Shown here in pieces: positions 1 through 64,000 of a DNA stretch of 64,000 nucleotides. The stretch lies in assembly GCA_002989075.1 (NCBI GenBank), contig PSQN01000016.1, forward strand, positions 1,903,346 to 1,967,345, in the 5' to 3' direction. This stretch comes from Arthonia radiata. Taxonomy: Eukaryota > Ascomycota > Arthoniomycetes > Arthoniales > Arthoniaceae. Position 1 is the stretch's first letter. Each line of letters starts with the position of its first letter. The notes under the pieces were generated by a model that ran no database searches, was not told the DNA's origin, and worked only from the letters and a program-made list of their open reading frames with translations. The position numbers were made by a program, and so were the translations under genes.

Positions 1-3000
1 AGCTTTATACAGCGAGCAAAGGAGATCGACGACAGCAACTTTAAAAGACAAATAAAAAAGAAAGGTAACCCCACTAATAGATTCTATAGAACAAAGAATC
101 GAGCAAACTTATAACAAGATCGAGGCAATTCAATAGAGTTAAATTTTATAAAGCCTCAAGGAAAACTAAACAACCAGAAACAAAAACATAGAATAAAGAA
201 TAAGCTATGCTTGTATTACGGAAAACTAGGGCATTAAGTTAAAGAATACCGTTTTAAAAAACAACAGTTTAATAGTACTGGCAGAAACAGGCGCAACAAT
301 CGATCTTAGAAACCTTGTTTCCTACAACAACATTTCAATATAACTACTTAGACACAGAAGGACAGTTACCAAGTTACTTCCAATCAGAAGTACAACAAAC
401 TAAACTTGTTTGACTTATATAAGAACTAGGATATAGACAGTAAGTTATAGGAAGAAATAAAAGAACGATAAACAAAATAGAAACAAGAAAACCTACAGAA
501 CTAAAACAACATTGACCGCACTATTCTAAGGCATTGAGTATAGAGTACCGCTATAGCACACAAAACACTATTCTAGACCGCGTACTACGATAATAATTAT
601 ACGATCTACAAATTTAACAAACTAGGGTTAGAATGGTAGCTAAAGAAACTAAGATCTCTAAAACAAGGTTCGACATAAAAACTAGGCCTTACCCGAGGAC
701 GACCTAGGTCACTTTACCCAGAAACTTAGGGGAAATTTAAGGAAGAATAGACCGTAGAAGCTAAGCAAGATAGCAGCTACGATACGTTATAGGTAAGACA
801 ACGACTTAAGGACAAAAATATAGATTCTAATAGTACAGAATCCTCTCTTAAGAACGATACTAACTAGAAAGAGCAAACCTCAATCCGTTAGAAAGAAATA
901 ATATAGAGACTTTGTTAGTTAGCCTTCTACAAGAGGAAGTTAAGCACTAATAGAGAGATTAACGATATTTTAGGATATATTTACTTACGTCTACGACGAC
1001 TAGTAGATTACCTTATTAGGGGTCTAGAATTGCACAGTCAGTACTAATATCTTTAACTAACAATATACAACTTATAGATACGACGAGTCTTAACTAGCGA
1101 TAGTTATATAATTAAAGCAGAAATCGTAAACAATAAACTAGACGTTATAATAAAAGTAGTATTAAAACACTTTATACAGGAATTCTTACAGCAAATTAAC
1201 TAATAATAGGTTCCGATACCTAAAATACTCTAGAATATATACAATTAACAGAAAAAAGACTAGGCCGACTACTTTAAGGGCAGCAGTACCGGCCCGTTTA
1301 ACGGTTAGACCCTTTAGAAGTTTAGCTCTATACGAGCTCGGCTGTCTATAGAATATACCTGCATACTTAGGTAACAATAAACTACAGAAATATTAAAATT
1401 ATAATCGATTTAGGCGCAATAGGCAACTTTGTCTTAATACGCTGCGTTAAGGAGTACTAAATATAAATATAAAAAAAGAAATTACTCTACGTACTATCTA
1501 AATTCCAAGGAGTAGAGGAAAGAGTCGACTACAAGACTTTGCTAATAGATATAATAATTGAAGACTATTAAGAAAAAATTACTTATAATATTATAGATAT
1601 TAACTAGTACTATACCGTGCTAGGTATACTCTAGTTACAACAATATAATCTAGAAGTAAATTAGAGAACTAAGAAGCTCCTCTTTACTAGATATAAGTAC
1701 TTTAGACAAGAGTCGTTCTACGAAATAGATACTCTATAAGCTATTTTTAGTAGTAAGGATAAGAAGCGCGATAAAGAACTTATACGGGTTAGTACTACTA
1801 TACTCCGACATTTAAATATCCTACGAGAGAAGTCTAACGTAGTATCTTGTCTATAGTTAACTATACGTAGGTGTAAACAAAAGACAACTGCACGCTAACG
1901 ATTCTATACAACGACAAGTACTCAGTTAATTACTAAGATACTAGAGAAATACGATTAGTTTCAATATCTATTTAAGAAAGCTAAGCTAAACTTAGCTCTT
2001 CTAGAACACAAACCGTAAGATTATACAATACCTTTATAAGAAGGCAAAACGCTAATATTCGGTCTAATATACTCTCTATTAGAAGCAGAAAATTAAGCAC
2101 TCCGCGACTATCTTAACAAGAATCTTAAGAAAGGATTTATCTAGAAGTTAACATTACTAGCCAGATACTTAATACTCTTTATACTAAAGAAGAATAGCAA
2201 ACTACGACTCTATATAGATTATAGACAATTAAACAGAGTAACTATTAAAAACTAATATTCTTTACTATATATCGATAAAATAACAGATCGATTGTATAAC
2301 GCGTAATAGTTTACTAAGTTTAATCTATAAGGGATCTACAATCTAATCTACGTAAAGGAAGGCAAAGAATAGAAAACAGCCTTTTGTACTAGATACAGAC
2401 TTTTTAAGTATTGCGTTATACCCTTTAAACTAATAAACGCACTAGCATTATTTTAGAAACTAATTAACAATATACTTAGTAATTACCTAGACATATTTAT
2501 AACTACTTATCTAAACGATATTCTAGTATATAGCTGTATACTAGAAGAATATAAAAAACATATTAAGAAGGTATTAGAAAGATTAGCGCGTACCAATTTA
2601 TAAATTAATATTAAGAAAACCTAGTTTTATTAACAATCCGTCGAATTTCTTAAATTTATAATTACCGAGTACGGTCTCTAAATAGAAGATTCAAAGATTT
2701 AATCTGTTCTAACCTAGCTTACACTAAAGAATGTAAAACAGTTACAATAGTTTCTTAGTTTTGCTAACTACTACAGGCGATAGATATCTAATTTTAACTA
2801 AATTATAGCACCGCTGTCTTAACAGACAAAACAATCGATAAGATTTTTCTAGACGCAAAAAGAACAATTAGTATTTAAAGAGCTTAAGAAAGCTTTTAAG
2901 ATTGAGCTCGTACTAGCAATATTTAACCTTAACCTACCGATTATTATAGAAACAGACGCGTTAGACTATACAATTAAAGTATATATAAGTTAAAATAACA

Positions 3001-4860
3001 AAGAAGGAAAGCTTAGACCAGTAGCTTTCTACTCAAGAAAAATATTACTTATAGAACAGAACTACAATATTTACGATAAAGAGCTTTTAGCTATCGTAGC
3101 AGTATTTAAAATATAGCGAGCTTATCTAAAAGAAGTAAACTATACGATTATAATATACACAGACTATAAGAACCTAACTTATTTTACGACAACAAAGAAA
3201 CTTAACCGCAGATAAGTTAGATAGTTAGAAACTATAGCTCTATACAACTTTATTATTACCTACAAGAAGGGTTCTAAGAACAATAAAGCCGACGCTCTAA
3301 GCCGACGACTAGATTACCTCAACGACAAGGAATACGTCGAATATACAATATTCTAAGAACACAATAACGAGATTAGATACAATTAATTGGCTATAACAAT
3401 AGAGTTTGTTATCGAACCGAACAGCCGAATCTCAGATATTCTAAACGATCCTAAAACCTACTAGGAAAACGAGAAACGATACCTAGAACTAACAAAAAAC
3501 AATAAGAGCTATTATAAATTCTAAGGCAAAGTCTACGTTCCGAGGAATCTAATCCGACACATTATTAGTAACTTCTATAATAACCCAACAAAAGGATACA
3601 AGAGCATCGATAATACTATTAAAAAGATTATACGAACCTACTATATTTCAAGAATCTAACACCACGTCGAGAATTATATTCAAAAATATAATATATACGT
3701 AAGAATTAAGCACGCAAGGTATTTACTATATAGTAAACTACAACTACTAGAAATACCTGAGAGACTATAGTATACAGTCTTACTAGACTTTATTACTAAG
3801 TTACTAATATTTAAGGATCTACTTATAAGAGTAGCTTACAACGCTATTCTAGTTATATGCGACAAACTAACAAAGTACGCGTACTTTGTATCTTACAAGA
3901 AAGCTAGCAATTTAGAATAATTAGTATATATATTCCTTCGAATTGTCTTAGCAAACTATAGTTAACCACAAAGAATTGTCTTAGACAGAGACTAAAAATT
4001 CGTCTTACAATTTTAGATATCTCTAATACAACAGCTAGAAACAAAATAAAAGATGTCTACGTTATTCTATCTATAAACAGACAGATAAATAGAACGAACA
4101 AATTAAACGTTAAAACAATATCTATGGGTATACGTTAACTATCAGTAAAACGACTAGGTACAATTACTATCGGTAGCGTAAGCGGCACACAACGATACTA
4201 AAAACGATATAACTAAAACAACACCGTTCTATGTCTTATACGGCTATTACCCTCTTTAAAGTAAACAACTACAAAACACTACGGAAAACGACACTGCTAC
4301 GCGAATAGCAACGAATATAAAGACTCTATACTAGTAGTTAAAGACTAACAGCGAGTTTATTGATAAATAAACAAGGAAATAGTATAATAAGTTAAGAACT
4401 ACCCTAAATACAAGCATAAAAGAGAGGGAAAGAGCTTACTTACTTATAAGAAATATAAAAACTATTAAACTAAGCAAGAAACTCGACTATACTAAGATAG
4501 AACTGTTTAAAATTTTATAGTAATTAAGACTCGTAATATTTAAACTTAAACTCTTAAAAACAATAAAAATATATTCTGTATTCTATATAGCGCTATTAAA
4601 GCTAGCCTACTTCTAAGAGGTAGAACGACTTAACTTAGAAATCCTTTCTAACAATTAAGAATCTAAGTATAAGGTTAAAACGGTTCGAGCTTATAGACAA
4701 TATCGAGGCAAACGACAGTATCTTATAAAGTAGAAAAGATATTCTAAATATAAAAATTAATAGAAACTAGAATAAAACCTAACTAACTATAAAGATACTA
4801 TTTAACAATATTGGAACTAAAATATTAGTCGGTCGTAGCAGCACTAATACTCTAATTTAC
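1..4860 (+). pseudogene. Ty3/gypsy copy A, RIP-degenerate gag-pol (5' end outside window)
   Basis: This is a dead gag-pol polyprotein read in + frames through many TAA/TAG stops. Order seen: the end of gag with a damaged CCHC zinc knuckle (about 200-255, CLYYGKLGH), an aspartic protease remnant (about 1400-1450, IIDLGAIGNF), reverse transcriptase (about 2100-2650, LYIDYRQLN, then a degenerate catalytic YLNDILVY), RNase H (about 2930-3330, ETDALDYTIKVYIS and [12 protein letters not shown]), a zinc-binding and DDE integrase region (about 3540-4100), and a chromodomain-like tail (about 4600-4740). The stops sit where Gln (CAG/CAA) or Trp (TGG) is expected, as RIP would give. Position 1 matches copy B near 12110, so roughly 0.6 kb of gag plus the 5' LTR lie to the left. 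A Ty3/gypsy identity is secure from domain order (RT-RNase H-integrase). Confidence 0.9.
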
Positions 4861-4989
4861 TACCTAGTACGCTCCGCCGGTACCTAAGTTATCTACAAAC
4901 AAACTAGCTTACTATATTAGTAGCCTACTACCTAACTTCGGAAACAAATCGTTACAAAAATTTATACTTAAGCTACTTAGTATATCTAC

Positions 4990-5565
4990 GATATTACTAC
5001 TAAATATAGCCGCCAGCTATTCTTCCTCAAACAATGTGTTATTCTAATTTATTTTGTTCTACGTCTGGACGTACAACCTTTTAAGCTCTTTTTCTAAATC
5101 TACTACCGCCGCTTTAATAGCTTTGCGCTACCTTTTCGCTATACGAACGACTTTCTTTTCTTCCGCTAGACGCTTGTGTTGCCTCTAAAGAGCATTCGAC
5201 ACCTATAAGTACTAAGAATGGATACTCTGAGCTAAAAATAAGTTAAACTAACACGAAAAACAAACGTAAGATAAGAACTAACTATCCTCTAACGACGGAC
5301 GAACGTCGCACAACTTCTTATTGCGAGTATACACAAAACACGATGCCTTTCCAGACTTTAGAACATACTTCTTACCTAGATAAGAGCAATAAGAACACAG
5401 AGACATCTCTCGACTATAGACTTTAGCAAGAACAGTATTAATCTTAAGCGCTTTATTAGCGTTAAAAGCCTTCTTAACTTTAAGTATAACGACTTATAGA
5501 ACTAGATCTACTATAGAGCAACGACGAGGTTTTAATGTCTCTAGAGCCGTTAAGAACGACTAGCC
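4990..5565 (-). pseudogene. Antisense Cys-rich ORF of gypsy copy A (degenerate)
   Basis: Between the pol end and the 3' LTR the minus strand reads as a broken protein with a cysteine pattern (SLCSYCSYLGKK, then ASCFVYTRNKKLCDV) followed by a charged, helical stretch (RLAEEKKVVRIAKR). The same pattern occurs at the same place and orientation in copy B. The layout resembles small fungal proteins with paired CxxC motifs, but I cannot name a family. Stops and frame changes make it non-functional. The start and end are approximate. Confidence 0.5.
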
Positions 5566-5582
5566 TTAAAGAGAAGATCTTA

Positions 5583-5903
5583 TGTTACGATCTTACTACA
5601 TTAAGCTAGTATAAGGCTAAGCGCAGCTAGCCTTATTAAAGTATTATATAGTATACCCGATAACTCCGATACAGCGACGTTAGCGACGTCGCTACGTCGC
5701 AATAGAATCTCAACTACGCGACAAAGAGATTGTCGGGACCGTCGGATACAGAGAAACATACTTATGTACCTTAGACTATATAGTTAAACTAATAATTAAT
5801 CTTAAAATAAACTTTAATCTATTAACTTAATATTTAAATATAAGTTTCTTAACTATATTTAAGTAACGTACTTTACTTTCTATCTACTTTAGTTAAGCCT
5901 CTC
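5583..5903 (+). repeat. 3' LTR of gypsy copy A, left part (split by element B)
   Basis: It begins TGTTACGATC and continues as a diverged relative of the reverse-complemented element B LTR; the match is clear from about 5757 to 5903. The remaining 3' part, ending CGGCGTTACA, resumes at 13179. Removing element B and one copy of the 5-bp duplication rejoins an LTR of about 450 bp, against 438 bp for B. The purine-rich run just before 5583 sits where a polypurine tract should be. Confidence 0.8.
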
Positions 5904-6342
5904 TGTAACGCCGGTCGCTGGGAGAACCGAACTAAGGCTCACTTGCCTTATATACTTGTCGACCTTAGTAGTGGGTATCTCGTATACTAGAGACTAAAAG
6001 GCAGGAGAGGCGAGACAGATTATAGAGGGTAAGAGAGGCTTAACTAAAGTAGACAGAAGGTAAAGTACGTTACCTGAATATAGTTAAGAAACTCGTATTC
6101 AGATGTTAAGTTGACAGACTAAAGTTTATTCTAAGGTTGACTATTAGTTTAGTTATATAATCTAAGGTATATAGGGAAGTTCCTCTATATCCGTTAATTT
6201 TAATAACGCCTATATTGGGTTTATAGGGAACGTAGGCTCTTATAGCTATCTTGTTCGATAATGCCTACGGCGGGTTTATAGGCTTAGTCGGGAATAATGC
6301 TTGGGTGTACGCTAGACCGTCTGGGGCTGGTACCTATAATAC
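5904..6342 (-). repeat. 3' LTR of gypsy copy B
   Basis: It is a direct repeat of 12741-13178 with scattered transitions. On the minus strand it is preceded by the purine tract GAAGAGGGGGAAT (plus-strand 6343-6356), the expected second-strand priming site, which fixes the element's orientation. Confidence 0.9.
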
Positions 6343-6429
6343 AATTCCCCCTCTTCTAGTTAAATTGTCCTCGATTGACTTTTAGCCTTTTAAATACCTA
6401 TAAGTTATATTTCGTCTCTTCTTTTATAA

Positions 6430-6965
6430 CTAATCCGTAAGTCGCTATGCCTCGCATAAAGTCCGTCGCTGCGGGTCCTAACAAAAAGTATAGCTAATAC
6501 CTGTTAATTAAAGCCTGCGGTATCGAAATGCCTCCTTGTTCTAGATATGTGTCGACTAAGGAAAGGTGTGTAGTTCAGTTTAGGAAGGCAACGTGTTTGG
6601 TGTGTACTTGGAATAGGAAGAGTTGTAATTTACGGGTATTAATGGCAGATAGTATGCCTTGTTCGTATCCTTTTACGGTAACTAGGACTAACTTAATTGT
6701 AGCGCGTTTGATTTATTCTTAATATTCCTCTTAGTCGGCTGCTCTTTAGCGTACAAAGAGCCAACTACGTGCGTTAAAGGCTTAGGCAGCAGCGTTGGTT
6801 GCGGCTGTATAGCGTAACCGATCTAAGGTCTGAAAGTTAAAAGAGAAGGTTAAGAAGACTCGTACGCGGGTAGCAGCGAAGTTAGCTCGGAATAAGTTGT
6901 TGGAGCAAGAGGAGTTTGCTGCGTTAATAGCTAGTAATGATACATTCGAATGTCCGAGCGGGTTA
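6430..6965 (+). pseudogene. Antisense Cys-rich ORF of gypsy copy B (degenerate)
   Basis: It is transcribed opposite to the element's pol and lies between pol and the 3' LTR. A 64-codon open stretch starts at 6528 (MPPCSRYVSTKERCVV) and includes the ATCLVCTWNRKSCNL motif, which aligns by eye with ASCFVYTRNKKLCDV of copy A. After in-frame stops the downstream part encodes a Lys/Arg- and Glu-rich helical stretch (KLARNKLLEQEEFAAL). Shared position, orientation and motif in two copies argue for a real former gene. Function unknown. Confidence 0.55.
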
Positions 6966-7019
6966 TCCGTTAACTTTTAAAGTAACCCCTACCCGGTGTT
7001 GGGTAGTGGTCCTATAACG

Positions 7020-10000
7020 TAGTGAACTGGTTCGTTTAAGGGTAATCTAGGTACCGGCGAGGTACACTAGGTAGTAAATTAGGGTATTAGTGCTGCTATA
7101 ACCGATTAATATTCTAATCCTAATATCGTTGAATAGTATCTTTATAGTTAGTTAGATTTTATTTCGGTTTCCATTAATTTTTATGTTTAGGATATCCTTT
7201 CTACTTTATAAGATACTGTCGTTTGTCTTAATATTATCTATAGGCTCGAATCGTTTCAATCTTATATTCGGGTTCTTAGTTGTTAGAAAGGATTTCTGGG
7301 TTGGGTCGTTCTGCTTCTCGGAAGTAGGCTAGTTTCAATAGCGCTATATAGAATACAGGATATATTCTTATTGTCTTTAGGAGTTCTAGTTTAAATGTTA
7401 TAGGTCCTAATTACTGTAAAATTTTAAACGGTTCTATCTTAGTATAGTCGAGTTTCTTGCTTAGTCTAATAGTTTTTAAGTTTCTTATAAGTAAGTAAGC
7501 TCTTCCCCCCTCTTTTATGCTTGCATTTAGGGCAGTTCTTAATTTATTATACTATCGTCTTGTTCGTTCGTTAATAAACTCGCTGTTAGACTTTAACTGC
7601 TGGTACAGGGTTTTTATGCTTGTAGCTATTCGTGTAGCTGTCTCGTTTTCGATTGTATTGTGCAGTTGTCTTCTCTAAAGAGGGTAATAGCTATATAAGG
7701 CGTAGAACGGAGTTATCTTAGTTATATCGTTTTTTGTGTCGTTGTGCGCTGCTTGCGCTACTAATAGTAACTATACCTAGTCGTTCTACTGGTAGTTAAT
7801 GTACGCCTAGAAATACTACTCTAGCGTTTAATTCGTTCGTTCTGTTTGCCCGTCTGTTTGCGGGTAGAACGATATTAATATTTTTTGTTTTGTCCCTAGT
7901 TGTTGCATTAGAGATGTTTAAAATTGTAAGATAAATTTCCGGTCTCTGTCTAAGACGATTCTTTGCGGTTAACCGTAGTTAGCTAAGATAATCTGTAGGA
8001 AGGTATACGCTAACTATTCTAAGTTGCTAGCTTCCCTGTAAGGTACGAAGTACACGTACTTCGTTAGTTTGTTGTATATAATTAGGATAGTATCGTAAGC
8101 TATTTCTGTGAGTAAATCCTTGGAGGCTGGTAACTTAGTAATAAAGTTTAGTAAGACTGTATACTATAGTCTCTTAGGTGTCTCGAGTAGTTATAGTTCA
8201 CCGTATAGTAAATGTCTCGGGTGCTTAGTTCTTGCGCATATATTGTATTCTCGGATATAATTCTCGACGTAGTGTCGGATTCTCGGGATATAATAGGTCC
8301 TTGTAATCTTTTCTATAGTATTATCGATACCTTTATGTCCTTTAGTTGGGCTATCGTAGAAGTTACTAATAACGTTTCGGATTAGATTCCTTGGGACATA
8401 GATTTTGCCTTAGAATTCGTAATAGCCTCTATCGTTCTTAGTTAATTCTAGGTATCGTTTCTTGTTTTCCTAGTAGGTCTTAGGGTCGTTTAGAATGTCT
8501 AGGATTCGGCTGTCTAGTTCGATAATAAACTCTGTTGTTATAGCCAATTGATTGTATCTAATCTTGTTGTTATGTTCTTAGAATATTGCGTGTTTAACGT
8601 GTTCCTTGTTATTAAGGTAATCTAGTCGTCGGCTTAGAGCGTTAGCTCTGTCGTTCTCGGAACCCTTCTTGTAGGTAATAATAAAGTTGTATAGAGCTAT
8701 AGTTTCTAACTATCTAACTTGTCTGCGGTTAAGTTTCTTTGTTGTTGTAAAATAAGTTAGGTTCTTATAGTTTATATATACTATAATCGTATAGTTTGCT
8801 TCTTCTAGATAAGCTCGCTATATTTTGAATGCTGCTATAATAGCTAAAAGCTCTTTATTGTAAATGTTGTAGTTCTATTCTATAGGTAATATTTTTTTTA
8901 AGTAGAAAGCTACTAGTCTAAGCTTTCCTTCTTTATTATTTTAACTTATATATACTCTAATTGTATAGTCTAACGCGTCTATTTCTATAATAATCGGTAG
9001 ATTGAGGTTAAATATTGCTAGTACGAGCTTAATCTTAAAAGCTTCTTTAAGCTCTTTAAATACTAATTGTTCTTTTTACGTCTAGAAGAATTCTATCGAT
9101 TGTTTTGTCTATTAAGACAGCGGTACTATAATTCGGCTAAAATTAGATATATATCGCCTATAGTAATTAAAAAAACTAAGAAACTGTTGCAATTATTTTA
9201 TATTCTTTAGTATAGGCCAGGTTAGAACGGATTAGATCTTCGAATCTTCTATTTAGAGACCGTGCTCGGTAATTATAAATCTAAGAAATTCGATAGATTG
9301 TTAGTAGAACTAGGTTTTCTCGATATTAATTTATAAATTGGTACGCACTAATCTTTCTAATACCTTCTTAATATGTTTTTTATGTTCTTCTAGTATACGG
9401 CTGTATACTAAGATATTGTCTAAATAAGTAGTTATAAATATGTCTAAATAATTACTAAGTGTGTTGTTAATTAGTTTCTAAAATAATGCTGGTGCGTTTA
9501 TTAGCTCAAAGAGTATAACGCAATACTTAAAAAGTCTGTATCTAGTATAGAAGGCTATTTTCTATTCTTTGCCTTCTTTTATATAGATTAAGTTGTAGGC
9601 TTCTTGTAGATTAAACTTAGTAAACTATTGCGCGTTATACAATCGGTCTGTTATTTTGTCGATACGTAGCAAAGAATATTAGTTTTTGATAGTTACTCCG
9701 TTCAGCTGTCTATAATTTACGTAAAGTCGTAGTTTGCTATTCTTCTTTGGTACGAAGAGTATCGGGTATCTAGCTAGTAATGTTAATTTCTAGATAAATC
9801 CTTTTTTAATATTTTCGTTAAGATAGTCGCGGAGTGCTTAATTTTCTGCTTCTAATAGAAAGTATATTAGACCGAATATCGGCGTTTTGCCTTCTTATAA
9901 AGATATTGTATAATCCTACGGTTTGTGTTCTAGGAGAGCTAAGTCTGGCTTAGCTTCTTTAAACAGGTGTCGAAATTGATCGTATTTCTTAAGTATCTTA

Positions 10001-12735
10001 GTAATTAACTGAGTACTTGTTGTTATATAGAATCGTTAACGTACAGTCGTCTCTTATTTATACTTGCGTGTAGCTAGCTATAGACAAGATACTGCGTTAG
10101 ACTCCTCTCGTAGGATGTCTAAATGTTGGAGTGTAGTGGTATTAACCTATATAAGTTCCTTATCGCGCTCCTTATTCTTACTACTAAAATTAGCTTATAG
10201 AGTATTCGTTCCGTAGAACGACTCTTGTTTAGAGTACTTGTACCTAATAAAGAGGAGTTTCTTAGTTCTTTAATCTACTTCTAGGTTATATTGTTACAAC
10301 TAAGGTATATCTAGCACAGCATAGTACTGATTAATATTTACGATATTATAAGTAATTTCTTTCTAATAGTCCTTAATTGTTATACCTATTGGCGAAGTCT
10401 TGTAGTCGACTCTTCTCTCTATTCCTTAAAATTTAAATAGTATATAGGATAATTTCTTCTTTTGTGTTTATATCTGGCACTCTTTTACGTAGCGTATAGA
10501 GATAAAGTTGCCTGTTGCGTCTAAATCGATTATAATTTTAATGTTTCTGTAGTTTATTGTTGCTCAAGTGTGTAGGTATGTTTTGTAGGCAGCTAAGCTC
10601 GTATAGAGCTAGACTCCTAAAAGGTCTAACTATTGAACAGGCCGGTACTACTGCCCTTAAAGTAGTCGGCCTAGTCTTTTCTCTGTTAATTGTATACGTT
10701 CTAGAGTATTTTAGATATTGGAACCTATTGTCGGTTAATTTGCTATAAGAATTCCTGTATAAAGTGTTCTAGTACTACTTTTATTATAACGTCTGGTTTA
10801 TTGTTTACAATCCCTACTTTAATTATATAACTATCGCTGGTTAAAACTCGTTGTGTCTATAAGTTGTATATTGTTAGTCGAAGATATTGGTACTGACTAC
10901 GTAATTCTAGACCCCTAATAAGGTGGTCTACTGGTTGTTGTAGGCGTAAGTAAATATATTCTAGAATATCGTTAATGTCTCTATTAGCGCTTAACTTTCT
11001 ATCGTAGAAGGCCAACTAACAAAGTCTCTATATTATTCCTTTCCAACGGGTTAGAGTTTGCTCTTTCTAGTTAGTGTCGTTCTCGAGCGAGGATTCTGTA
11101 TTATTAGAATCTATATTTTTGTCTTTAAGTCGTTGTCTTGCCTATAACGCATCGTAGCTGCTATCTTACTTAGCTTCTACGGTCTATTCTTCCTTAGATT
11201 CCCCTTAGGTTTCTAGGTAAGGTAACCTAGATCGTTCTTAGGTAAGGCCTAGTTCTTGTGTCGAACCTTGTTTCAGGGATGTTAATTTCTTCGGTCACCA
11301 TCTTAATCCTAATTTATTGGATTCGTAGGTCGTACAATTATTATTGTAGCACGCAGTCTAGAATAGTGTTTTGTGTAGTATAGCGGTATCTTGTATCTAC
11401 TGTCTCGGAATAGTGCGGTTGATATTGTTCCAGTCCTATAAGTTTCGTTGTTTCTATTTTATTTGTCGTTCCTTTGTTTCTTTCTATAACTTAATGTCTG
11501 TATCCTAGTTTTTATATAAATTAAATAAATTCTATTCTTAGTGCTTCTCGTTGAACAAAACCTAGTGAGTGTTTTTCTGGTTACAGAAGGTATTTTAGTA
11601 GATGTCCTTCTGCTCCTTGGTTAGTTTAGTAACGTACTTATACTAGTTCTAGGTAGTCTTTTGTAGGAAACCCAATTCTTAGAGAAGGCAGCCCTCGGTC
11701 GGGTCCTTCTGCTAGCGGTCGGAGAAGGCTGCTAGTAGTTCTATTGCCTTATTGCGACCGTTGTTCTCTTTTGTCTGAGTAGTTATATTAAACTATTGTC
11801 GTAGGAAACAGGGTTTCTAAGATTAATCGTTGTGCCTGTTTCTGCTGGTACTGTTGAACTGTTGTTTCTTAGAACGGTATTCTTTAACTTGATGCCCTAG
11901 CTTTCCGTAATATAAGTATAGCTTGTTCTTTATTCTGTATTCTCTTTCTTGGTTGTTTAGTTTTCCTTAAGGCTTTGTAAAATCTAGCTCTATTGGATCG
12001 CCTCGGTCTTATTGTAAGTTTGCTCGATTCTTTGCTCTATAGAACCTGTTAGTAGGGTTACTCTTCTTTTCTATCTATCTTTTAAAGTTACTGCTGTCGA
12101 TCTCCTTTGCTCGTTGTATAAAGTTGTCGAGATTATTAAACTTCTCTTTACGAATATAGATTATTTTCTTAATATAATCCTTGAGTCCTTTATAAAAGGT
12201 CTCAATAAGAGGTTTCTTGTTCTATCCTGTTTAATTAGCATACTATATAAATTCGGTAGCGTATCTGCTTGCTGGTCCTATTTATTTAAGGTTCCTAAGC
12301 TTCTTAATAGCGACGCGTCTAGCGTCGGTCTATCTAAAGATTTTGCGAAGCTTCTTCTAAAAGAAGGTAAAGCTAGTAAAGAACTCGTTAATGTCCTCGT
12401 ACCTACTCTTTATCGGGGTAAACAAGAAATCGTTGAGGTAGTACTCGACCTACTTGTAAGCATCTCTATTTATATAAAAGGTAGCGAATAGAACTATAGT
12501 GGTATCGTTCGGGAACTAGTCTTTGTAAGTTCTAAAGTATACGGCTAGGCGTGTTAAGAATAAAGTAACTTTGAAACGTTTATCTAAGAAACTTTTTCTT
12601 ATCTTGGTGTTAACGTCCGATATCTTACTTGTGCTAGCTATCCTATTAGCTAATCTATCCGCAGCGTCGCGGCTATTGGGTGCCGAAGTAGTAGATATAA
12701 TTAATCTGCTTTCTCTACTTTTGTAGCGAGTCTGT
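7020..12735 (-). pseudogene. Gypsy copy B gag-pol (RIP-degenerate)
   Basis: This is the reverse complement counterpart of copy A's gag-pol, but complete. Reading on the minus strand: gag from about 12700, the damaged zinc knuckle near 11900, protease near 10530, reverse transcriptase about 9900-9250, RNase H about 9000-8600, integrase about 8400-7850, and the chromodomain-like end near 7200. Stops are frequent in every frame. Small ORFs on the + strand here (for example 10557-10748 and 12114-12491) are antisense shadows and are matched by shadows at the same place in copy A. Confidence 0.88.
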
Positions 12736-12740
12736 TAAAG

Positions 12741-13178
12741 TGTAACGCCGGTCGCTGGGAGGACCGAACTAAGGCTTACTTACCTTGTGTGCTTGTCGAC
12801 CTTGGTGGTGGGTGTCTTGTGTGCTAGAGACTAAAAGGTAGGAGAGGCGAGATAGATTATAGAGGGTAAGAGGGGCTTAACTAAAGTAGATAAAAGGTGA
12901 AGCACGTTACTTAAATATAGTTAAGAAACTTGTATTCAGATATTAAGTTAATAGACTAAAGTCTATTCTAAGGTTAGCTATTAGTCTAGTTATATAATCT
13001 AAGGTACATAGGGAAGTCCCTCTATATCTGTTAATCCCGACAACGCCTATATCGGGTTTGTAGGGAACGTAGGCTCTTATAGCTATCTTGTCCGATAATG
13101 CCTACGGCGGGTTTATAGGCTTAGTCGGGAATGATGCTTAGGTGTACGCTAGGCCGTCTAGGGCTGGTGCCCGTAACA
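12741..13178 (-). repeat. 5' LTR of gypsy copy B
   Basis: A 438-bp LTR from TGTAACGCC to CCCGTAACA, less mutated than its partner at 5904-6342. Immediately right of it, 13179-13312 is the inverted end of an LTR of the same family (the rest of A's 3' LTR). The junction therefore looks like a short head-to-head palindrome. Confidence 0.92.
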
Positions 13179-13312
13179 CCCTCTTACCCTCTATAATCTA
13201 TCTCGCCTCTCCTACCTTTTAGTCTCTAGTACACAAGACACCTACCACCAAGGTCAACAAGCATACAAGGTAAGTGAGCCTTAGTTCGGTTCTCCTAGCG
13301 ACCGGCGTTACA
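13179..13312 (+). repeat. 3' LTR of gypsy copy A, right part
   Basis: This is the reverse complement of the first 130 bases of the element B LTR, ending CGGCGTTACA. It continues the LTR begun at 5583. 13179-13183 (CCCTC) is the target duplication made by element B. Confidence 0.85.
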
Positions 13313-14231
13313 ATTATAAAGCTACTAAGTATATTAAGGTACGTTAGTATTAGTACCGAGAGCAGTAGCTGAACGGCAATATCGACATTACTTATATCGC
13401 GACAGCTAAGAATAGGGCCGATAGTTTTACTAAGGTTCTAGACGCTTAAAAGCACGTCTTATTCTTATAGCAGTTAAATATAGACTAAGGGCTTTAGCTG
13501 GCTAGAATTTAATATCGATGGCAAGGCTACATTTGCTTAAGTCTAAGTTAAACTTAATAAGATCTAGTTTTAGATAAGCAGGTAGATGTAGCAAAAGGCC
13601 TCAAGGTGTTGAATTGCTGATAACAGGTAAGTTTGATTATCAACGTCGCCAAGAAGGTTGCTACTAGAGGGTGTGTCAGAAATCTACGTCTATGTTTTCT
13701 GAGTATAGTCTCAACTTTTATGACACGTCTTGTTGGTGCTACACAAGCTATATAGTATTAGAATGTTCGATAGCCGGAGTCTTAGCTCAACCTTATGTTA
13801 AGCACCGGACGTCTTCCAGATTAGGAAGAATACACGCAATTCTATGATACTGGCACTAGCAGTGTTCTAACATCTTCTTATTTAATTTGTTCTTCTCTAT
13901 TATAAAGTTGTTAAATACGTAATAATATATTATATACGCTCTTTAATGACCCTATACGGCCTATTTTGCTGTTAGAGAAGGAAAGAAAAAAAAGGGCTCT
14001 AGATCTTGAGATACTCTTTCTACTGTAGTTTTTTTTAGATCAATACCTATTGATTTGGCTATAAAATTCTATACCGGCGAAGGCGAGTTTTGGATGTAAA
14101 AAAATACTAAGAAATGCAAAACCCCGTTAAGACTGCTATCGGGCCTTAGGCCCGTGGGGCGAGTATTTCCTTATCGGGTAATATATTAGCCGAGCGCACG
14201 GGCCTAAGTAGACTAAGACTACCTTGCGATC
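13313..14231 (+). mobile_element. Ty1/copia remnant G: RNase H tail, polypurine tract and start of 3' LTR
   Basis: The + strand reads the last part of a copia RNase H (about 13370-13500, YIATAKNRADSFTKVLDA followed by a His-rich end), the usual C-terminus of copia pol. About 160 bp on, the purine run CTAGAGGGTG ends at 13673 and TGTCAGAAATC begins at 13674. This is the expected order of polypurine tract and 3' LTR. The LTR's right end is not identified. The element is cut at 13312 by the end of gypsy A, which apparently inserted into it. Orientation is opposite to copia F and the sequence differs, so it is a separate element. Confidence 0.6.
14145..14208. repeat. 12-bp perfect inverted repeat with 40-bp spacer
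   Basis: CTTAGGCCCGTG at 14145-14156 and its exact reverse complement CACGGGCCTAAG at 14197-14208 enclose an AT-rich spacer. It lies just outside the left LTR of copia F. It stands out because it is GC-rich in an otherwise AT-rich, mutated background. Role unknown. Confidence 0.6.
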
Positions 14232-14236
14232 GTAAT

Positions 14237-14421
14237 TAATAAGGTATATAGCTTTTATTACATTCCGACTAATATAGTGGGAAGGTAGGTACAGGAGGAT
14301 GAGACGGAAGATATAAGTACGTCCATTACGTAATCCCAATATATGCCTATTCAGGCAATTCTCTATTAGGCATCTTGTATCTTAGCATAGCTATCTAAAC
14401 TAGGCGATCCTGTACATAACA
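14237..14421 (-). repeat. 3' LTR of copia F (RIP-mutated copy)
   Basis: It aligns base for base with 35328-35512; the differences I aligned by eye are C-to-T or G-to-A, all with the mutated base in this left copy. The adjacent 14422-14432 reads on the minus strand as AAGGGGGTG, the polypurine tract. A 67-codon open frame here is a chance LTR frame. Confidence 0.9.
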
Positions 14422-14680
14422 CACCCCCTTAGGATTACTAATATAGGTAAATAACAAGCCAAATATTATCGTTTTGAACAAAAGAAACGGCCTGCTAAAG
14501 ATAGTAAGTAACAGAAGAAACAGCATACGAAGTGCGGCTAGACGCGGAGCTCTAATTATCGAATAAAGCTTGTCTACATTGGAAGTAGTAAAGGCTTAGT
14601 AAGACTATTTATAGCTTAATTTGTAGTATCAATCTTTTAAATACGAATAGAGCCGTTTTTAACTAATTGTCGGTAGATAT
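14422..14680 (-). pseudogene. Copia F pol, C-terminal piece (RNase H end)
   Basis: The minus strand continues the RNase H broken off at 22703: NYIYRQLVKNGSIRI, then AINSLTKPL, the conserved (A)DxLTKxL ending of copia pol. Gypsy D sits exactly between the two pieces with its AATTA duplication, which proves they were once contiguous. Confidence 0.8.
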
Positions 14681-14685
14681 AATTA

Positions 14686-14881
14686 TGTGATGCATGGACG
14701 TCCCGATAGCGAATTGGGACGGAATGTTGCCTATTTAGGAAGGCTGCGATCCTTAGAGGATATCTTCCCTCTAGTGGACGCATCCCTTTCTAGTCTCCTC
14801 AATAATAAGCTTAAATACTAGTAGGGCCTATTTAGGCCCTTTTTACTACCTAACTGCTCCCTGCCCTATACCCAGATTACA
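14686..14881 (+). repeat. 5' LTR of gypsy D
   Basis: A 196-bp LTR matching 35019-35214 in reverse complement at high identity and 22502-22697 with more transitions. It is moderately RIP-mutated (for example ATTACA at its end where E has ATCACA). Confidence 0.93.
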
Positions 14882-15029
14882 TTCTAATTATTCTAAACTT
14901 ACGAGGAGGGCGGCCGGCAGTCAGGTACCTTATCGACGTCGCTTAGGGGTCAATCCGGCATAATTGAGTATAGCTGAGACTCCGTACACACGTTAAAATA
15001 AATAATATTAAAATTAATTAATAGCCGGT

Positions 15030-18000
15030 GCTAGCAAGTACTGTATTTGAAGAGAATAAGTAAGGAACTAAGTACACGACGGTAGTCGCTTTATATCCGC
15101 CGCATAAGCAGAATATAGAGCGTAGCAAAACATAGCTAACGCCGAAGAAGACTAGAACCCTTATATAGGATTTAGCGACGACGATAAGTAAGAGGGCTTA
15201 TAAGCCGGCAAACAGACGCCGAGTAGATTGCAAACTAGGAAGGACGATAGTCTAAATCAAAACAATAACGACGACGAAGGGGCCTATCAAGGCTCTAACC
15301 GCGAAGAATCCCTCTTTAGCGCCTCCTTAAGCGTTAAGGTACGAAAGCTGAGACAAAAACTGCTAGCATAGCAGCAGCAGTACACTATTAAGAAGTTTAA
15401 GCTTAAAAAGCGAATAATCGAAGTTAAGCTCTAGTTTGCCCGTAATTCGGGGGCTAGTAGTAAGCGGCTACGGGGCGATTTAAGCCTTTAAAGTTAGATT
15501 AACGAGCTTCTTAAGAAAGAGGCGTCTAAGCTTAAGAGAGCTATAAGCTCTATAGGCACTCAATAGACTTAAACTATTGAGAAAAGATTTTAAATAGCCA
15601 ACGTGTCGGACCTCGACAACGTTCGTGTTATTACTTAGTGCGTTTAGAGACTCCCTAGAGACCTAGCGGATAGGTAGCGAACTTACGCCGAAAAGAATAA
15701 AGAGAAGACGTCGCTTTACGTATAAGCGTACTTTAAAGAATAGGTAATAAAATATATCGTCGACTTAGCTACGGCTACTACAGCTAACGTAGAAAAGTTC
15801 TTTACGTTGATGTAGAGTTCGATGTAGAAGCTTAAGGACTTTCTAAGCTTTCTACAGAACAAAGAAACTAAGTTGCTAGGTAGCAAGATACTAGACTCGA
15901 ATCGGGCCGCATTCTACTACACGCGCTTACCTTTATAAATTAAGGCGAAGCTAATTAAGTAAGGTTTCTTAGAGAACCTGCTTAAAGATACGAACGAGCT
16001 TCTAAAGAAAGTTTGTTAATATATAAATGTTAATCGTAGTGTATCGCAGGACGCCCGCAATACTAACACAAACTAAGATCGCTCCGGTAGCGGATCGGAT
16101 ACAAACTATGGCGGTTATAACGCTAGAGCATCTCTATAGGGGTCGGGCCGCGAACGAGGCAGTTTATACCGAGAACAAGGTAACTTACCGGTCCGATAAA
16201 GAGACAATAGCTCTACCGCATAGGGGCAATTAGGGTCGATATATAGTAAGGCAAATATTATCTACTTTACGTACAATTAGAAAGGGCATTATACTACTAA
16301 ATATACTACGCCTCAAATCGGTGTTAATTCGACGCTAGTTAGGTAGGGAAACGACAGACCCCAAGGGTAAGTCTCGCGTCCCTAAAGCTTGAGGCTATCG
16401 ATTAACAGCGAGGACGAATTAAAGTCTCGGCACAGCTAGGCAGGTCGCCGCAAGAGGTCCTCGCGCTAGTAGATTCCGGTACAAAGATTAATCTTATTAA
16501 TTATCGTATTGTGCTTAAAAGAGGATAGTAAAAATTGTATAGAGTAAAGCTCTTGTATACTAAGTTTCTTAATAAAAATAAGCTGCAGCTCTACGGCGCG
16601 TATAACGTAAATATAACTGTAAGAGACGTATATAGAGAGAAACAGCATTACTAACTCCGCCTATATTCGGCCAACTTTGTAGGATATAGCCTCGTCTTGG
16701 GATACCCATAGCTTGAGCAAGTTGAGCCCTAGATTAGCTAAGCGATAAGAACAATCGCTTGGGGAAACCTCCCTGCGCCCAAAGAACGGGTAGCAGAAGC
16801 TAAATCTGTTAAGATTGTTAGTAAAGACGTAATTTTAGTATATTTATAAAGAGGCGAACAGTACTACTCTACGATTCTATAGATAGGAGCGGATAAACGT
16901 TATAAATATTAAATAGTAGTCCTATTAGACGTTAGTTCGCTGCTAAACCGGACCTCGGATAGCGAGCCTAAGAAAGTAGAGAAGCGAGATAAGCTTCCTC
17001 CTCAGTACACTAAATATAAAGATATCTTTTTTAAAGAACTGTTGAATAAGCTTACGCCGCTTAATAAGCATACTTATAAGATTAAGCTTAAGGATAGTAT
17101 AGAACCTTCGTATAAGCTAATCTACCCTATATCGCAGGATAAGCTAAAAACGCTCCGAAAGTATCTAAATGCTATAATCAAGAAAGGGTAGATACAACCC
17201 TCTACCAGTTCGGCGGGTGCCTCGGTCCTGTTTGTGCTTAAGGCAGACGGATCGTTGAGACTATATGTTGACTACCGCGGTTTAAACAATATAACTGTAA
17301 AGAATTGCTACGCATTGCCGCTAGTCTCTAAGATTCTTAATCGCTTATAAGGCTTAAAGGTGTTTACGAAGCTTAATCTTTGCGATGCCTATTACCGTAT
17401 CTATATTCGTAAAGGGGATAAGTAAAAGACGGCGTTTTGTACCTAATACAGGCACTATAAATACCTAGTAATGCCTTTTAGACTAGCAAACGTCCCTGCT
17501 ACGTTCCAGGTATATATCTATAAAGCTATAGGTAATCTTGTTGATACCGTATATATCGTTTATATAGACAATATCTTAATTTTCTCTAAAGACGAGGAAA
17601 GCTATAAAGGCTATGTTAAAGAAGTTCTACGAAGGCTCTATAAATAGAGTTTATTTGTAAAGCTGTTTAAGTGTTAATTTTATATCACTAAGGTTTCTTT
17701 CCTAGGGTTCACTATAAAAGTCGATAGTGTCGAAATAGACCCAGAAAGGATACAGACTATAGCCGAATAGCTAGTCCCTACTACCGTAAAGCAGATCCTG
17801 TCCTTCCTAAGATTTGCAAACTTCTACCGGCGATTTATTTATAAATTTAGCCGCATCGTAGTACCAATAAACACACTAACGAAAGACGTTAAGTTTGTCT
17901 AAGGCAAAGCCCAACAAAAAGCTTTTGAAGCGCTGAAGCAAGCTTTTATAAATATACCAGTACTAACGTACTTTAATCCGGCACTATTAATCGTTTTAAT

Positions 18001-20480
18001 AACTAATGCATTAGACTTTATAATAGTAGGTATCTTACTTTAGCTAAGGGAAGATAGCTAATTACTATTGCCGTTAAATATTAACTTAGGCTTGCCTATA
18101 CTAGATATAGCGGACACCGCCTAGACTAGTACCGATAATAAGGCGAATACATATCTATATTCGGTAGCGTTCTTTTTAAAGAAATTTGTAGATGCTAAGC
18201 TAAGATATAATACCTATAATAAAGAGCTTATAGCAATATAGACTAGCTTTAAGTACTAGCGCTATTATCTTATTAGTATATAGCACTTAGTAAAGGTCGT
18301 GACAGACTACAATAATCTATAGTATTTTATAACAACGAAAGTATTGTCTCGCCGATAGGCGCGCTAGGCAGAAGACCTATTAGCATTTAACTTTAAAATA
18401 CTATACCGTATAGGTAGTAAGAACCTAGCAGACGCGCCGTCGCGCCGTCTAGATTACAAGAATTTGCGTAGAGTAAAGGAAGACAACGCTAACAAGATGT
18501 TGCCGAGCCTATAGCAGAAGCTCAGGAGAGGTGCTGCTTTGCCTAGTACTGGGGAAGAGCCCTCTAGCCTAGAAGAAGGTATAATTGCTGCCTTAATTAT
18601 ATTACTTAAAAATTAGTTTAAATACTGTTAGCGGTTTGACTACCGACCTAAAACTCTGAACGCGACTGTGGCCTAAATTGAGGGCAGATCGGAGTTAGAT
18701 ACAGACCTTATACAGGACGCTCAGGAGCGAGAAACGCGTCCGTCTTCCTCTACTAATGCAGAGCCTTTTTCGGTAGCTCTCGTATTACGAGTTAAGGTAG
18801 TTGCAGCTACCGCTCTTAAAACAGCTTACAATAATACTCTTCGGGGTCTCGCGACTCTAATTCTCGAAGTCTAGTAGAGAGACGCCTTTATAAAGCAGAA
18901 AGTATCGGAGTTAAAATTATTAGCTAAGACTAAAGATCAGCAAAGTAATAAAACGGCAACAGATCGCCGTTAAGCCGGTATAAGAAAGCGCTGTACGAGT
19001 CGAATCGACTTAGATACCCCAATAGGGCCTAATTCAGACTTCGAGTCTCTAAAGTACGTAGAATAGTTAGTCGACAGCTACAGGTTGTTGCGCTAAGGTA
19101 GCAAAATCTAGATACTAGAATACCCTGCGTTAAAGCTTAAAATTATAAGCAGAAATTATAATAATAAGCTTACTGGCTACTTTAAGGTTAAAAAGACTCT
19201 TAAAATTCTAAGACGCAAATATACGTAAGAAAAGATAGCAACGTATATTAAGAACTTTGTTACTAAATATAACATATATTAACAGACAGCTGTAAAGAGG
19301 TATAAGCTATACAACGAAATAACAGCGATGTTAGTTCCGATTGGCCTCTTTAAGGACCTATCTTTAGACTTTGTTATTAAACTACCAATAGTTCTTTTAA
19401 AGAACGGAGACATTGTTAATTTAATTTTTGTAGTCGTAGACCACTTCTCTAAGTTTGTAACCTATATTCTAGTTAGTAAAACTATAGATGCTATAGAGCT
19501 AGTAGAAGTGCTTTATAAACACTAAGCGAAAACGTTGAGATTCTCGAGGAGCCTCTTATCTAACAGAGGATCTGTGTTTACTAGCTTATATTGGAGCACC
19601 TTTTGCTAGTATTTAGCTGTAAAACGAAGGTTGAGCACAGCATTTTACCCTTAAACTAATAGCCAAATCGAGCGCTAGAACTAGGAGCTTAAAAACTATC
19701 TGCGTATCTATATCTCTTAGGATTAAGATAATTAGTATAAGTATCTAAAAGAAGCTGCTTTTGCGTACAATTTAAAAGTTTATTTATTAACAAAAATTTT
19801 ACCGATTGAATATGCGTTCGGTCGCGTTACAGACGTACTAAACGGCGCGCCGCCGCCGGATTGGCACCGTACCGTAGTTAAGCCGAACAATCTTTCTGTT
19901 AGTAAGAACACCTCCTATTAAGGGGGAAGGTAGCCTAGACTAGAATATTCTATAGCAGTTAAGTATATAGAAGAACGCCTTCTCCGCTAACAAGAAATAA
20001 AGTAGCAGCTAAAGAAAGCTTAGCGTCTATAGACAGAATAGTATAACACTAAGTATACACTAAAATACTATATAGTAGGTAACTTAGTGCTGTTATTGTT
20101 AAAGAACCTTAAGACAAAGAGGCCAATAAAGAAGCTCGACGATCGAAGCTTAGGACTATTTAGGATCCTTAAGAAAGTAGGTAAATAAGCTTACTAGCTG
20201 GTACTACTAGACTCCTACCGCATCCACTCTGTCTTCTACGTGTCCTTACTAGAGCTATATCGCCGTCGGCTCGGTATAGAACCGCCTAGTCCGGTCGAAG
20301 TCGATAGTAGTAAAGAATAGCTTGTTAAGGCGATTCGCTTTAAGGTTAAGAACAAAGACTAGTATTGGACTAAGTAGCAGGAGTAGTCGAAAGCAAATAA
20401 CACGATAGAACCGCAGGCACATCTTAAAGACTCTAACGCCCTTAAGAAATTTAAGAAGCGTAAAGACGCTGAGCCGAGAG
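15030..20480 (+). pseudogene. Gypsy D gag-pol (RIP-degenerate)
   Basis: Gag is at about 15030-16230, including a helical region and a 68-codon open stretch at 16027. The protease remnant is near 16470 (LVDSGTKINLINY). Reverse transcriptase spans about 17080-17710 ([14 protein letters not shown], then VYIDNILIFSKD with the catalytic Asp pair changed to Asp-Asn). RNase H is at about 17900-18450, integrase at about 19190-20000 (FVVVDHFSKFVTYI within the open stretch 19328-19525), and a chromodomain-like end near 20200-20470. Stops occur throughout. Domain order and the RT motif identify a Ty3/gypsy chromovirus-like element. Confidence 0.9.
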
Positions 20481-20819
20481 GCAAGCGTCTAAGACAAACT
20501 AGGCAACGTAGATAAGAAAGGGCTACAAGCCTATGCAATTAGCCTACAATATAACGCCAAAGAGAAGGCGGATTACCTAAAGTACAGTTCTGAACATAGA
20601 ATTAGTATAGTATTAAACTCTAAGACTATTCGTATATAATTATAAAGCTTAAGCTATAAGAAAGCTGAAATAAGACTTGTACAGGAAGAAAATACAGAAC
20701 TATTTCAATAAGCTAAGGAAAACTACTTATATAGACTAAACCCTAGCTAAATAAAAGGCAGAAAACTACGAAAAGACTACCTAAACTAGTACCGAAGTTA
20801 GTACGGATCGGCGGTATAA

Positions 20820-22060
20820 TACTGTTTGACCTAGCCGCGACTACCGTCGACGTAGTCTCGAATTTAATTAACTAGACCTACTATAGCTAGCTTGTAAGGA
20901 GCCTTATTTGTAGGCGGCTAAGGGCCGTACAACTCTATATCAGAATTAAAGCTCTGACGTAGCGCCTTAATACGCTTAAAATCGTTAGTATCGGCCTGCT
21001 CGACTAACTTAGTGCTCAGACCGCGCTACCAGGCCTACAGCTAAACGTAAAAAGCGCGAAGCAGAGTAAGATAGTCGTCGCAGAAAGACTCTTCGTTATT
21101 TTAGACGTCCTCGCTAGAGGTTAAGAAGAAGTTGGCGCGTATAAGAAGGTTGTAGGTACGTCTCTATCGAGCAAGAACCTAGTATACGTTAATATAGGGT
21201 CAATTAGTACCTAAGACGGGGGGGTATTAGACTTACTATCTTATACTTGTCTCCCGACCTCCTAATACTAGTATAGCGAGCATACTTAGCGTACTATCCC
21301 TTAGGCTACTCGTAGGTCTAGTCCTTATAATACTTAAAATCGAAGTTCGCGGAAGAACTACTACGTACAGCTATATCGCTAAACAAGGCCTTTATGCAAC
21401 GGCAGCATACTAAGACGTAAGCCTCTGGCTGAGGCTAGATTAACGCAAGCACAGCGTAAAAAGTAGGATTCGAGGAGGTAGACCGGCAAGACTTTGTAGG
21501 CGACTTAGGCTTATAAGCAGTACCGCGGTAATAGGGAGAACAGACAATCTCGTTATCGTTAGAGTTGTCTTTACGGACATAACGCTTTTAACGAGCTAGA
21601 ATGCTAATAGTTAGACTAAAATAAAGTAATAAGAGATAGAAGACTTACGAAGAGTCGTAAGAGTTAGAGACACGCTACCTAGTTTAAGAGAGCGTAGAAC
21701 AAAAAAAGCTGTAAATAATTTAGAAATTAATAAAGCAACCTTAGAAGCTTTCTTCTTACGAGCGTTACAAAGAAGAGCTTTAAGATTAACAGCAGCTTTA
21801 GGGTCCTTAATACCGCGAGTTAAGCGGCGAGTTAGCGCTTTAGAAGAGCTCGCTCTAGCAGCGGGTTTGTTAACGGGGTTAAAACCCGATATAGTAGAGA
21901 TTGTAAAGGCAAATTAGAGGCAATCTGACACTAAATTAGCTACAAACTTATTACCTAAGAAGAGAAGTAAAGGCCTACTAAAGAAGAGAAGCTTATAGGC
22001 TAAGTAAAAGAGTATAATAATATTAAAGAAAGAAAGAGAAAGTTTAAAAGAGCAAGAGCC
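20820..22060 (-). pseudogene. Antisense ORF of gypsy D (degenerate; counterpart of 27942-29130)
   Basis: The 1.9 kb between the chromodomain end and the 3' LTR is unusually long for gypsy elements. Its minus strand corresponds to the better preserved antisense ORF of copy E. D is more damaged, with few open stretches, but the same protein can be followed. Function unknown. Confidence 0.5.
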
Positions 22061-22501
22061 TTATTTTATACCTATTGTTAGATACCGATAACAAAGCTTC
22101 CGCCTATAGGTACGAATTTGAGAGCAAAGAAGCCTATTTACGTAGGTTGCTACTACCTATAGGGGCAATTAATCGGTAAAAGCGTATATAAGAGTATACA
22201 AAAGAACGCAAAATTAGGTAAAAATAATATAAAACCTTATTACTGAGCTTATAACTTAGGCTCGGGAGCTTTAAATTAAAAGTAAAGCTTAATACTATAA
22301 CTCAGTGCTATAGAAAACTAGTACTAAACAACGTATAGAATGACAGTAAGCAATATTACTCTTTTTCCGACTGAACGTAGATATAAGCCAGCGGGTTTTT
22401 AACGAGGTTGTTGCTCTACGTAAGACGATAAATAAAAGATATAATAAAGATAGCGGATTACACTTAGATCGAGGGCGATCCTCCTTAAGGGAGAAGGTAG
22501 T

Positions 22502-22697
22502 TGTAATATATAAACGTCCCGATAGCGAATTAAAACGGAATGTTGCTTATTTAGGAAGGCTATAATTCTTAAAGGATATCTTTCCTCTAGTGGACGCATC
22601 CCTTTCTAGTCTCCTTAATAATAAGCTTGAATACTAGTAGAGCCTATCTAGGCCCTTTTTGCTACCTGACTGCTCCCTGCTCTATACCTAGATTATA
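22502..22697 (+). repeat. 3' LTR of gypsy D
   Basis: A 196-bp LTR, heavily RIP-mutated: TGTAATATATAAACG where the intact LTR has TGTGATGCATGAACG. It is followed directly by the AATTA duplication. Confidence 0.93.
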
Positions 22698-22702
22698 AAT
22701 TA

Positions 22703-25700
22703 GCTAGATTAATATACTTAGAGCGCTTATAATTAGTATAGTTAGTAGCTAGATTAATGGCGCTATTACTATTCTTATAGATTATAATCGGTAAGTTAGC
22801 TAATTTAGTAAGGTAAAGTTCTTTAAGTATATTATTTAACTAAAGAATATCTCTAGTTAATTTAGATAAGATATAGTATTTAGCTTCGGTAGTAAAGAAG
22901 ACCGCCTTCTTCTAGAGTTTACTACGCTAAACGATAGGACTACCACTAATCTTAATAATAGAGCCGCTCGTCGACTTACGGTTGTCTAGGTCGCTAGTAT
23001 AGTCGGCATCGCTATAGGCGTCGATAGTAAGATAGTTGTACTCAGTAAAAAGTAAGCTTAGCTGGCAAGTACCCTTTAGATATTAAAATAGTCGCTTAAC
23101 TGCCTTCTAGTGTATATACCTAGGGTTGTAATTAAATCTAGCGTACAAGTTAGTTTAATATAAGATATCTAATTGAGTCTAAGTAGCAAGATATTGCAAT
23201 AATTTAGTAGCTAATATATATAGAACGACCTTGCCTTGAGACGCCGTATCAATAATATAAGCTTTAAGCTGAACGTTGCTAAGAAACTTTATTTTATTGC
23301 AGTCTTCTATACCGAAATTACGCAGTATCTTGTTAATATATTGCGGTCAGACTACAGTAAGTTCTTATAGCAAATTCTTAATAACGAGCTCTAGAAAGAA
23401 GCTGGTCGTTTAATTTATTTTCTTAATTTTATATTTCTTTTTAAGGTCCCTTTTAAGCTAGTAAATAGCTTTAGAATCAGATTTAGTAATCTTAATATTA
23501 TTAATATAGATAAGTACTAAGCAGGTACAGTCCTTATTAGCGTACAGATAGACTTTAGAAAAGAGGCTAGTGAAGCCTAATTTCTATATTATTTCTTTAA
23601 AATTGTCTTGCTAAAGTATAGCGGACTGCTTAAGACTATATAGCGAGTTCTAGACACAAAGGACTATACCTTTTTTCTTAAGTTCTTTTAAGAACTATAT
23701 ATATAGCGGTTTTCTATAGTTTAATACGCCGTTAAGGTAGATACTAACGACGTCGACCTATATAAAGGTCTATCTAAGCTATACAGCGATAGTAAGGAGA
23801 ATACGCACTGTAGGTATACTTACGGTCGACGCTGCGGTATTCTAGTAGTTAATTCTATACCTTTGTTTAAAGCCGCGGGCAATTAGACGTACCTTATATT
23901 TATCGATTATTCCGTCTAGATAGCGTTTTAGCTTAAATATAAGCGTACTTAATATCGACTTTATATCCTTTAGAAGGCTTAATATAGAGCAACGTATAAC
24001 GGTACTAGTATTATATAGCTATTTTAGCTTAGCTTTAGACGTAGAGTCTTATTTATAAGTATCCGGCTGTCTTATAGCTTCTTTATATAACGTAGAATTA
24101 AGCAAAAGCTTATTAATAGTAGCTACAGAAAAGACGTACAAAGCGGATCTAGAAAGTCTGTTTCTATTAATATTATTATAATTTCAACGAATTGTGCTTC
24201 TATCGGAATAACGCTAAGACTAAACCGTTAGAAGTAGAGCTCTAATTTCTTTACGAGCGGCTTCTCCGGCATCGGTTTTATACTTAGAGGTATCGCTATT
24301 AACGCTACTGTCGATAGTTTAGTAGTTACCGCCCTCGGAGGGGTCGTTGTTATGGTTGTTAGAAGAATTTTTATACAAAAAATTATTCCGTTCGATTTCT
24401 TCTAGAGTTAATACACATAAACGGTCTTAGTCTAAAATACCGGTTTTAATTATTTATAGCTTTCTAAAGGCAGTATAAGGTATAATATAATCTTTCTAAA
24501 GGTAGCTATATAGGATATTAACTAGGACATTATTATCTAACGTAACTTAGAAGGTATTGTTAATGTTAGAGAACAACTATAAGCAGTTCTTAAATACTAA
24601 AGACTTATTAAAAGTAACGTATAAACTTTAATAGACTTTAAAGTCGATAGAATCGATAATTTAGTAGACGTAAGTAGTCTAGACGACGAACTCTACGAAG
24701 ATAAGCTTCTTTACTCTGAGTACGAACTTCTAGCTTGCCGTATGTATCTATATAGACAGATATAGATAGGCTACGCAACTAAACCGACGAAGGTAGCTTA
24801 GATTAAGCGGCATTAGGGTTTTATTCTTAGAATTATTGAAAATCTATAGGAAACATTTATTCTCCTTTTTAGAAGGTATTCTGTTTAAGATATAAGTTGC
24901 GTATACTAACGTATTAAGCTAAAGGCGATCTAGAACGTTACTCTTAATTATTATACTTCTAGCTTTAATAAGAACGACCTTATTAAACAATTCTATTAAG
25001 CTATATTCCTTAGGCGTGTAAGGAGCAGACATTCTAATTTAAATTTCTAGCTTAGAGGCTTTAAAGACAATAGCGTTAAACTTCGTATTACCGTTAATAT
25101 AGAACTCTGTAATGCGGTAGTCCGGGTAGCGATTATAGAGGTAAGTAAATAGATAAATTATACTCTCCGCAATACAATCTTTTAATAAGAACGTTATCGA
25201 TTATCTACGTTGTTTATAATTGTCTGTAACGATAATAGTATACTTGCTAGCTCTCTAAGAAACGTTGTCGTTGTTAGTAAACGTAATCTAACCAATAGTG
25301 TCTGTATAGAGACGCTATATAGGCCGTTTAGATCGTTCTACGGTACTAAATTATGCTCTTTAGGATTTTAATATATAGTATGTCTCGTACTAGAAGACAT
25401 CTAGTAAGCCTTTTAACTTATTATATTCCTTTATTATCTTTTTTATAATAAACATTCCTAGATGTTCTAGACGCTTGTAAATAAGCTCTAGTAAGAGCAG
25501 CGTTGCCGGCACCGCTAGTGCCGTAGTAGCGAACTACCTCGGTATCTCGATCTCGGTAGGAACGACAAATAGAAGGTTGTCGATAATAGTAAGTTTAGTG
25601 TATACTTTAGATTTAACTATAAGGCGGTTGTTCTAGTAATTAAGATATATTTTGCATTCTTTTTTTAATTTATAAGCAGAAATAATATTAATTGACCTCG

Positions 25701-27197
25701 ATAATATATAAAGAACGTCGAGTAGACGTAGTACGCCCTCGCTGCCGTCGGCGAGCTTAATATTTAGAATTACCTTACTAAATTGGGTAGCAAAAGTAGA
25801 ACCGTCCGTAATCTTAATCTATCTTAGTTCTTTAAGCTTCTTAATAGCTATAAAGGTATTAATATCTGTATAGATATAGATAGTAGCTTTAGTATTGTAT
25901 ATCTAGATACTAGAGTAGAAAGGTCTACTAGACCGTATAAATAGTCCGCTAGACGTTATCGTCGACGGTATAGATATAGCGACGCTAGCTATATTAGAGA
26001 ACTTGCTCTTATCTACCTTTTGCTTTTTTCTTTGTAAGGAGGTTAGAGTACTATTTATAGCATTCTAAATTCTTATATATTGAATTAGAGTATAAGTTAT
26101 ATCGATTAGGATGCCTATTAGAGTTCTTCTTGTTTAATCCGCTCTAAGCGGCTAAAGCAGCTAATAGGTTGTTAGTAGCGGTAAGGTTATTATAAGACTT
26201 AGCTATAGATAGCCCTAGTCTCCTACTCTTCGTTATAGAAATACCTTTATACTAGTATTTAGCATAAATTTAATTAATAATATTATAAATAATTAGAACT
26301 AGGTCTATAAAACAAAGGTCTCTTATTACCGTATTAAGTCTTATTTCTAACCTTAGTTTCTATAGAAATAAGATACTGTTATAAAGTTTTAGGTATATTT
26401 AATTATTCGTTCTTAAGGTATAAATCTCTTCTCTATATTTTAGAAAGCGGTTAATATAGTTCTCTAAGCTCTTTAAGTTGTTAAGACTAATATTTAGGAG
26501 ATAATTAATAAGCTTAAATATCTTAGAAAAAGGTAAGATTTAATATTGCTTATAGATATAATTCTATATATTTTAAGCGGTAAAGTAGCTACTAACGATA
26601 ATAGCTATATTTATAGGTAAATACTATAATATTATCTGCTTAGCTTTACTATTTAATTAATCTTATAATTAGTATTGAGTCTTTTTTTCGTAGTATCCCT
26701 TTTCTTCCTCTTGTTCTGGCTCGGGAGCCTTATATAGGACAAAGGCCCTAAGGCCTGCGGCGCCGAGGGTATTGTTAACTTCGATGCAGAAGCGTAGAAA
26801 GTTATTTAAAGACTTTATACACTACTAAGAGGCTTTGTTAGAGTAGTAGAAAAAAGATAAATTGTTGGTGTTTATAGCAAAAATTACGTTTAACAAAGAT
26901 AAAGATAAATGTAGTTTAAGTTTAATTTAAAGCGAACGAGTATCTATAATAGTGCTTAATTCTGCTATCTATTGGTCTAGCTTACAAAGCCTTTAGCTTA
27001 ATTAATACTCGAGCGTCGCTTTAACTGCGTAGAGGCGAGTTTGAACGACGTTAGTAAGGTAGATCTAAAGGTCTAATTCTTAAGAAGATTGTACGCTGGG
27101 GGTAAAGAGGCAAGCTAGTAATGTTAGGATAACGTTTGAGTCTTAATATCTTACTGTTGAGCTATGCTATCGATAATAATAGTATCACCCCCTGAGC
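22703..27197 (-). pseudogene. Copia F gag-pol, main piece (RIP-degenerate)
   Basis: On the minus strand: a gag-like region (about 27150-26600), integrase (about 25450-24600, RPLYRLYTDTIG and SAPYTPKEYSL), reverse transcriptase (about 24250-23380, LIYINNIKITKSDSKAIY where the active site YxDD is degraded) and RNase H (about 23080-22703, DAYSDADYTSDLDNRKSTSG and FFTTEAKYYILS). Stops interrupt all frames. The C-terminus continues at 14680-14422 beyond element D, and the 5' leader continues at 35220-35327 beyond element E. Confidence 0.88.
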
Positions 27198-27202
27198 GGT
27201 AG

Positions 27203-27398
27203 TATAATCTGGGTGTAGGGCAGGGAGCAGTCAGGTGGCAAAAAGGGCCTAGATAGGCCCTACTGGTGTTCAAGCTAATTATTAAGGAGATTAGAAAGGG
27301 ATACGTTCACTAGAGAAAAGATATCCTCTAAGGATTGTAGCCTTCCTAAATAGATAACATTCCGTTCTAATTCGCTATCGGGACGTTTATGTATTATA
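27203..27398 (-). repeat. 3' LTR of gypsy E (RIP-mutated)
   Basis: Reads TATAATCTGGGTG to GTTTATGTATTATA against TGTGATCTGGGTG to GTTCATGCATCACA in the intact partner. All differences at the ends are transitions of the RIP type. Confidence 0.93.
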
Positions 27399-27941
27399 AC
27401 TACCTTTCTCCTTAAGGAGAATCGCCCTCGATCCGAGTGTAATCCGCTATCTTTATCGTACCTTCTATTTATCGTCTTACGTAGAGCAATAACCTTATTA
27501 AAAATCTGCTGGCTTATATTTACGTTTAGTCAGGAAAAGAGTAATGTTGCTTACTATCATTCTATACGTCGTTTAGTGCTAATTTTCTGTAGCACCGAGT
27601 TATAGTGTTAAGCTTTACTTTTAATTTAAAGCTCTCGAGCCTAAGTTATAAGCTCGGTAGTGAGGTTTTGTATTATTTTTACCTAATTTTACGTTCTTTT
27701 ATATGCTCTTATGTACGCTTTTGCCGATTAATTGCCTCTATAGGTAGTAGCAACCTACGTAAATAGGCTTCTTTGCTCCTAAATCCGTACCTGTAGGCGG
27801 AAGCTTTGTTATCGGTACCTAACGATAGGCATAAAACAAGGCTCTTGTTCTTTTAAACTTTCTCTTTCTTTCTTTAACATTATTATACTCTTCTGCTTAG
27901 CCTACAAGCTTCTCTTCTCTAATAGGCCTTTACTTCTTTTC

Positions 27942-29130
27942 TTGGGTAATAAGTTTGTAGCTAATTTAGTGTTAGATTGCCTTCAATTCGCCTTTACAAT
28001 CTCTACTATATCGAGTTTCAACCCTGTCAATAAACTCGCTGCTAGAGCGAGCTCTTTTAAAGCGCTAACTCGCCGCTTAACTTACGGCATTAAGGACCCT
28101 AAAGCCGCTATTAATCTTAAAGCTTTTCTTTGTAACGCCCGTAAGAAGAAAGCTCCCAAGGTTACTTCACCAATTCTTAAATTATCTGCGGCTTTTCCTG
28201 TTTTACGCTCTTCCGAACTAGATAGCGTGTCTCTAACTTTTACGACTTCTTATAAGTCTCCTATCTCTTATTACTTTGTTTTAGTCTGACTATTAGTATT
28301 CTAGCTCGTTAAAAGCGTTACGTCCGTAAAGACGACTCCGACGATAACGAGATCGTTCGTTCTCCCTATTACCGCGGCACTGCTTATAAGCCCGAGTCGC
28401 CTATAAAGTCTCGCCGGTCTACCTCCTCGAATCCCGCTTTTCGCGCCGTGCCTACGTTAATTTAGCCTTAGCCAGAGGCTTACGTTTTAGTGTGCTGCCG
28501 TTGCATAAAGGCCTTGTTTAGCGATATAGCTGTACGTAGTAGTCCTTCCGCGAACTCCGATTTTAAGTATTACGAGGACTAGACCTACGAGTGGCCCAAG
28601 GGACAGTACGCCAAGTGTACTCGCTATACTAGTGTTGAGAGGTCGGGAGACAAGTATAAGATAGTAAGTCTAATACCTCCCCGTCTTAGGTACTAATTAA
28701 CCCTATATTAACGTGTGCTAGGTCTCTGCTCGGTAAAGACGTACCTGCAATCTTTTCGTGCGCGCCAACTTCTTCTTAACCTCTGGCGAGGACGTCTGAG
28801 ATAATAAAGAGTCTTTCTGCGACAACTATCTTACTCTGCTTCGCGCCTTTTACGTTTAGCTATAGGCCTAGTAGCGCGGTCTAGACACTAAGTCGGTCGA
28901 GTAGGTCGATACTAACGATTTTGAGCGTATTAAGGCGCTACGCTAGAGCTTTGATTCTAGTATAAGGTTGTACGGCCCTTAGCCGCCTACGAATAAGGCT
29001 TCTTACGAGCTAACTATAGTAGGTCTAGTTAATTAGATTCGGGACCGTGTCGACGATAATCGCGGCTAGGTTAAACAGTATTATACCGCCGATCCGTACT
29101 AACTTTAATGTTAGTTTAAGTAGTCTTTTT
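27942..29130 (+). pseudogene. Antisense cargo-like ORF of gypsy E
   Basis: It lies between pol and the 3' LTR but on the strand opposite to pol. A 115-codon open stretch (27942-28289; no ATG at its start) contains KLAARASSFKALTRRL and KAFLCNARKKKAPKVT. After a frame change near 28300 the frame continues as RYVRKDDSDDNEIVRSPYYR (about 28320), then CCRCIKALF and a YEWPKGQYAKCTRY segment near 28600. The pattern of paired Cys-x-x-Cys (one member mutated to Tyr) resembles small fungal Zn-binding hypothetical proteins. It is conserved in copy D and located like the antisense ORFs of A and B. Now broken by stops. Role unknown. Confidence 0.6.
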
Positions 29131-29439
29131 GTAATTTTCTGCCTTTTGTTTGGCTAGAGTTTAGTCTGTATGAGTAGTTTTCCTTAGCTTATCGGAATAG
29201 TTCTATATTTTCTTCCTGTACAAGTCTTATTTTAGCTTTCTTATAGCTTAAGCTTTATAATTATATACGAATAGTCTTGGAGTTTAATACTATACTAATT
29301 CTATGTTCAGAACTATACTTTAGGTAATCCGCCTTCTCTTCGGCGTTATATTGTAGGCTAATTGCGTAGGCTTGTAGCCCTTTCTTATCCGCGTTACCTA
29401 GTTTATCTTAGACGCTTGCCTCTCGGCTTAGCGTCTTTA

Positions 29440-32400
29440 CGCTTCTTAAATTTCTTAAGGGCGTTAGAGTCTTTAAAATGTGCCCGCGGCTCTATCGTGT
29501 TATTTGTCTCTAACTACCCCTACTACTTGGTTTAATACTAGTCTTTGTTCTTAACCTTAAAGCGGATCGCCTTAACGAGCTATTCTTTACTACTATCGAC
29601 TTCGACCGGACCAGGCGGTTCTGTACCGGGCCGACGGCGATATAGCTCTAGTAAGGATATATAGAAGATAGAGTAGATGCGGTAGGAGTTTAGTAGTGCT
29701 AGCTAGTAAGCTTGTTTACCTACTTTCTTAAGGATTCTAAATGGTCCTAAGCTTCGATCGTCGAGCTTCTTTATTGGCCTCTTTGTCTTAAGGTTCTTTA
29801 ACGATAGCAGCACTAAGTTACCTACTGTATAGTGTTTTGGTATATGCTTAGTATTGTACTATTCTATCTATAGACGCTAAGCTTTCTCTAGCTGCTGCTT
29901 TATTTCTTGTTAGCGGAGAAGGCGTTCTTCTATATACTTAACTGCTATAGAATATTCTAATCTAGGCTACCTTCCCTCTTAACGGGAGGTGTCCTTACCG
30001 ATAGAAAGGTTGTTCGGCTTAACTACGGTACGGTACCGATCCGGCGGCGGCGCGCCGTCTAGTACGTCTGTAACGCGACCGAACGTATATTTAATCGGCA
30101 AAATTTTTGTTAATAAATAAACTTTTAAATTATACGTAAAAGCAGCTTCTTTTAGATACTTATGCTAATTATCTTAATTCTAAGAGATATAGATACGTAG
30201 GTAGTTTTTAAGCTTCTGGTTCTAGCGCTCGGTTTAGCTATTAGTTTGAGGGTAAAATGCTATACTTAACCTTCGTTTTACAGCTAAATGCTGGCAGAAG
30301 GTGCTCTAATATAAGCTAGTAAACATAGATCCTCTGTTAGACAAGAGGCTCCTCGGGAATCTTAACGTTTTTGCCTAGTGTTTGTAAAGCACTTTTACTA
30401 GCTCTATAGCATCTATAGTTTTATTAACTAGAATATAGGTTATAAACTTAAAAAAGCGGTCTACAACTATAAGAATTAAATTAACAATGTCCCCGTTCTT
30501 TAAAAAAACTATCGGTAGTTTGACAACAAAGTTTAAAGATAGGTTCTTAAAGAAGCTAATTAGAACCGATATCGCTGCTATTTCGCTATATAGCTTATAC
30601 CTCTTTACGGCTGTTCGTTGGCATATATTGCATTTAGCAACAAAGTTCTTAATATACGTTACTATCTTTTCCTACGTATATTTACGTCTTAGAATTTTAA
30701 AAGTCTTCTTAATCTTAAAGTAGTCAGTAAGCTTATTATTATAATTTCTGCTTATAATTTTAAGCTTTAACGTAGGGTATTCTAGTATCTAGATTTTGCT
30801 ATCTTAGCGCAACAACCCGTAGCTGTCGACTAACCATTCTACGTGCTTTAAAGACTTAGAGTCTGAGTCGGGCCCTGTTAGAGCATCTAAGTCGATTCGA
30901 CTCGTACGGCGCTTTTTTATGCCGGCTTAACGGTAATCTGTTGCCGTTTTATTACTCTACTGACCTTTAGTTTCAGCTAATAATTTTAACTCCGATACTT
31001 TCTGCTTTATAAAGGCGTCCCTCTACTAGGCTTCGAGGATTAGAGTCGCGAGACCCCGAGGAGTATTATTGTAAGCTGTTTTGAGAGCGGTAGCTGCAAC
31101 TACTTTAACTCGTAATACGAGAGCTACCGGAAAAGGCTCTGCATTAGTAGGGGAAGACGGACACGTTTCTCGCTCCTAGGCGTTCTATATAAGGTCTGTA
31201 TTTAACTCCGATCTACCCCCGATTTGGGCTACAGTCGCATTCAGGGTTTTAGGTCGGTAACTAAACCGCTAACAGTGTTCAAACTAATTTTTAAGCAATA
31301 TAATTAAGGCAGCAATTATACCTTCTTCTAGGCTAGGGGGCTCTTTTCTAGCACTAGGCAAAGCAGCACCTCTCCTAAGCTTCTGCTACAGGCTCGGCAA
31401 CATCTTGTTAGCGTTGTCTTCCTTTGCTCTACGTAAATTCTCGTAATCTAAACGGCGCGACGGCGCGTCTGCTAGGTTCTTGCTATCTATACGGTATAGT
31501 ATTTTAAAGTTAAATACTAATAGGTCTTCTGCCTAGCGCGCCTGTCGGCGAGACAATACTTTTATTGTTATAAAATACCGCAGATTATTGTAGTCTGTTA
31601 CAACCTTTACTAAGTGCTATGCACCAATAAGGTAATAGCGCTAGTACTTAAAGCTAGTCTATATTGCTATAAGCTCTTTATTATAGATATTATATCTTAG
31701 CTTAGCGTCTATAAATTTCTTTAAAAAGAACGCTACTGAATGTAGATGTATGTCCGCCTTATTATTAGTGCTAGTCTAGGCGGTGTCCGCTATATTTAAT
31801 ATAGGTAAGCCTAAGTTAATATTTAACGGCAATAGCAATCGGCTATCTCCCCTTAGCTAAAGTAAGATACCTACTATTATAAAGTTTAATGCGTTAGTTA
31901 TTAAAACGATTGATAGTGCCGGGTTAAAGTACGTTAGCACTAATATATTTATAAAGGCTTGCTTTAGCGCTTCAAAAGCTTCTTGTTGGGCTTTACTTTA
32001 GATAAACTTAATGTCTTTCGTTAGTGCGTTTATTGGCACTACAATGCGGCTAAATCCGTAGATAAATCGCCGGTAGAAGTTTATAAATCTTAGGAAGGAT
32101 AGGATCTGCTTTACGGTGGTAGAAACTAGCCATTTAGCTATAGTTTGTACCCTTTTTAGGTCTATTTTAACACTATCGACTTCTACGGTGAACCCTAGGA
32201 AAGAAACCTTGGTAGTGTAAAATTGACACTTAAACAGCTTTGTAAATAAATCCTATTTATAGAGCCTTTGCAGGACTTCTTTAATATAGTCTTTATAGCT
32301 TTCCTCGTCTTTAGAGAAAATTAAGATATCGTCTATATAAACGATATATACGGTATTAACAAGATTACCTATAGCTTTATAGATATATACCTAGAACGTA

Positions 32401-34400
32401 GTAGGGGCGTTTACTAGTTTAAAAGGCATTATTAGGTATTTATAGTACCTATATCGGGTACAAAACGCTGTCTTTTACTTATTCCCTTTGCGGATACGGA
32501 TACAGTAATAGGCATCGCAAAGATTAAGCTTTATAAACACTTTCGAGCCTTGTAGGCGATTAAGAATCTTAAAGACTAGCGGCAATGCGTAGCGATTCTT
32601 TACAGTTATATTGTTTAAACCGCGGTAGTTAACATACAGTCTCAACGATCCGTCTACCTTAGATACGAACAGAACCGGAGTACCCGCTAGACTGGTAGAG
32701 GGTTGTATCTACCCTTTCTTAATTATAGTATTTAGATACTTTCGGAGCGTCTTTAGCTTATTCTACGATATAGGGTAGATTAGCTTATACAGAGGTTCTA
32801 TACTATCCTTAAGCTTAATCTTATAAGTATGCTTACTAAGCGGCGCAAGCTTACTCGACAGTTCTTTAAAAAAGATATCTTTATATTTAGCGTACTAAAG
32901 AGGAAGCTTATCTCGCTTCTCTACTTTCTTAGGCTCGCTATCCGGAGTCCGGTCTAGCGGCGAACTAACGTCTAATAAGACCGCTATTTAATATTTATAA
33001 CGTTTATCCGCTCTTATCTATAGAATCGCGGAGTAGCACTGTTCGCCTCTTTATAAATATACTAAAATTACGTCTTTACTAACGATCTCAACAGATTTAG
33101 CTCCTATTACCCGTTCTTTGGGCGCAGGAAGGTTTTCCTAAGCGATTGTTCTTATCGCTCAGCTAATCTAGAGCTTAACTTGCTTAAGCTATAGATATCC
33201 TAAGACGAGGCTGTATCCTACAAAGTTAGCTAAATATAGGCGAAGTTAGCAATACCGTTTCTCCTTATATACGTCTCTTACGGTTATATTTACGTTATAC
33301 GCGCCGTAAAACTACAGCTTATTTTTATTAAGGAACTTAGTATACAGGAGCTTTACTCTATATAATTTTTGCTATCCTCTTTTAAGTACAATACAATAAT
33401 TAATAAGGTTAATCTTTGTACCAAAATCTACTAGCGCGAGGACCTCTTGCGGCGACCTACCTAGCTGTACCGAAACTTTAATTTGTTCTCGCCGTTAATT
33501 GACAGTCCTAAGCTTTAGGAACGCGAGGCTTACCCTTAAGGCCTATCGTTTCTCCGCTTAATTAGCGTCGAATTAACACTAGTTTGAGGCGTAGTGCATT
33601 TAGTAGTATAATACCCTTTCTAATTGTACGTAAAGCAGGTAATGTTTGCCTTACTGTATATCGACCCTAATTGCCCTTATGCGGTAGAGCTATTGTCTCT
33701 TTATCGGACCGGTAAGTTGCCTTATTCTTGGTATAAACCGTCTCGTCTGCGGTCCGACCTCTATAGAGATGCTCTAGCGTTATAACCGCTACAGTTTATA
33801 CCCGATCCGCTACCGGAGCGATTTCGGTTTGTGTTAGTGTTGCGGGCGTCCCGCGATACACTACGATTAATATTTATATATTAATAAACTTTCTTTAGAA
33901 GCTTGTTTATATCTTTAAGCAGGTTCTTTAAGAGACTTTGCTCAATTAGCTTCGCCTTAATTTATAAAGGTAAGCGCGTATAGTAGAATACGGCCTAATT
34001 TAGGTCTAGTATCTTGCTACCTAGCAACTTAGTTTCTTTGTTCTGTAGAAAGCTTAGGAAGTCTTCGAGCTTCTGCGTCGAACTCTGTATCGACGTAAAG
34101 AACTTTTCTACGTTAGCTGCAGTAGCCGTGGCTAGGTCGACGATACATTCTATTACTTATCCTTTAAAGTACGCTTACACGTAGAGCGACGTCTTCTCTT
34201 TGTTCTCTTCGGCGTAAGTTCGCTACCTATTCGCCAGGTCTCTAGAAAGTCTCTAGACGTACTAAGTAATAACACAAACGTTGTCGGGGTCCGATACGTT
34301 AGCTATCTAAAATCTTTCCTCAATAGTTTAAGTCTATCGAGTGCCTACAGAGCCTATAGCTCTCTCGAGCTTGGGCGCCTCTTTCTTGAGGAGCTCGTTG
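29440..34400 (-). pseudogene. Gypsy E gag-pol after the first gag stop (RIP-degenerate)
   Basis: This is the reverse complement match of D's polyprotein. Minus-strand order: remainder of gag (34400-33880), protease (about 33440-33250), reverse transcriptase (about 32850-32170), RNase H (about 31990-31440), integrase (about 30700-29900) and a chromodomain-like end (about 29700-29440). Stops are frequent from about 34,330 leftward. The open + frame at 30487-30723 is an antisense shadow of integrase. Confidence 0.88.
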
Positions 34401-34408
34401 ATCTGGCT

Positions 34409-34882
34409 TTAAAGGCTTAAATCGCCCCGTAGCCGCTTGCTACCAGCCCCCGAATTGCGGGCGGACTGAAGCTTAACTTCGATTATTCGCTTTTTAAGCT
34501 TAAGCTTCTTAATAGTGTGCTGCTGCTGCTGTGCTAGTAGTTCTTGTTTTAGCTTTCGTACCTTAACGCTTAAGGAGGCGCTGAAGAGGGATTCTTCGCG
34601 GTCAGAGCCTTGGTGGGCTCCTTCGTCGTCGTCATTGTTTTGGTTTAGACTATCGTCCTTCTCAGTTCGCGATCTGCTCGGCGTCTGTTCGCCGGCTTGT
34701 AAGCCCTCTTGCTTATTGTCGTCGCCGGATCTTATGTAAGGGTCCTGGTCTTCTTCGGCGTTGGCCATGTTTTGCCACGCTCTGTATTCTGCTTGTGCGG
34801 CGGATATAAAGCGACCACCGTCGCGTGCTTGGTTCCTTGCTCGTTCTCTTCGAACACAGTACTTGCCAGCACCGGCCATCAA
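34409..34882 (-). pseudogene. Gypsy E gag N-terminus, open 157-codon fragment
   Basis: Encodes a hydrophilic protein starting MMAGAGKYCVRRERARNQ, with an acidic middle (NQNNDDDEGAHQGSD) and a basic coiled-coil-like end (VRKLKQELLAQQQQ, then KKLKLKKRIIEVKLQ). The homologous D sequence (about 15040-15490, + strand) has stops in it. The stop at 34409 is followed in frame by clear gag homology, so this is a truncated gag, not an independent gene. It escaped RIP, unlike the rest of the element. There is no sign of a signal peptide or enzyme domain. Confidence 0.7.
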
Positions 34883-35018
34883 TTAATTTTGATATTATTT
34901 ATTTCAACGTGTGTGCGGAGTCTCGGCTATACTCGATTATGCCGGGTTGACCCCTGAGCGACGTCGATAAGGTGCCTGACTGCCGGCCGCCCCCCTCGTA
35001 GGTTTAGAATAATTAGGA

Positions 35019-35214
35019 TGTGATCTGGGTGTAGGGCAGGGAGCAGTCAGGTGGCAAAAAGGGCCCAGATAGGCCCTACTGGTGTTCAAGCTAATTATTG
35101 AGGAGACCAGAAAGGGATGCGTCCACTAGAGGGAAGATATCCTCCAAGGATCGCAGCCTTCCCAAATAGGCAACATTCCGTCCCAATTCGCCATCGGGAC
35201 GTTCATGCATCACA
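35019..35214 (-). repeat. 5' LTR of gypsy E (intact)
   Basis: A 196-bp LTR with perfect TGTGAT...ATCACA ends, apparently free of RIP. It is the best available reference for the original LTR of the D/E family. Confidence 0.94.
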
Positions 35215-35327
35215 GGTAGAGGGCAACTTTGGGTCGACGACGATAGTAACGCCGCTGATGGTTGGAATTCGATCAGAAGTTGATCGTGATAACTCCTTGC
35301 TGCGTTGAAGCTGCCGGGCTTATAACC

Positions 35328-35512
35328 TAATAAGGTATATAGCTTTTATCATATTCCGACTAACATGGTGGGAAGGTAGGTACAGGAGGATGAGACGGAA
35401 GATATGAGTGCGTCCATCACGTGATCCCAATATATGCCTATTCAGGCAATTCTCCACCAGGCATCCCGTGTCTTGGCATGGCCATCTGGACTGGGCGATC
35501 CTGCACACAACA
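35328..35512 (-). repeat. 5' LTR of copia F (intact) with primer-binding site
   Basis: A 185-bp LTR followed on the minus strand by GGTTATAAGCCCGG (35327-35314), placed as a tRNA primer-binding site. Right flank GTAAT (35513-35517) is the target duplication. It marks the outer edge of the repeat block. Confidence 0.9.
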
Positions 35513-35517
35513 GTAAT

Positions 35518-36119
35518 CCACCAAAGCCTGCCTGCTGGCGTGCCTGCACGGGCTGGTGAGATGCTCTGTTGGGGGTAATCTCTCCTCCTCTATGGCTGCA
35601 CCATATCTTCCACTCAGCTTTAATCCGATTGACAGGCGCTCATGAATATCTAAGCCAGCCGGCTATGCTTCTATGGCAAATTTGCTTTGGCAACGTCGTT
35701 GCGCATGCTGACCTTCGCTGTAAAGATGGGTAGCTTTACTGTATTCTGGACAGGTGTGTATATGATTCCCGAGACATCTACAATGACACTCTAATTGCTC
35801 CGGTGGAAGATGATTCTCCTTTGAAGGCTGTCGAGAGCTTGTTGACAGCATACAGCGCAGATGCATACTTGAACGACAATCATAGGGTTGCATCATCGTG
35901 CAGAAATGGGTATCAGATTGCGTCTAGCGGGTTGCCTCGTTCGCTCAACAGCAGTCTGCATCCAACTGCATGCCTCGTTGCGCCTTTCACGCCCACTGAG
36001 AATTGTGCACAGCAAAAACCACGAGGGACGTGAGTGTGCTCTCCTCGATCCCACATCCAATGGCCGCCTAACGCAGGCTCGATGACGGCCCCGTTCCCTA
36101 AGGCTATCTGTCTCTGAAC
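35518..36119. other. Intergenic, 0.6 kb, between repeat block and NLR gene
   Basis: Base composition returns to gene-like. Only short overlapping ORFs in several frames are present, with no family resemblance and no repeat. It presumably holds the promoter of the NLR-like gene. Confidence 0.6.
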
Positions 36120-39100
36120 ATGCTCGACTCATTCTCTGCCCTTGGCGTAGCAAGCAACATCATATCCACTGTGGACTTTGCTAGTAGAGTCATCAAAGGC
36201 ACAATTGAGATCGCAGGCTCGCATGATGGTGCGCTCACTACACATCGAGACTTGGATGTCATAGCCAAAAACATGGAACTTCCTGTCAACCAAGTGCACC
36301 ATGGAAGCGCTAAACTATCTGGACTTCGACAAGAATCAAGCCCTGCGTTAACTGGCATCGTCACGTATACTACATTCGCCCGTGACCAAGATTCACTCCA
36401 AGTTCTTGCGGAGTCTTGCAGAGACCTTGTCAATGAGCTATTAGGTACATTACAAAACGTCAAATCTTCAGATACTTCAAGAAAGTGGAGTAACTTGCGT
36501 CGAGCTTTGCTCTCTGTATGGAAGGAAAAAGAAATTGATGCATACGCCCGTAGGCTTGCGAGCTTCCAAGGTCAGATTGTGACCAGGCTTTCTGTCACCG
36601 TCGTGTGAGTACCTTGTACACATTGATTCTTGCGTCCTTTGTCATAGACGTCGCGCCTCTCAAGACGGCCTATGAAGACCTTGCCGCACCTTCTAATGCC
36701 GTACTCAGGGACCGGCAGTCAGATGTACTACAAGCGCTGGAATCATTGTCAAAGAAGTTAGGCACGCTAGATTGTTCCAGTGCGCTCACGATCCAAGCGC
36801 TGCGTAGCGAACTCTTTGACTGGGCGGATGAGACGTCAAAAGGGCGTCAGAGTATTCACCAAAGCCTGACCAACCTTGACGTGACCTTGCAAAACGTGGC
36901 CGTTTCTGGCAAATCAATGACCAAATACGCTCTGGTACTTGACAGCCTGCGAGACGCGACCATGTTCGAACGCGAAATTGCTATTTCTGAAGCACACGCC
37001 AGGACGTTTGAGTGGGCTCTTTCAGTAGCGCCCACAAATAACGGAAGGAGTAATCACGTCGACTTCTACATGTGGCTCAGACATGGTCTTGGGTTCTTTT
37101 GGATCAATGGAAAGGCTGGTGCCGGCAAGTCTACTCTCATGAAGTTTCTGTTAAGCAACCCGCAGACAAGGCAAGCTCTTCAGCATTGGTCCGATGAGAA
37201 GAAACTCCTACTTGCAAAGCATTTCTTCTGGCGCGCTGGGACTGACATACAGCGATCTCAACGAGGATTGTTACAGTCACTATTGCTCCAGATACTGTCC
37301 CAGTGGTGCGAGATCATACCCTTGGTCTGTCCAGCAAGGTGGGAGGCATTGGAAGATGTTCTAGCCAAGCCGAACCAGCCGTGGGCTTTGAAGGATCTTC
37401 TGTGGGCTTTTGATCTCATACAGCAGCAAAGACCAAAGGACATGAGGATCTGCGTCTTCGTGGATGGTCTCGATGAATATGACGGTGATCAGTATGACTT
37501 GGTTGATTTTCTCAAACAAATGTCGTCCTCCACCTTCATCAAGATCTGTGGCTCCAGTCGCCCCTGGAATGCATTTGTCGACGTTTTAGATCATGACAAA
37601 GACCAGCAGCTTGTACTTCAGGAGCTGACGCATAGAGATATAGCAATCTACGTAAAGGCCAAGTTACAACAGGAACATCGATTTTCACAATTGCAAACAA
37701 CGGCTGTTCAGCACGAAGACCTTATTACGGTAAGTCACATTACACGAGAAAGCACTAGCACCTTTCCAGTCCGTAGGTGCAGACTAGACTTCTCTGGATA
37801 TTTTTGAAATTCTCCACTGATAGCCGACCTCCAGGAGGTCGTTTCGCGCGCTCAAGGGGTGTTTCTCTGGGTTTACCTTGTCGTACGCTCACTCAAACGA
37901 GGCATGGCCAATTGCGATACTGTTGAAGAGCTTCGAGCACGTCTGCGGCTCTTACCGACGGACCTCTACGACTACTTCCAGCAAATGCTAGATGCCGTCG
38001 AGGAAGTATATCGTCCACAGACAGCGAAGATACTACAGCTTTGTCTAAGATCCCCAGTGAAATTGACCTCGTTGACGCTTTCATTCTTCGACGAAGACTC
38101 TGTTGACTTTGCAATCGACATGTCAGTCAATCCTGGGACACCACAACAGCGATGGGTCCGCGAAGTCTGGTCAATCAGGCGCTTGAGAGCCCGGTGCGCC
38201 GATCTACTGGAAATTGTACAGACTCCGAACGAGGAACCTCAATTTGGTGTTCACTTCCTTCATCGGACTGTTAGAGATTTTCTGGAAGAGAACGAAGTGC
38301 AGAGTCTGGTGCTGTCCCAACTCGCGCACAGAGTGGATCCACTTGAGATGGTTTGCGCAATGTTCTTAGCTCAGGCCAAGATTTATGACCCTAACAGTCC
38401 GGCATCCTCGCAAGCAGTCTGCAACATATTGGATATCGCATTTCTTCTCGGGAAGAATTGTCGGAGCCAGCTACATCGCATTCTTGACGCATTAGAACTG
38501 ATACTCGTCAAGCGCCGTGCACCTAAGACTTGTGCCAGTATGCGCAGGTTTGCTCCCTTCATGCTCGGAGTGTTCGACTCAATAGAACGCGATGTCATGC
38601 TCAGGCTTGCATTGTGTGTCCGGATTGATTCTTATGTTCGTTACAAAGTTGAACAAGACTCATCGTTCCTTCGAGCCCGTGCTGGCGATCCTTTGCTACG
38701 GACACTTGTGGGCAGAGGTCTCCACGGCCAGGAATTACGAAACAAAGGGGTAATGCTGAACGACATAAACATGCCTCATTTCTTCCTAGACCATGGTGCA
38801 GATCCCAACCATAGTGTCGAGACTCCGCACTATGACACTGTAACCCCAGAGTTGAGGGAGACAGTCTGGACAGAATCCCTCCATCTGGCGTGGAAAGCGA
38901 GAAACAGCGAAGGCCTCTTCGAGATGATGATGCTGTTCTTACAGTACGGAGCTGATCCATATGTGCACTTTGCAAGTCCATTCGATGGGTACGGTGATCT
39001 AGCACCAGTGCAAAATTTCTTGCATTTGGAAGACGAACGTTGCGGCGTCATCGACGTTGCAAGACTTCTGCAAGGTGAGACTGGCGTTGACAAGGTCAGC

Positions 39101-39328
39101 ACGCTGATTAAAAGTTTGGAACGACCGCACATCACTCGCGACTTGCAAATTCATGATTTGGAGCATTCGAGGAAGCAAAGGCCGGCAATTGGACTTGAGC
39201 AGAAATGGACGGATGTCTGGAAGGCCACACGCGCAATCGGTTGCAATTCCTCTGCGATTAACGCACTGCGGTCCACAGCGATTGCCGAACCTGCAGACTT
39301 TGAGTCTCAGTCCGTTAGCGTCGACTGA
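36120..39328 (+). CDS. NACHT-domain NLR-like (STAND) protein
   Basis: Three exons are proposed: 36120 to about 36602, about 36665 to 37729, and 37835-39328 (about 1013 aa). The N-terminus (FSALGVASNIISTVDFASRV) matches the helical effector-side region common in fungal STAND proteins. The NACHT NTPase has a P-loop GKAGAGKST (about 37117) and Walker B ICVFVDGLDEYDG (about 37450). The following region has the fungal NACHT-associated signature FLHRTVRDFLEE (about 38260), and a weak ankyrin-like unit, FFLDHGADPNHS, lies near 38785. Intron 2 (37730-37834) is clean: GTAAGT...CCTCCAG, joining LIT to EVVSRAQGVFLW in frame. Intron 1 is not: the good donor GTGAGT (36605) and acceptor TAG (36647) break the frame, and only GTGTGA (36603) with CAAG (36664) keeps it. 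Such proteins act as nucleotide-driven switches in heterokaryon incompatibility or immunity; the ligand is unknown. The gene may be intact or recently broken at intron 1. Confidence 0.8.
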
Positions 39329-40509
39329 GGAATATCAACGTGAAGGCCGATCGAGGTTCACAAGGAGACTGAGGTGGTTTGAGCTTGGAAACACTACTTC
39401 GGCAGAGATCCACTTCGTTTCTCTTGTAGCGCAGGCTAGCAATGAAGATCGACTTCGCCTCCAGAAGCATGGCAATCGCCTGTACTGACTCGATTTTGAC
39501 TTTCGGTCCTCGCTTCATCGGTTGAAGAAGGCTGCGAAGTGGAACAGCATCTCTGCAAATGACAAGCAGTGTACGACGGACGGCACTGGCTATCTAGGGC
39601 TTGAAGCAAGTGGGGCTGGAAGTGAGGCATGCTCTATACCCACGACTGAGACCAGGAATCTAAGAAACCGCTACAAGATCCTCCGGCTGTGCAATAGATG
39701 TGAAAAGTCGAGATTGATTCGTTATATCCCAAAAACTCAACTCTTGCTGCTCTTCAAATGTTGAAACCATCGCTGCTCTGTGCTCGTCTGATACGTAGCC
39801 AAATCGAAGGTCGGATCACCTTGATGTATTCATCGTGCGTTATGATGTATTGCAGCTGCTTCGTAGCGACCTCAAGAGCTCCATAGAGCACTACTCAGTT
39901 CACTAGCAGGAACGCTAGAGCTCCCTTATGAAGACGGCGACCTCTGGTTGACTCAACTGCCATTGAATGAGACTGAGGTAGACGTCTTGTAACCGAGGGT
40001 TTGGCGACGCAAGGTACGGCCAATTACTCACTCAGGCATCTGTAGATATCCTGCATGCCAGAGAAGGTAGCTCGAACCCTGGGCATCAGCGGAGGTAAGA
40101 GGGAGATGAAATTCTGAGGCGTGTGACGAGTCCGCCAAGCGCACGCCCAAGGAATTGTAGAATAGGGGGTTTTGAGGAGTACATTAGGGCTGAGAAGGCG
40201 TTCAAGTGGGGGCTGGATTAGCGCCTTTGGCCCCAAAGCTAAAACGAAGCCGCCCCGGCGCTACTTCGTTCAACGACGTCCGCTAGGCTCGTCCTTTCAT
40301 CCTTCGAAACTCCATGACTTCTTCGAGAGTAGACATCGAGACGCAATCAGTTAGTTGAGAGCAGTAGATAGACGTCTCACAGGCGCATTTGGTGCAGATT
40401 GAGCGACAAGAGCACGCCTGATATGGGCTGAAGCATGAATAACTCTCCTGCGGGAAGTTAGGACCTTCCACATTATCGAGGCCAACGACAGCCACGCGAA
40501 CCTGCCATC
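39329..40509. other. Intergenic, 1.2 kb, between NLR gene and VPS34
   Basis: Several short overlapping ORFs occur on both strands (longest about 110 codons, and that one overlaps the NLR 3' end in another frame). None has a recognisable motif or consistent splice structure. I see no RNA gene. The right end should carry the VPS34 promoter. Confidence 0.5.
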
Positions 40510-43315
40510 ATGACAGAGCCATTCACCTTCGCACATTCGCGGGATCTTGAGCTCGCTGTGAGCGTGCGCATGTAAGCTTGACGAGTCCTCCTCCAGAGGC
40601 AACTAACCTTCAATAAGCAACCACTTAGATGGACACCAGGACCCCATTCCATTATCGACGCTGCTCCGAAGACCGGATTTGCGTCACGTGCCGTCAAACA
40701 CCAATCCGACTTCTGATTTATATGTCACTGCACAGCTGTGGGCTGACAGCAAGTCGTATGGCCCGTCCATGCAAACGCCATACAAGGCATTCAAAACCCG
40801 TCGAGAATGGAATGAGTGGCTAAGCTTGGCCATCAACTACTCTCAGGCACCCGCGTCGTCTCAGATAGCCATTACGATTTGGGACATATGTCCAACCGGC
40901 GGCGAGGGTGCTGTAGGGCACTCGGCGCCGTTTGGAGGCACCACTGTTCCTATCTTTGATGACGAAGGCGTGCTGAGGCAGGGGCGGCAGCGATGCTATG
41001 TCCACAGACGCAAAGCAGCGGATGGCCTGAGCGAATCCACGACCCCTCACATGATAAAGCGCGATCGGAGATCCAGCGAGACCAAACGACCGAAACAGTT
41101 CATTGAAGACGAGGATTTGAAGGAATTAGAGCGGCTTGAGGGACTTCTGAAGAAGCTCGAGAATGGCGAGATCCAAGAAGACCATATGCTGGACAGCAAG
41201 GTGTTCAGATACATCGAGGAGCTTCAGCGTAACCTAAGCAAGAAGATGAACGACCAATCGCGTCATAGGCGTATGGGTGAGAACCAGACGAACGGCGTAA
41301 ATGATGGCTCAGCGAAAAAGACCAACGAGAAGAAGGGAGCGAGCCCGGCCGATGACGATATCAACCCAGGACAGTTCTTTCTATACATTGACTTTCCACG
41401 TTTCGATCATGCAGTAGTCTTCACCGACTTCGAATATCCGCCACCACCCATATCGACGATGCAGCCACAGAACAACGTGGGTGGTGATGTGCAGCTGAAG
41501 CCACCGCCGGAGGTCACCCTAGGACCCGGCATTAACGAGGCTGATCCTGAGGCCGGCCGTCTCATTCGCATCTATGACCCAGAAGTGGGCTTCAAAGAGA
41601 ATCCAGTAGAGAGCAAACATCGTCGGCTCTTCCGTAACCAGCGAAGCGGGCTTGTCGATAGAGACGCCAAACCCAACGCTAAGACCCGAGATGACCTTGC
41701 AAACGTGATATCTGCAGGCCCGACCGAAGAACTGACGCAGGCTGAGAAGGACCTGATCTGGCGCTTCCGACACCATCTGATGCGCAACAAGCGAGCTTTG
41801 ACAAAGTTCGTAAAGTCCACGAACTGGAGCGATGCCAACGAAGCGCGGCAGGCGGTGCAGCTACTTCCAAGGTGGACAGAGATTGACGTCGATGATGCTC
41901 TGGAGCTTCTCGGGCCGACCGTAGTAAACCCTGCAGTGCGCGCTTACGCTGTTGACAGACTTCGCAAAGCAGATGATGATGAGCTTCTGGTCTATCTACT
42001 ACAACTGGTCCAAGCGCTGAAGTTCGAGCATGTGGAAGCCGAAAGCCCGGAGGACACGGCGCAGGATTCTTCGTTGGCGCGCTTCCTCATCTCCCGCGCT
42101 GTTGCGAACCTCAAGCTTGGCAACTTTCTCCACTGGTATTTGATGGTTGAGGTCGACGATAAGAGCGAGGGACAGTCATCAGATAACCGGAAGCTTTTTG
42201 CAAAGGTTGAATACGACTTCATGAGTCAGCTAATGGAGGTGCCAGATGGCTCGGAGCGTCGCCAGCTCCTGCTTAAGCAAGGCGAGCTCATCACTGTGCT
42301 TTCAAAGATCTCGAAAGACATCCGATTCTCGAAGGAAGATCGTTTACGCAAAATCGACCGCCTGAAGAAGCTTCTTAATGACCCAGCGAATGACCTACTA
42401 AAATTTGACCCGCCGCTCCCTTTGCCGCTGGATCCTGGAATCTCTGTTGTGTCATGCATGCCAGATGAAGCTACCGTATTCAAGTCATCACTCTTCCCAC
42501 TGCTCATACCGTTCAAGACAAGTGACAATAAGCGCTACTCGATCATCTTCAAAACAGGCGATGACCTTCGACAAGATCAACTTGTCATTCAGATCATCAT
42601 GCTCATGGATCGCTTACTGCGAAATGAGAACTTGGATCTGAAGTTATCGCCTTACCGCATCCTTGCCACGTCTGCAAGCGCTGGCGCCGTGCAGTTCCTG
42701 CCCTCTATGACGCTAGCAAACATTGTGTCAAAGCACAAAGGCTCGCTGCTGTCATACCTGCGCGAGAACAACCCGGACAAGAAAGCGGAGCTTGGCGTTC
42801 GCAAGGAAGCCATGGACACCTTCGTCAAGAGTTGCGCTGGGTACTGTGTGATCACATACCTTCTCGGCGTGGGCGATCGGCATCTTGACAATCTGCTGCT
42901 CACCCCTACGGGCCACTTCTTTCATGCAGACTTCGGGTACATACTCGGACGGGATCCCAAGCCCTTTGCTCCGCTCATGAAGCTGAGTAAAGAGATGATC
43001 GAGGGGATGGGCGGGCCACGAAGCGACTACTACGCGCAGTTCAAGCAGCACTGCTTCACAGCATATACCACTCTTCGCAAAAGCAGCAGCCTAATCTTGA
43101 ACCTGTTCAGTCTCATGGTGGACGCTAATATACCGGACATCAGGATGGAGCCTGACAAAGCTGTTCAGAAAGTCAAGGAGCGGTTTCACCTTGAGTTGCG
43201 AACGGAAGAGGAAGTCGTCAGAAGTTTCGAAGCTCTTATGGAAGACAGTGTAACCGCCATGGCGCCTGCCGTTATTGATTGGGCACATGGGTTTGTCCAG
43301 AGGTTTCGTGCTTGA
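40510..43315 (+). CDS. VPS34: Phosphatidylinositol 3-kinase VPS34 (class III PI3K catalytic subunit)
   Basis: The model joins 40510-40571 and 40618-43315, 919 aa, typical for fungal Vps34. It phosphorylates phosphatidylinositol to PI3P on endosome, vacuole and autophagosome membranes with the Vps15/Vps30 complex. The start MTEPFTFAHSRDLELAVSVR is the conserved N-terminus. The C2 domain follows (SNTNPTSDLYVTAQLW). A charged insert lies near residues 140-220, then the helical PIK domain (about 390-560; LIWRFRHHLMRNKRALTKF). The kinase domain has GDDLRQDQLVIQII, the catalytic loop GVGDRHLDNLL and the metal-binding DFG in FHADFGYILG. The intron is 46 bp with acceptor AATAAG at 40617; the TAG at 40628 would shift the frame, whereas 40617 restores the conserved INHLDGHQDPIPLSTLL. 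No damage is seen. Confidence 0.95.
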
Positions 43316-43355
43316 TCGCCGTTTCCTTGGCCATGCGTGGAATTCGACTACGATG

Positions 43356-43399
43356 CAAGGGGTCATACTCTACGCTCCAAGGGGTCATACTCTACGCTC
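43356..43399. repeat. Perfect tandem duplication of 22 bp
   Basis: Two adjacent identical 22-bp copies (each starting CAAGGGGTCATACTC) lie 41 bp after the VPS34 stop codon, inside its likely 3' UTR. Confidence 0.9.
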
Positions 43400-43488
43400 A
43401 ACACGCGCCGTGAACATCTCCCTCCCGTGCTATCCTTTCTCGAGCTCATGACATAAATCACAACGGATCCCGACACAGCACTAGTATT

Positions 43489-43966
43489 ATGCGTATGTCC
43501 CTTACAGCGCTTTTGGCAAGCGCGAGCCTTGTCAGCGGGCTCAAGGACGACGCACTATGCGATAGGACCTCTACACTGAGTGCGCGTCCGGGCTCTAGAA
43601 GCACAGATCCAATACGTTAGTCTCTGTAACTCACCGACCGTGTTTGGACCACCATAGGGAGTCATTACAATCTAGGCCACGTAGCGCAGCATAGCGTTCA
43701 TGACAACGCTAAATACAGACGGGCATATACTGATAGAGTTTGTAGTTCCAACGCCGACTACCCTGGTCAGCTCCGCATCTCTTTCGTCGACGGCTTCGGA
43801 TCCTGAAAACACCTGCTACACCTGCGAGTATCCCTGTTCTGTGGGGACTCATGGCGACTTTACCTATTGCGACTGCATGCCGAGAGTCAAGGATGGGAGT
43901 GAGGACGCGGGCCCTTTAAGCACGCCGGCCAAATGCTATGACGAACCGCTTGAGACGCTGTACTGA
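43489..43966 (+). CDS. Possible small secreted Cys-containing protein (unresolved)
   Basis: An ATG at 43489 opens a short frame with a signal-peptide-like start (MRMSLTALLASASLVSG) that stops at 43620. From 43685/43700 to 43966 a second frame has six cysteines in 88 codons (CYTCEYPCSVGTHGDF, then YCDCMP). A GTTAGT donor (43616) and TAG/CAG acceptors (43684, 43689) exist between them, but none of the pairs I tried keeps the frame. The two pieces may be unrelated, or the gene may be broken. If real it would be a small secreted protein of effector type. Treat as tentative. Confidence 0.25.
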
Positions 43967-44755
43967 ACGAGCATGGTCATCGAGAAACAAGAGCACTTGA
44001 AAGCGCTGGTCACAAAAATGTTCATTCTCTGGGGGGTGAAAGCAGCCCGTATCATCAATAAGCCTACAGTCAAGAGCTCACTGGCTTACCAGATTGGTGG
44101 GATATCACCACCATGCTGTTATCTGGACATCTCAAACCTCATGGGACCTTCATACCAAGGCAGGTTTTCGCACTTGACACATGCGCAAATGACCGCACAG
44201 TCACTAGAGTGCCCTACCCGCTCTCCCCGTGCGTCTCCCGCAAACGCTTGTTGGCCTGCTGCAGGCGCTTAGCCCCCTTGAGAAAGGTCTCGCGTTCGCC
44301 GAGACAGTCGTCGCAGAATTGGAAGATGATAGCTCCTCCGTCTATGTATACCCAAGGATGTTTTCTACGCTCGTGGTATGGTATCTTGCGATCTTCACGA
44401 ATAAGTCTCTCTTGCTCGATGCGAACACGTTTGTTGTTTCTATAGCTTAGAGGGCCAGGACTTTGAGATGCACAGATTGAACGGAGAGCAGCAAACCAGC
44501 AGCGGAACTCGTTTAGCGGTTGGTTTTATGCACTGGCCACATATTGCACCAAATGTCTCAGAGGATATCAAGCCAGCTATGCATTATCACTACGCAACGT
44601 TGTCACCTAACTCGGAAGCTGCTTTCTAATACCCTGGTTCTTTTCAGCTCAAGACGGCCGTTACGCATGGCTGAAACATGTTATCAGCTCTGACTACCCT
44701 TCACGCTCGTCTCCCGCCTCAGTCAGCACAGACTTCCGTCTCAAGCACTTTCTGA
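43967..44755. other. Intergenic, 0.8 kb
   Basis: Short ORFs only. A 73-codon frame ending at 44450 (from GTG at 44229) has a hydrophobic stretch (STLVVWYLAIF) but no recognisable family and no ATG; I do not annotate it as a gene. No repeat or RNA gene seen. Confidence 0.4.
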
Positions 44756-45372
44756 TCACTCGTTCATGGCGGTCGCTGCGACCTCATCTTTCTTTGTGAG
44801 TGTCTCTCCAAGCTTTTGAAGCCGCTGGATCTGCTCGATGGTGTTCTCAATGATATCGATCATCCCATCCAGTTCGGACTCTCGAATTTGATCGAGCTGA
44901 GTCTTCATCTCCGCAAGCTCTATCTGCATCATCTTGCAAAGTTCGACGATTAGGAGCGCTGCATCACCAACGAGGTTGGACTGACGAGTTACTCGACCGA
45001 CGCCCTCGTTCATAGCCCAGTCCGTCGTCTGCTCGAATAGTCAGTTTACCGCATAGCCACACATACGCAATGCAGCGCATTGATGGCGTTACTTACGCCT
45101 CGCACCCCTCGTTCGAACTTCTCTATTGTCGTTTCGTTTGCCAACAACTCGTCAAGACAGTACTCCATGTTTTGACGAGTATGAGCGCTGATTAGTTCGA
45201 CTTCTGCATGTATTTGATTCAGAGGGATCAATACGCCGTCTGAAAGGTACATGAAGAGCTCTCCGAAGTTGCTGATTTTGCGGAGCATCTCGATCTCTTT
45301 GTCTTTCGCAGCGGCGTCAGACATGGCTGAGGATGCGGGTGCCATGAGAGCGGTGGTCGGATATTCTTGCAT
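44756..45372 (-). CDS. Small helical protein, tandem family member 1
   Basis: Two exons, 45372-45097 and 45028-44756, 182 aa. The 68-bp intron has GTAAGT...GAGCAG, phase 0. A shorter start is possible at the in-frame ATG of MSDAAAKDKEIEML. The N-terminal half carries the family motif as NFGELFMYLSDGVLIPLNQ, comparable with VFIEISDYLSACL of members 5 and 6. The C-terminal half is amphipathic and coiled-coil-like (QIELAEMKTQLDQIRES, then DIIENTIEQIQRLQKLGE). No signal peptide, membrane segment or known domain. It is the left-most of six same-strand neighbours and the only one with a fully canonical intron. Function unknown; the rapid divergence between neighbours suggests a fast-evolving family. 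Confidence 0.7.
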
Positions 45373-45790
45373 GAGTTATGTATGGGGTGCCGGTCTCTCA
45401 GACTTTGGACAGCTATGCTGAATGCTGCGTTCCGAACAGAGGTCGAATTATTGGTGTTTGTAGAGTGAGTGAAAGAACGATGCGCAAAGCAGAAGCAAAA
45501 AGGTCTTGGTGGGGCTCGAGGAGAGGCGAGGCGTAAGGTACCGATTCAGCAGCAAACATGCACGCTTCAGTATTCATTGAGGTGGAGCAAACGCTCCCCC
45601 TTGGTCTTGCTATGCACGCTACGCGATCTTGAACTGACACAGACGTCAACAGTATCAACCCGATCTCCAGAAACTTTGCACATCAGGATCTCACGACAAG
45701 CGACAATGTCCGCTTCAATATCTTTTCTTATCCTCGACAATGACACCTCGAAAGTAGGCTCCGCAAGCCTTGGGCTACCACTAACATTAT
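45373..45790. other. Spacer between family members 1 and 2
   Basis: 418 bp containing the upstream region of member 1. Overlapping small ORFs on both strands show no family motif. No repeat seen. Confidence 0.4.
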
Positions 45791-46314
45791 TCAAGACGCC
45801 AACGAGACCAAGACGATACCCATCATCATAAGACCCACACTAGTCACGAGCAAAATTTTGAGCGTCGTGGCCGAGACTTCCGCTTCAAGCCTCTGATCCA
45901 ACATCTCTTCCGCAAAATCATGGAGCTTCTTCACTCGCTGCAACGTATCTTCAACAAGCTTGTCTGGTCGACCGTTTTCCATCATCGATAGTTCCTGTTC
46001 CTTCTTCATGTGCAGTTCTCGGGCGTCAGCGCGTAGCTCACTTTCCATGACCTCGGTCAGCTCCATTTGTTTTCGGCGGTCATGGCGTGGTCGATCGTGT
46101 GCCACGAGATTCCATTGCTGCGTTCGGCAACCAGGTATCTCCGACTAGTAGCGACGTGCCTCCGGACTTCCCGATCATCCGATACGGCCTGCTTTGCGGG
46201 AAGGCTGAGGCACGCCGAGAGATATGTGATGATTTCGTCGAAGTCGTTGACTTTGGACAGCAAGTCGCGCTCTTTGTCGCGCGCAGTCATTACCGTGTTG
46301 GACGGATGGATCAT
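45791..46314 (-). CDS. Small helical protein with C-terminal membrane segment, tandem family member 2
   Basis: The N-terminal part (from ATG 46314, or 46359) reads ARDKERDLLSKVNDFDEIIT, then YLSACLSLP, clearly parallel to member 1. The C-terminal part is in another frame (MELTEVMESELRADAREL, then KLVEDTLQRVKKLHDFAEEM) and ends in a hydrophobic helix (LKILLVTSVGLMMMGIVLVS), a probable single membrane anchor absent from the other members. A phase-0 intron 46185-46118 (GTATCG...CGCAG, 68 bp) would join the frames, giving about 151 aa. Without it the gene has a one-base frameshift near 46070, where the first frame meets a stop. I prefer the intron model but the donor is weak. Function unknown. 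Confidence 0.55.
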
Positions 46315-46359
46315 GATTGCGACGTTGCTTCGGTATTGACTTGTGATACTCAAGAACAC

Positions 46360-46781
46360 TCAGTTTGCAAGCTTGGTCAACTGCCGTGGAGATGCGATGA
46401 GAAGAGCAGCACTGCCAGAATGATGCAGGAGTCGGCAGTGACGTAACATCAAACCTGAAACATATTCCAGTAGACGCGTCTGAGGTGGGGCGTGCGTTTG
46501 CGACCCACGATCGCTAAGTGGTGCAATCTTGCAGCAGGCTGAAGTCAGCTATGTCGAGCGAGCTGAAGTGAAACAACGGGATAGAGCGGCGAGATTAGAA
46601 GAGCCGAGAAGGCCAGGCCGCAGAGCCATCATAATTAATGGAGACACGAAGACAGTTTCATTGCAGCAAGATAGTCGTGCAAATTCAGTCCCTCCATCGA
46701 ATGTACCGCGAGCGACTCACGCGCGCGAGTCTAGTAGTACACTGCATCCTCAGTTCCCATAGCTGAGTAGCGCTCTCTCCA
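46360..46781. other. Spacer between family members 2 and 3
   Basis: 422 bp. It contains the 12-mer AGTAGACGCGTC at 46469-46480, upstream of member 2, also found upstream of member 3. A 77-codon + frame at 46529-46762 has no recognisable features. Confidence 0.4.
46469..46480. promoter_or_regulatory. Shared promoter 12-mer AGTAGACGCGTC (copy 1)
   Basis: It lies 110-165 bp upstream of the member 2 start (depending on which ATG is used). It contains the palindrome GACGCGTC and the core ACGCGT, which in yeasts is the MCB box bound by Mbp1-type factors. An identical 12-mer lies at 47414-47425. Binding is inference. Confidence 0.4.
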
Positions 46782-47243
46782 CTAAAACAAAGTCTCCGGA
46801 TACTCATGAGCAGCTTTCATCATCCCTGGCGCGTTGAGCAGCTCCTCAGTTCGCTTCCGCAACTTGTGCGCCCCCATCAGCGCCTGCAGCTTCTCCTGGC
46901 TGAAGCCCTCTTCGCTCTTGAGCTCCTCAATCATGGTCTTGCTCGCTTCGTGAGCCATGTATACGAGCTGAGCGTAATCGCGAGTGTCATTGTCGCCTTC
47001 GTCCATCATCTTACGACACCACTGATCGACCCTCTCGTCATAGTCCAAGACACGCAGCTCATCGTCAAAGTCGCCAGTGTTCATCGCTTGCTGCATGAGC
47101 AAATCCACGTAACTGTCGTTGTCGTCGAGATGGTCGGCTACCTTCACGCGGAGGGTATCGACGCTTTTGAGAGTGATCTCGACGCTGCTGGTGAGGTATT
47201 CGATGATCTCGAGGAAGACTTTGGCTTTGTTTGATTGCGACAT
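46782..47243 (-). CDS. Small helical protein, tandem family member 3
   Basis: Single exon, 153 aa, start MSQSNKAKVFLEIIEYLTSS. It holds the two conserved blocks of the family: an N-terminal VFLEIIEYLTSSVE and a C-terminal TMIEELKSEEGFSQEKLQAL followed by AHKLRKRTEEL. The middle is acidic and poorly conserved (DDNDSYVDLLMQQAMNTGDF). No signal peptide or membrane segment. The C-terminal block aligns by eye with MLDELKDVEGWGEEKKEAMR of member 5 and MLYELKPCREWTEEYKCALR of member 6. The long + strand frame at 46806-47234 is its antisense shadow. Function unknown. Confidence 0.75.
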   Translation of the reverse strand: MSQSNKAKVFLEIIEYLTSSVEITLKSVDTLRVKVADHLDDNDSYVDLLMQQAMNTGDFDDELRVLDYDERVDQWCRKMMDEGDNDTRDYAQLVYMAHEASKTMIEELKSEEGFSQEKLQALMGAHKLRKRTEELLNAPGMMKAAHEYPETLF

Positions 47244-47413
47244 AATGGCCTTTGCTTTGCTTGGATTAGATGCATTAGGTAGGGGGTTTCACTGAACATA
47301 CTGATTTCGTCTGGACAGTACGCTGATACAGGCAGATGAGGTGACTTCCCTCTGAGTAAGGAAGGAGCTTGAGTCGTCTGCAACGGGAAGTGAAGTTTGA
47401 GACGTGACGCGAG

Positions 47414-47425
47414 AGTAGACGCGTC
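47414..47425. promoter_or_regulatory. Shared promoter 12-mer AGTAGACGCGTC (copy 2)
   Basis: About 170 bp upstream of the member 3 start, identical to 46469-46480. It overlaps the start of the tandem repeat at 47424. Confidence 0.4.
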
Positions 47426-47449
47426 AAAATTAGCCATCAAAATTAGCAA
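47424..47449. repeat. 13-bp tandem repeat in member 3 promoter
   Basis: TCAAAATTAGCCA followed at once by TCAAAATTAGCAA; 12 of 13 positions are identical. Confidence 0.7.
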
Positions 47450-47574
47450 TATAAACGCGCGCAGCCCCTGAAGATCACATGCAATCGATTATCGACAATC
47501 AACAAAATGACCCCCAACAAAGGTGATGCTCAACGTCATCACACGCCCCCACCTCCACCTCACCCCTCACCCTC

Positions 47575-47988
47575 TCACTCCACCTGCATCAACCCCTCGA
47601 CCTTCCACTCTGCAACCGACACAAAGTCATCAGCAGCCTCCAGCGCAGCCACGCCTTCTTCACCATCATATTCCGCCTCCAGCTCCTCCAGAGCCATCAC
47701 GATGAAGCGCCCCATCTCCGCTGTCGCCTCCGCGAACTCCATCAGCGACTCGTGATAGTCCATCATGCTTCCAGCGGTGGGCTGCGAGAGCATCAGTGAA
47801 GCTTCTTGGTATTCCCATTCTTCGTTGACGTCGCTCAGGGGGTCGTTATTTAGCTCGATCTCTTCGTTCACCGTGGCGAGAAAACGGGTGTCGCTGACGA
47901 GCGTGTCGCGGAGGTCGCGGAGATGGTTCTCGCTCTCCCTGAGGACGGAGAGAATATTTTTCACGGCTTTCGCGGAGTCGTCGGCCAT
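47575..47988 (-). CDS. Small acidic helical protein, tandem family member 4 (divergent)
   Basis: Single exon, 137 aa, start MADDSAKAVKNILSVLRESE. Strongly acidic. The family resemblance is weaker than for 3, 5 and 6 but the C-terminal block is recognisable: FIVMALEELEAEYDGEEGVA against MVMLDELKDVEGWGEEKKEA of member 5. Position, strand and size fit the array. No signal peptide or membrane segment. Function unknown; membership in the family is moderately supported. Confidence 0.6.
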   Translation of the reverse strand: MADDSAKAVKNILSVLRESENHLRDLRDTLVSDTRFLATVNEEIELNNDPLSDVNEEWEYQEASLMLSQPTAGSMMDYHESLMEFAEATAEMGRFIVMALEELEAEYDGEEGVAALEAADDFVSVAEWKVEGLMQVE

Positions 47989-48372
47989 GCTGGCCCTGCG
48001 TTGGAGTTAGTGATGCGGCGTAATGCTTAGAAAGGCGACGCATACTGACTTCGGGGAGACGTGTCAGTCAGTACTGAATATCCACTGACCTGCTCTTCTC
48101 TTTTAAGACTGGCTTTGAGTATGAAAATTCGATCGCGCGTAGGGAGCTTGAAAGTCTGGGAAGCTTGCAAATTTATGACGTGGGTCATCACCAAGTGCTT
48201 GGTTGCCATCTCAGCAACAAAGACTCGTGACACATTTGTATATATTCAATCATTGCGCATGGCATCACAAGCCTGTCAAATGAGTTCGTCCTGCCATTAG
48301 ATAGACCATTGAACTCGCGATATCTCCGTCAATAGCGATCTGCAGACTGCTCGAGAGACTCCCTTGGAAGGT
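47989..48372. other. Spacer between family members 4 and 5
   Basis: 384 bp; upstream region of member 4 and 3' region of member 5. Small ORFs on both strands have no family motif. No ACGCGT 12-mer found here. Confidence 0.4.
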
Positions 48373-48765
48373 CTAGGCCAATTGCATCGCCTTTTTGTGC
48401 ACCACAATGACCTTTCGCATCGCCTCCTTCTTCTCCTCACCCCAACCTTCCACGTCCTTCAACTCGTCCAGCATAACCATTGTAATCTTCAACACCAGAC
48501 CAGCCAAAACAGCCGTGTTCTCGGTGCATGCTTTCTTGAGGTCTCGGAAGATATCGTCGATTCCGCAGTATTCGCCCCTGATGTGCTTGGTCGAGCCTCG
48601 ATAGTACTTTACATGGTCTTCGAAGTTGACTTCGTGAACGCAATTGAGTTCCATCTCGGAGTGAAGAGACTGCAAGGGTGCATCAAGACAGGCGGAGAGG
48701 TAGTCCGAGATCTCGATGAAGACGTCGGGTTTGGAGCGGGTTTCCGTGGCTGCGGCGACTGCCAT
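48373..48765 (-). CDS. Small helical protein, tandem family member 5
   Basis: Single exon, 130 aa, start MAVAAATETRSKPDVFIEIS. Conserved blocks: VFIEISDYLSACLDAPLQS at the N-terminus and MLDELKDVEGWGEEKKEAMR plus VHKKAMQLA at the C-terminus. Three cysteines lie in the variable middle (NCVHEV, EYCGIDD, KKACTEN) but there is no signal peptide, so it is probably intracellular. It shares seven consecutive residues (VFIEISD) and the YL that follows with member 6, its right neighbour. The + frame over the same interval is a shadow. Function unknown. Confidence 0.75.
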   Translation of the reverse strand: MAVAAATETRSKPDVFIEISDYLSACLDAPLQSLHSEMELNCVHEVNFEDHVKYYRGSTKHIRGEYCGIDDIFRDLKKACTENTAVLAGLVLKITMVMLDELKDVEGWGEEKKEAMRKVIVVHKKAMQLA

Positions 48766-49546
48766 CGCTGGCTGTAACTACTTTAGTAGAATCCAATGTG
48801 GGATCATGCATGCGCCACGTACTTGTCGTAGGTTTCGCTGTTGTCTCTTTTGTTAAAGAGTTGAGGTTGGATAATCGCAATTAGAAACGATAAGCAACGA
48901 CCGGCTGAGACAGGCATTCATCACCGTGGCAACTTCAAGTGATAGTACCTTAACCAATGGCTTGGTACTGACATCAGAAGTGTGGCTACTTATTCGGCGT
49001 AGAACAAAGCAGCTGCAATGAAAAGGCCAGAGCGCGTTGTAAGGAGCTCTCACGGTGAAAAGCGGATCCTACCCCTGAGCATTATTTCCGATGCAGAGAC
49101 TTGGCTTGAAGCGAGAGGTGGATACAACTGGGGTCATCTTGGTGTGCTAAGAATCTGCCTGCTTGCTGAATGGATCGTTCCGCGTCGAACAAAACATCAG
49201 CACAATTGTTTCCTGTGCGCAAAGTTGAGGCTCGGATTGGAGTGAGTTTCTTGCCATTTACCGAGACTAATACGCGCAGAGAGAGCGAGATAGTGCAAGT
49301 AGAAGAACAACATGCCAAGGTTTGAGAATCAAATGAGCGCGTCACTTCATGTAAAGGCCTGACCGGGAAAAGCAATGCCTGTGGTTGGTAATCAAGTTCA
49401 TTAGATTGACATGCCGTTACGTCGGTCGTAGCTGGTCCCTCAAACAGTCCGAGCGCGATCTCCATGCGGGAAGACTAGCATGCTGCATTGGTGTAGGCGT
49501 TCAGCAAGAAGCTCGCATTTACGAGGAGATGTCTGCAAACCAAGGT
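48766..49546. other. Spacer between family members 5 and 6, 0.8 kb
   Basis: The longest gap in the array. Small ORFs in several frames have no motif; a decayed further member cannot be excluded but I could not find the VFIEIxxYL block in it. Confidence 0.4.
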
Positions 49547-49984
49547 TCAAGAGTATGGCCTGTGTGGGTCGGATTCCTGAGGCACGAGCACCAACTGCGT
49601 GTCGGCAAATTTGTTGGCAAGTTTGTGAGCATGAACGGTCTTTCGCAGGGCGCATTTGTACTCCTCCGTCCACTCGCGGCATGGCTTCAGCTCGTACAAC
49701 ATGATTTGCGTGACTTCCGAGACCCACCGGGCAGCCTCTTTGTTGTTCATTCTCTCCTCTTCAGGGCACATATTTTGCTTGATAACGTGCTTGCAATATT
49801 CTTTGAGCCACCAATGCCTCTTAATGATATCTTCGATCTGCATGGTCAGGCGCACACCCTCGCGGTCAGTTTTCAAGGCTTTGAGGTCGGTTGCAGCGTT
49901 GATGGAGTTGAGGCTGGCTGTAAGATAGTCGCTGATCTCGATGAACACACTGGCCTGGCTGCGAGGCGTGGGAGGCGCGGTCAT
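49547..49984 (-). CDS. Small helical protein, tandem family member 6
   Basis: Single exon, 145 aa, start MTAPPTPRSQASVFIEISDY. Conserved blocks VFIEISDYLTASLNSI and MLYELKPCREWTEEYKCALR followed by VHAHKLANKFA. The middle is basic and Trp-containing (KRHWWLKEYCKHVIK). No signal peptide or membrane segment. It is the first gene of the array in transcription direction. A 234-codon + frame across it (49385-50089) is an antisense shadow: it lacks any family resemblance, while the minus frame carries the conserved motifs. Function unknown. Confidence 0.75.
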   Translation of the reverse strand: MTAPPTPRSQASVFIEISDYLTASLNSINAATDLKALKTDREGVRLTMQIEDIIKRHWWLKEYCKHVIKQNMCPEEERMNNKEAARWVSEVTQIMLYELKPCREWTEEYKCALRKTVHAHKLANKFADTQLVLVPQESDPHRPYS

Positions 49985-51438
49985 CTCTTCGTTTGCCTAC
50001 GCTCGTGTGAGCGCAACATGCGAAAATTCATCCTCCAAAGCTGGCCTTACCTCGTGAACTTGCGTCGGCATCATAACAGACCTTGCTGATTGACGTGGGC
50101 TGCGCAGTGAGAAGTGAGGGCGAAAGCGAAGGTTGTTCTGAAGTGGTGGGCTACTTGGCGAAGCACTGACGCGAAGATAGCAAATTGCACGTGTGCGATT
50201 AACCAACTGACGTGTACGCACCCAAGAGAGCGAGAGAGAGATCAATCAACAAGCCAGAAATTGGGTTGAAGATCCTGAACGCAGCTTTGATGCTGCTGCC
50301 GCAAACACCGGCTTGCCGAACTTGCCCAGCTCCAGCCTCCATATGAGGTGCCACCATCTGGGAATTCCTCGCGGTTCAATCATGACTATTTGATGGCTCA
50401 TCGCTATTCGAGGCGCTTTATCGAGCGTTGCGATCCGGCGCTTTTCCTCCTACACCTTCCAGGACTCATCCTCACCAGCGCTCGTGCGAAGCCAGCCTTT
50501 CCACGTTAGATGAACAAGCGCCAAGCAGTCGGATATTGGAGCTGTTCCAAACACTGTCTTCGTTGGCGTGCGTGTGATTCCCAGGGCTGCTGGAGGATGG
50601 CAAAGAGCGTGTGGGAAGTACCAGCGCACAGGGGGAACATGCTGACGCCGGTTACACCGGCCTTCGAAGCCTTTCGCGGTCTACTCACAGCTCAATGCCC
50701 TGAGACGATTGTGGCCATCGCCCTGTCTGAAAAGTGCTAGTCTTCAAAGTAAAGATGAAGTGTACGGAAACTCGGGAGGGATGTTGGTCAAGGGATTGGT
50801 GTTAAGATACCGCCTCGCAGATAGATGGGCGAGAAGCGAGGCTGCAACAAGATCTGACTCTCAACTAGGCTTGGCATCAGAATCCATAACTTTGCATTTC
50901 GTTCCCTTTGACAACACCAACATTCACCCTCGTCACCTCTGACCCATCAAGCGCTCATACGCCCTGTCTTAGACCTTCCACAGCAAAATTAGAGCCCCGA
51001 GACAATCCCCAGCCCAGAAGGCCAAGACAGCTCCGAGGAAGAGACAGTCCCCCCGTCAACTTCACTTTCCTCAATGCCTTATATCATGGCTATTGCCCTC
51101 AATCGCGTCTCTTCAGCGCCAAAACGACGAGACATATTGAAGAGTTGTTATACAAATCGTGGCTGGCAGCGGAGCGTAATGCCTGCCCGCAAGGCCTCCG
51201 CGCTTGGAAAGACTGCTGTGAGCAAAGGCATATGCGCTCAACACCAAGGACCAGCCAGCACCTGTGCTGCAGGAACAAAAGTCTAAGCGATTGTGTTGAA
51301 AGGCGATCCGTATTAGGGAAACGTGCTCATGAGCTGCTGAACTGAGCCAAACGGCCTTCCGTATCCTTCTGTGCACGGTCAAACATACCCCAGAGAAAAA
51401 CACAAAAACGCATGCAGTGCGGAGTGAGCTTGACAGGC
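49985..51438. other. Intergenic, 1.45 kb, between the array and the PhyH-like gene
   Basis: Short ORFs on both strands. The longest (50908-51345, +, 145 codons, with a stretch RHIEELLYKSWLAAERNACP) lacks a recognisable domain or clear splice sites. I see no repeat or RNA gene. Confidence 0.35.
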
Positions 51439-52471
51439 CTATTTGCCTTCAATCTTTCCAGCCCTGAAATTCTCAATGGGCTGACCTGCGTTGCAGTAAC
51501 CCAGGAAAGGATTGTCAAGTCTATATCCGCCTTGCTTCTGAGCATTGGCACTCCAAGAGCGTACTTCCTCTTCACGCCACCAGAAATGCTGGCTCTCCTT
51601 CAAATAAGTCAGTAAATTATCAGCCTATTCGTTGAACGTCCGAAGGGTATACCTGCCTCAGGTCTGATGTAAGAGCGGCAGAAGAAAAATCCATGAACGG
51701 GTCTCGGCTGTTGCGTCTGATTGCCGCCTCCAGCATGGACTGTGGAAGACAGAAAAACGAACGCTTCACCAACTTCCATCTCGGCCCGTCCTGCTTCTGT
51801 ATAAGTGGGCACTCTCGTGTGGTCCCACAAGTGGGAGCCTTGGATGGCCTGCGTTTTCGATTAAAGGAAGCATTTCTGGAGTTGGTTCACATATCACTCA
51901 CCCACGTAGCTCCGTTCTCTAAAGTAGTCTTTACACCGGGCACAAGAATGCCCATTGCAACGTCAGAGCCGACACGATAGCCCGAATGCTCCTGGCTCTC
52001 ATGGTCCTGCTGCCAGATGAAATCGTCTCGATGGAGGGCCTGAGCCTGCGCTGCTGGCAGAATATCCAAAGTGTTCGCCGCCGACAGAATGGGGGCGGTC
52101 TCAATGTCGCTGCCAACACTGTCATTGTAAGGGTGAGATCTTGTGCCCAAGAAATACCGAAGAATCTCAAGCAGCTCCGGCTGTTGCATCCATTTCTCTC
52201 GAGCTGTCTTGCTGATTCCAAACAAGTGATAGCACCGTCTCATTGTGGGCTCGAGACGAGTGCCGTTCTAAGAACCATGTCAATTAAAGGCTCAAGGGGC
52301 TCCAGCAGGGCGACTTACATGTACGGTAGCGTCGGCACGAAGGTAAGGAGCTGCATCTGCATTGACTGTTTCGACATCATCGGGTTCAGCGAAGTCAGTG
52401 ATTATCACACCACCATCCTTCTCGATTGCTCTGATCGCGACGAGCGGCTTGCGAAGACTCACGCGCTGCAT
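51439..52471 (-). CDS. Phytanoyl-CoA dioxygenase (PhyH)-like 2-oxoglutarate/Fe(II) oxygenase
   Basis: Four exons: 52471-52319, 52267-51902, 51848-51657, 51597-51439; 289 aa. An upstream in-frame ATG at 52624 would add 51 residues. N-terminus AIEKDGGVIITDFAEPDDVE is typical of fungal PhyH enzymes. The iron ligands are in LHRDDFIWQQDH (HxD), with the family segment ENGATW joined to AIQGSHLWDHTR, and the distal His in FLSSTVHAGGGNQT. The C-terminal SANAQKQGGYRLDNPFLGY block completes the family. Introns 1 and 2 are GTAAGT and GTGAGT types (51 and 53 bp); intron 3 (51656-51598) fits only as a GC-AG intron (GAG|GCAGGT), joining RPE to ESQHFWW. Such enzymes hydroxylate or desaturate specialised metabolites; substrate unknown. 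The neighbouring oxygenase is on the same strand. Confidence 0.82.
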
Positions 52472-52737
52472 TTCCCTCGATGCACGGTTCAAAGCTACGA
52501 GAAAGTGGGAACGTTTAGACAAACAGGATCTGCGAGACTTCTCGCTGGAACGCCAAGTCTCTACGCTGCGGCGGGGAGAAGCGCATCTAAATGATGACTG
52601 GATTTCGCACAGGGAAAGGGTCATATGCGTACGTGACGTGCTTGATCACGGGCTCATGCCTCATGAAGCCACTTTTGGGCGCGCCAATCATACACGCTAC
52701 TTGCCTATATCAACACCGCATACTGTCTAGCTCACTC

Positions 52738-53787
52738 CTAGTACGCTGACTGCAATCGATGCTGATGGTACTCCATGGCTGTCATCTCTGTATACTTTGC
52801 TTTCCCTTCCTCTCGAACGAAGTGCTCAAGTGGCGCAACAGATGCATCTCTGTTCGCCTTGCAGAAGTATGCGATCGAGAATCGTTCTGGAACCACTCCA
52901 TCCTTTCCAACCCTTCCCCGTGGTGGAGTTACGCGGTGCAGGCCCGCCGGAAGTCGATCATTCGTCCACCTCTGCAGCGTCTCACTCACGTTCACTATCA
53001 TCTCCGTTGGCTCAGACGGCACGACTTGCCGAAACTCTCCAGGGCGCTGGCGATCCTCAAACTCTAGTCCACCAACATCGTCTTGAAACAACAAGGTGAT
53101 CACTCCCAAGTCAAAATGTGGCCAAATCCGACTCAAGTCACCCTTCTCGAGTGCTTTGTTTGATAAACATGGATAGTGGTTCAGTCGAAACTCACTGGCG
53201 CCCTTGTCTTTGCCAACGTTACTAAGAACAGTCCCTGGAGCAAGTCCCAGCCCAAGCTCGATTGCCTCCATTAGCAAGTCACTCACTTGCGACATCTGGT
53301 TCATGACCCCGGTCATGCATTCACGGAAGCCCGGAAGCGCATCATATGCCGGCCACTTGTTCGGAAACTCGAAGTCTGTCTCGGGCCCTTGGTCCCAATG
53401 CTCCTGCAAATACTCGATCAGGCGTTTCAAACAAACATGTCTTGATTTTTCACTCACTCTGGCGTCCTTGAGGTTGGAAGCATCGCCGTCTATTCCAGAG
53501 AAAGCCTTGAACAAGGAGGCAGTGCTCTCAGCTCCTGGACAGCTCCATCCGCGTTGTGGAGTCGGACCCGACTCGTTCTTTACCATATCCTTCTGCTCTG
53601 GGCTCATGGAGAAGAACTTGTGGGCAAAGTCAAATGCATCTTGTACTTGCTTCTCTCCCATGCCATGACCGACGATCCTCGCGAATCCCGACATAGTCAG
53701 ACTCTCGATTATAGCTCGTGCGAACTGTGCTCGTTGATTCTCATCGCCATCCAAGAAGTCACCGAGGTCTAGCTGAGGAGTATGCAT
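52738..53787 (-). CDS. Isopenicillin N synthase-like 2-oxoglutarate/Fe(II) dioxygenase
   Basis: Single exon, 349 aa, full length for the family. The N-terminal non-haem dioxygenase domain has FARAIIESLTMSGFARIVGH and the GWSCPGAES segment. The C-terminal jelly-roll core holds the iron ligands His and Asp in WPHFDLGVITLLFQDDVGGL, the distal His in RLPAGLHRVTPP and the 2-oxoglutarate-binding Arg-x-Ser in ERFSIAYF. No transit peptide. This group hydroxylates or oxidatively cyclises small molecules. It is divergently arranged with the NmrA-like gene across a 753-bp promoter region, and lies downstream-to-upstream on the same strand as the PhyH-like gene. Substrate unknown. Frames on the + strand over this gene are shadows. 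Confidence 0.9.
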   Translation of the reverse strand: MHTPQLDLGDFLDGDENQRAQFARAIIESLTMSGFARIVGHGMGEKQVQDAFDFAHKFFSMSPEQKDMVKNESGPTPQRGWSCPGAESTASLFKAFSGIDGDASNLKDARVSEKSRHVCLKRLIEYLQEHWDQGPETDFEFPNKWPAYDALPGFRECMTGVMNQMSQVSDLLMEAIELGLGLAPGTVLSNVGKDKGASEFRLNHYPCLSNKALEKGDLSRIWPHFDLGVITLLFQDDVGGLEFEDRQRPGEFRQVVPSEPTEMIVNVSETLQRWTNDRLPAGLHRVTPPRGRVGKDGVVPERFSIAYFCKANRDASVAPLEHFVREEGKAKYTEMTAMEYHQHRLQSAY

Positions 53788-54540
53788 CTTAGCCGCCGCA
53801 GATACGATAGGGGCTCTATGGAAGCTTGACTGAAGACAGGACTTCCAATCGATTTCAGGGTCATTTCGTGAGTCACTTGTACCTATCTAACCTGTGATGG
53901 TCTCGGTCATACTTGCTCTACTACAGCTAATCACTTTCGACTTCTCGTGAAGCTTGGCCGATCCAGACTGCAGGCATTGCCCACGAACACAAGCTGATGT
54001 TTCGGGGGAGCGGATGTCAGAACCCCGTCGCAGCTATCCGTTGCTCCAAATCAACAGAGAGCTGATCGCATCTCCACATACATATTGACATCGGGCATTG
54101 GTATGCAACTCTAGCGAGATGATGATGGTGTTGTCTCCTTGAGTTACGGGTGACCACATATAGACTCGCCTACGCAGCCTTGTCACTACATGGTTCTGCA
54201 TGGCGGCGACCCGAGTTGACACTGTCACAGTAAACCGGTCGTTAGCATTGTACCTCGCACATGTGGAGCTGTTCAGATCGTCCGCGGAAATGCAGTTTGT
54301 TGTGGTGGCTGCTGGATCCCAACGCATAGCTGCAGGACTACATGACTCACTTTGCTACGCAAGCCGACCACATGCAGTTTCCTCATTTGCATCTTGGCCA
54401 TCACACGACCGGTGCGATATCGCACACCTTGACTCGAGGATTGTTGCAACGTGGCTCGACGCGACGAGACGACTGTTGCGATATCGCATAGCTCAATAAT
54501 CATCTGGGCCGCGACCTTTCACCACTGAGTCTCACAGGAC
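53788..54540. promoter_or_regulatory. Divergent promoter region with two identical palindromes
   Basis: 753 bp between two divergently transcribed genes. Two copies of the 12-bp palindrome TGCGATATCGCA lie at 54413-54424 and 54477-54488 (the first extends to 14 bp), with a GTTGCAAC palindrome between them (54443-54450). They are 53-128 bp before the ATG of the NmrA-like gene. Symmetric repeated sites suggest a dimeric regulator; which one is unknown. The rest shows nothing recognisable. Confidence 0.5.
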
Positions 54541-55687
54541 ATGAAACAATTTGCGGCTTCAGAGAGACGGACTGTCGCTGTGGCAGCGGTTGGCGATCTT
54601 GGCAGGTACATTATCGAAGCGCTTCACGCTTCCCCAGACTTCAACGTCATCGCTATATCACGTCAAGTGAGCTTGGATTCCCCTGACTATAAACAACGAA
54701 CATCTTGATAATGAAATACCGCGCCAAAGGCAAGCGTCGGAAAGCTTCAAAATCAATTGGCAGACCTGGGCACGACCGTATCCTCAGTCACAGCATACAC
54801 CGACATCGACGAACTCGTGTCCGTCCTCAACGCGACTAAAGCGACTGCGCTCATCTCAACGCTCAATTTCGACAACGATCAATACTATGACATCCACCTG
54901 GCCTTTCTACGCGCTTGTCATTCGTCCCAGCATACCACCCGCTTCATCCCGAGCGAATGGGGAGGCAACATCGAACAATTCCCGCACTTGCCGCCTTTCT
55001 ATGCGCTCACGCGCCAGCCGTTCCGCGAGCTCTTGAGACGAGAAGAACCGGTGCATAAGAGGATGCAAGGGAGTTCCGCAGGCGCAACTAAAATGGTTGA
55101 GTGGACGTTATTCGGCTGCGGCTGGTTGATGGACTACTTCTTACCTGGCGAGGCGACGTATGTACGGCCTGCTCGGGAGGAGTGCCCGGTGGATCTACAT
55201 TCGTTTAGTGCTGTGATTCCTGGCACTGGTGATGAAGCACAGTCGTGGACGCTGGCAAGCGACGTTGCCCGTGCGATAGTCGAGATGCTGCGTGCTCCCT
55301 GGGGAACGTGGGAAGAAACAACGTATGTTGCGGGTGAGTGGAGCACGTTTAATGCTGCGATCGATGTGCTGGAGGCTTTCTACGGTAAGGCCCTCCGCAA
55401 GAATACGGGGCAGAGTTGTAAAGAATGTGACCACATGTGCTGATGAAGATCCAGGGCGCAAGATGGGAGTAGAGTACAAAGAGGTGACTGTTGGCCCTGA
55501 ACAGTCGCAGATAGATGATGAAGCTGCATTCAATGGTCATCTGGATGAGTGGATAGTGGTCGGCGGAACGGCTGTGCCTCGAGAAAAGGGGCTGCGGCAA
55601 CGAGAAAAGTATTTCAAAGCAGTCAAGTTCCTGAGCTTGCAAGAAGCTTTGAGTCTTGCGCAAAGGAAAGGGTTGAATACGGTATAG
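54541..55687 (+). CDS. NmrA-like / isoflavone reductase-like Rossmann protein
   Basis: Three exons: 54541-54666, 54730-55384, 55449-55687; 339 aa. Introns GTGAGC...CAAAG (63 bp) and GTAAGG...GAAG (64 bp) keep the frame. The N-terminal dinucleotide-binding loop is VAAVGDLGRYIIEAL followed by FNVIAISRQ. Typical later segments are VSVLNATKATALISTLNF, TTRFIPSEWGGN (the FIPSEWG block of NmrA/isoflavone reductase-like proteins) and TLASDVARAIVEML. The family includes NAD(P)-sensing regulators and NAD(P)H-dependent reductases; the full-length fold and neighbours favour a reductase or binding protein of a metabolite pathway. Convergent with the NDP-sugar dehydratase (102-bp gap). Confidence 0.87.
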
Positions 55688-55788
55688 AGGCTCTGAGGGA
55701 GTTCAGCGCTGTATCTATCGCGACATTAAAGCTGCTTTCTGCTTGAAAGACTTTGTTGTGCCGAGAACGGTCATACTCACCTCATCAC

Positions 55789-57231
55789 TCAAGCAGCAGA
55801 CTGAGCTGTATGCCTGGGTAGATCTTCATCAGGCGCTGTGTGAGCGCAATCATCCACCTTGGCTTCCTGGGCTTCGCCCTCCCCATTGATCTCATGATCG
55901 AGGCCAGTGAGGGCGCTGTCGACACCGCCCCACCACAACGTCCCGAACTTACGATACCAGTCCACTGTCTCCGTCATACCGTTCTCAAACTCGACCTTTG
56001 GCTCCCAGCCAAGCCCTCGTAGCTTGTCACCGTTCGTCACATAGACAAGGTCGTTTTGCGGCCTGCAGATATCATGGATTCAGCCACTCGTTGCTTAGCA
56101 AGATCCTCATGGAGAGACTTCCCTTACCGATCATTGACATACTTGATCTTGTTTTTCATTTCCTCTTCTGGCATGTCGAGCCGCTTCAGTAGCGCCTTGC
56201 ACACTTCGAGATTCGAAATTTGGCTCTTGGATGTGATGTTGTAAGTCTCTCCATTTTCGCCTTTGTGAAGTATCGTATCCACCGCATCTGCTACATCTGA
56301 TGCATAGAGGTAGCAACGCGCATTGGAGCCGTCTCCCTGCAGTGGGAGTGGCTTATTCTGGGCCAGCAGGAGAATGAAGCGAGGGATGATCTCTGTTGCC
56401 AGACAAAGCCACATGAGCAACCTCCGAGTAAGAATGGAAAAGCAACTCACTCTCAGGATACTGGCACGGCCCGTAGACATTGTTGCTTCGCACCACGATT
56501 AACGGCAGATCGAAACTGTGCGCATACGACCGCAGTATCATCTCCGCCGCAGCCTTCGATGCCGCATAAGGATTCTTCGGTCTCAACGGGCTGTTCTCGG
56601 TGCACTCGCGAGCTCCTTGCCCTTGCTCACCTTCGAGATCGCCATACACCTCATCGGTTGAGAAATGCACAAACCGCTTGATACCGTGGGTGCGCGCGAC
56701 ATCTGCGACAATCTGCGTGCCCACAACATTGTTGATTGTGAAGCCCAACGGATCGTCAAAGCTCTCCGCGACTTGCGAGTGCGCGGCAAAATTGATGACT
56801 GTGTCGATGGAGAAGCGCTTCACGCAATTTTCGACGTCCTCGCGCCGTCGAATGTCGCCGAAAACGAAATGGAAGTTCGGCCGGCTCTGGAGACAGCGGA
56901 TGTTCTTGATGCTGCCGGCATACTCTAGGTTGTCGATTACGATGACCCTGTAGTCTCGCGCATAGGTCAAAACCAGATGCCTTGTGACCCATGATGCTCT
57001 TTCCGGGTGTCAGCGAAGATCGTGAAGACAGCAAGCTAGCATACATGAAGCCAGCGCCTGGTACGTGATTAGCAGACTGCTGTAAGTACGTCCTTGAGGC
57101 CGCTTACCCCCAGTCACGAGGATGTTGCGTGTCTGCTTTCGAGGCGGGAATGACCTTGTCCCTTTCAGGCGGAGAGTCTCGTCGTACAGGGAATCTGCCC
57201 CATTGGCAAGATGCGTGTGCGATTCGGCCAT
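55789..57231 (-). CDS. NDP-glucose 4,6-dehydratase (extended short-chain dehydrogenase)
   Basis: Five exons: 57231-57108, 57057-57045, 56998-56451, 56392-56128, 56062-55789; 407 aa. Exon 2 is only 13 nt but is needed to complete the NAD loop, giving ILVTGGAGFIASWVTRHL across three exons. Further motifs: VIVIDNLEYAGS, VINFAAHSQVAESFD, the dehydratase signature FSTDEVYGD, the YxxxK in NPYAASKAAAEMI, and NNVYGPCQYPEKIIPRF across intron 3. All introns are GT-AG, 46-65 bp. The enzyme makes the NDP-4-keto-6-deoxy sugar on the way to rhamnose-type sugars; in fungi the UDP form is used, which is family knowledge, not read here. The C-terminal tail after DWYRKF is long and acidic. A glycosyltransferase lies 5 kb away. 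Confidence 0.9.
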
Positions 57232-58108
57232 GCTTGCAGCGAGTGGAAGGCGCACGTCCTATGGTCGGTCGAAGTGTACACTCTTGATCGCCGCCTTTCA
57301 TTGTCAGCAAGCGAGCAATGACCACAGGATGATAGACATCGTCAATGCTCGTCGTCGTATCACAAGCCCATCCTGCAGCGACAGTCATGGCTCCTAGAAA
57401 TCAGTGAACACGGCCCACCTGCAATACAAGAGATCCAAGCCTTTCTGCACGCGATGCCGTTGGTGTATGTGACCTTGAAACCAAGCAATATACACACTCG
57501 CTTGCAAGGCTGAGCCTGTACGATCGACACGACAACTAGCGCCGCACGCTTGTAGTGGCTTTCCTAGGCCATCCGTCGGAAAGGGCCATTGAGGAGGGTG
57601 GCCGATGCCGGACAGCTGCTCAACACTTCAGAGGATCATGGGCACAGCGTGCATTGGTGATGCACAAGAGCAAGCCTGTATGCAAAGAGCAAACCTCTGA
57701 GGTGTTTTTGCAACGTCTCGTGAAGAGTCTTTGCCAAGAGCTTGTGTTCCAGCGGGAGATCAAGAAAGATCAAAATGCTCCAAATAATTGCCGAAGATGG
57801 ATAGCTCAACAGGATCTTGTCCCACCTGAGTGAGCGCAAATCGCAGGGATGTGTCCGGATACAGCATGCTGTGGTAAGGCAACTTACACGCTAGTGTTGA
57901 AGTGTTTGCAGACGGCTAACAACTCCGCATACGTTCCATGTGCAACCTGGTTGAGGTCCAGGTTGGCAGCTGTCAAAGTCAAATAGTATGAATTAGCATC
58001 CTCATACCGGGTACAGCTCTGGTAGTCTCCCAATCATCTCGTCAAACATTCTCGCACGGCCCGCACCCCGCATTCGGTGCGGCCCGTATAGCTCCTGCAG
58101 AAGCACTC
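57232..58108. other. Intergenic, 0.9 kb, divergent promoter region
   Basis: Between the dehydratase (minus) and the ABM-like gene (+). It has a GC-rich hairpin-like repeat (CCGCACC...GGTGCGG, about 58065-58086) just before the latter. A 92-codon + frame at 57555-57833 has no family resemblance; no gene is called. Confidence 0.4.
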
Positions 58109-58577
58109 ATGATGGATAGCGCCTACCGCATCACGGTCACGCTCAACCCGGTACCAGGTAAAGTTGACGAGGTGACACAACCGAGTCATGTCGGTTCGCA
58201 ATCCACTTGACTGATCTGATCCACACCAGTTACGTCAGCTCCTGCGCGAGTCGATCACCAAGATACGCATACACGACGAACAGTGCCTCCGGTACGAAGT
58301 ACTAGAAGTTAGCGTGTCCGATGCAGGCGACCCGCACCATTTTCAGATCATCGAAGAGTGAGTTCCACATACTTCAACGTCTTTAACGTCTGCTAGATCC
58401 ACCCTGCTGACTGAGTCCGTTCGTGGAGATAGATGGACAAGTCGGTCCGCATTTGAGGAGCATATTGCACGTGAGCGGCATGTAGCTATCTGTGAGGACA
58501 TCGAACAGCGAGAGTTATTGGCCAAGCCCTATTCGCAGGCTGATGTCAAGTCAATCGGAGGGGTTCGATGGTGTTAA
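58109..58577 (+). CDS. Antibiotic biosynthesis monooxygenase (ABM)-fold small protein
   Basis: Three short exons, 58109-58171, 58230-58357 and 58433-58577, give 111 aa, the usual size of a single ABM domain. Splicing joins YRITVTLNPVPGKVDE to LRQLLRESITKIR, and FQIIEE to WTSRSAFEEHIARERHVAI. This matches the family pattern of a first strand with PGK, a central acidic/aromatic strand (CLRYEVLEV), IIExW and a conserved His (EEHI). Introns are 58 and 75 bp, phases 0 and 2; the first has a non-consensus GTGACA donor. The family includes cofactor-free oxygenases of polyketide quinones and detoxifying quinol monooxygenases. It lies 117 bp before the MFS transporter on the same strand, suggesting a functional link. 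The start could be the second ATG (58112). Confidence 0.72.
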
Positions 58578-58693
58578 GCTTCGTAATCTCCTTTCGTGGT
58601 GGCACATCTGATACTCTGTTGGATTTGCCTGTCGCTCCTTGCAAAACCTTCCGCCATTGGAATATTATAGGTGTAAAGGCAAACCATAGCACA

Positions 58694-60297
58694 ATGAGAT
58701 TTCCAGATACGAAGCGCCTGAGAGCTTCCAAGCTGTTTACCAAACTTGTTGTGTGCTTTGCGTCCTTTCTGGATGCCTTGTTCTATGGGCTAGTCGTTCC
58801 AGTCCTTCCTTTCGCTTTGTCCGATCATATCCATGTACCAGATGACCAGCTTCAGCAATGGAACTCCATCCTTCTTGGAGCTTTCAGTCTTGCTATTGCA
58901 TTCGCCTCGGGTGAGTACACCAATAGATTAAAAGGCAGAATGACCGGCAACTGACGCGATTGCTTACCACCCCTCCAGTGCCTGTCGGATGGATTGGCGA
59001 CCATGCCCCGAATCGAAAAATGCCGTTCGTGGGCGGCTCCATCATCTTAGCTGGCTCAACATTAGTGTTCATGTGCACGAATTCGCTCCTCCTTCTTGCA
59101 CTCGCTCGAATATTGCAAGGTGTAGCTGCAGCAGTCGCTGCCACTGTCGGCGGGGCCATTCTTTTAGACAAATGCGGTGAGAAAGATATCGGAGAGGCAT
59201 CAGGTTGGAGGTTCACTGCTCTCATCCTCGGCTTCGCTTTGGGTCCAATCTTCGGTGGCATGCTCTACGACTCTGGTGGATGGTATGCGGTATTCACGCC
59301 AGCTTTGTGTCTTGTCCTATTCGAGATCATTCTCCGAGCTTCACTCATCGAAGGGAAAGAGCCTCTCCGAGATATTGCGTCCCCTTTACTCCAAGACAGA
59401 AACAATGGACCAAAATATTATGGCACAAGGGATAATATGAACGATGCGAGCTCTGGCGAGACTGGCGGCGATCAGGCTGGCGCACCACAGCCAGAGTCCA
59501 AAAGCGCTGGTGATCCTCCGAAAAGTTGGGCTTTGGGCATCTTGGCCACTTGTCCACGATTTGTTGTTATCTGTCTGGCAAACAGTACTGCGAACAGCCT
59601 CTCTGGAGCTTTGGAGAGTGTGGTAGGTGGTAAGTCCGTCCACCAAGATCTAACACGCTGACAAATTACTGTGACTAGCTTCCACTGTATGGACATGAGG
59701 TGTTTGGAATGAGCGCTCAAGCAGCAGGCTTGATATTTCTTCCTTTCTGCATTCCAATAGTGTTCTCACCGCTCGCGGGGACATACGTAGATAAGGTTGG
59801 CGCCAGAGGGCCATGCAGTATATCTTTCGCCCTGGGTGGGATCGCATTCTTACTCATGGCGCTCGTCCGACATGATACGGCTGCAGACTTGGCTCTGCTG
59901 ATCGTGGGTCTTTTGATGTTTGGCGTCATCTTTACGTTTGCTTCGGTATCTGCCTCCTCGGAAGTCGCAGCCATCGTTATTGAGCTTGAGGCAGCTCATC
60001 CTAGAGCGTTTGGGAAAGCTGGGGCATACTCAATAGCATTGGGTAAGCGCGGTGATCTTAAAAAGTGCTTCAATCGCCCCGCTGACTTCGAGAATAGGAG
60101 TTGGCAACACTACCGTAGCTTGCGGGATCATGGTAGGGACCTTGTACGGAGGTTTCTTACGTGGAGGCCTAGGCTGGCCGGCAATGAACGGTTTCATGGC
60201 ATTCCTGTGCATAGTAAATGCGGTCGCCATCAGTCTCATCACTGGGAGGCCGATGAAGAGCAGGGAGGTTCCGAACCCGGCTGCTGTTCTAGCTTAA
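58694..60297 (+). CDS. MFS transporter (drug:H+ antiporter / VMAT-like)
   Basis: Four exons: 58694-58910, 58979-59622, 59679-60042, 60098-60297; 474 aa, about 12 membrane segments. First helix LVVCFASFLDALFYGLVVPV; motif A GWIGDHAPNRKMPFVGG after helix 2; motif-B-like ALARILQGVAAAVAA; motif-C-like ALILGFALGPIFGGML. A long hydrophilic central loop (about residues 220-265) is rich in Ser, Gly and Asp. The second half begins LPLYGHEVFGMSAQAAGLIF. Introns are 55-68 bp. The last acceptor is AATAG at 60097, chosen because it gives YSIALGVGNTTVACGIMVG in frame. Likely exports a small molecule from the neighbouring pathway or confers resistance; substrate unknown. Convergent with the Mpv17-like gene. 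Confidence 0.87.
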
Positions 60298-60401
60298 GTC
60301 TGTATACTCAGCACTACGAAGCCCACAATGAAAGAAGCATGAACGTATCCAGACCATATCGTTTGCATGATAGCGCAATGTCAATAGCCCGCAGTTTGTG
60401 C

Positions 60402-61178
60402 TCAAGGCAGAACCGCAACAATCGTAATGTAGATGCCCCAACACATGCCAACAGCGGTGTAGAAGACCATACGCATTTCTGCCCGGACAAGAGTGAGACC
60501 GACAACGCTTGCTGCGGGCCAAAGCTTCAATGCATCCAGAAAAAGTCGTAGGAAGTCATCACGTAGACTCTGCCGTATTTGAAGGATGCTGTGGCCCCGC
60601 AGTACACCCCACACAGCAATGAAGGCCACGATGTTGACCCATAGACCAATTAAGAAGCAATCGATGAACCCTGTGAAGACAAAGTAGATTAGCCAGTAGT
60701 CAAGCTGCCCCCAAGCGAGTGAGGAGATCGTACATTTGATCGCAGTGTTTCGAATACTGATCGCTTTCGGCGGATCTGGAATGGATGCATGGTCGAAGTC
60801 CGAGACGGGGGCATCTTCAACGCTACCCGTTTCCTGAGCGTCGTCCTTTGCCAGCAGTTGAGCGTGGACGGAAATGTCTGATTGATCTTCTTGACCGTTT
60901 AGTGGATGAATATTTTGCAAGGGCAATGGGTCTTGGGACTCGCTCTTCTCTGTTGCCACATGCGTTGGGAACTGTGCCTCCAAGTACAGCTGCCAGTAAA
61001 AGTTCGGCGGCACAAGGAGCAGCTGTACAATCAATGAGAGGCCCAGCACGCCCCAATCGAAGTTCACGTCTTCTTTTCTCCACCCATTAATCAATTGCGC
61101 GATCGAATTGCCGATGATTGAAAGGACCTCAGCTTGAAACGTCGCCTGTATGACAGGGAAACTCAAAAGCTTGTCCAT
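60402..61178 (-). CDS. Mpv17/PMP22-like integral membrane protein
   Basis: Single exon, 258 aa. N-terminal helices around EVLSIIGNSIAQLINGW and FDWGVLGLSLIVQLLLVPP; then a hydrophilic loop of about 75 residues (QNIHPLNGQEDQSDISVHAQ) not found in short Mpv17 proteins; then AWGQLDYWLIYFVFTGFIDC and the C-terminal signature region LKLWPAASVVGLTLVRAEMR, followed by VGMCWGIYITIVA, which corresponds to the WP...R...W.xY block of the Mpv17/PMP22 family. Members sit in mitochondrial, peroxisomal or vacuolar membranes as channels or transport-associated proteins. The loop is unusual, and identity rests mainly on the C-terminal block. Its 3' end is 104 bp from the MFS gene's 3' end. Confidence 0.7.
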   Translation of the reverse strand: MDKLLSFPVIQATFQAEVLSIIGNSIAQLINGWRKEDVNFDWGVLGLSLIVQLLLVPPNFYWQLYLEAQFPTHVATEKSESQDPLPLQNIHPLNGQEDQSDISVHAQLLAKDDAQETGSVEDAPVSDFDHASIPDPPKAISIRNTAIKCTISSLAWGQLDYWLIYFVFTGFIDCFLIGLWVNIVAFIAVWGVLRGHSILQIRQSLRDDFLRLFLDALKLWPAASVVGLTLVRAEMRMVFYTAVGMCWGIYITIVAVLP

Positions 61179-61847
61179 ACCGAGTGACAGTGGTGGGTGC
61201 TTCTTCGATCAGCATAATTGAAGCGACATGGGCCCTTCCATATCTTAAAACAGATGCATTGTTAATTGGTGTAGCGTGACAAGGAGCGCATGAAAGTCAA
61301 TTGTGTCTTGTGCCGGTCCTGGTGACGAGAACGGAGGCAGAAAAGGAAGGGGTCACGTCAGGCCGCACCTTCCAGCCATTGAAACAGCCTGATCAGCCGT
61401 ACCCCATTCTGAGACCCTGCGCGGAAAGCTGACTGCCGATCCCCGGGCATGGGGGTTACTCGTTACACTCACCTGCATCTTCAACCTATCATGCAGGGTG
61501 AGCTCAAACACAGCGCTCATCGCAGGATGTCAAGGACTTTCGAAATATACGTCTCAGTCTCTTTCGACGAGAATGAGCTTGAGACGAAATATCGACGGGC
61601 TTTATTGGAGACTTCTACCGGGCTTTAAGGACAGCGAAGCTCTCGATGGATACGTGTAGAGGTGTTGATTGGATCGATAAACAAAGCCTCAGCCGATTTA
61701 GGGAATTTCATTTGTGCCAAGTCTTACCTGAAGTATCAGGCGCAAGATTCTTGGCAAAATTCCTCCGCCTCTGCCAAACAGCACCTCTGCCAAACAGTCG
61801 CCATCATCCGCCGCGAACGCAATCCTATGAAGATGCTATCTAGCTGT
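61179..61847. other. Intergenic, 0.67 kb, between Mpv17-like and GT2 genes
   Basis: Upstream region of the Mpv17-like gene and 3' region of the glycosyltransferase. Only short ORFs. No repeat or RNA gene seen. Confidence 0.5.
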
Positions 61848-63990
61848 TTACTTCGATGCTGATAGCGACGAGCTATACCAGAGCGCGAGCGCTGCAAATA
61901 CCATCCACAGCCACGCCATTGCCGGTCCTCCTGGCCTTTTTGCAGATTCACGAGGCCGCCATGCCCCATCGTCATCCTCGCAGAGCAGGCTTCGCCTGTC
62001 AGGCATATTGGGAGGCCATAACATGTATTTGATCGGCACGAAACATTTCCAGACGACCTGGATTTGCGTCGAGATGGCGCCCACAAACGGGAAAAGAATG
62101 ACGCACTCGCCGCCTTTGTCCTGTTGTGCCAGCGACCGATGCCGCAAGAGAAGACAGGCAGAGGCGCATAAGATATGGATTGCATTGTATGCAATGCTTG
62201 GATGCAGAAGACGCCATGGAAGACGCGCTCGTCGCGAGGGTGAGCGTTCTTCTAGAGAGACCATCGCATTGGTCGGCAGGAGCTCCACTGTGTACAAGCC
62301 GAACGGTAAGAGAGAGTAAAAACATCGAGCCGCGTAATCTGCGCGTAGAGTCAATTCAGGGTAATAATCAAGAGAGTCTATCCAACTCACAAGGCGCACA
62401 CCAGACATCACAATGCAGTAAATTCTGGATGCCTATGGGTCCGTATATGATGTGATTGTTGAGCTCGTGCGAGACGAGTGCCGCCAAGAACGATACTGTC
62501 AGTTGTTTGCTCTCATCGCATGTCAGTACTGCTCCAATGTTGTCGCCGGAGCCAGGCAAAAGACCCAGCGGCAGAGCCAACAATGCCACGATGGTAGCGA
62601 GCGGACTGTATTCCCTGAAGACTTGGAGCCATCCGACGATGCGCTGATCGATGGTCATTCCCGAACACTTGCCGCTCCATGGCATGTAGAAGTCGAAATG
62701 TCTGTGGACCCAGATCGCACTGTCGATCTTCAACACATCAGTCATGTTCAATCATTCGGATGGTAAGGGAGACTCACCCAATACGCCCTTTGCTTCAAAT
62801 GTGCCTGAAGCGACTCGGGAGCAAGTCCCGCCTGCAGCTGCTCTCGAACAAAGGCTATCTTCCAGCCTGCATTGCTGAGACTGGAGGAACACATGAAGTC
62901 ATCTCCTGCATCAACTTGTGGAAGACCCCCGATACTTTCCAACGCTTCGCGCCGGGCTAGCCAGCCGGACCCGGTACACATTGCTGCATCGATTCGATCA
63001 TCTAATGGCTCATAGATTTCGAACAGGACATCTAACTCTGCTTGCGAACCAAAAGGATCACCTGGCGGTACGTTGTAATACCGCTTCGATCTGTCAGCAA
63101 ATCCACGACTCTTCAATAGCAGCAGCAAAGGACCAACCTGAGGAGGGCAGGCAAGCGCTGTTGCTGGGTTGAGGACGAGGTGAGGTATCATTCTTCTTAG
63201 CCATGACTTTTCCGGTATCATGTCGGTGTCGAGGGAAGCAAAATACTCCGAACCGTTGCCAAAAGACGCAGTATAGTCAGCTGCGAACTGCAGATTGCCT
63301 GATTTGTAATAGGTCTTCTGGCCCCGTGGCACTCTTCTGGCCAGGTAGTATATCTCCGGCCCGGCCTGCTTTCTAGCTGCAGCAGCGAGCGTCTCCACCT
63401 CCTTCCGTAAGTCCTCGCTGTGGCCATCATCGAGGACGAATGCACGGTATCGCGAGGTAGGATAGTCCAGGTACCGAATCTGAACCTATATCAGCAGCCT
63501 TGACTTCTTTTCTAGTTGCAAGAGCACATACAGCTACCAAAGTATCCATGACAACATCACTTGGCTCTCCGCACGTCGGAAGAAACACATCTATCAGTGG
63601 AGCGGTGTCGTCTTGCAACTCGTATCTCGGACGGTCGCTATGAACTGCGGGCTGAACGCTTGCATAAAAAGTATTCAGAGAAAAGAAGAATTGGGGCAAT
63701 GCAAGAGCCATCTCGGCGAAAGCGATTGCCCACAGTCGCCAGAGGAGTTTTCCATTGCGCTCTTCTGCTCTTCGAATCAACACGATCTCGAAGACAGTAT
63801 ATGCTACCCAAAGAGACCAAGATACGACGAGCGAGGCTCGAAACGTGCGCGGTTGCTGGTCTGGCTTCGAGGGACTCGCTGGCTCTCCCCGAATCTTGTA
63901 TTTTCCCGCGGTTCCGTCAAAGTCCTCGGCTTTGAAAGATGAGTGAAGAGGTTTACCCGGTGGGTCTATGCTAAGATTGTTGTTTGCCAT
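61848..63990 (-). CDS. Family 2 processive glycosyltransferase (cellulose/chitin synthase-like membrane protein)
   Basis: Four exons: 63990-63532, 63485-62778, 62727-62391, 62338-61848; 664 aa, complete at both ends (start 10 bp inside the window edge). Two N-terminal membrane helices (SLVVSWSLWVAYTVFEIVLI and IAFAEMALALPQFFFSL) are followed by a GT-A domain: LIDVFLPTCGEPSDVVMDTL, FVLDDGHSEDL (first Asp), SLDTDMIPEKSW (DxD), DAGDDFMCSS (catalytic-base region) and QRAYW (the QxxRW-type acceptor motif). The C-terminal part has several helices, including PLATIVALLALPLGLLPG and LWMVFAALALWYSSS. Introns are 46-52 bp and each join restores the family sequence (LVA|VQIRYLDYP, QRAYW|IDSAIW, CAP|Y|YAARCF). 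Such proteins extrude a polysaccharide at the plasma membrane. A GT2 of this type in Zymoseptoria is needed for hyphal growth; orthology is not shown here. Confidence 0.88.
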
Positions 63991-64000
63991 TACTGGATGT

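Follow-up and report, generated by a model that had tools for sequence, protein, structure and literature searches.

The stretch of DNA analysed here (the window) comprises the 64,000 nucleotides of C2:1903346-1967345 in the genome of Arthonia radiata, a fungus that is probably a lichen former. Its minus strand carries an array of small genes with a coding signature and two conserved sequence blocks (Table 1), one towards the N-terminus (N block), common to members 1, 2, 3, 5 and 6, and one towards the C-terminus (C block), found in members 1, 3, 5 and 6. The latter four have open frames of 130-182 aa. The N block is also visible in the DNA, as a 38-nt repeat whose copies in members 2, 3, 5 and 6 match the reference copy at 63-74% identity.

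Table 1. The array and the two genes beside it (window positions; m1 to m6, members 1 to 6; m2b, second half of member 2; z, Smith-Waterman comparison against 1000 shuffles)
Feature	Position	Strand	Remarks
NLR-type gene	36120-39328		three open frames
Vps34-type kinase ORF	40679-43315		PI3/PI4 kinase, PI3Ka, PI3K C2
Member 1 exon 2 + stop	44756..45028	-	C-block-like stretch 44903-44959
Member 1 intron	45029..45096	-	68 nt; GTAAGT donor, CTGAC branch-like site, CAG acceptor; read off the sequence
Member 1 exon 1	45097..45372	-	92 codons; splice model; m1-m2 z 11.3, m1-m5 z 4.8
Member 1 N block	45242-45267	-	within exon 1
Member 2 second half	45791..46105	-	different frame; like second part of member 1 (m1-m2b z 5.0)
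Member 2 hydrophobic helix	45800-45856	-	in second half, C-terminal
Member 2 first half	46060..46290	-	77 codons, N block; m1-m2 z 11.3, m2-m5 z 6.7
Member 3	46782..47243	-	one ORF, 153 aa; C block 46839-46961; m3-m5 z 7.9, m3-m6 z 6.4
ORF called member 4	47575..47988	-	137 aa; gene-like codon usage; family membership unsupported
Member 5	48373..48765	-	one ORF, 130 aa; C block 48379-48501; m5-m6 z 19.9
Member 6	49547..49984	-	one ORF, 145 aa; C block 49607-49729; m5-m6 z 19.9

Gene models and kinship

The minus strand has four ATG ORFs of at least 129 aa, a number that none of 300 simulations attained (maximum three); both strands together have five, which 1 of 300 simulations reached. In members 1, 3, 4, 5 and 6, the sense frame has the highest codon score; this is not the case for the first half of member 2 or for a further copy on another contig (C10, see below), so that some copies may be dead. 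The six minus-strand genes of an initial annotation are found as ORFs or gene models at the stated places, except that member 2 does not form a single open frame. Among GT/GC-to-AG introns of 40-159 nt between its halves, none has a canonical donor, and the change of frame may come from decay of the gene, from a weak intron or from misassembly. The second half of this gene ends in a hydrophobic helix (19-residue hydropathy 2.49), a strong feature that is absent from the other members and had previously gone unmentioned.

Kinship was evaluated by Smith-Waterman comparison of 21 pairs, in which the two halves of member 2 were treated separately. Seven of the 21 pairs stand well above shuffled sequences, from m5-m6 (z 19.9) down to m1-m5 (z 4.8), and these pairs link members 1, 2, 3, 5 and 6. 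Moreover, when 124 real ORFs lying elsewhere in the window served as decoys, none reached the score of any of the seven pairs tested (six of the standout pairs plus the C10 copy with member 3). On a profile of members 3, 5 and 6, the score of the first half of member 2 was reached by 0 of 2000 shuffles and that of member 1 by 2 of 2000; the second half of member 2 was not significant on the same profile (625 of 2000 shuffles as high). Genome searches with members 5 and 6 recovered each other, with E values of 9.9e-7 (from member 5) and 3.1e-7 (from member 6). Judged by sequence similarity, members 1, 2, 3, 5 and 6 and the C10 copy are demonstrably of common descent.

Member 4 shows a codon score of 0.286 in its sense frame, while its best antisense frame scores 0.117. 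Its place in the family is unsupported by shuffles, profile, hhalign and decoys: none of its six Smith-Waterman pairs fell below p 0.05, 947 of 2000 shuffles scored as high on the three-member profile, and the hhalign probability was 0.14 on a scale of 100, a result to which divergence beyond detection would look identical. As kinship links the other members and member 4 fails, the family supported here has five members instead of six. The proposal of two blocks common to the whole array likewise does not extend to member 4, and that of a basic C-terminal end applies to members 3, 5 and 6, whose most basic C-terminal 20-mer has a net charge of +4, compared with -4 in member 4 and +1 in member 1.

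Relatives within and outside the genome

The genome (33,499,693 bases in 16 contigs) was searched with members 1, 3, 4, 5 and 6 and the first half of member 2. One additional relative was found, a truncated copy on C10, with E 0.12 when searched for from member 3 and 0.02 in the opposite direction; full comparison with member 3 gave z 11.5, and a profile search over the frames of two 10-kb regions gave E 2.1e-6. This copy retains the N block and the beginning of the C block, after which similarity is lost. As the genome search scores first-look candidates only, more distant copies may be missed. The C10 copy adjoins an AT-rich tandem repeat (L035 5632-6943, period 126, ~10 copies), on the far side of which lie open frames that resemble a nucleotidyltransferase by eye, with no Pfam match in the two that were tried.

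Other candidates were less convincing. A search of the genome for the N-block pattern gave 13 matches, including the five in the array; the reversed control gave 12. One ORF resembling the N block (C16:559796-560221) reached a score equalled by 2 of 2000 shuffles on a five-member profile and by 27 of 2000 on the three-member profile, evidence that is weakened by its having been found through a pattern that preselects the N block; once this block was removed, similarity was not significant in five comparisons (121 to 1767 of 2000 shuffles), and the ORF was rejected as a relative. The stretch 44345-44446 of the window gave a profile E value of 0.035. Matches on C1 (E 1.59), C4 (E 1.71) and C12 (E 2.22) were at chance level.

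No match to a named family was found in Pfam, NCBIfam, PDB sequences or the protein database, as the initial annotation had anticipated. Pfam scans gave no match above cut-off for the array proteins, and NCBIfam and PDB sequences only weak, chance-level ones. Candidates dismissed on these grounds are CTP_transf_like for member 6 (E 7.1e-4; its 20.2 bits fall short of the cut-off, 21, and the match is absent from the other members), ZorE of NCBIfam (one of five members, E 0.094) and eL22 among PDB sequences (E 0.62). In the protein database, member 6 had no match at E <= 0.001 (27 candidates), nor the five-member alignment at E <= 0.1 (2138 candidates). The neighbouring Vps34-type kinase, used as a control, found 2332 proteins at E <= 1e-50 among 7993 candidates scored; the best named relative among the matches listed, from Coniocarpon cinnabarinum (Arthoniaceae), is 88% identical, so that close Arthoniaceae proteins are evidently present in the database. 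The protein search works through shared 5-residue words and could overlook any orthologues that are no closer to these proteins than the paralogues are to one another. No account of the family was found in the titles and abstract openings that literature searches listed. Taken at the level of sequence, the family is likely to be restricted to its lineage.

Age of the duplicates and RIP

Pooling 600 aligned codons gives nucleotide identities of 0.45, 0.59 and 0.375 at codon positions 1, 2 and 3. Permuted codons give 0.25 to 0.35, and part of what the first two positions show above this range is built in by the protein-based alignment. Where the amino acids are identical, the same codon is used in 84 of 170 columns, against 65 expected at saturation. 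The corresponding counts are 23/42 versus 15.8 for m5-m6, 16/30 versus 11.0 for m3-m5 and 15/27 versus 10.6 for m3-m6, and the remaining three pooled pairs lie within 1.5 of the expectation; the pairs share sequences, and hence these counts are not independent. By these counts, synonymous sites are near saturation, from which it follows that the divergence is old and that its speed cannot be judged. The array is thus probably old and would have been made by early duplication. The earlier description of the genes as fast-diverging is not upheld, given that near-saturated synonymous sites fit age as well as speed.

The initial annotation also placed a RIP-mutated block near the array. Positions 1-34000 of the window are indeed AT-rich (GC 0.33-0.38) with strong RIP indices (TpA/ApT 1.67-1.85), but the signature stops short of the array, which has a TpA/ApT of 0.53 and is free of it. 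RIP acts on duplicates above an identity threshold, and its absence from the array fits old duplicates that are too different for it to act on.

Possible nature and role of the proteins

Members 5 and 3 were modelled as all-helix bundles of a common type, with pLDDT values of 67.7 and 66.9 that indicate weak, low-confidence models, and the conserved blocks are their best-predicted parts. The claim that all members are helical can therefore be carried over to these two, at that confidence. The predicted lack of signal peptides agrees with hydropathy: the highest 19-residue value near the N-terminus among the array proteins is 1.01 (by hydropathy rather than a dedicated predictor), and hydropathy gives none of them the N-terminal signal peptide expected of small secreted effectors. 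The best E value in a viral fold library was 0.14. The three-helix arrangement of the models resembles the BAG domain (AtBAG4, 4hwh), which would make the proteins divergent co-chaperones binding Hsp70. However, unrelated bundles tie with it (Der f 21 9.2, AlaRS C-Ala 9.1), all these scores lie below the stated noise of ~13 for helical folds, the best Foldseek E values against the PDB are 0.22 and 0.21, there is no sequence match, and no BAG family appears in Pfam scans up to E 1. We regard a BAG-like function as scarcely credible.

The NLR-type gene, 5.4 kb from the array, combines a SesA-like start of its own (E 8e-4, below the Pfam cut-off) with NPHP3_N and DUF7791. It is one source of the proposal that the array constitutes a recognition, self/non-self or conflict set, for instance effectors or decoys watched by this NLR; the tandem copies, the variable middle and the absence of a signal peptide point in the same direction. 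In common with HET-S/NWD2-type NLR-effector pairs (PMC3321046), the array consists of small cytosolic proteins near a STAND/NLR gene. HET-S-type pairs are described as immediate neighbours with a common motif (PMC3321046). The array, in contrast, is separated from the NLR by the Vps34-type kinase ORF; the family profile is unlike the NLR start (hhalign probability 0.26 of 100), and Pfam scans taken to E 1 revealed neither a HeLo domain nor the HET-s amyloid motif. The genome holds 69 exon-level NPHP3_N matches, that of the window among them, and 32 NACHT matches; with 62 loci assumed from the 69, an NLR would fall within 9.5 kb of a random place with a chance of ~3.5%. The C10 copy has its nearest NLR match 366 kb away, and the divergence is old, not demonstrably fast. 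The recognition or conflict role put forward in the initial annotation thus takes its support entirely from the neighbourhood, is left unsupported by these results and is considered highly improbable. A little less probable again is its more elaborate form, in which the array would be a new fungal allorecognition or NLR-guarded family of helix-bundle paralogues, with the variable middle conferring specificity, member 2 anchored in the membrane through its hydrophobic C-terminal helix and the nearby SesA-NACHT receptor watching them. Were the recognition role true, it would matter far more than an unnamed family. On the other side of the array, genes for a 2OG-Fe(II) oxygenase, an epimerase/dehydratase, an MFS transporter and a glycosyltransferase stand in a row (52738-63398), possibly a biosynthetic cluster.

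Common descent, the coding signature, the near-saturated synonymous sites with greater identity at codon positions 1 and 2, the unmatched searches and the all-helix models count in favour of an orphan family, restricted to its lineage, whose small alpha-helical proteins would be soluble and cytosolic and whose copies would have arisen by old local tandem duplication followed by long divergence. This is the explanation we tentatively prefer, at a probability a little short of even. Orphan tandem families of this kind occur in fungi, and the array is like them in its small ORFs with no known domains, its local duplicates and the lack of outside matches in the searches; it differs in that its copies are old, as judged from their near-saturated synonymous sites, with no recent burst. 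One copy would have been transferred to C10, losing its end, and member 2 may be in decay. Such losses also agree with the array being a decaying remnant, i.e., old duplicates most of which are no longer functional, a view for which the frame change of member 2, the truncation of the C10 copy and the failure of both to score highest in their own sense frames all speak. Against it, although synonymous sites are close to saturation, the frames of members 1, 3, 5 and 6 are still open, their codon usage is of the coding type and both blocks are retained; we consider general decay unlikely.

For the orphan family preferred here, the models suggest that the N block may form the first helix of a bundle and the C block its last two. 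We infer from this that the proteins might act by helix packing as small interaction modules, either as subunits of homo- or hetero-oligomers or as adaptors, with the variable middle setting the binding partner. The array is real, smaller than initially claimed, and a modest finding. If confirmed in sister species, it would add another unnamed protein family from lichen fungi of a class that has been poorly sampled, and would illustrate on a small scale how old tandem duplicates persist in a genome that shows RIP.
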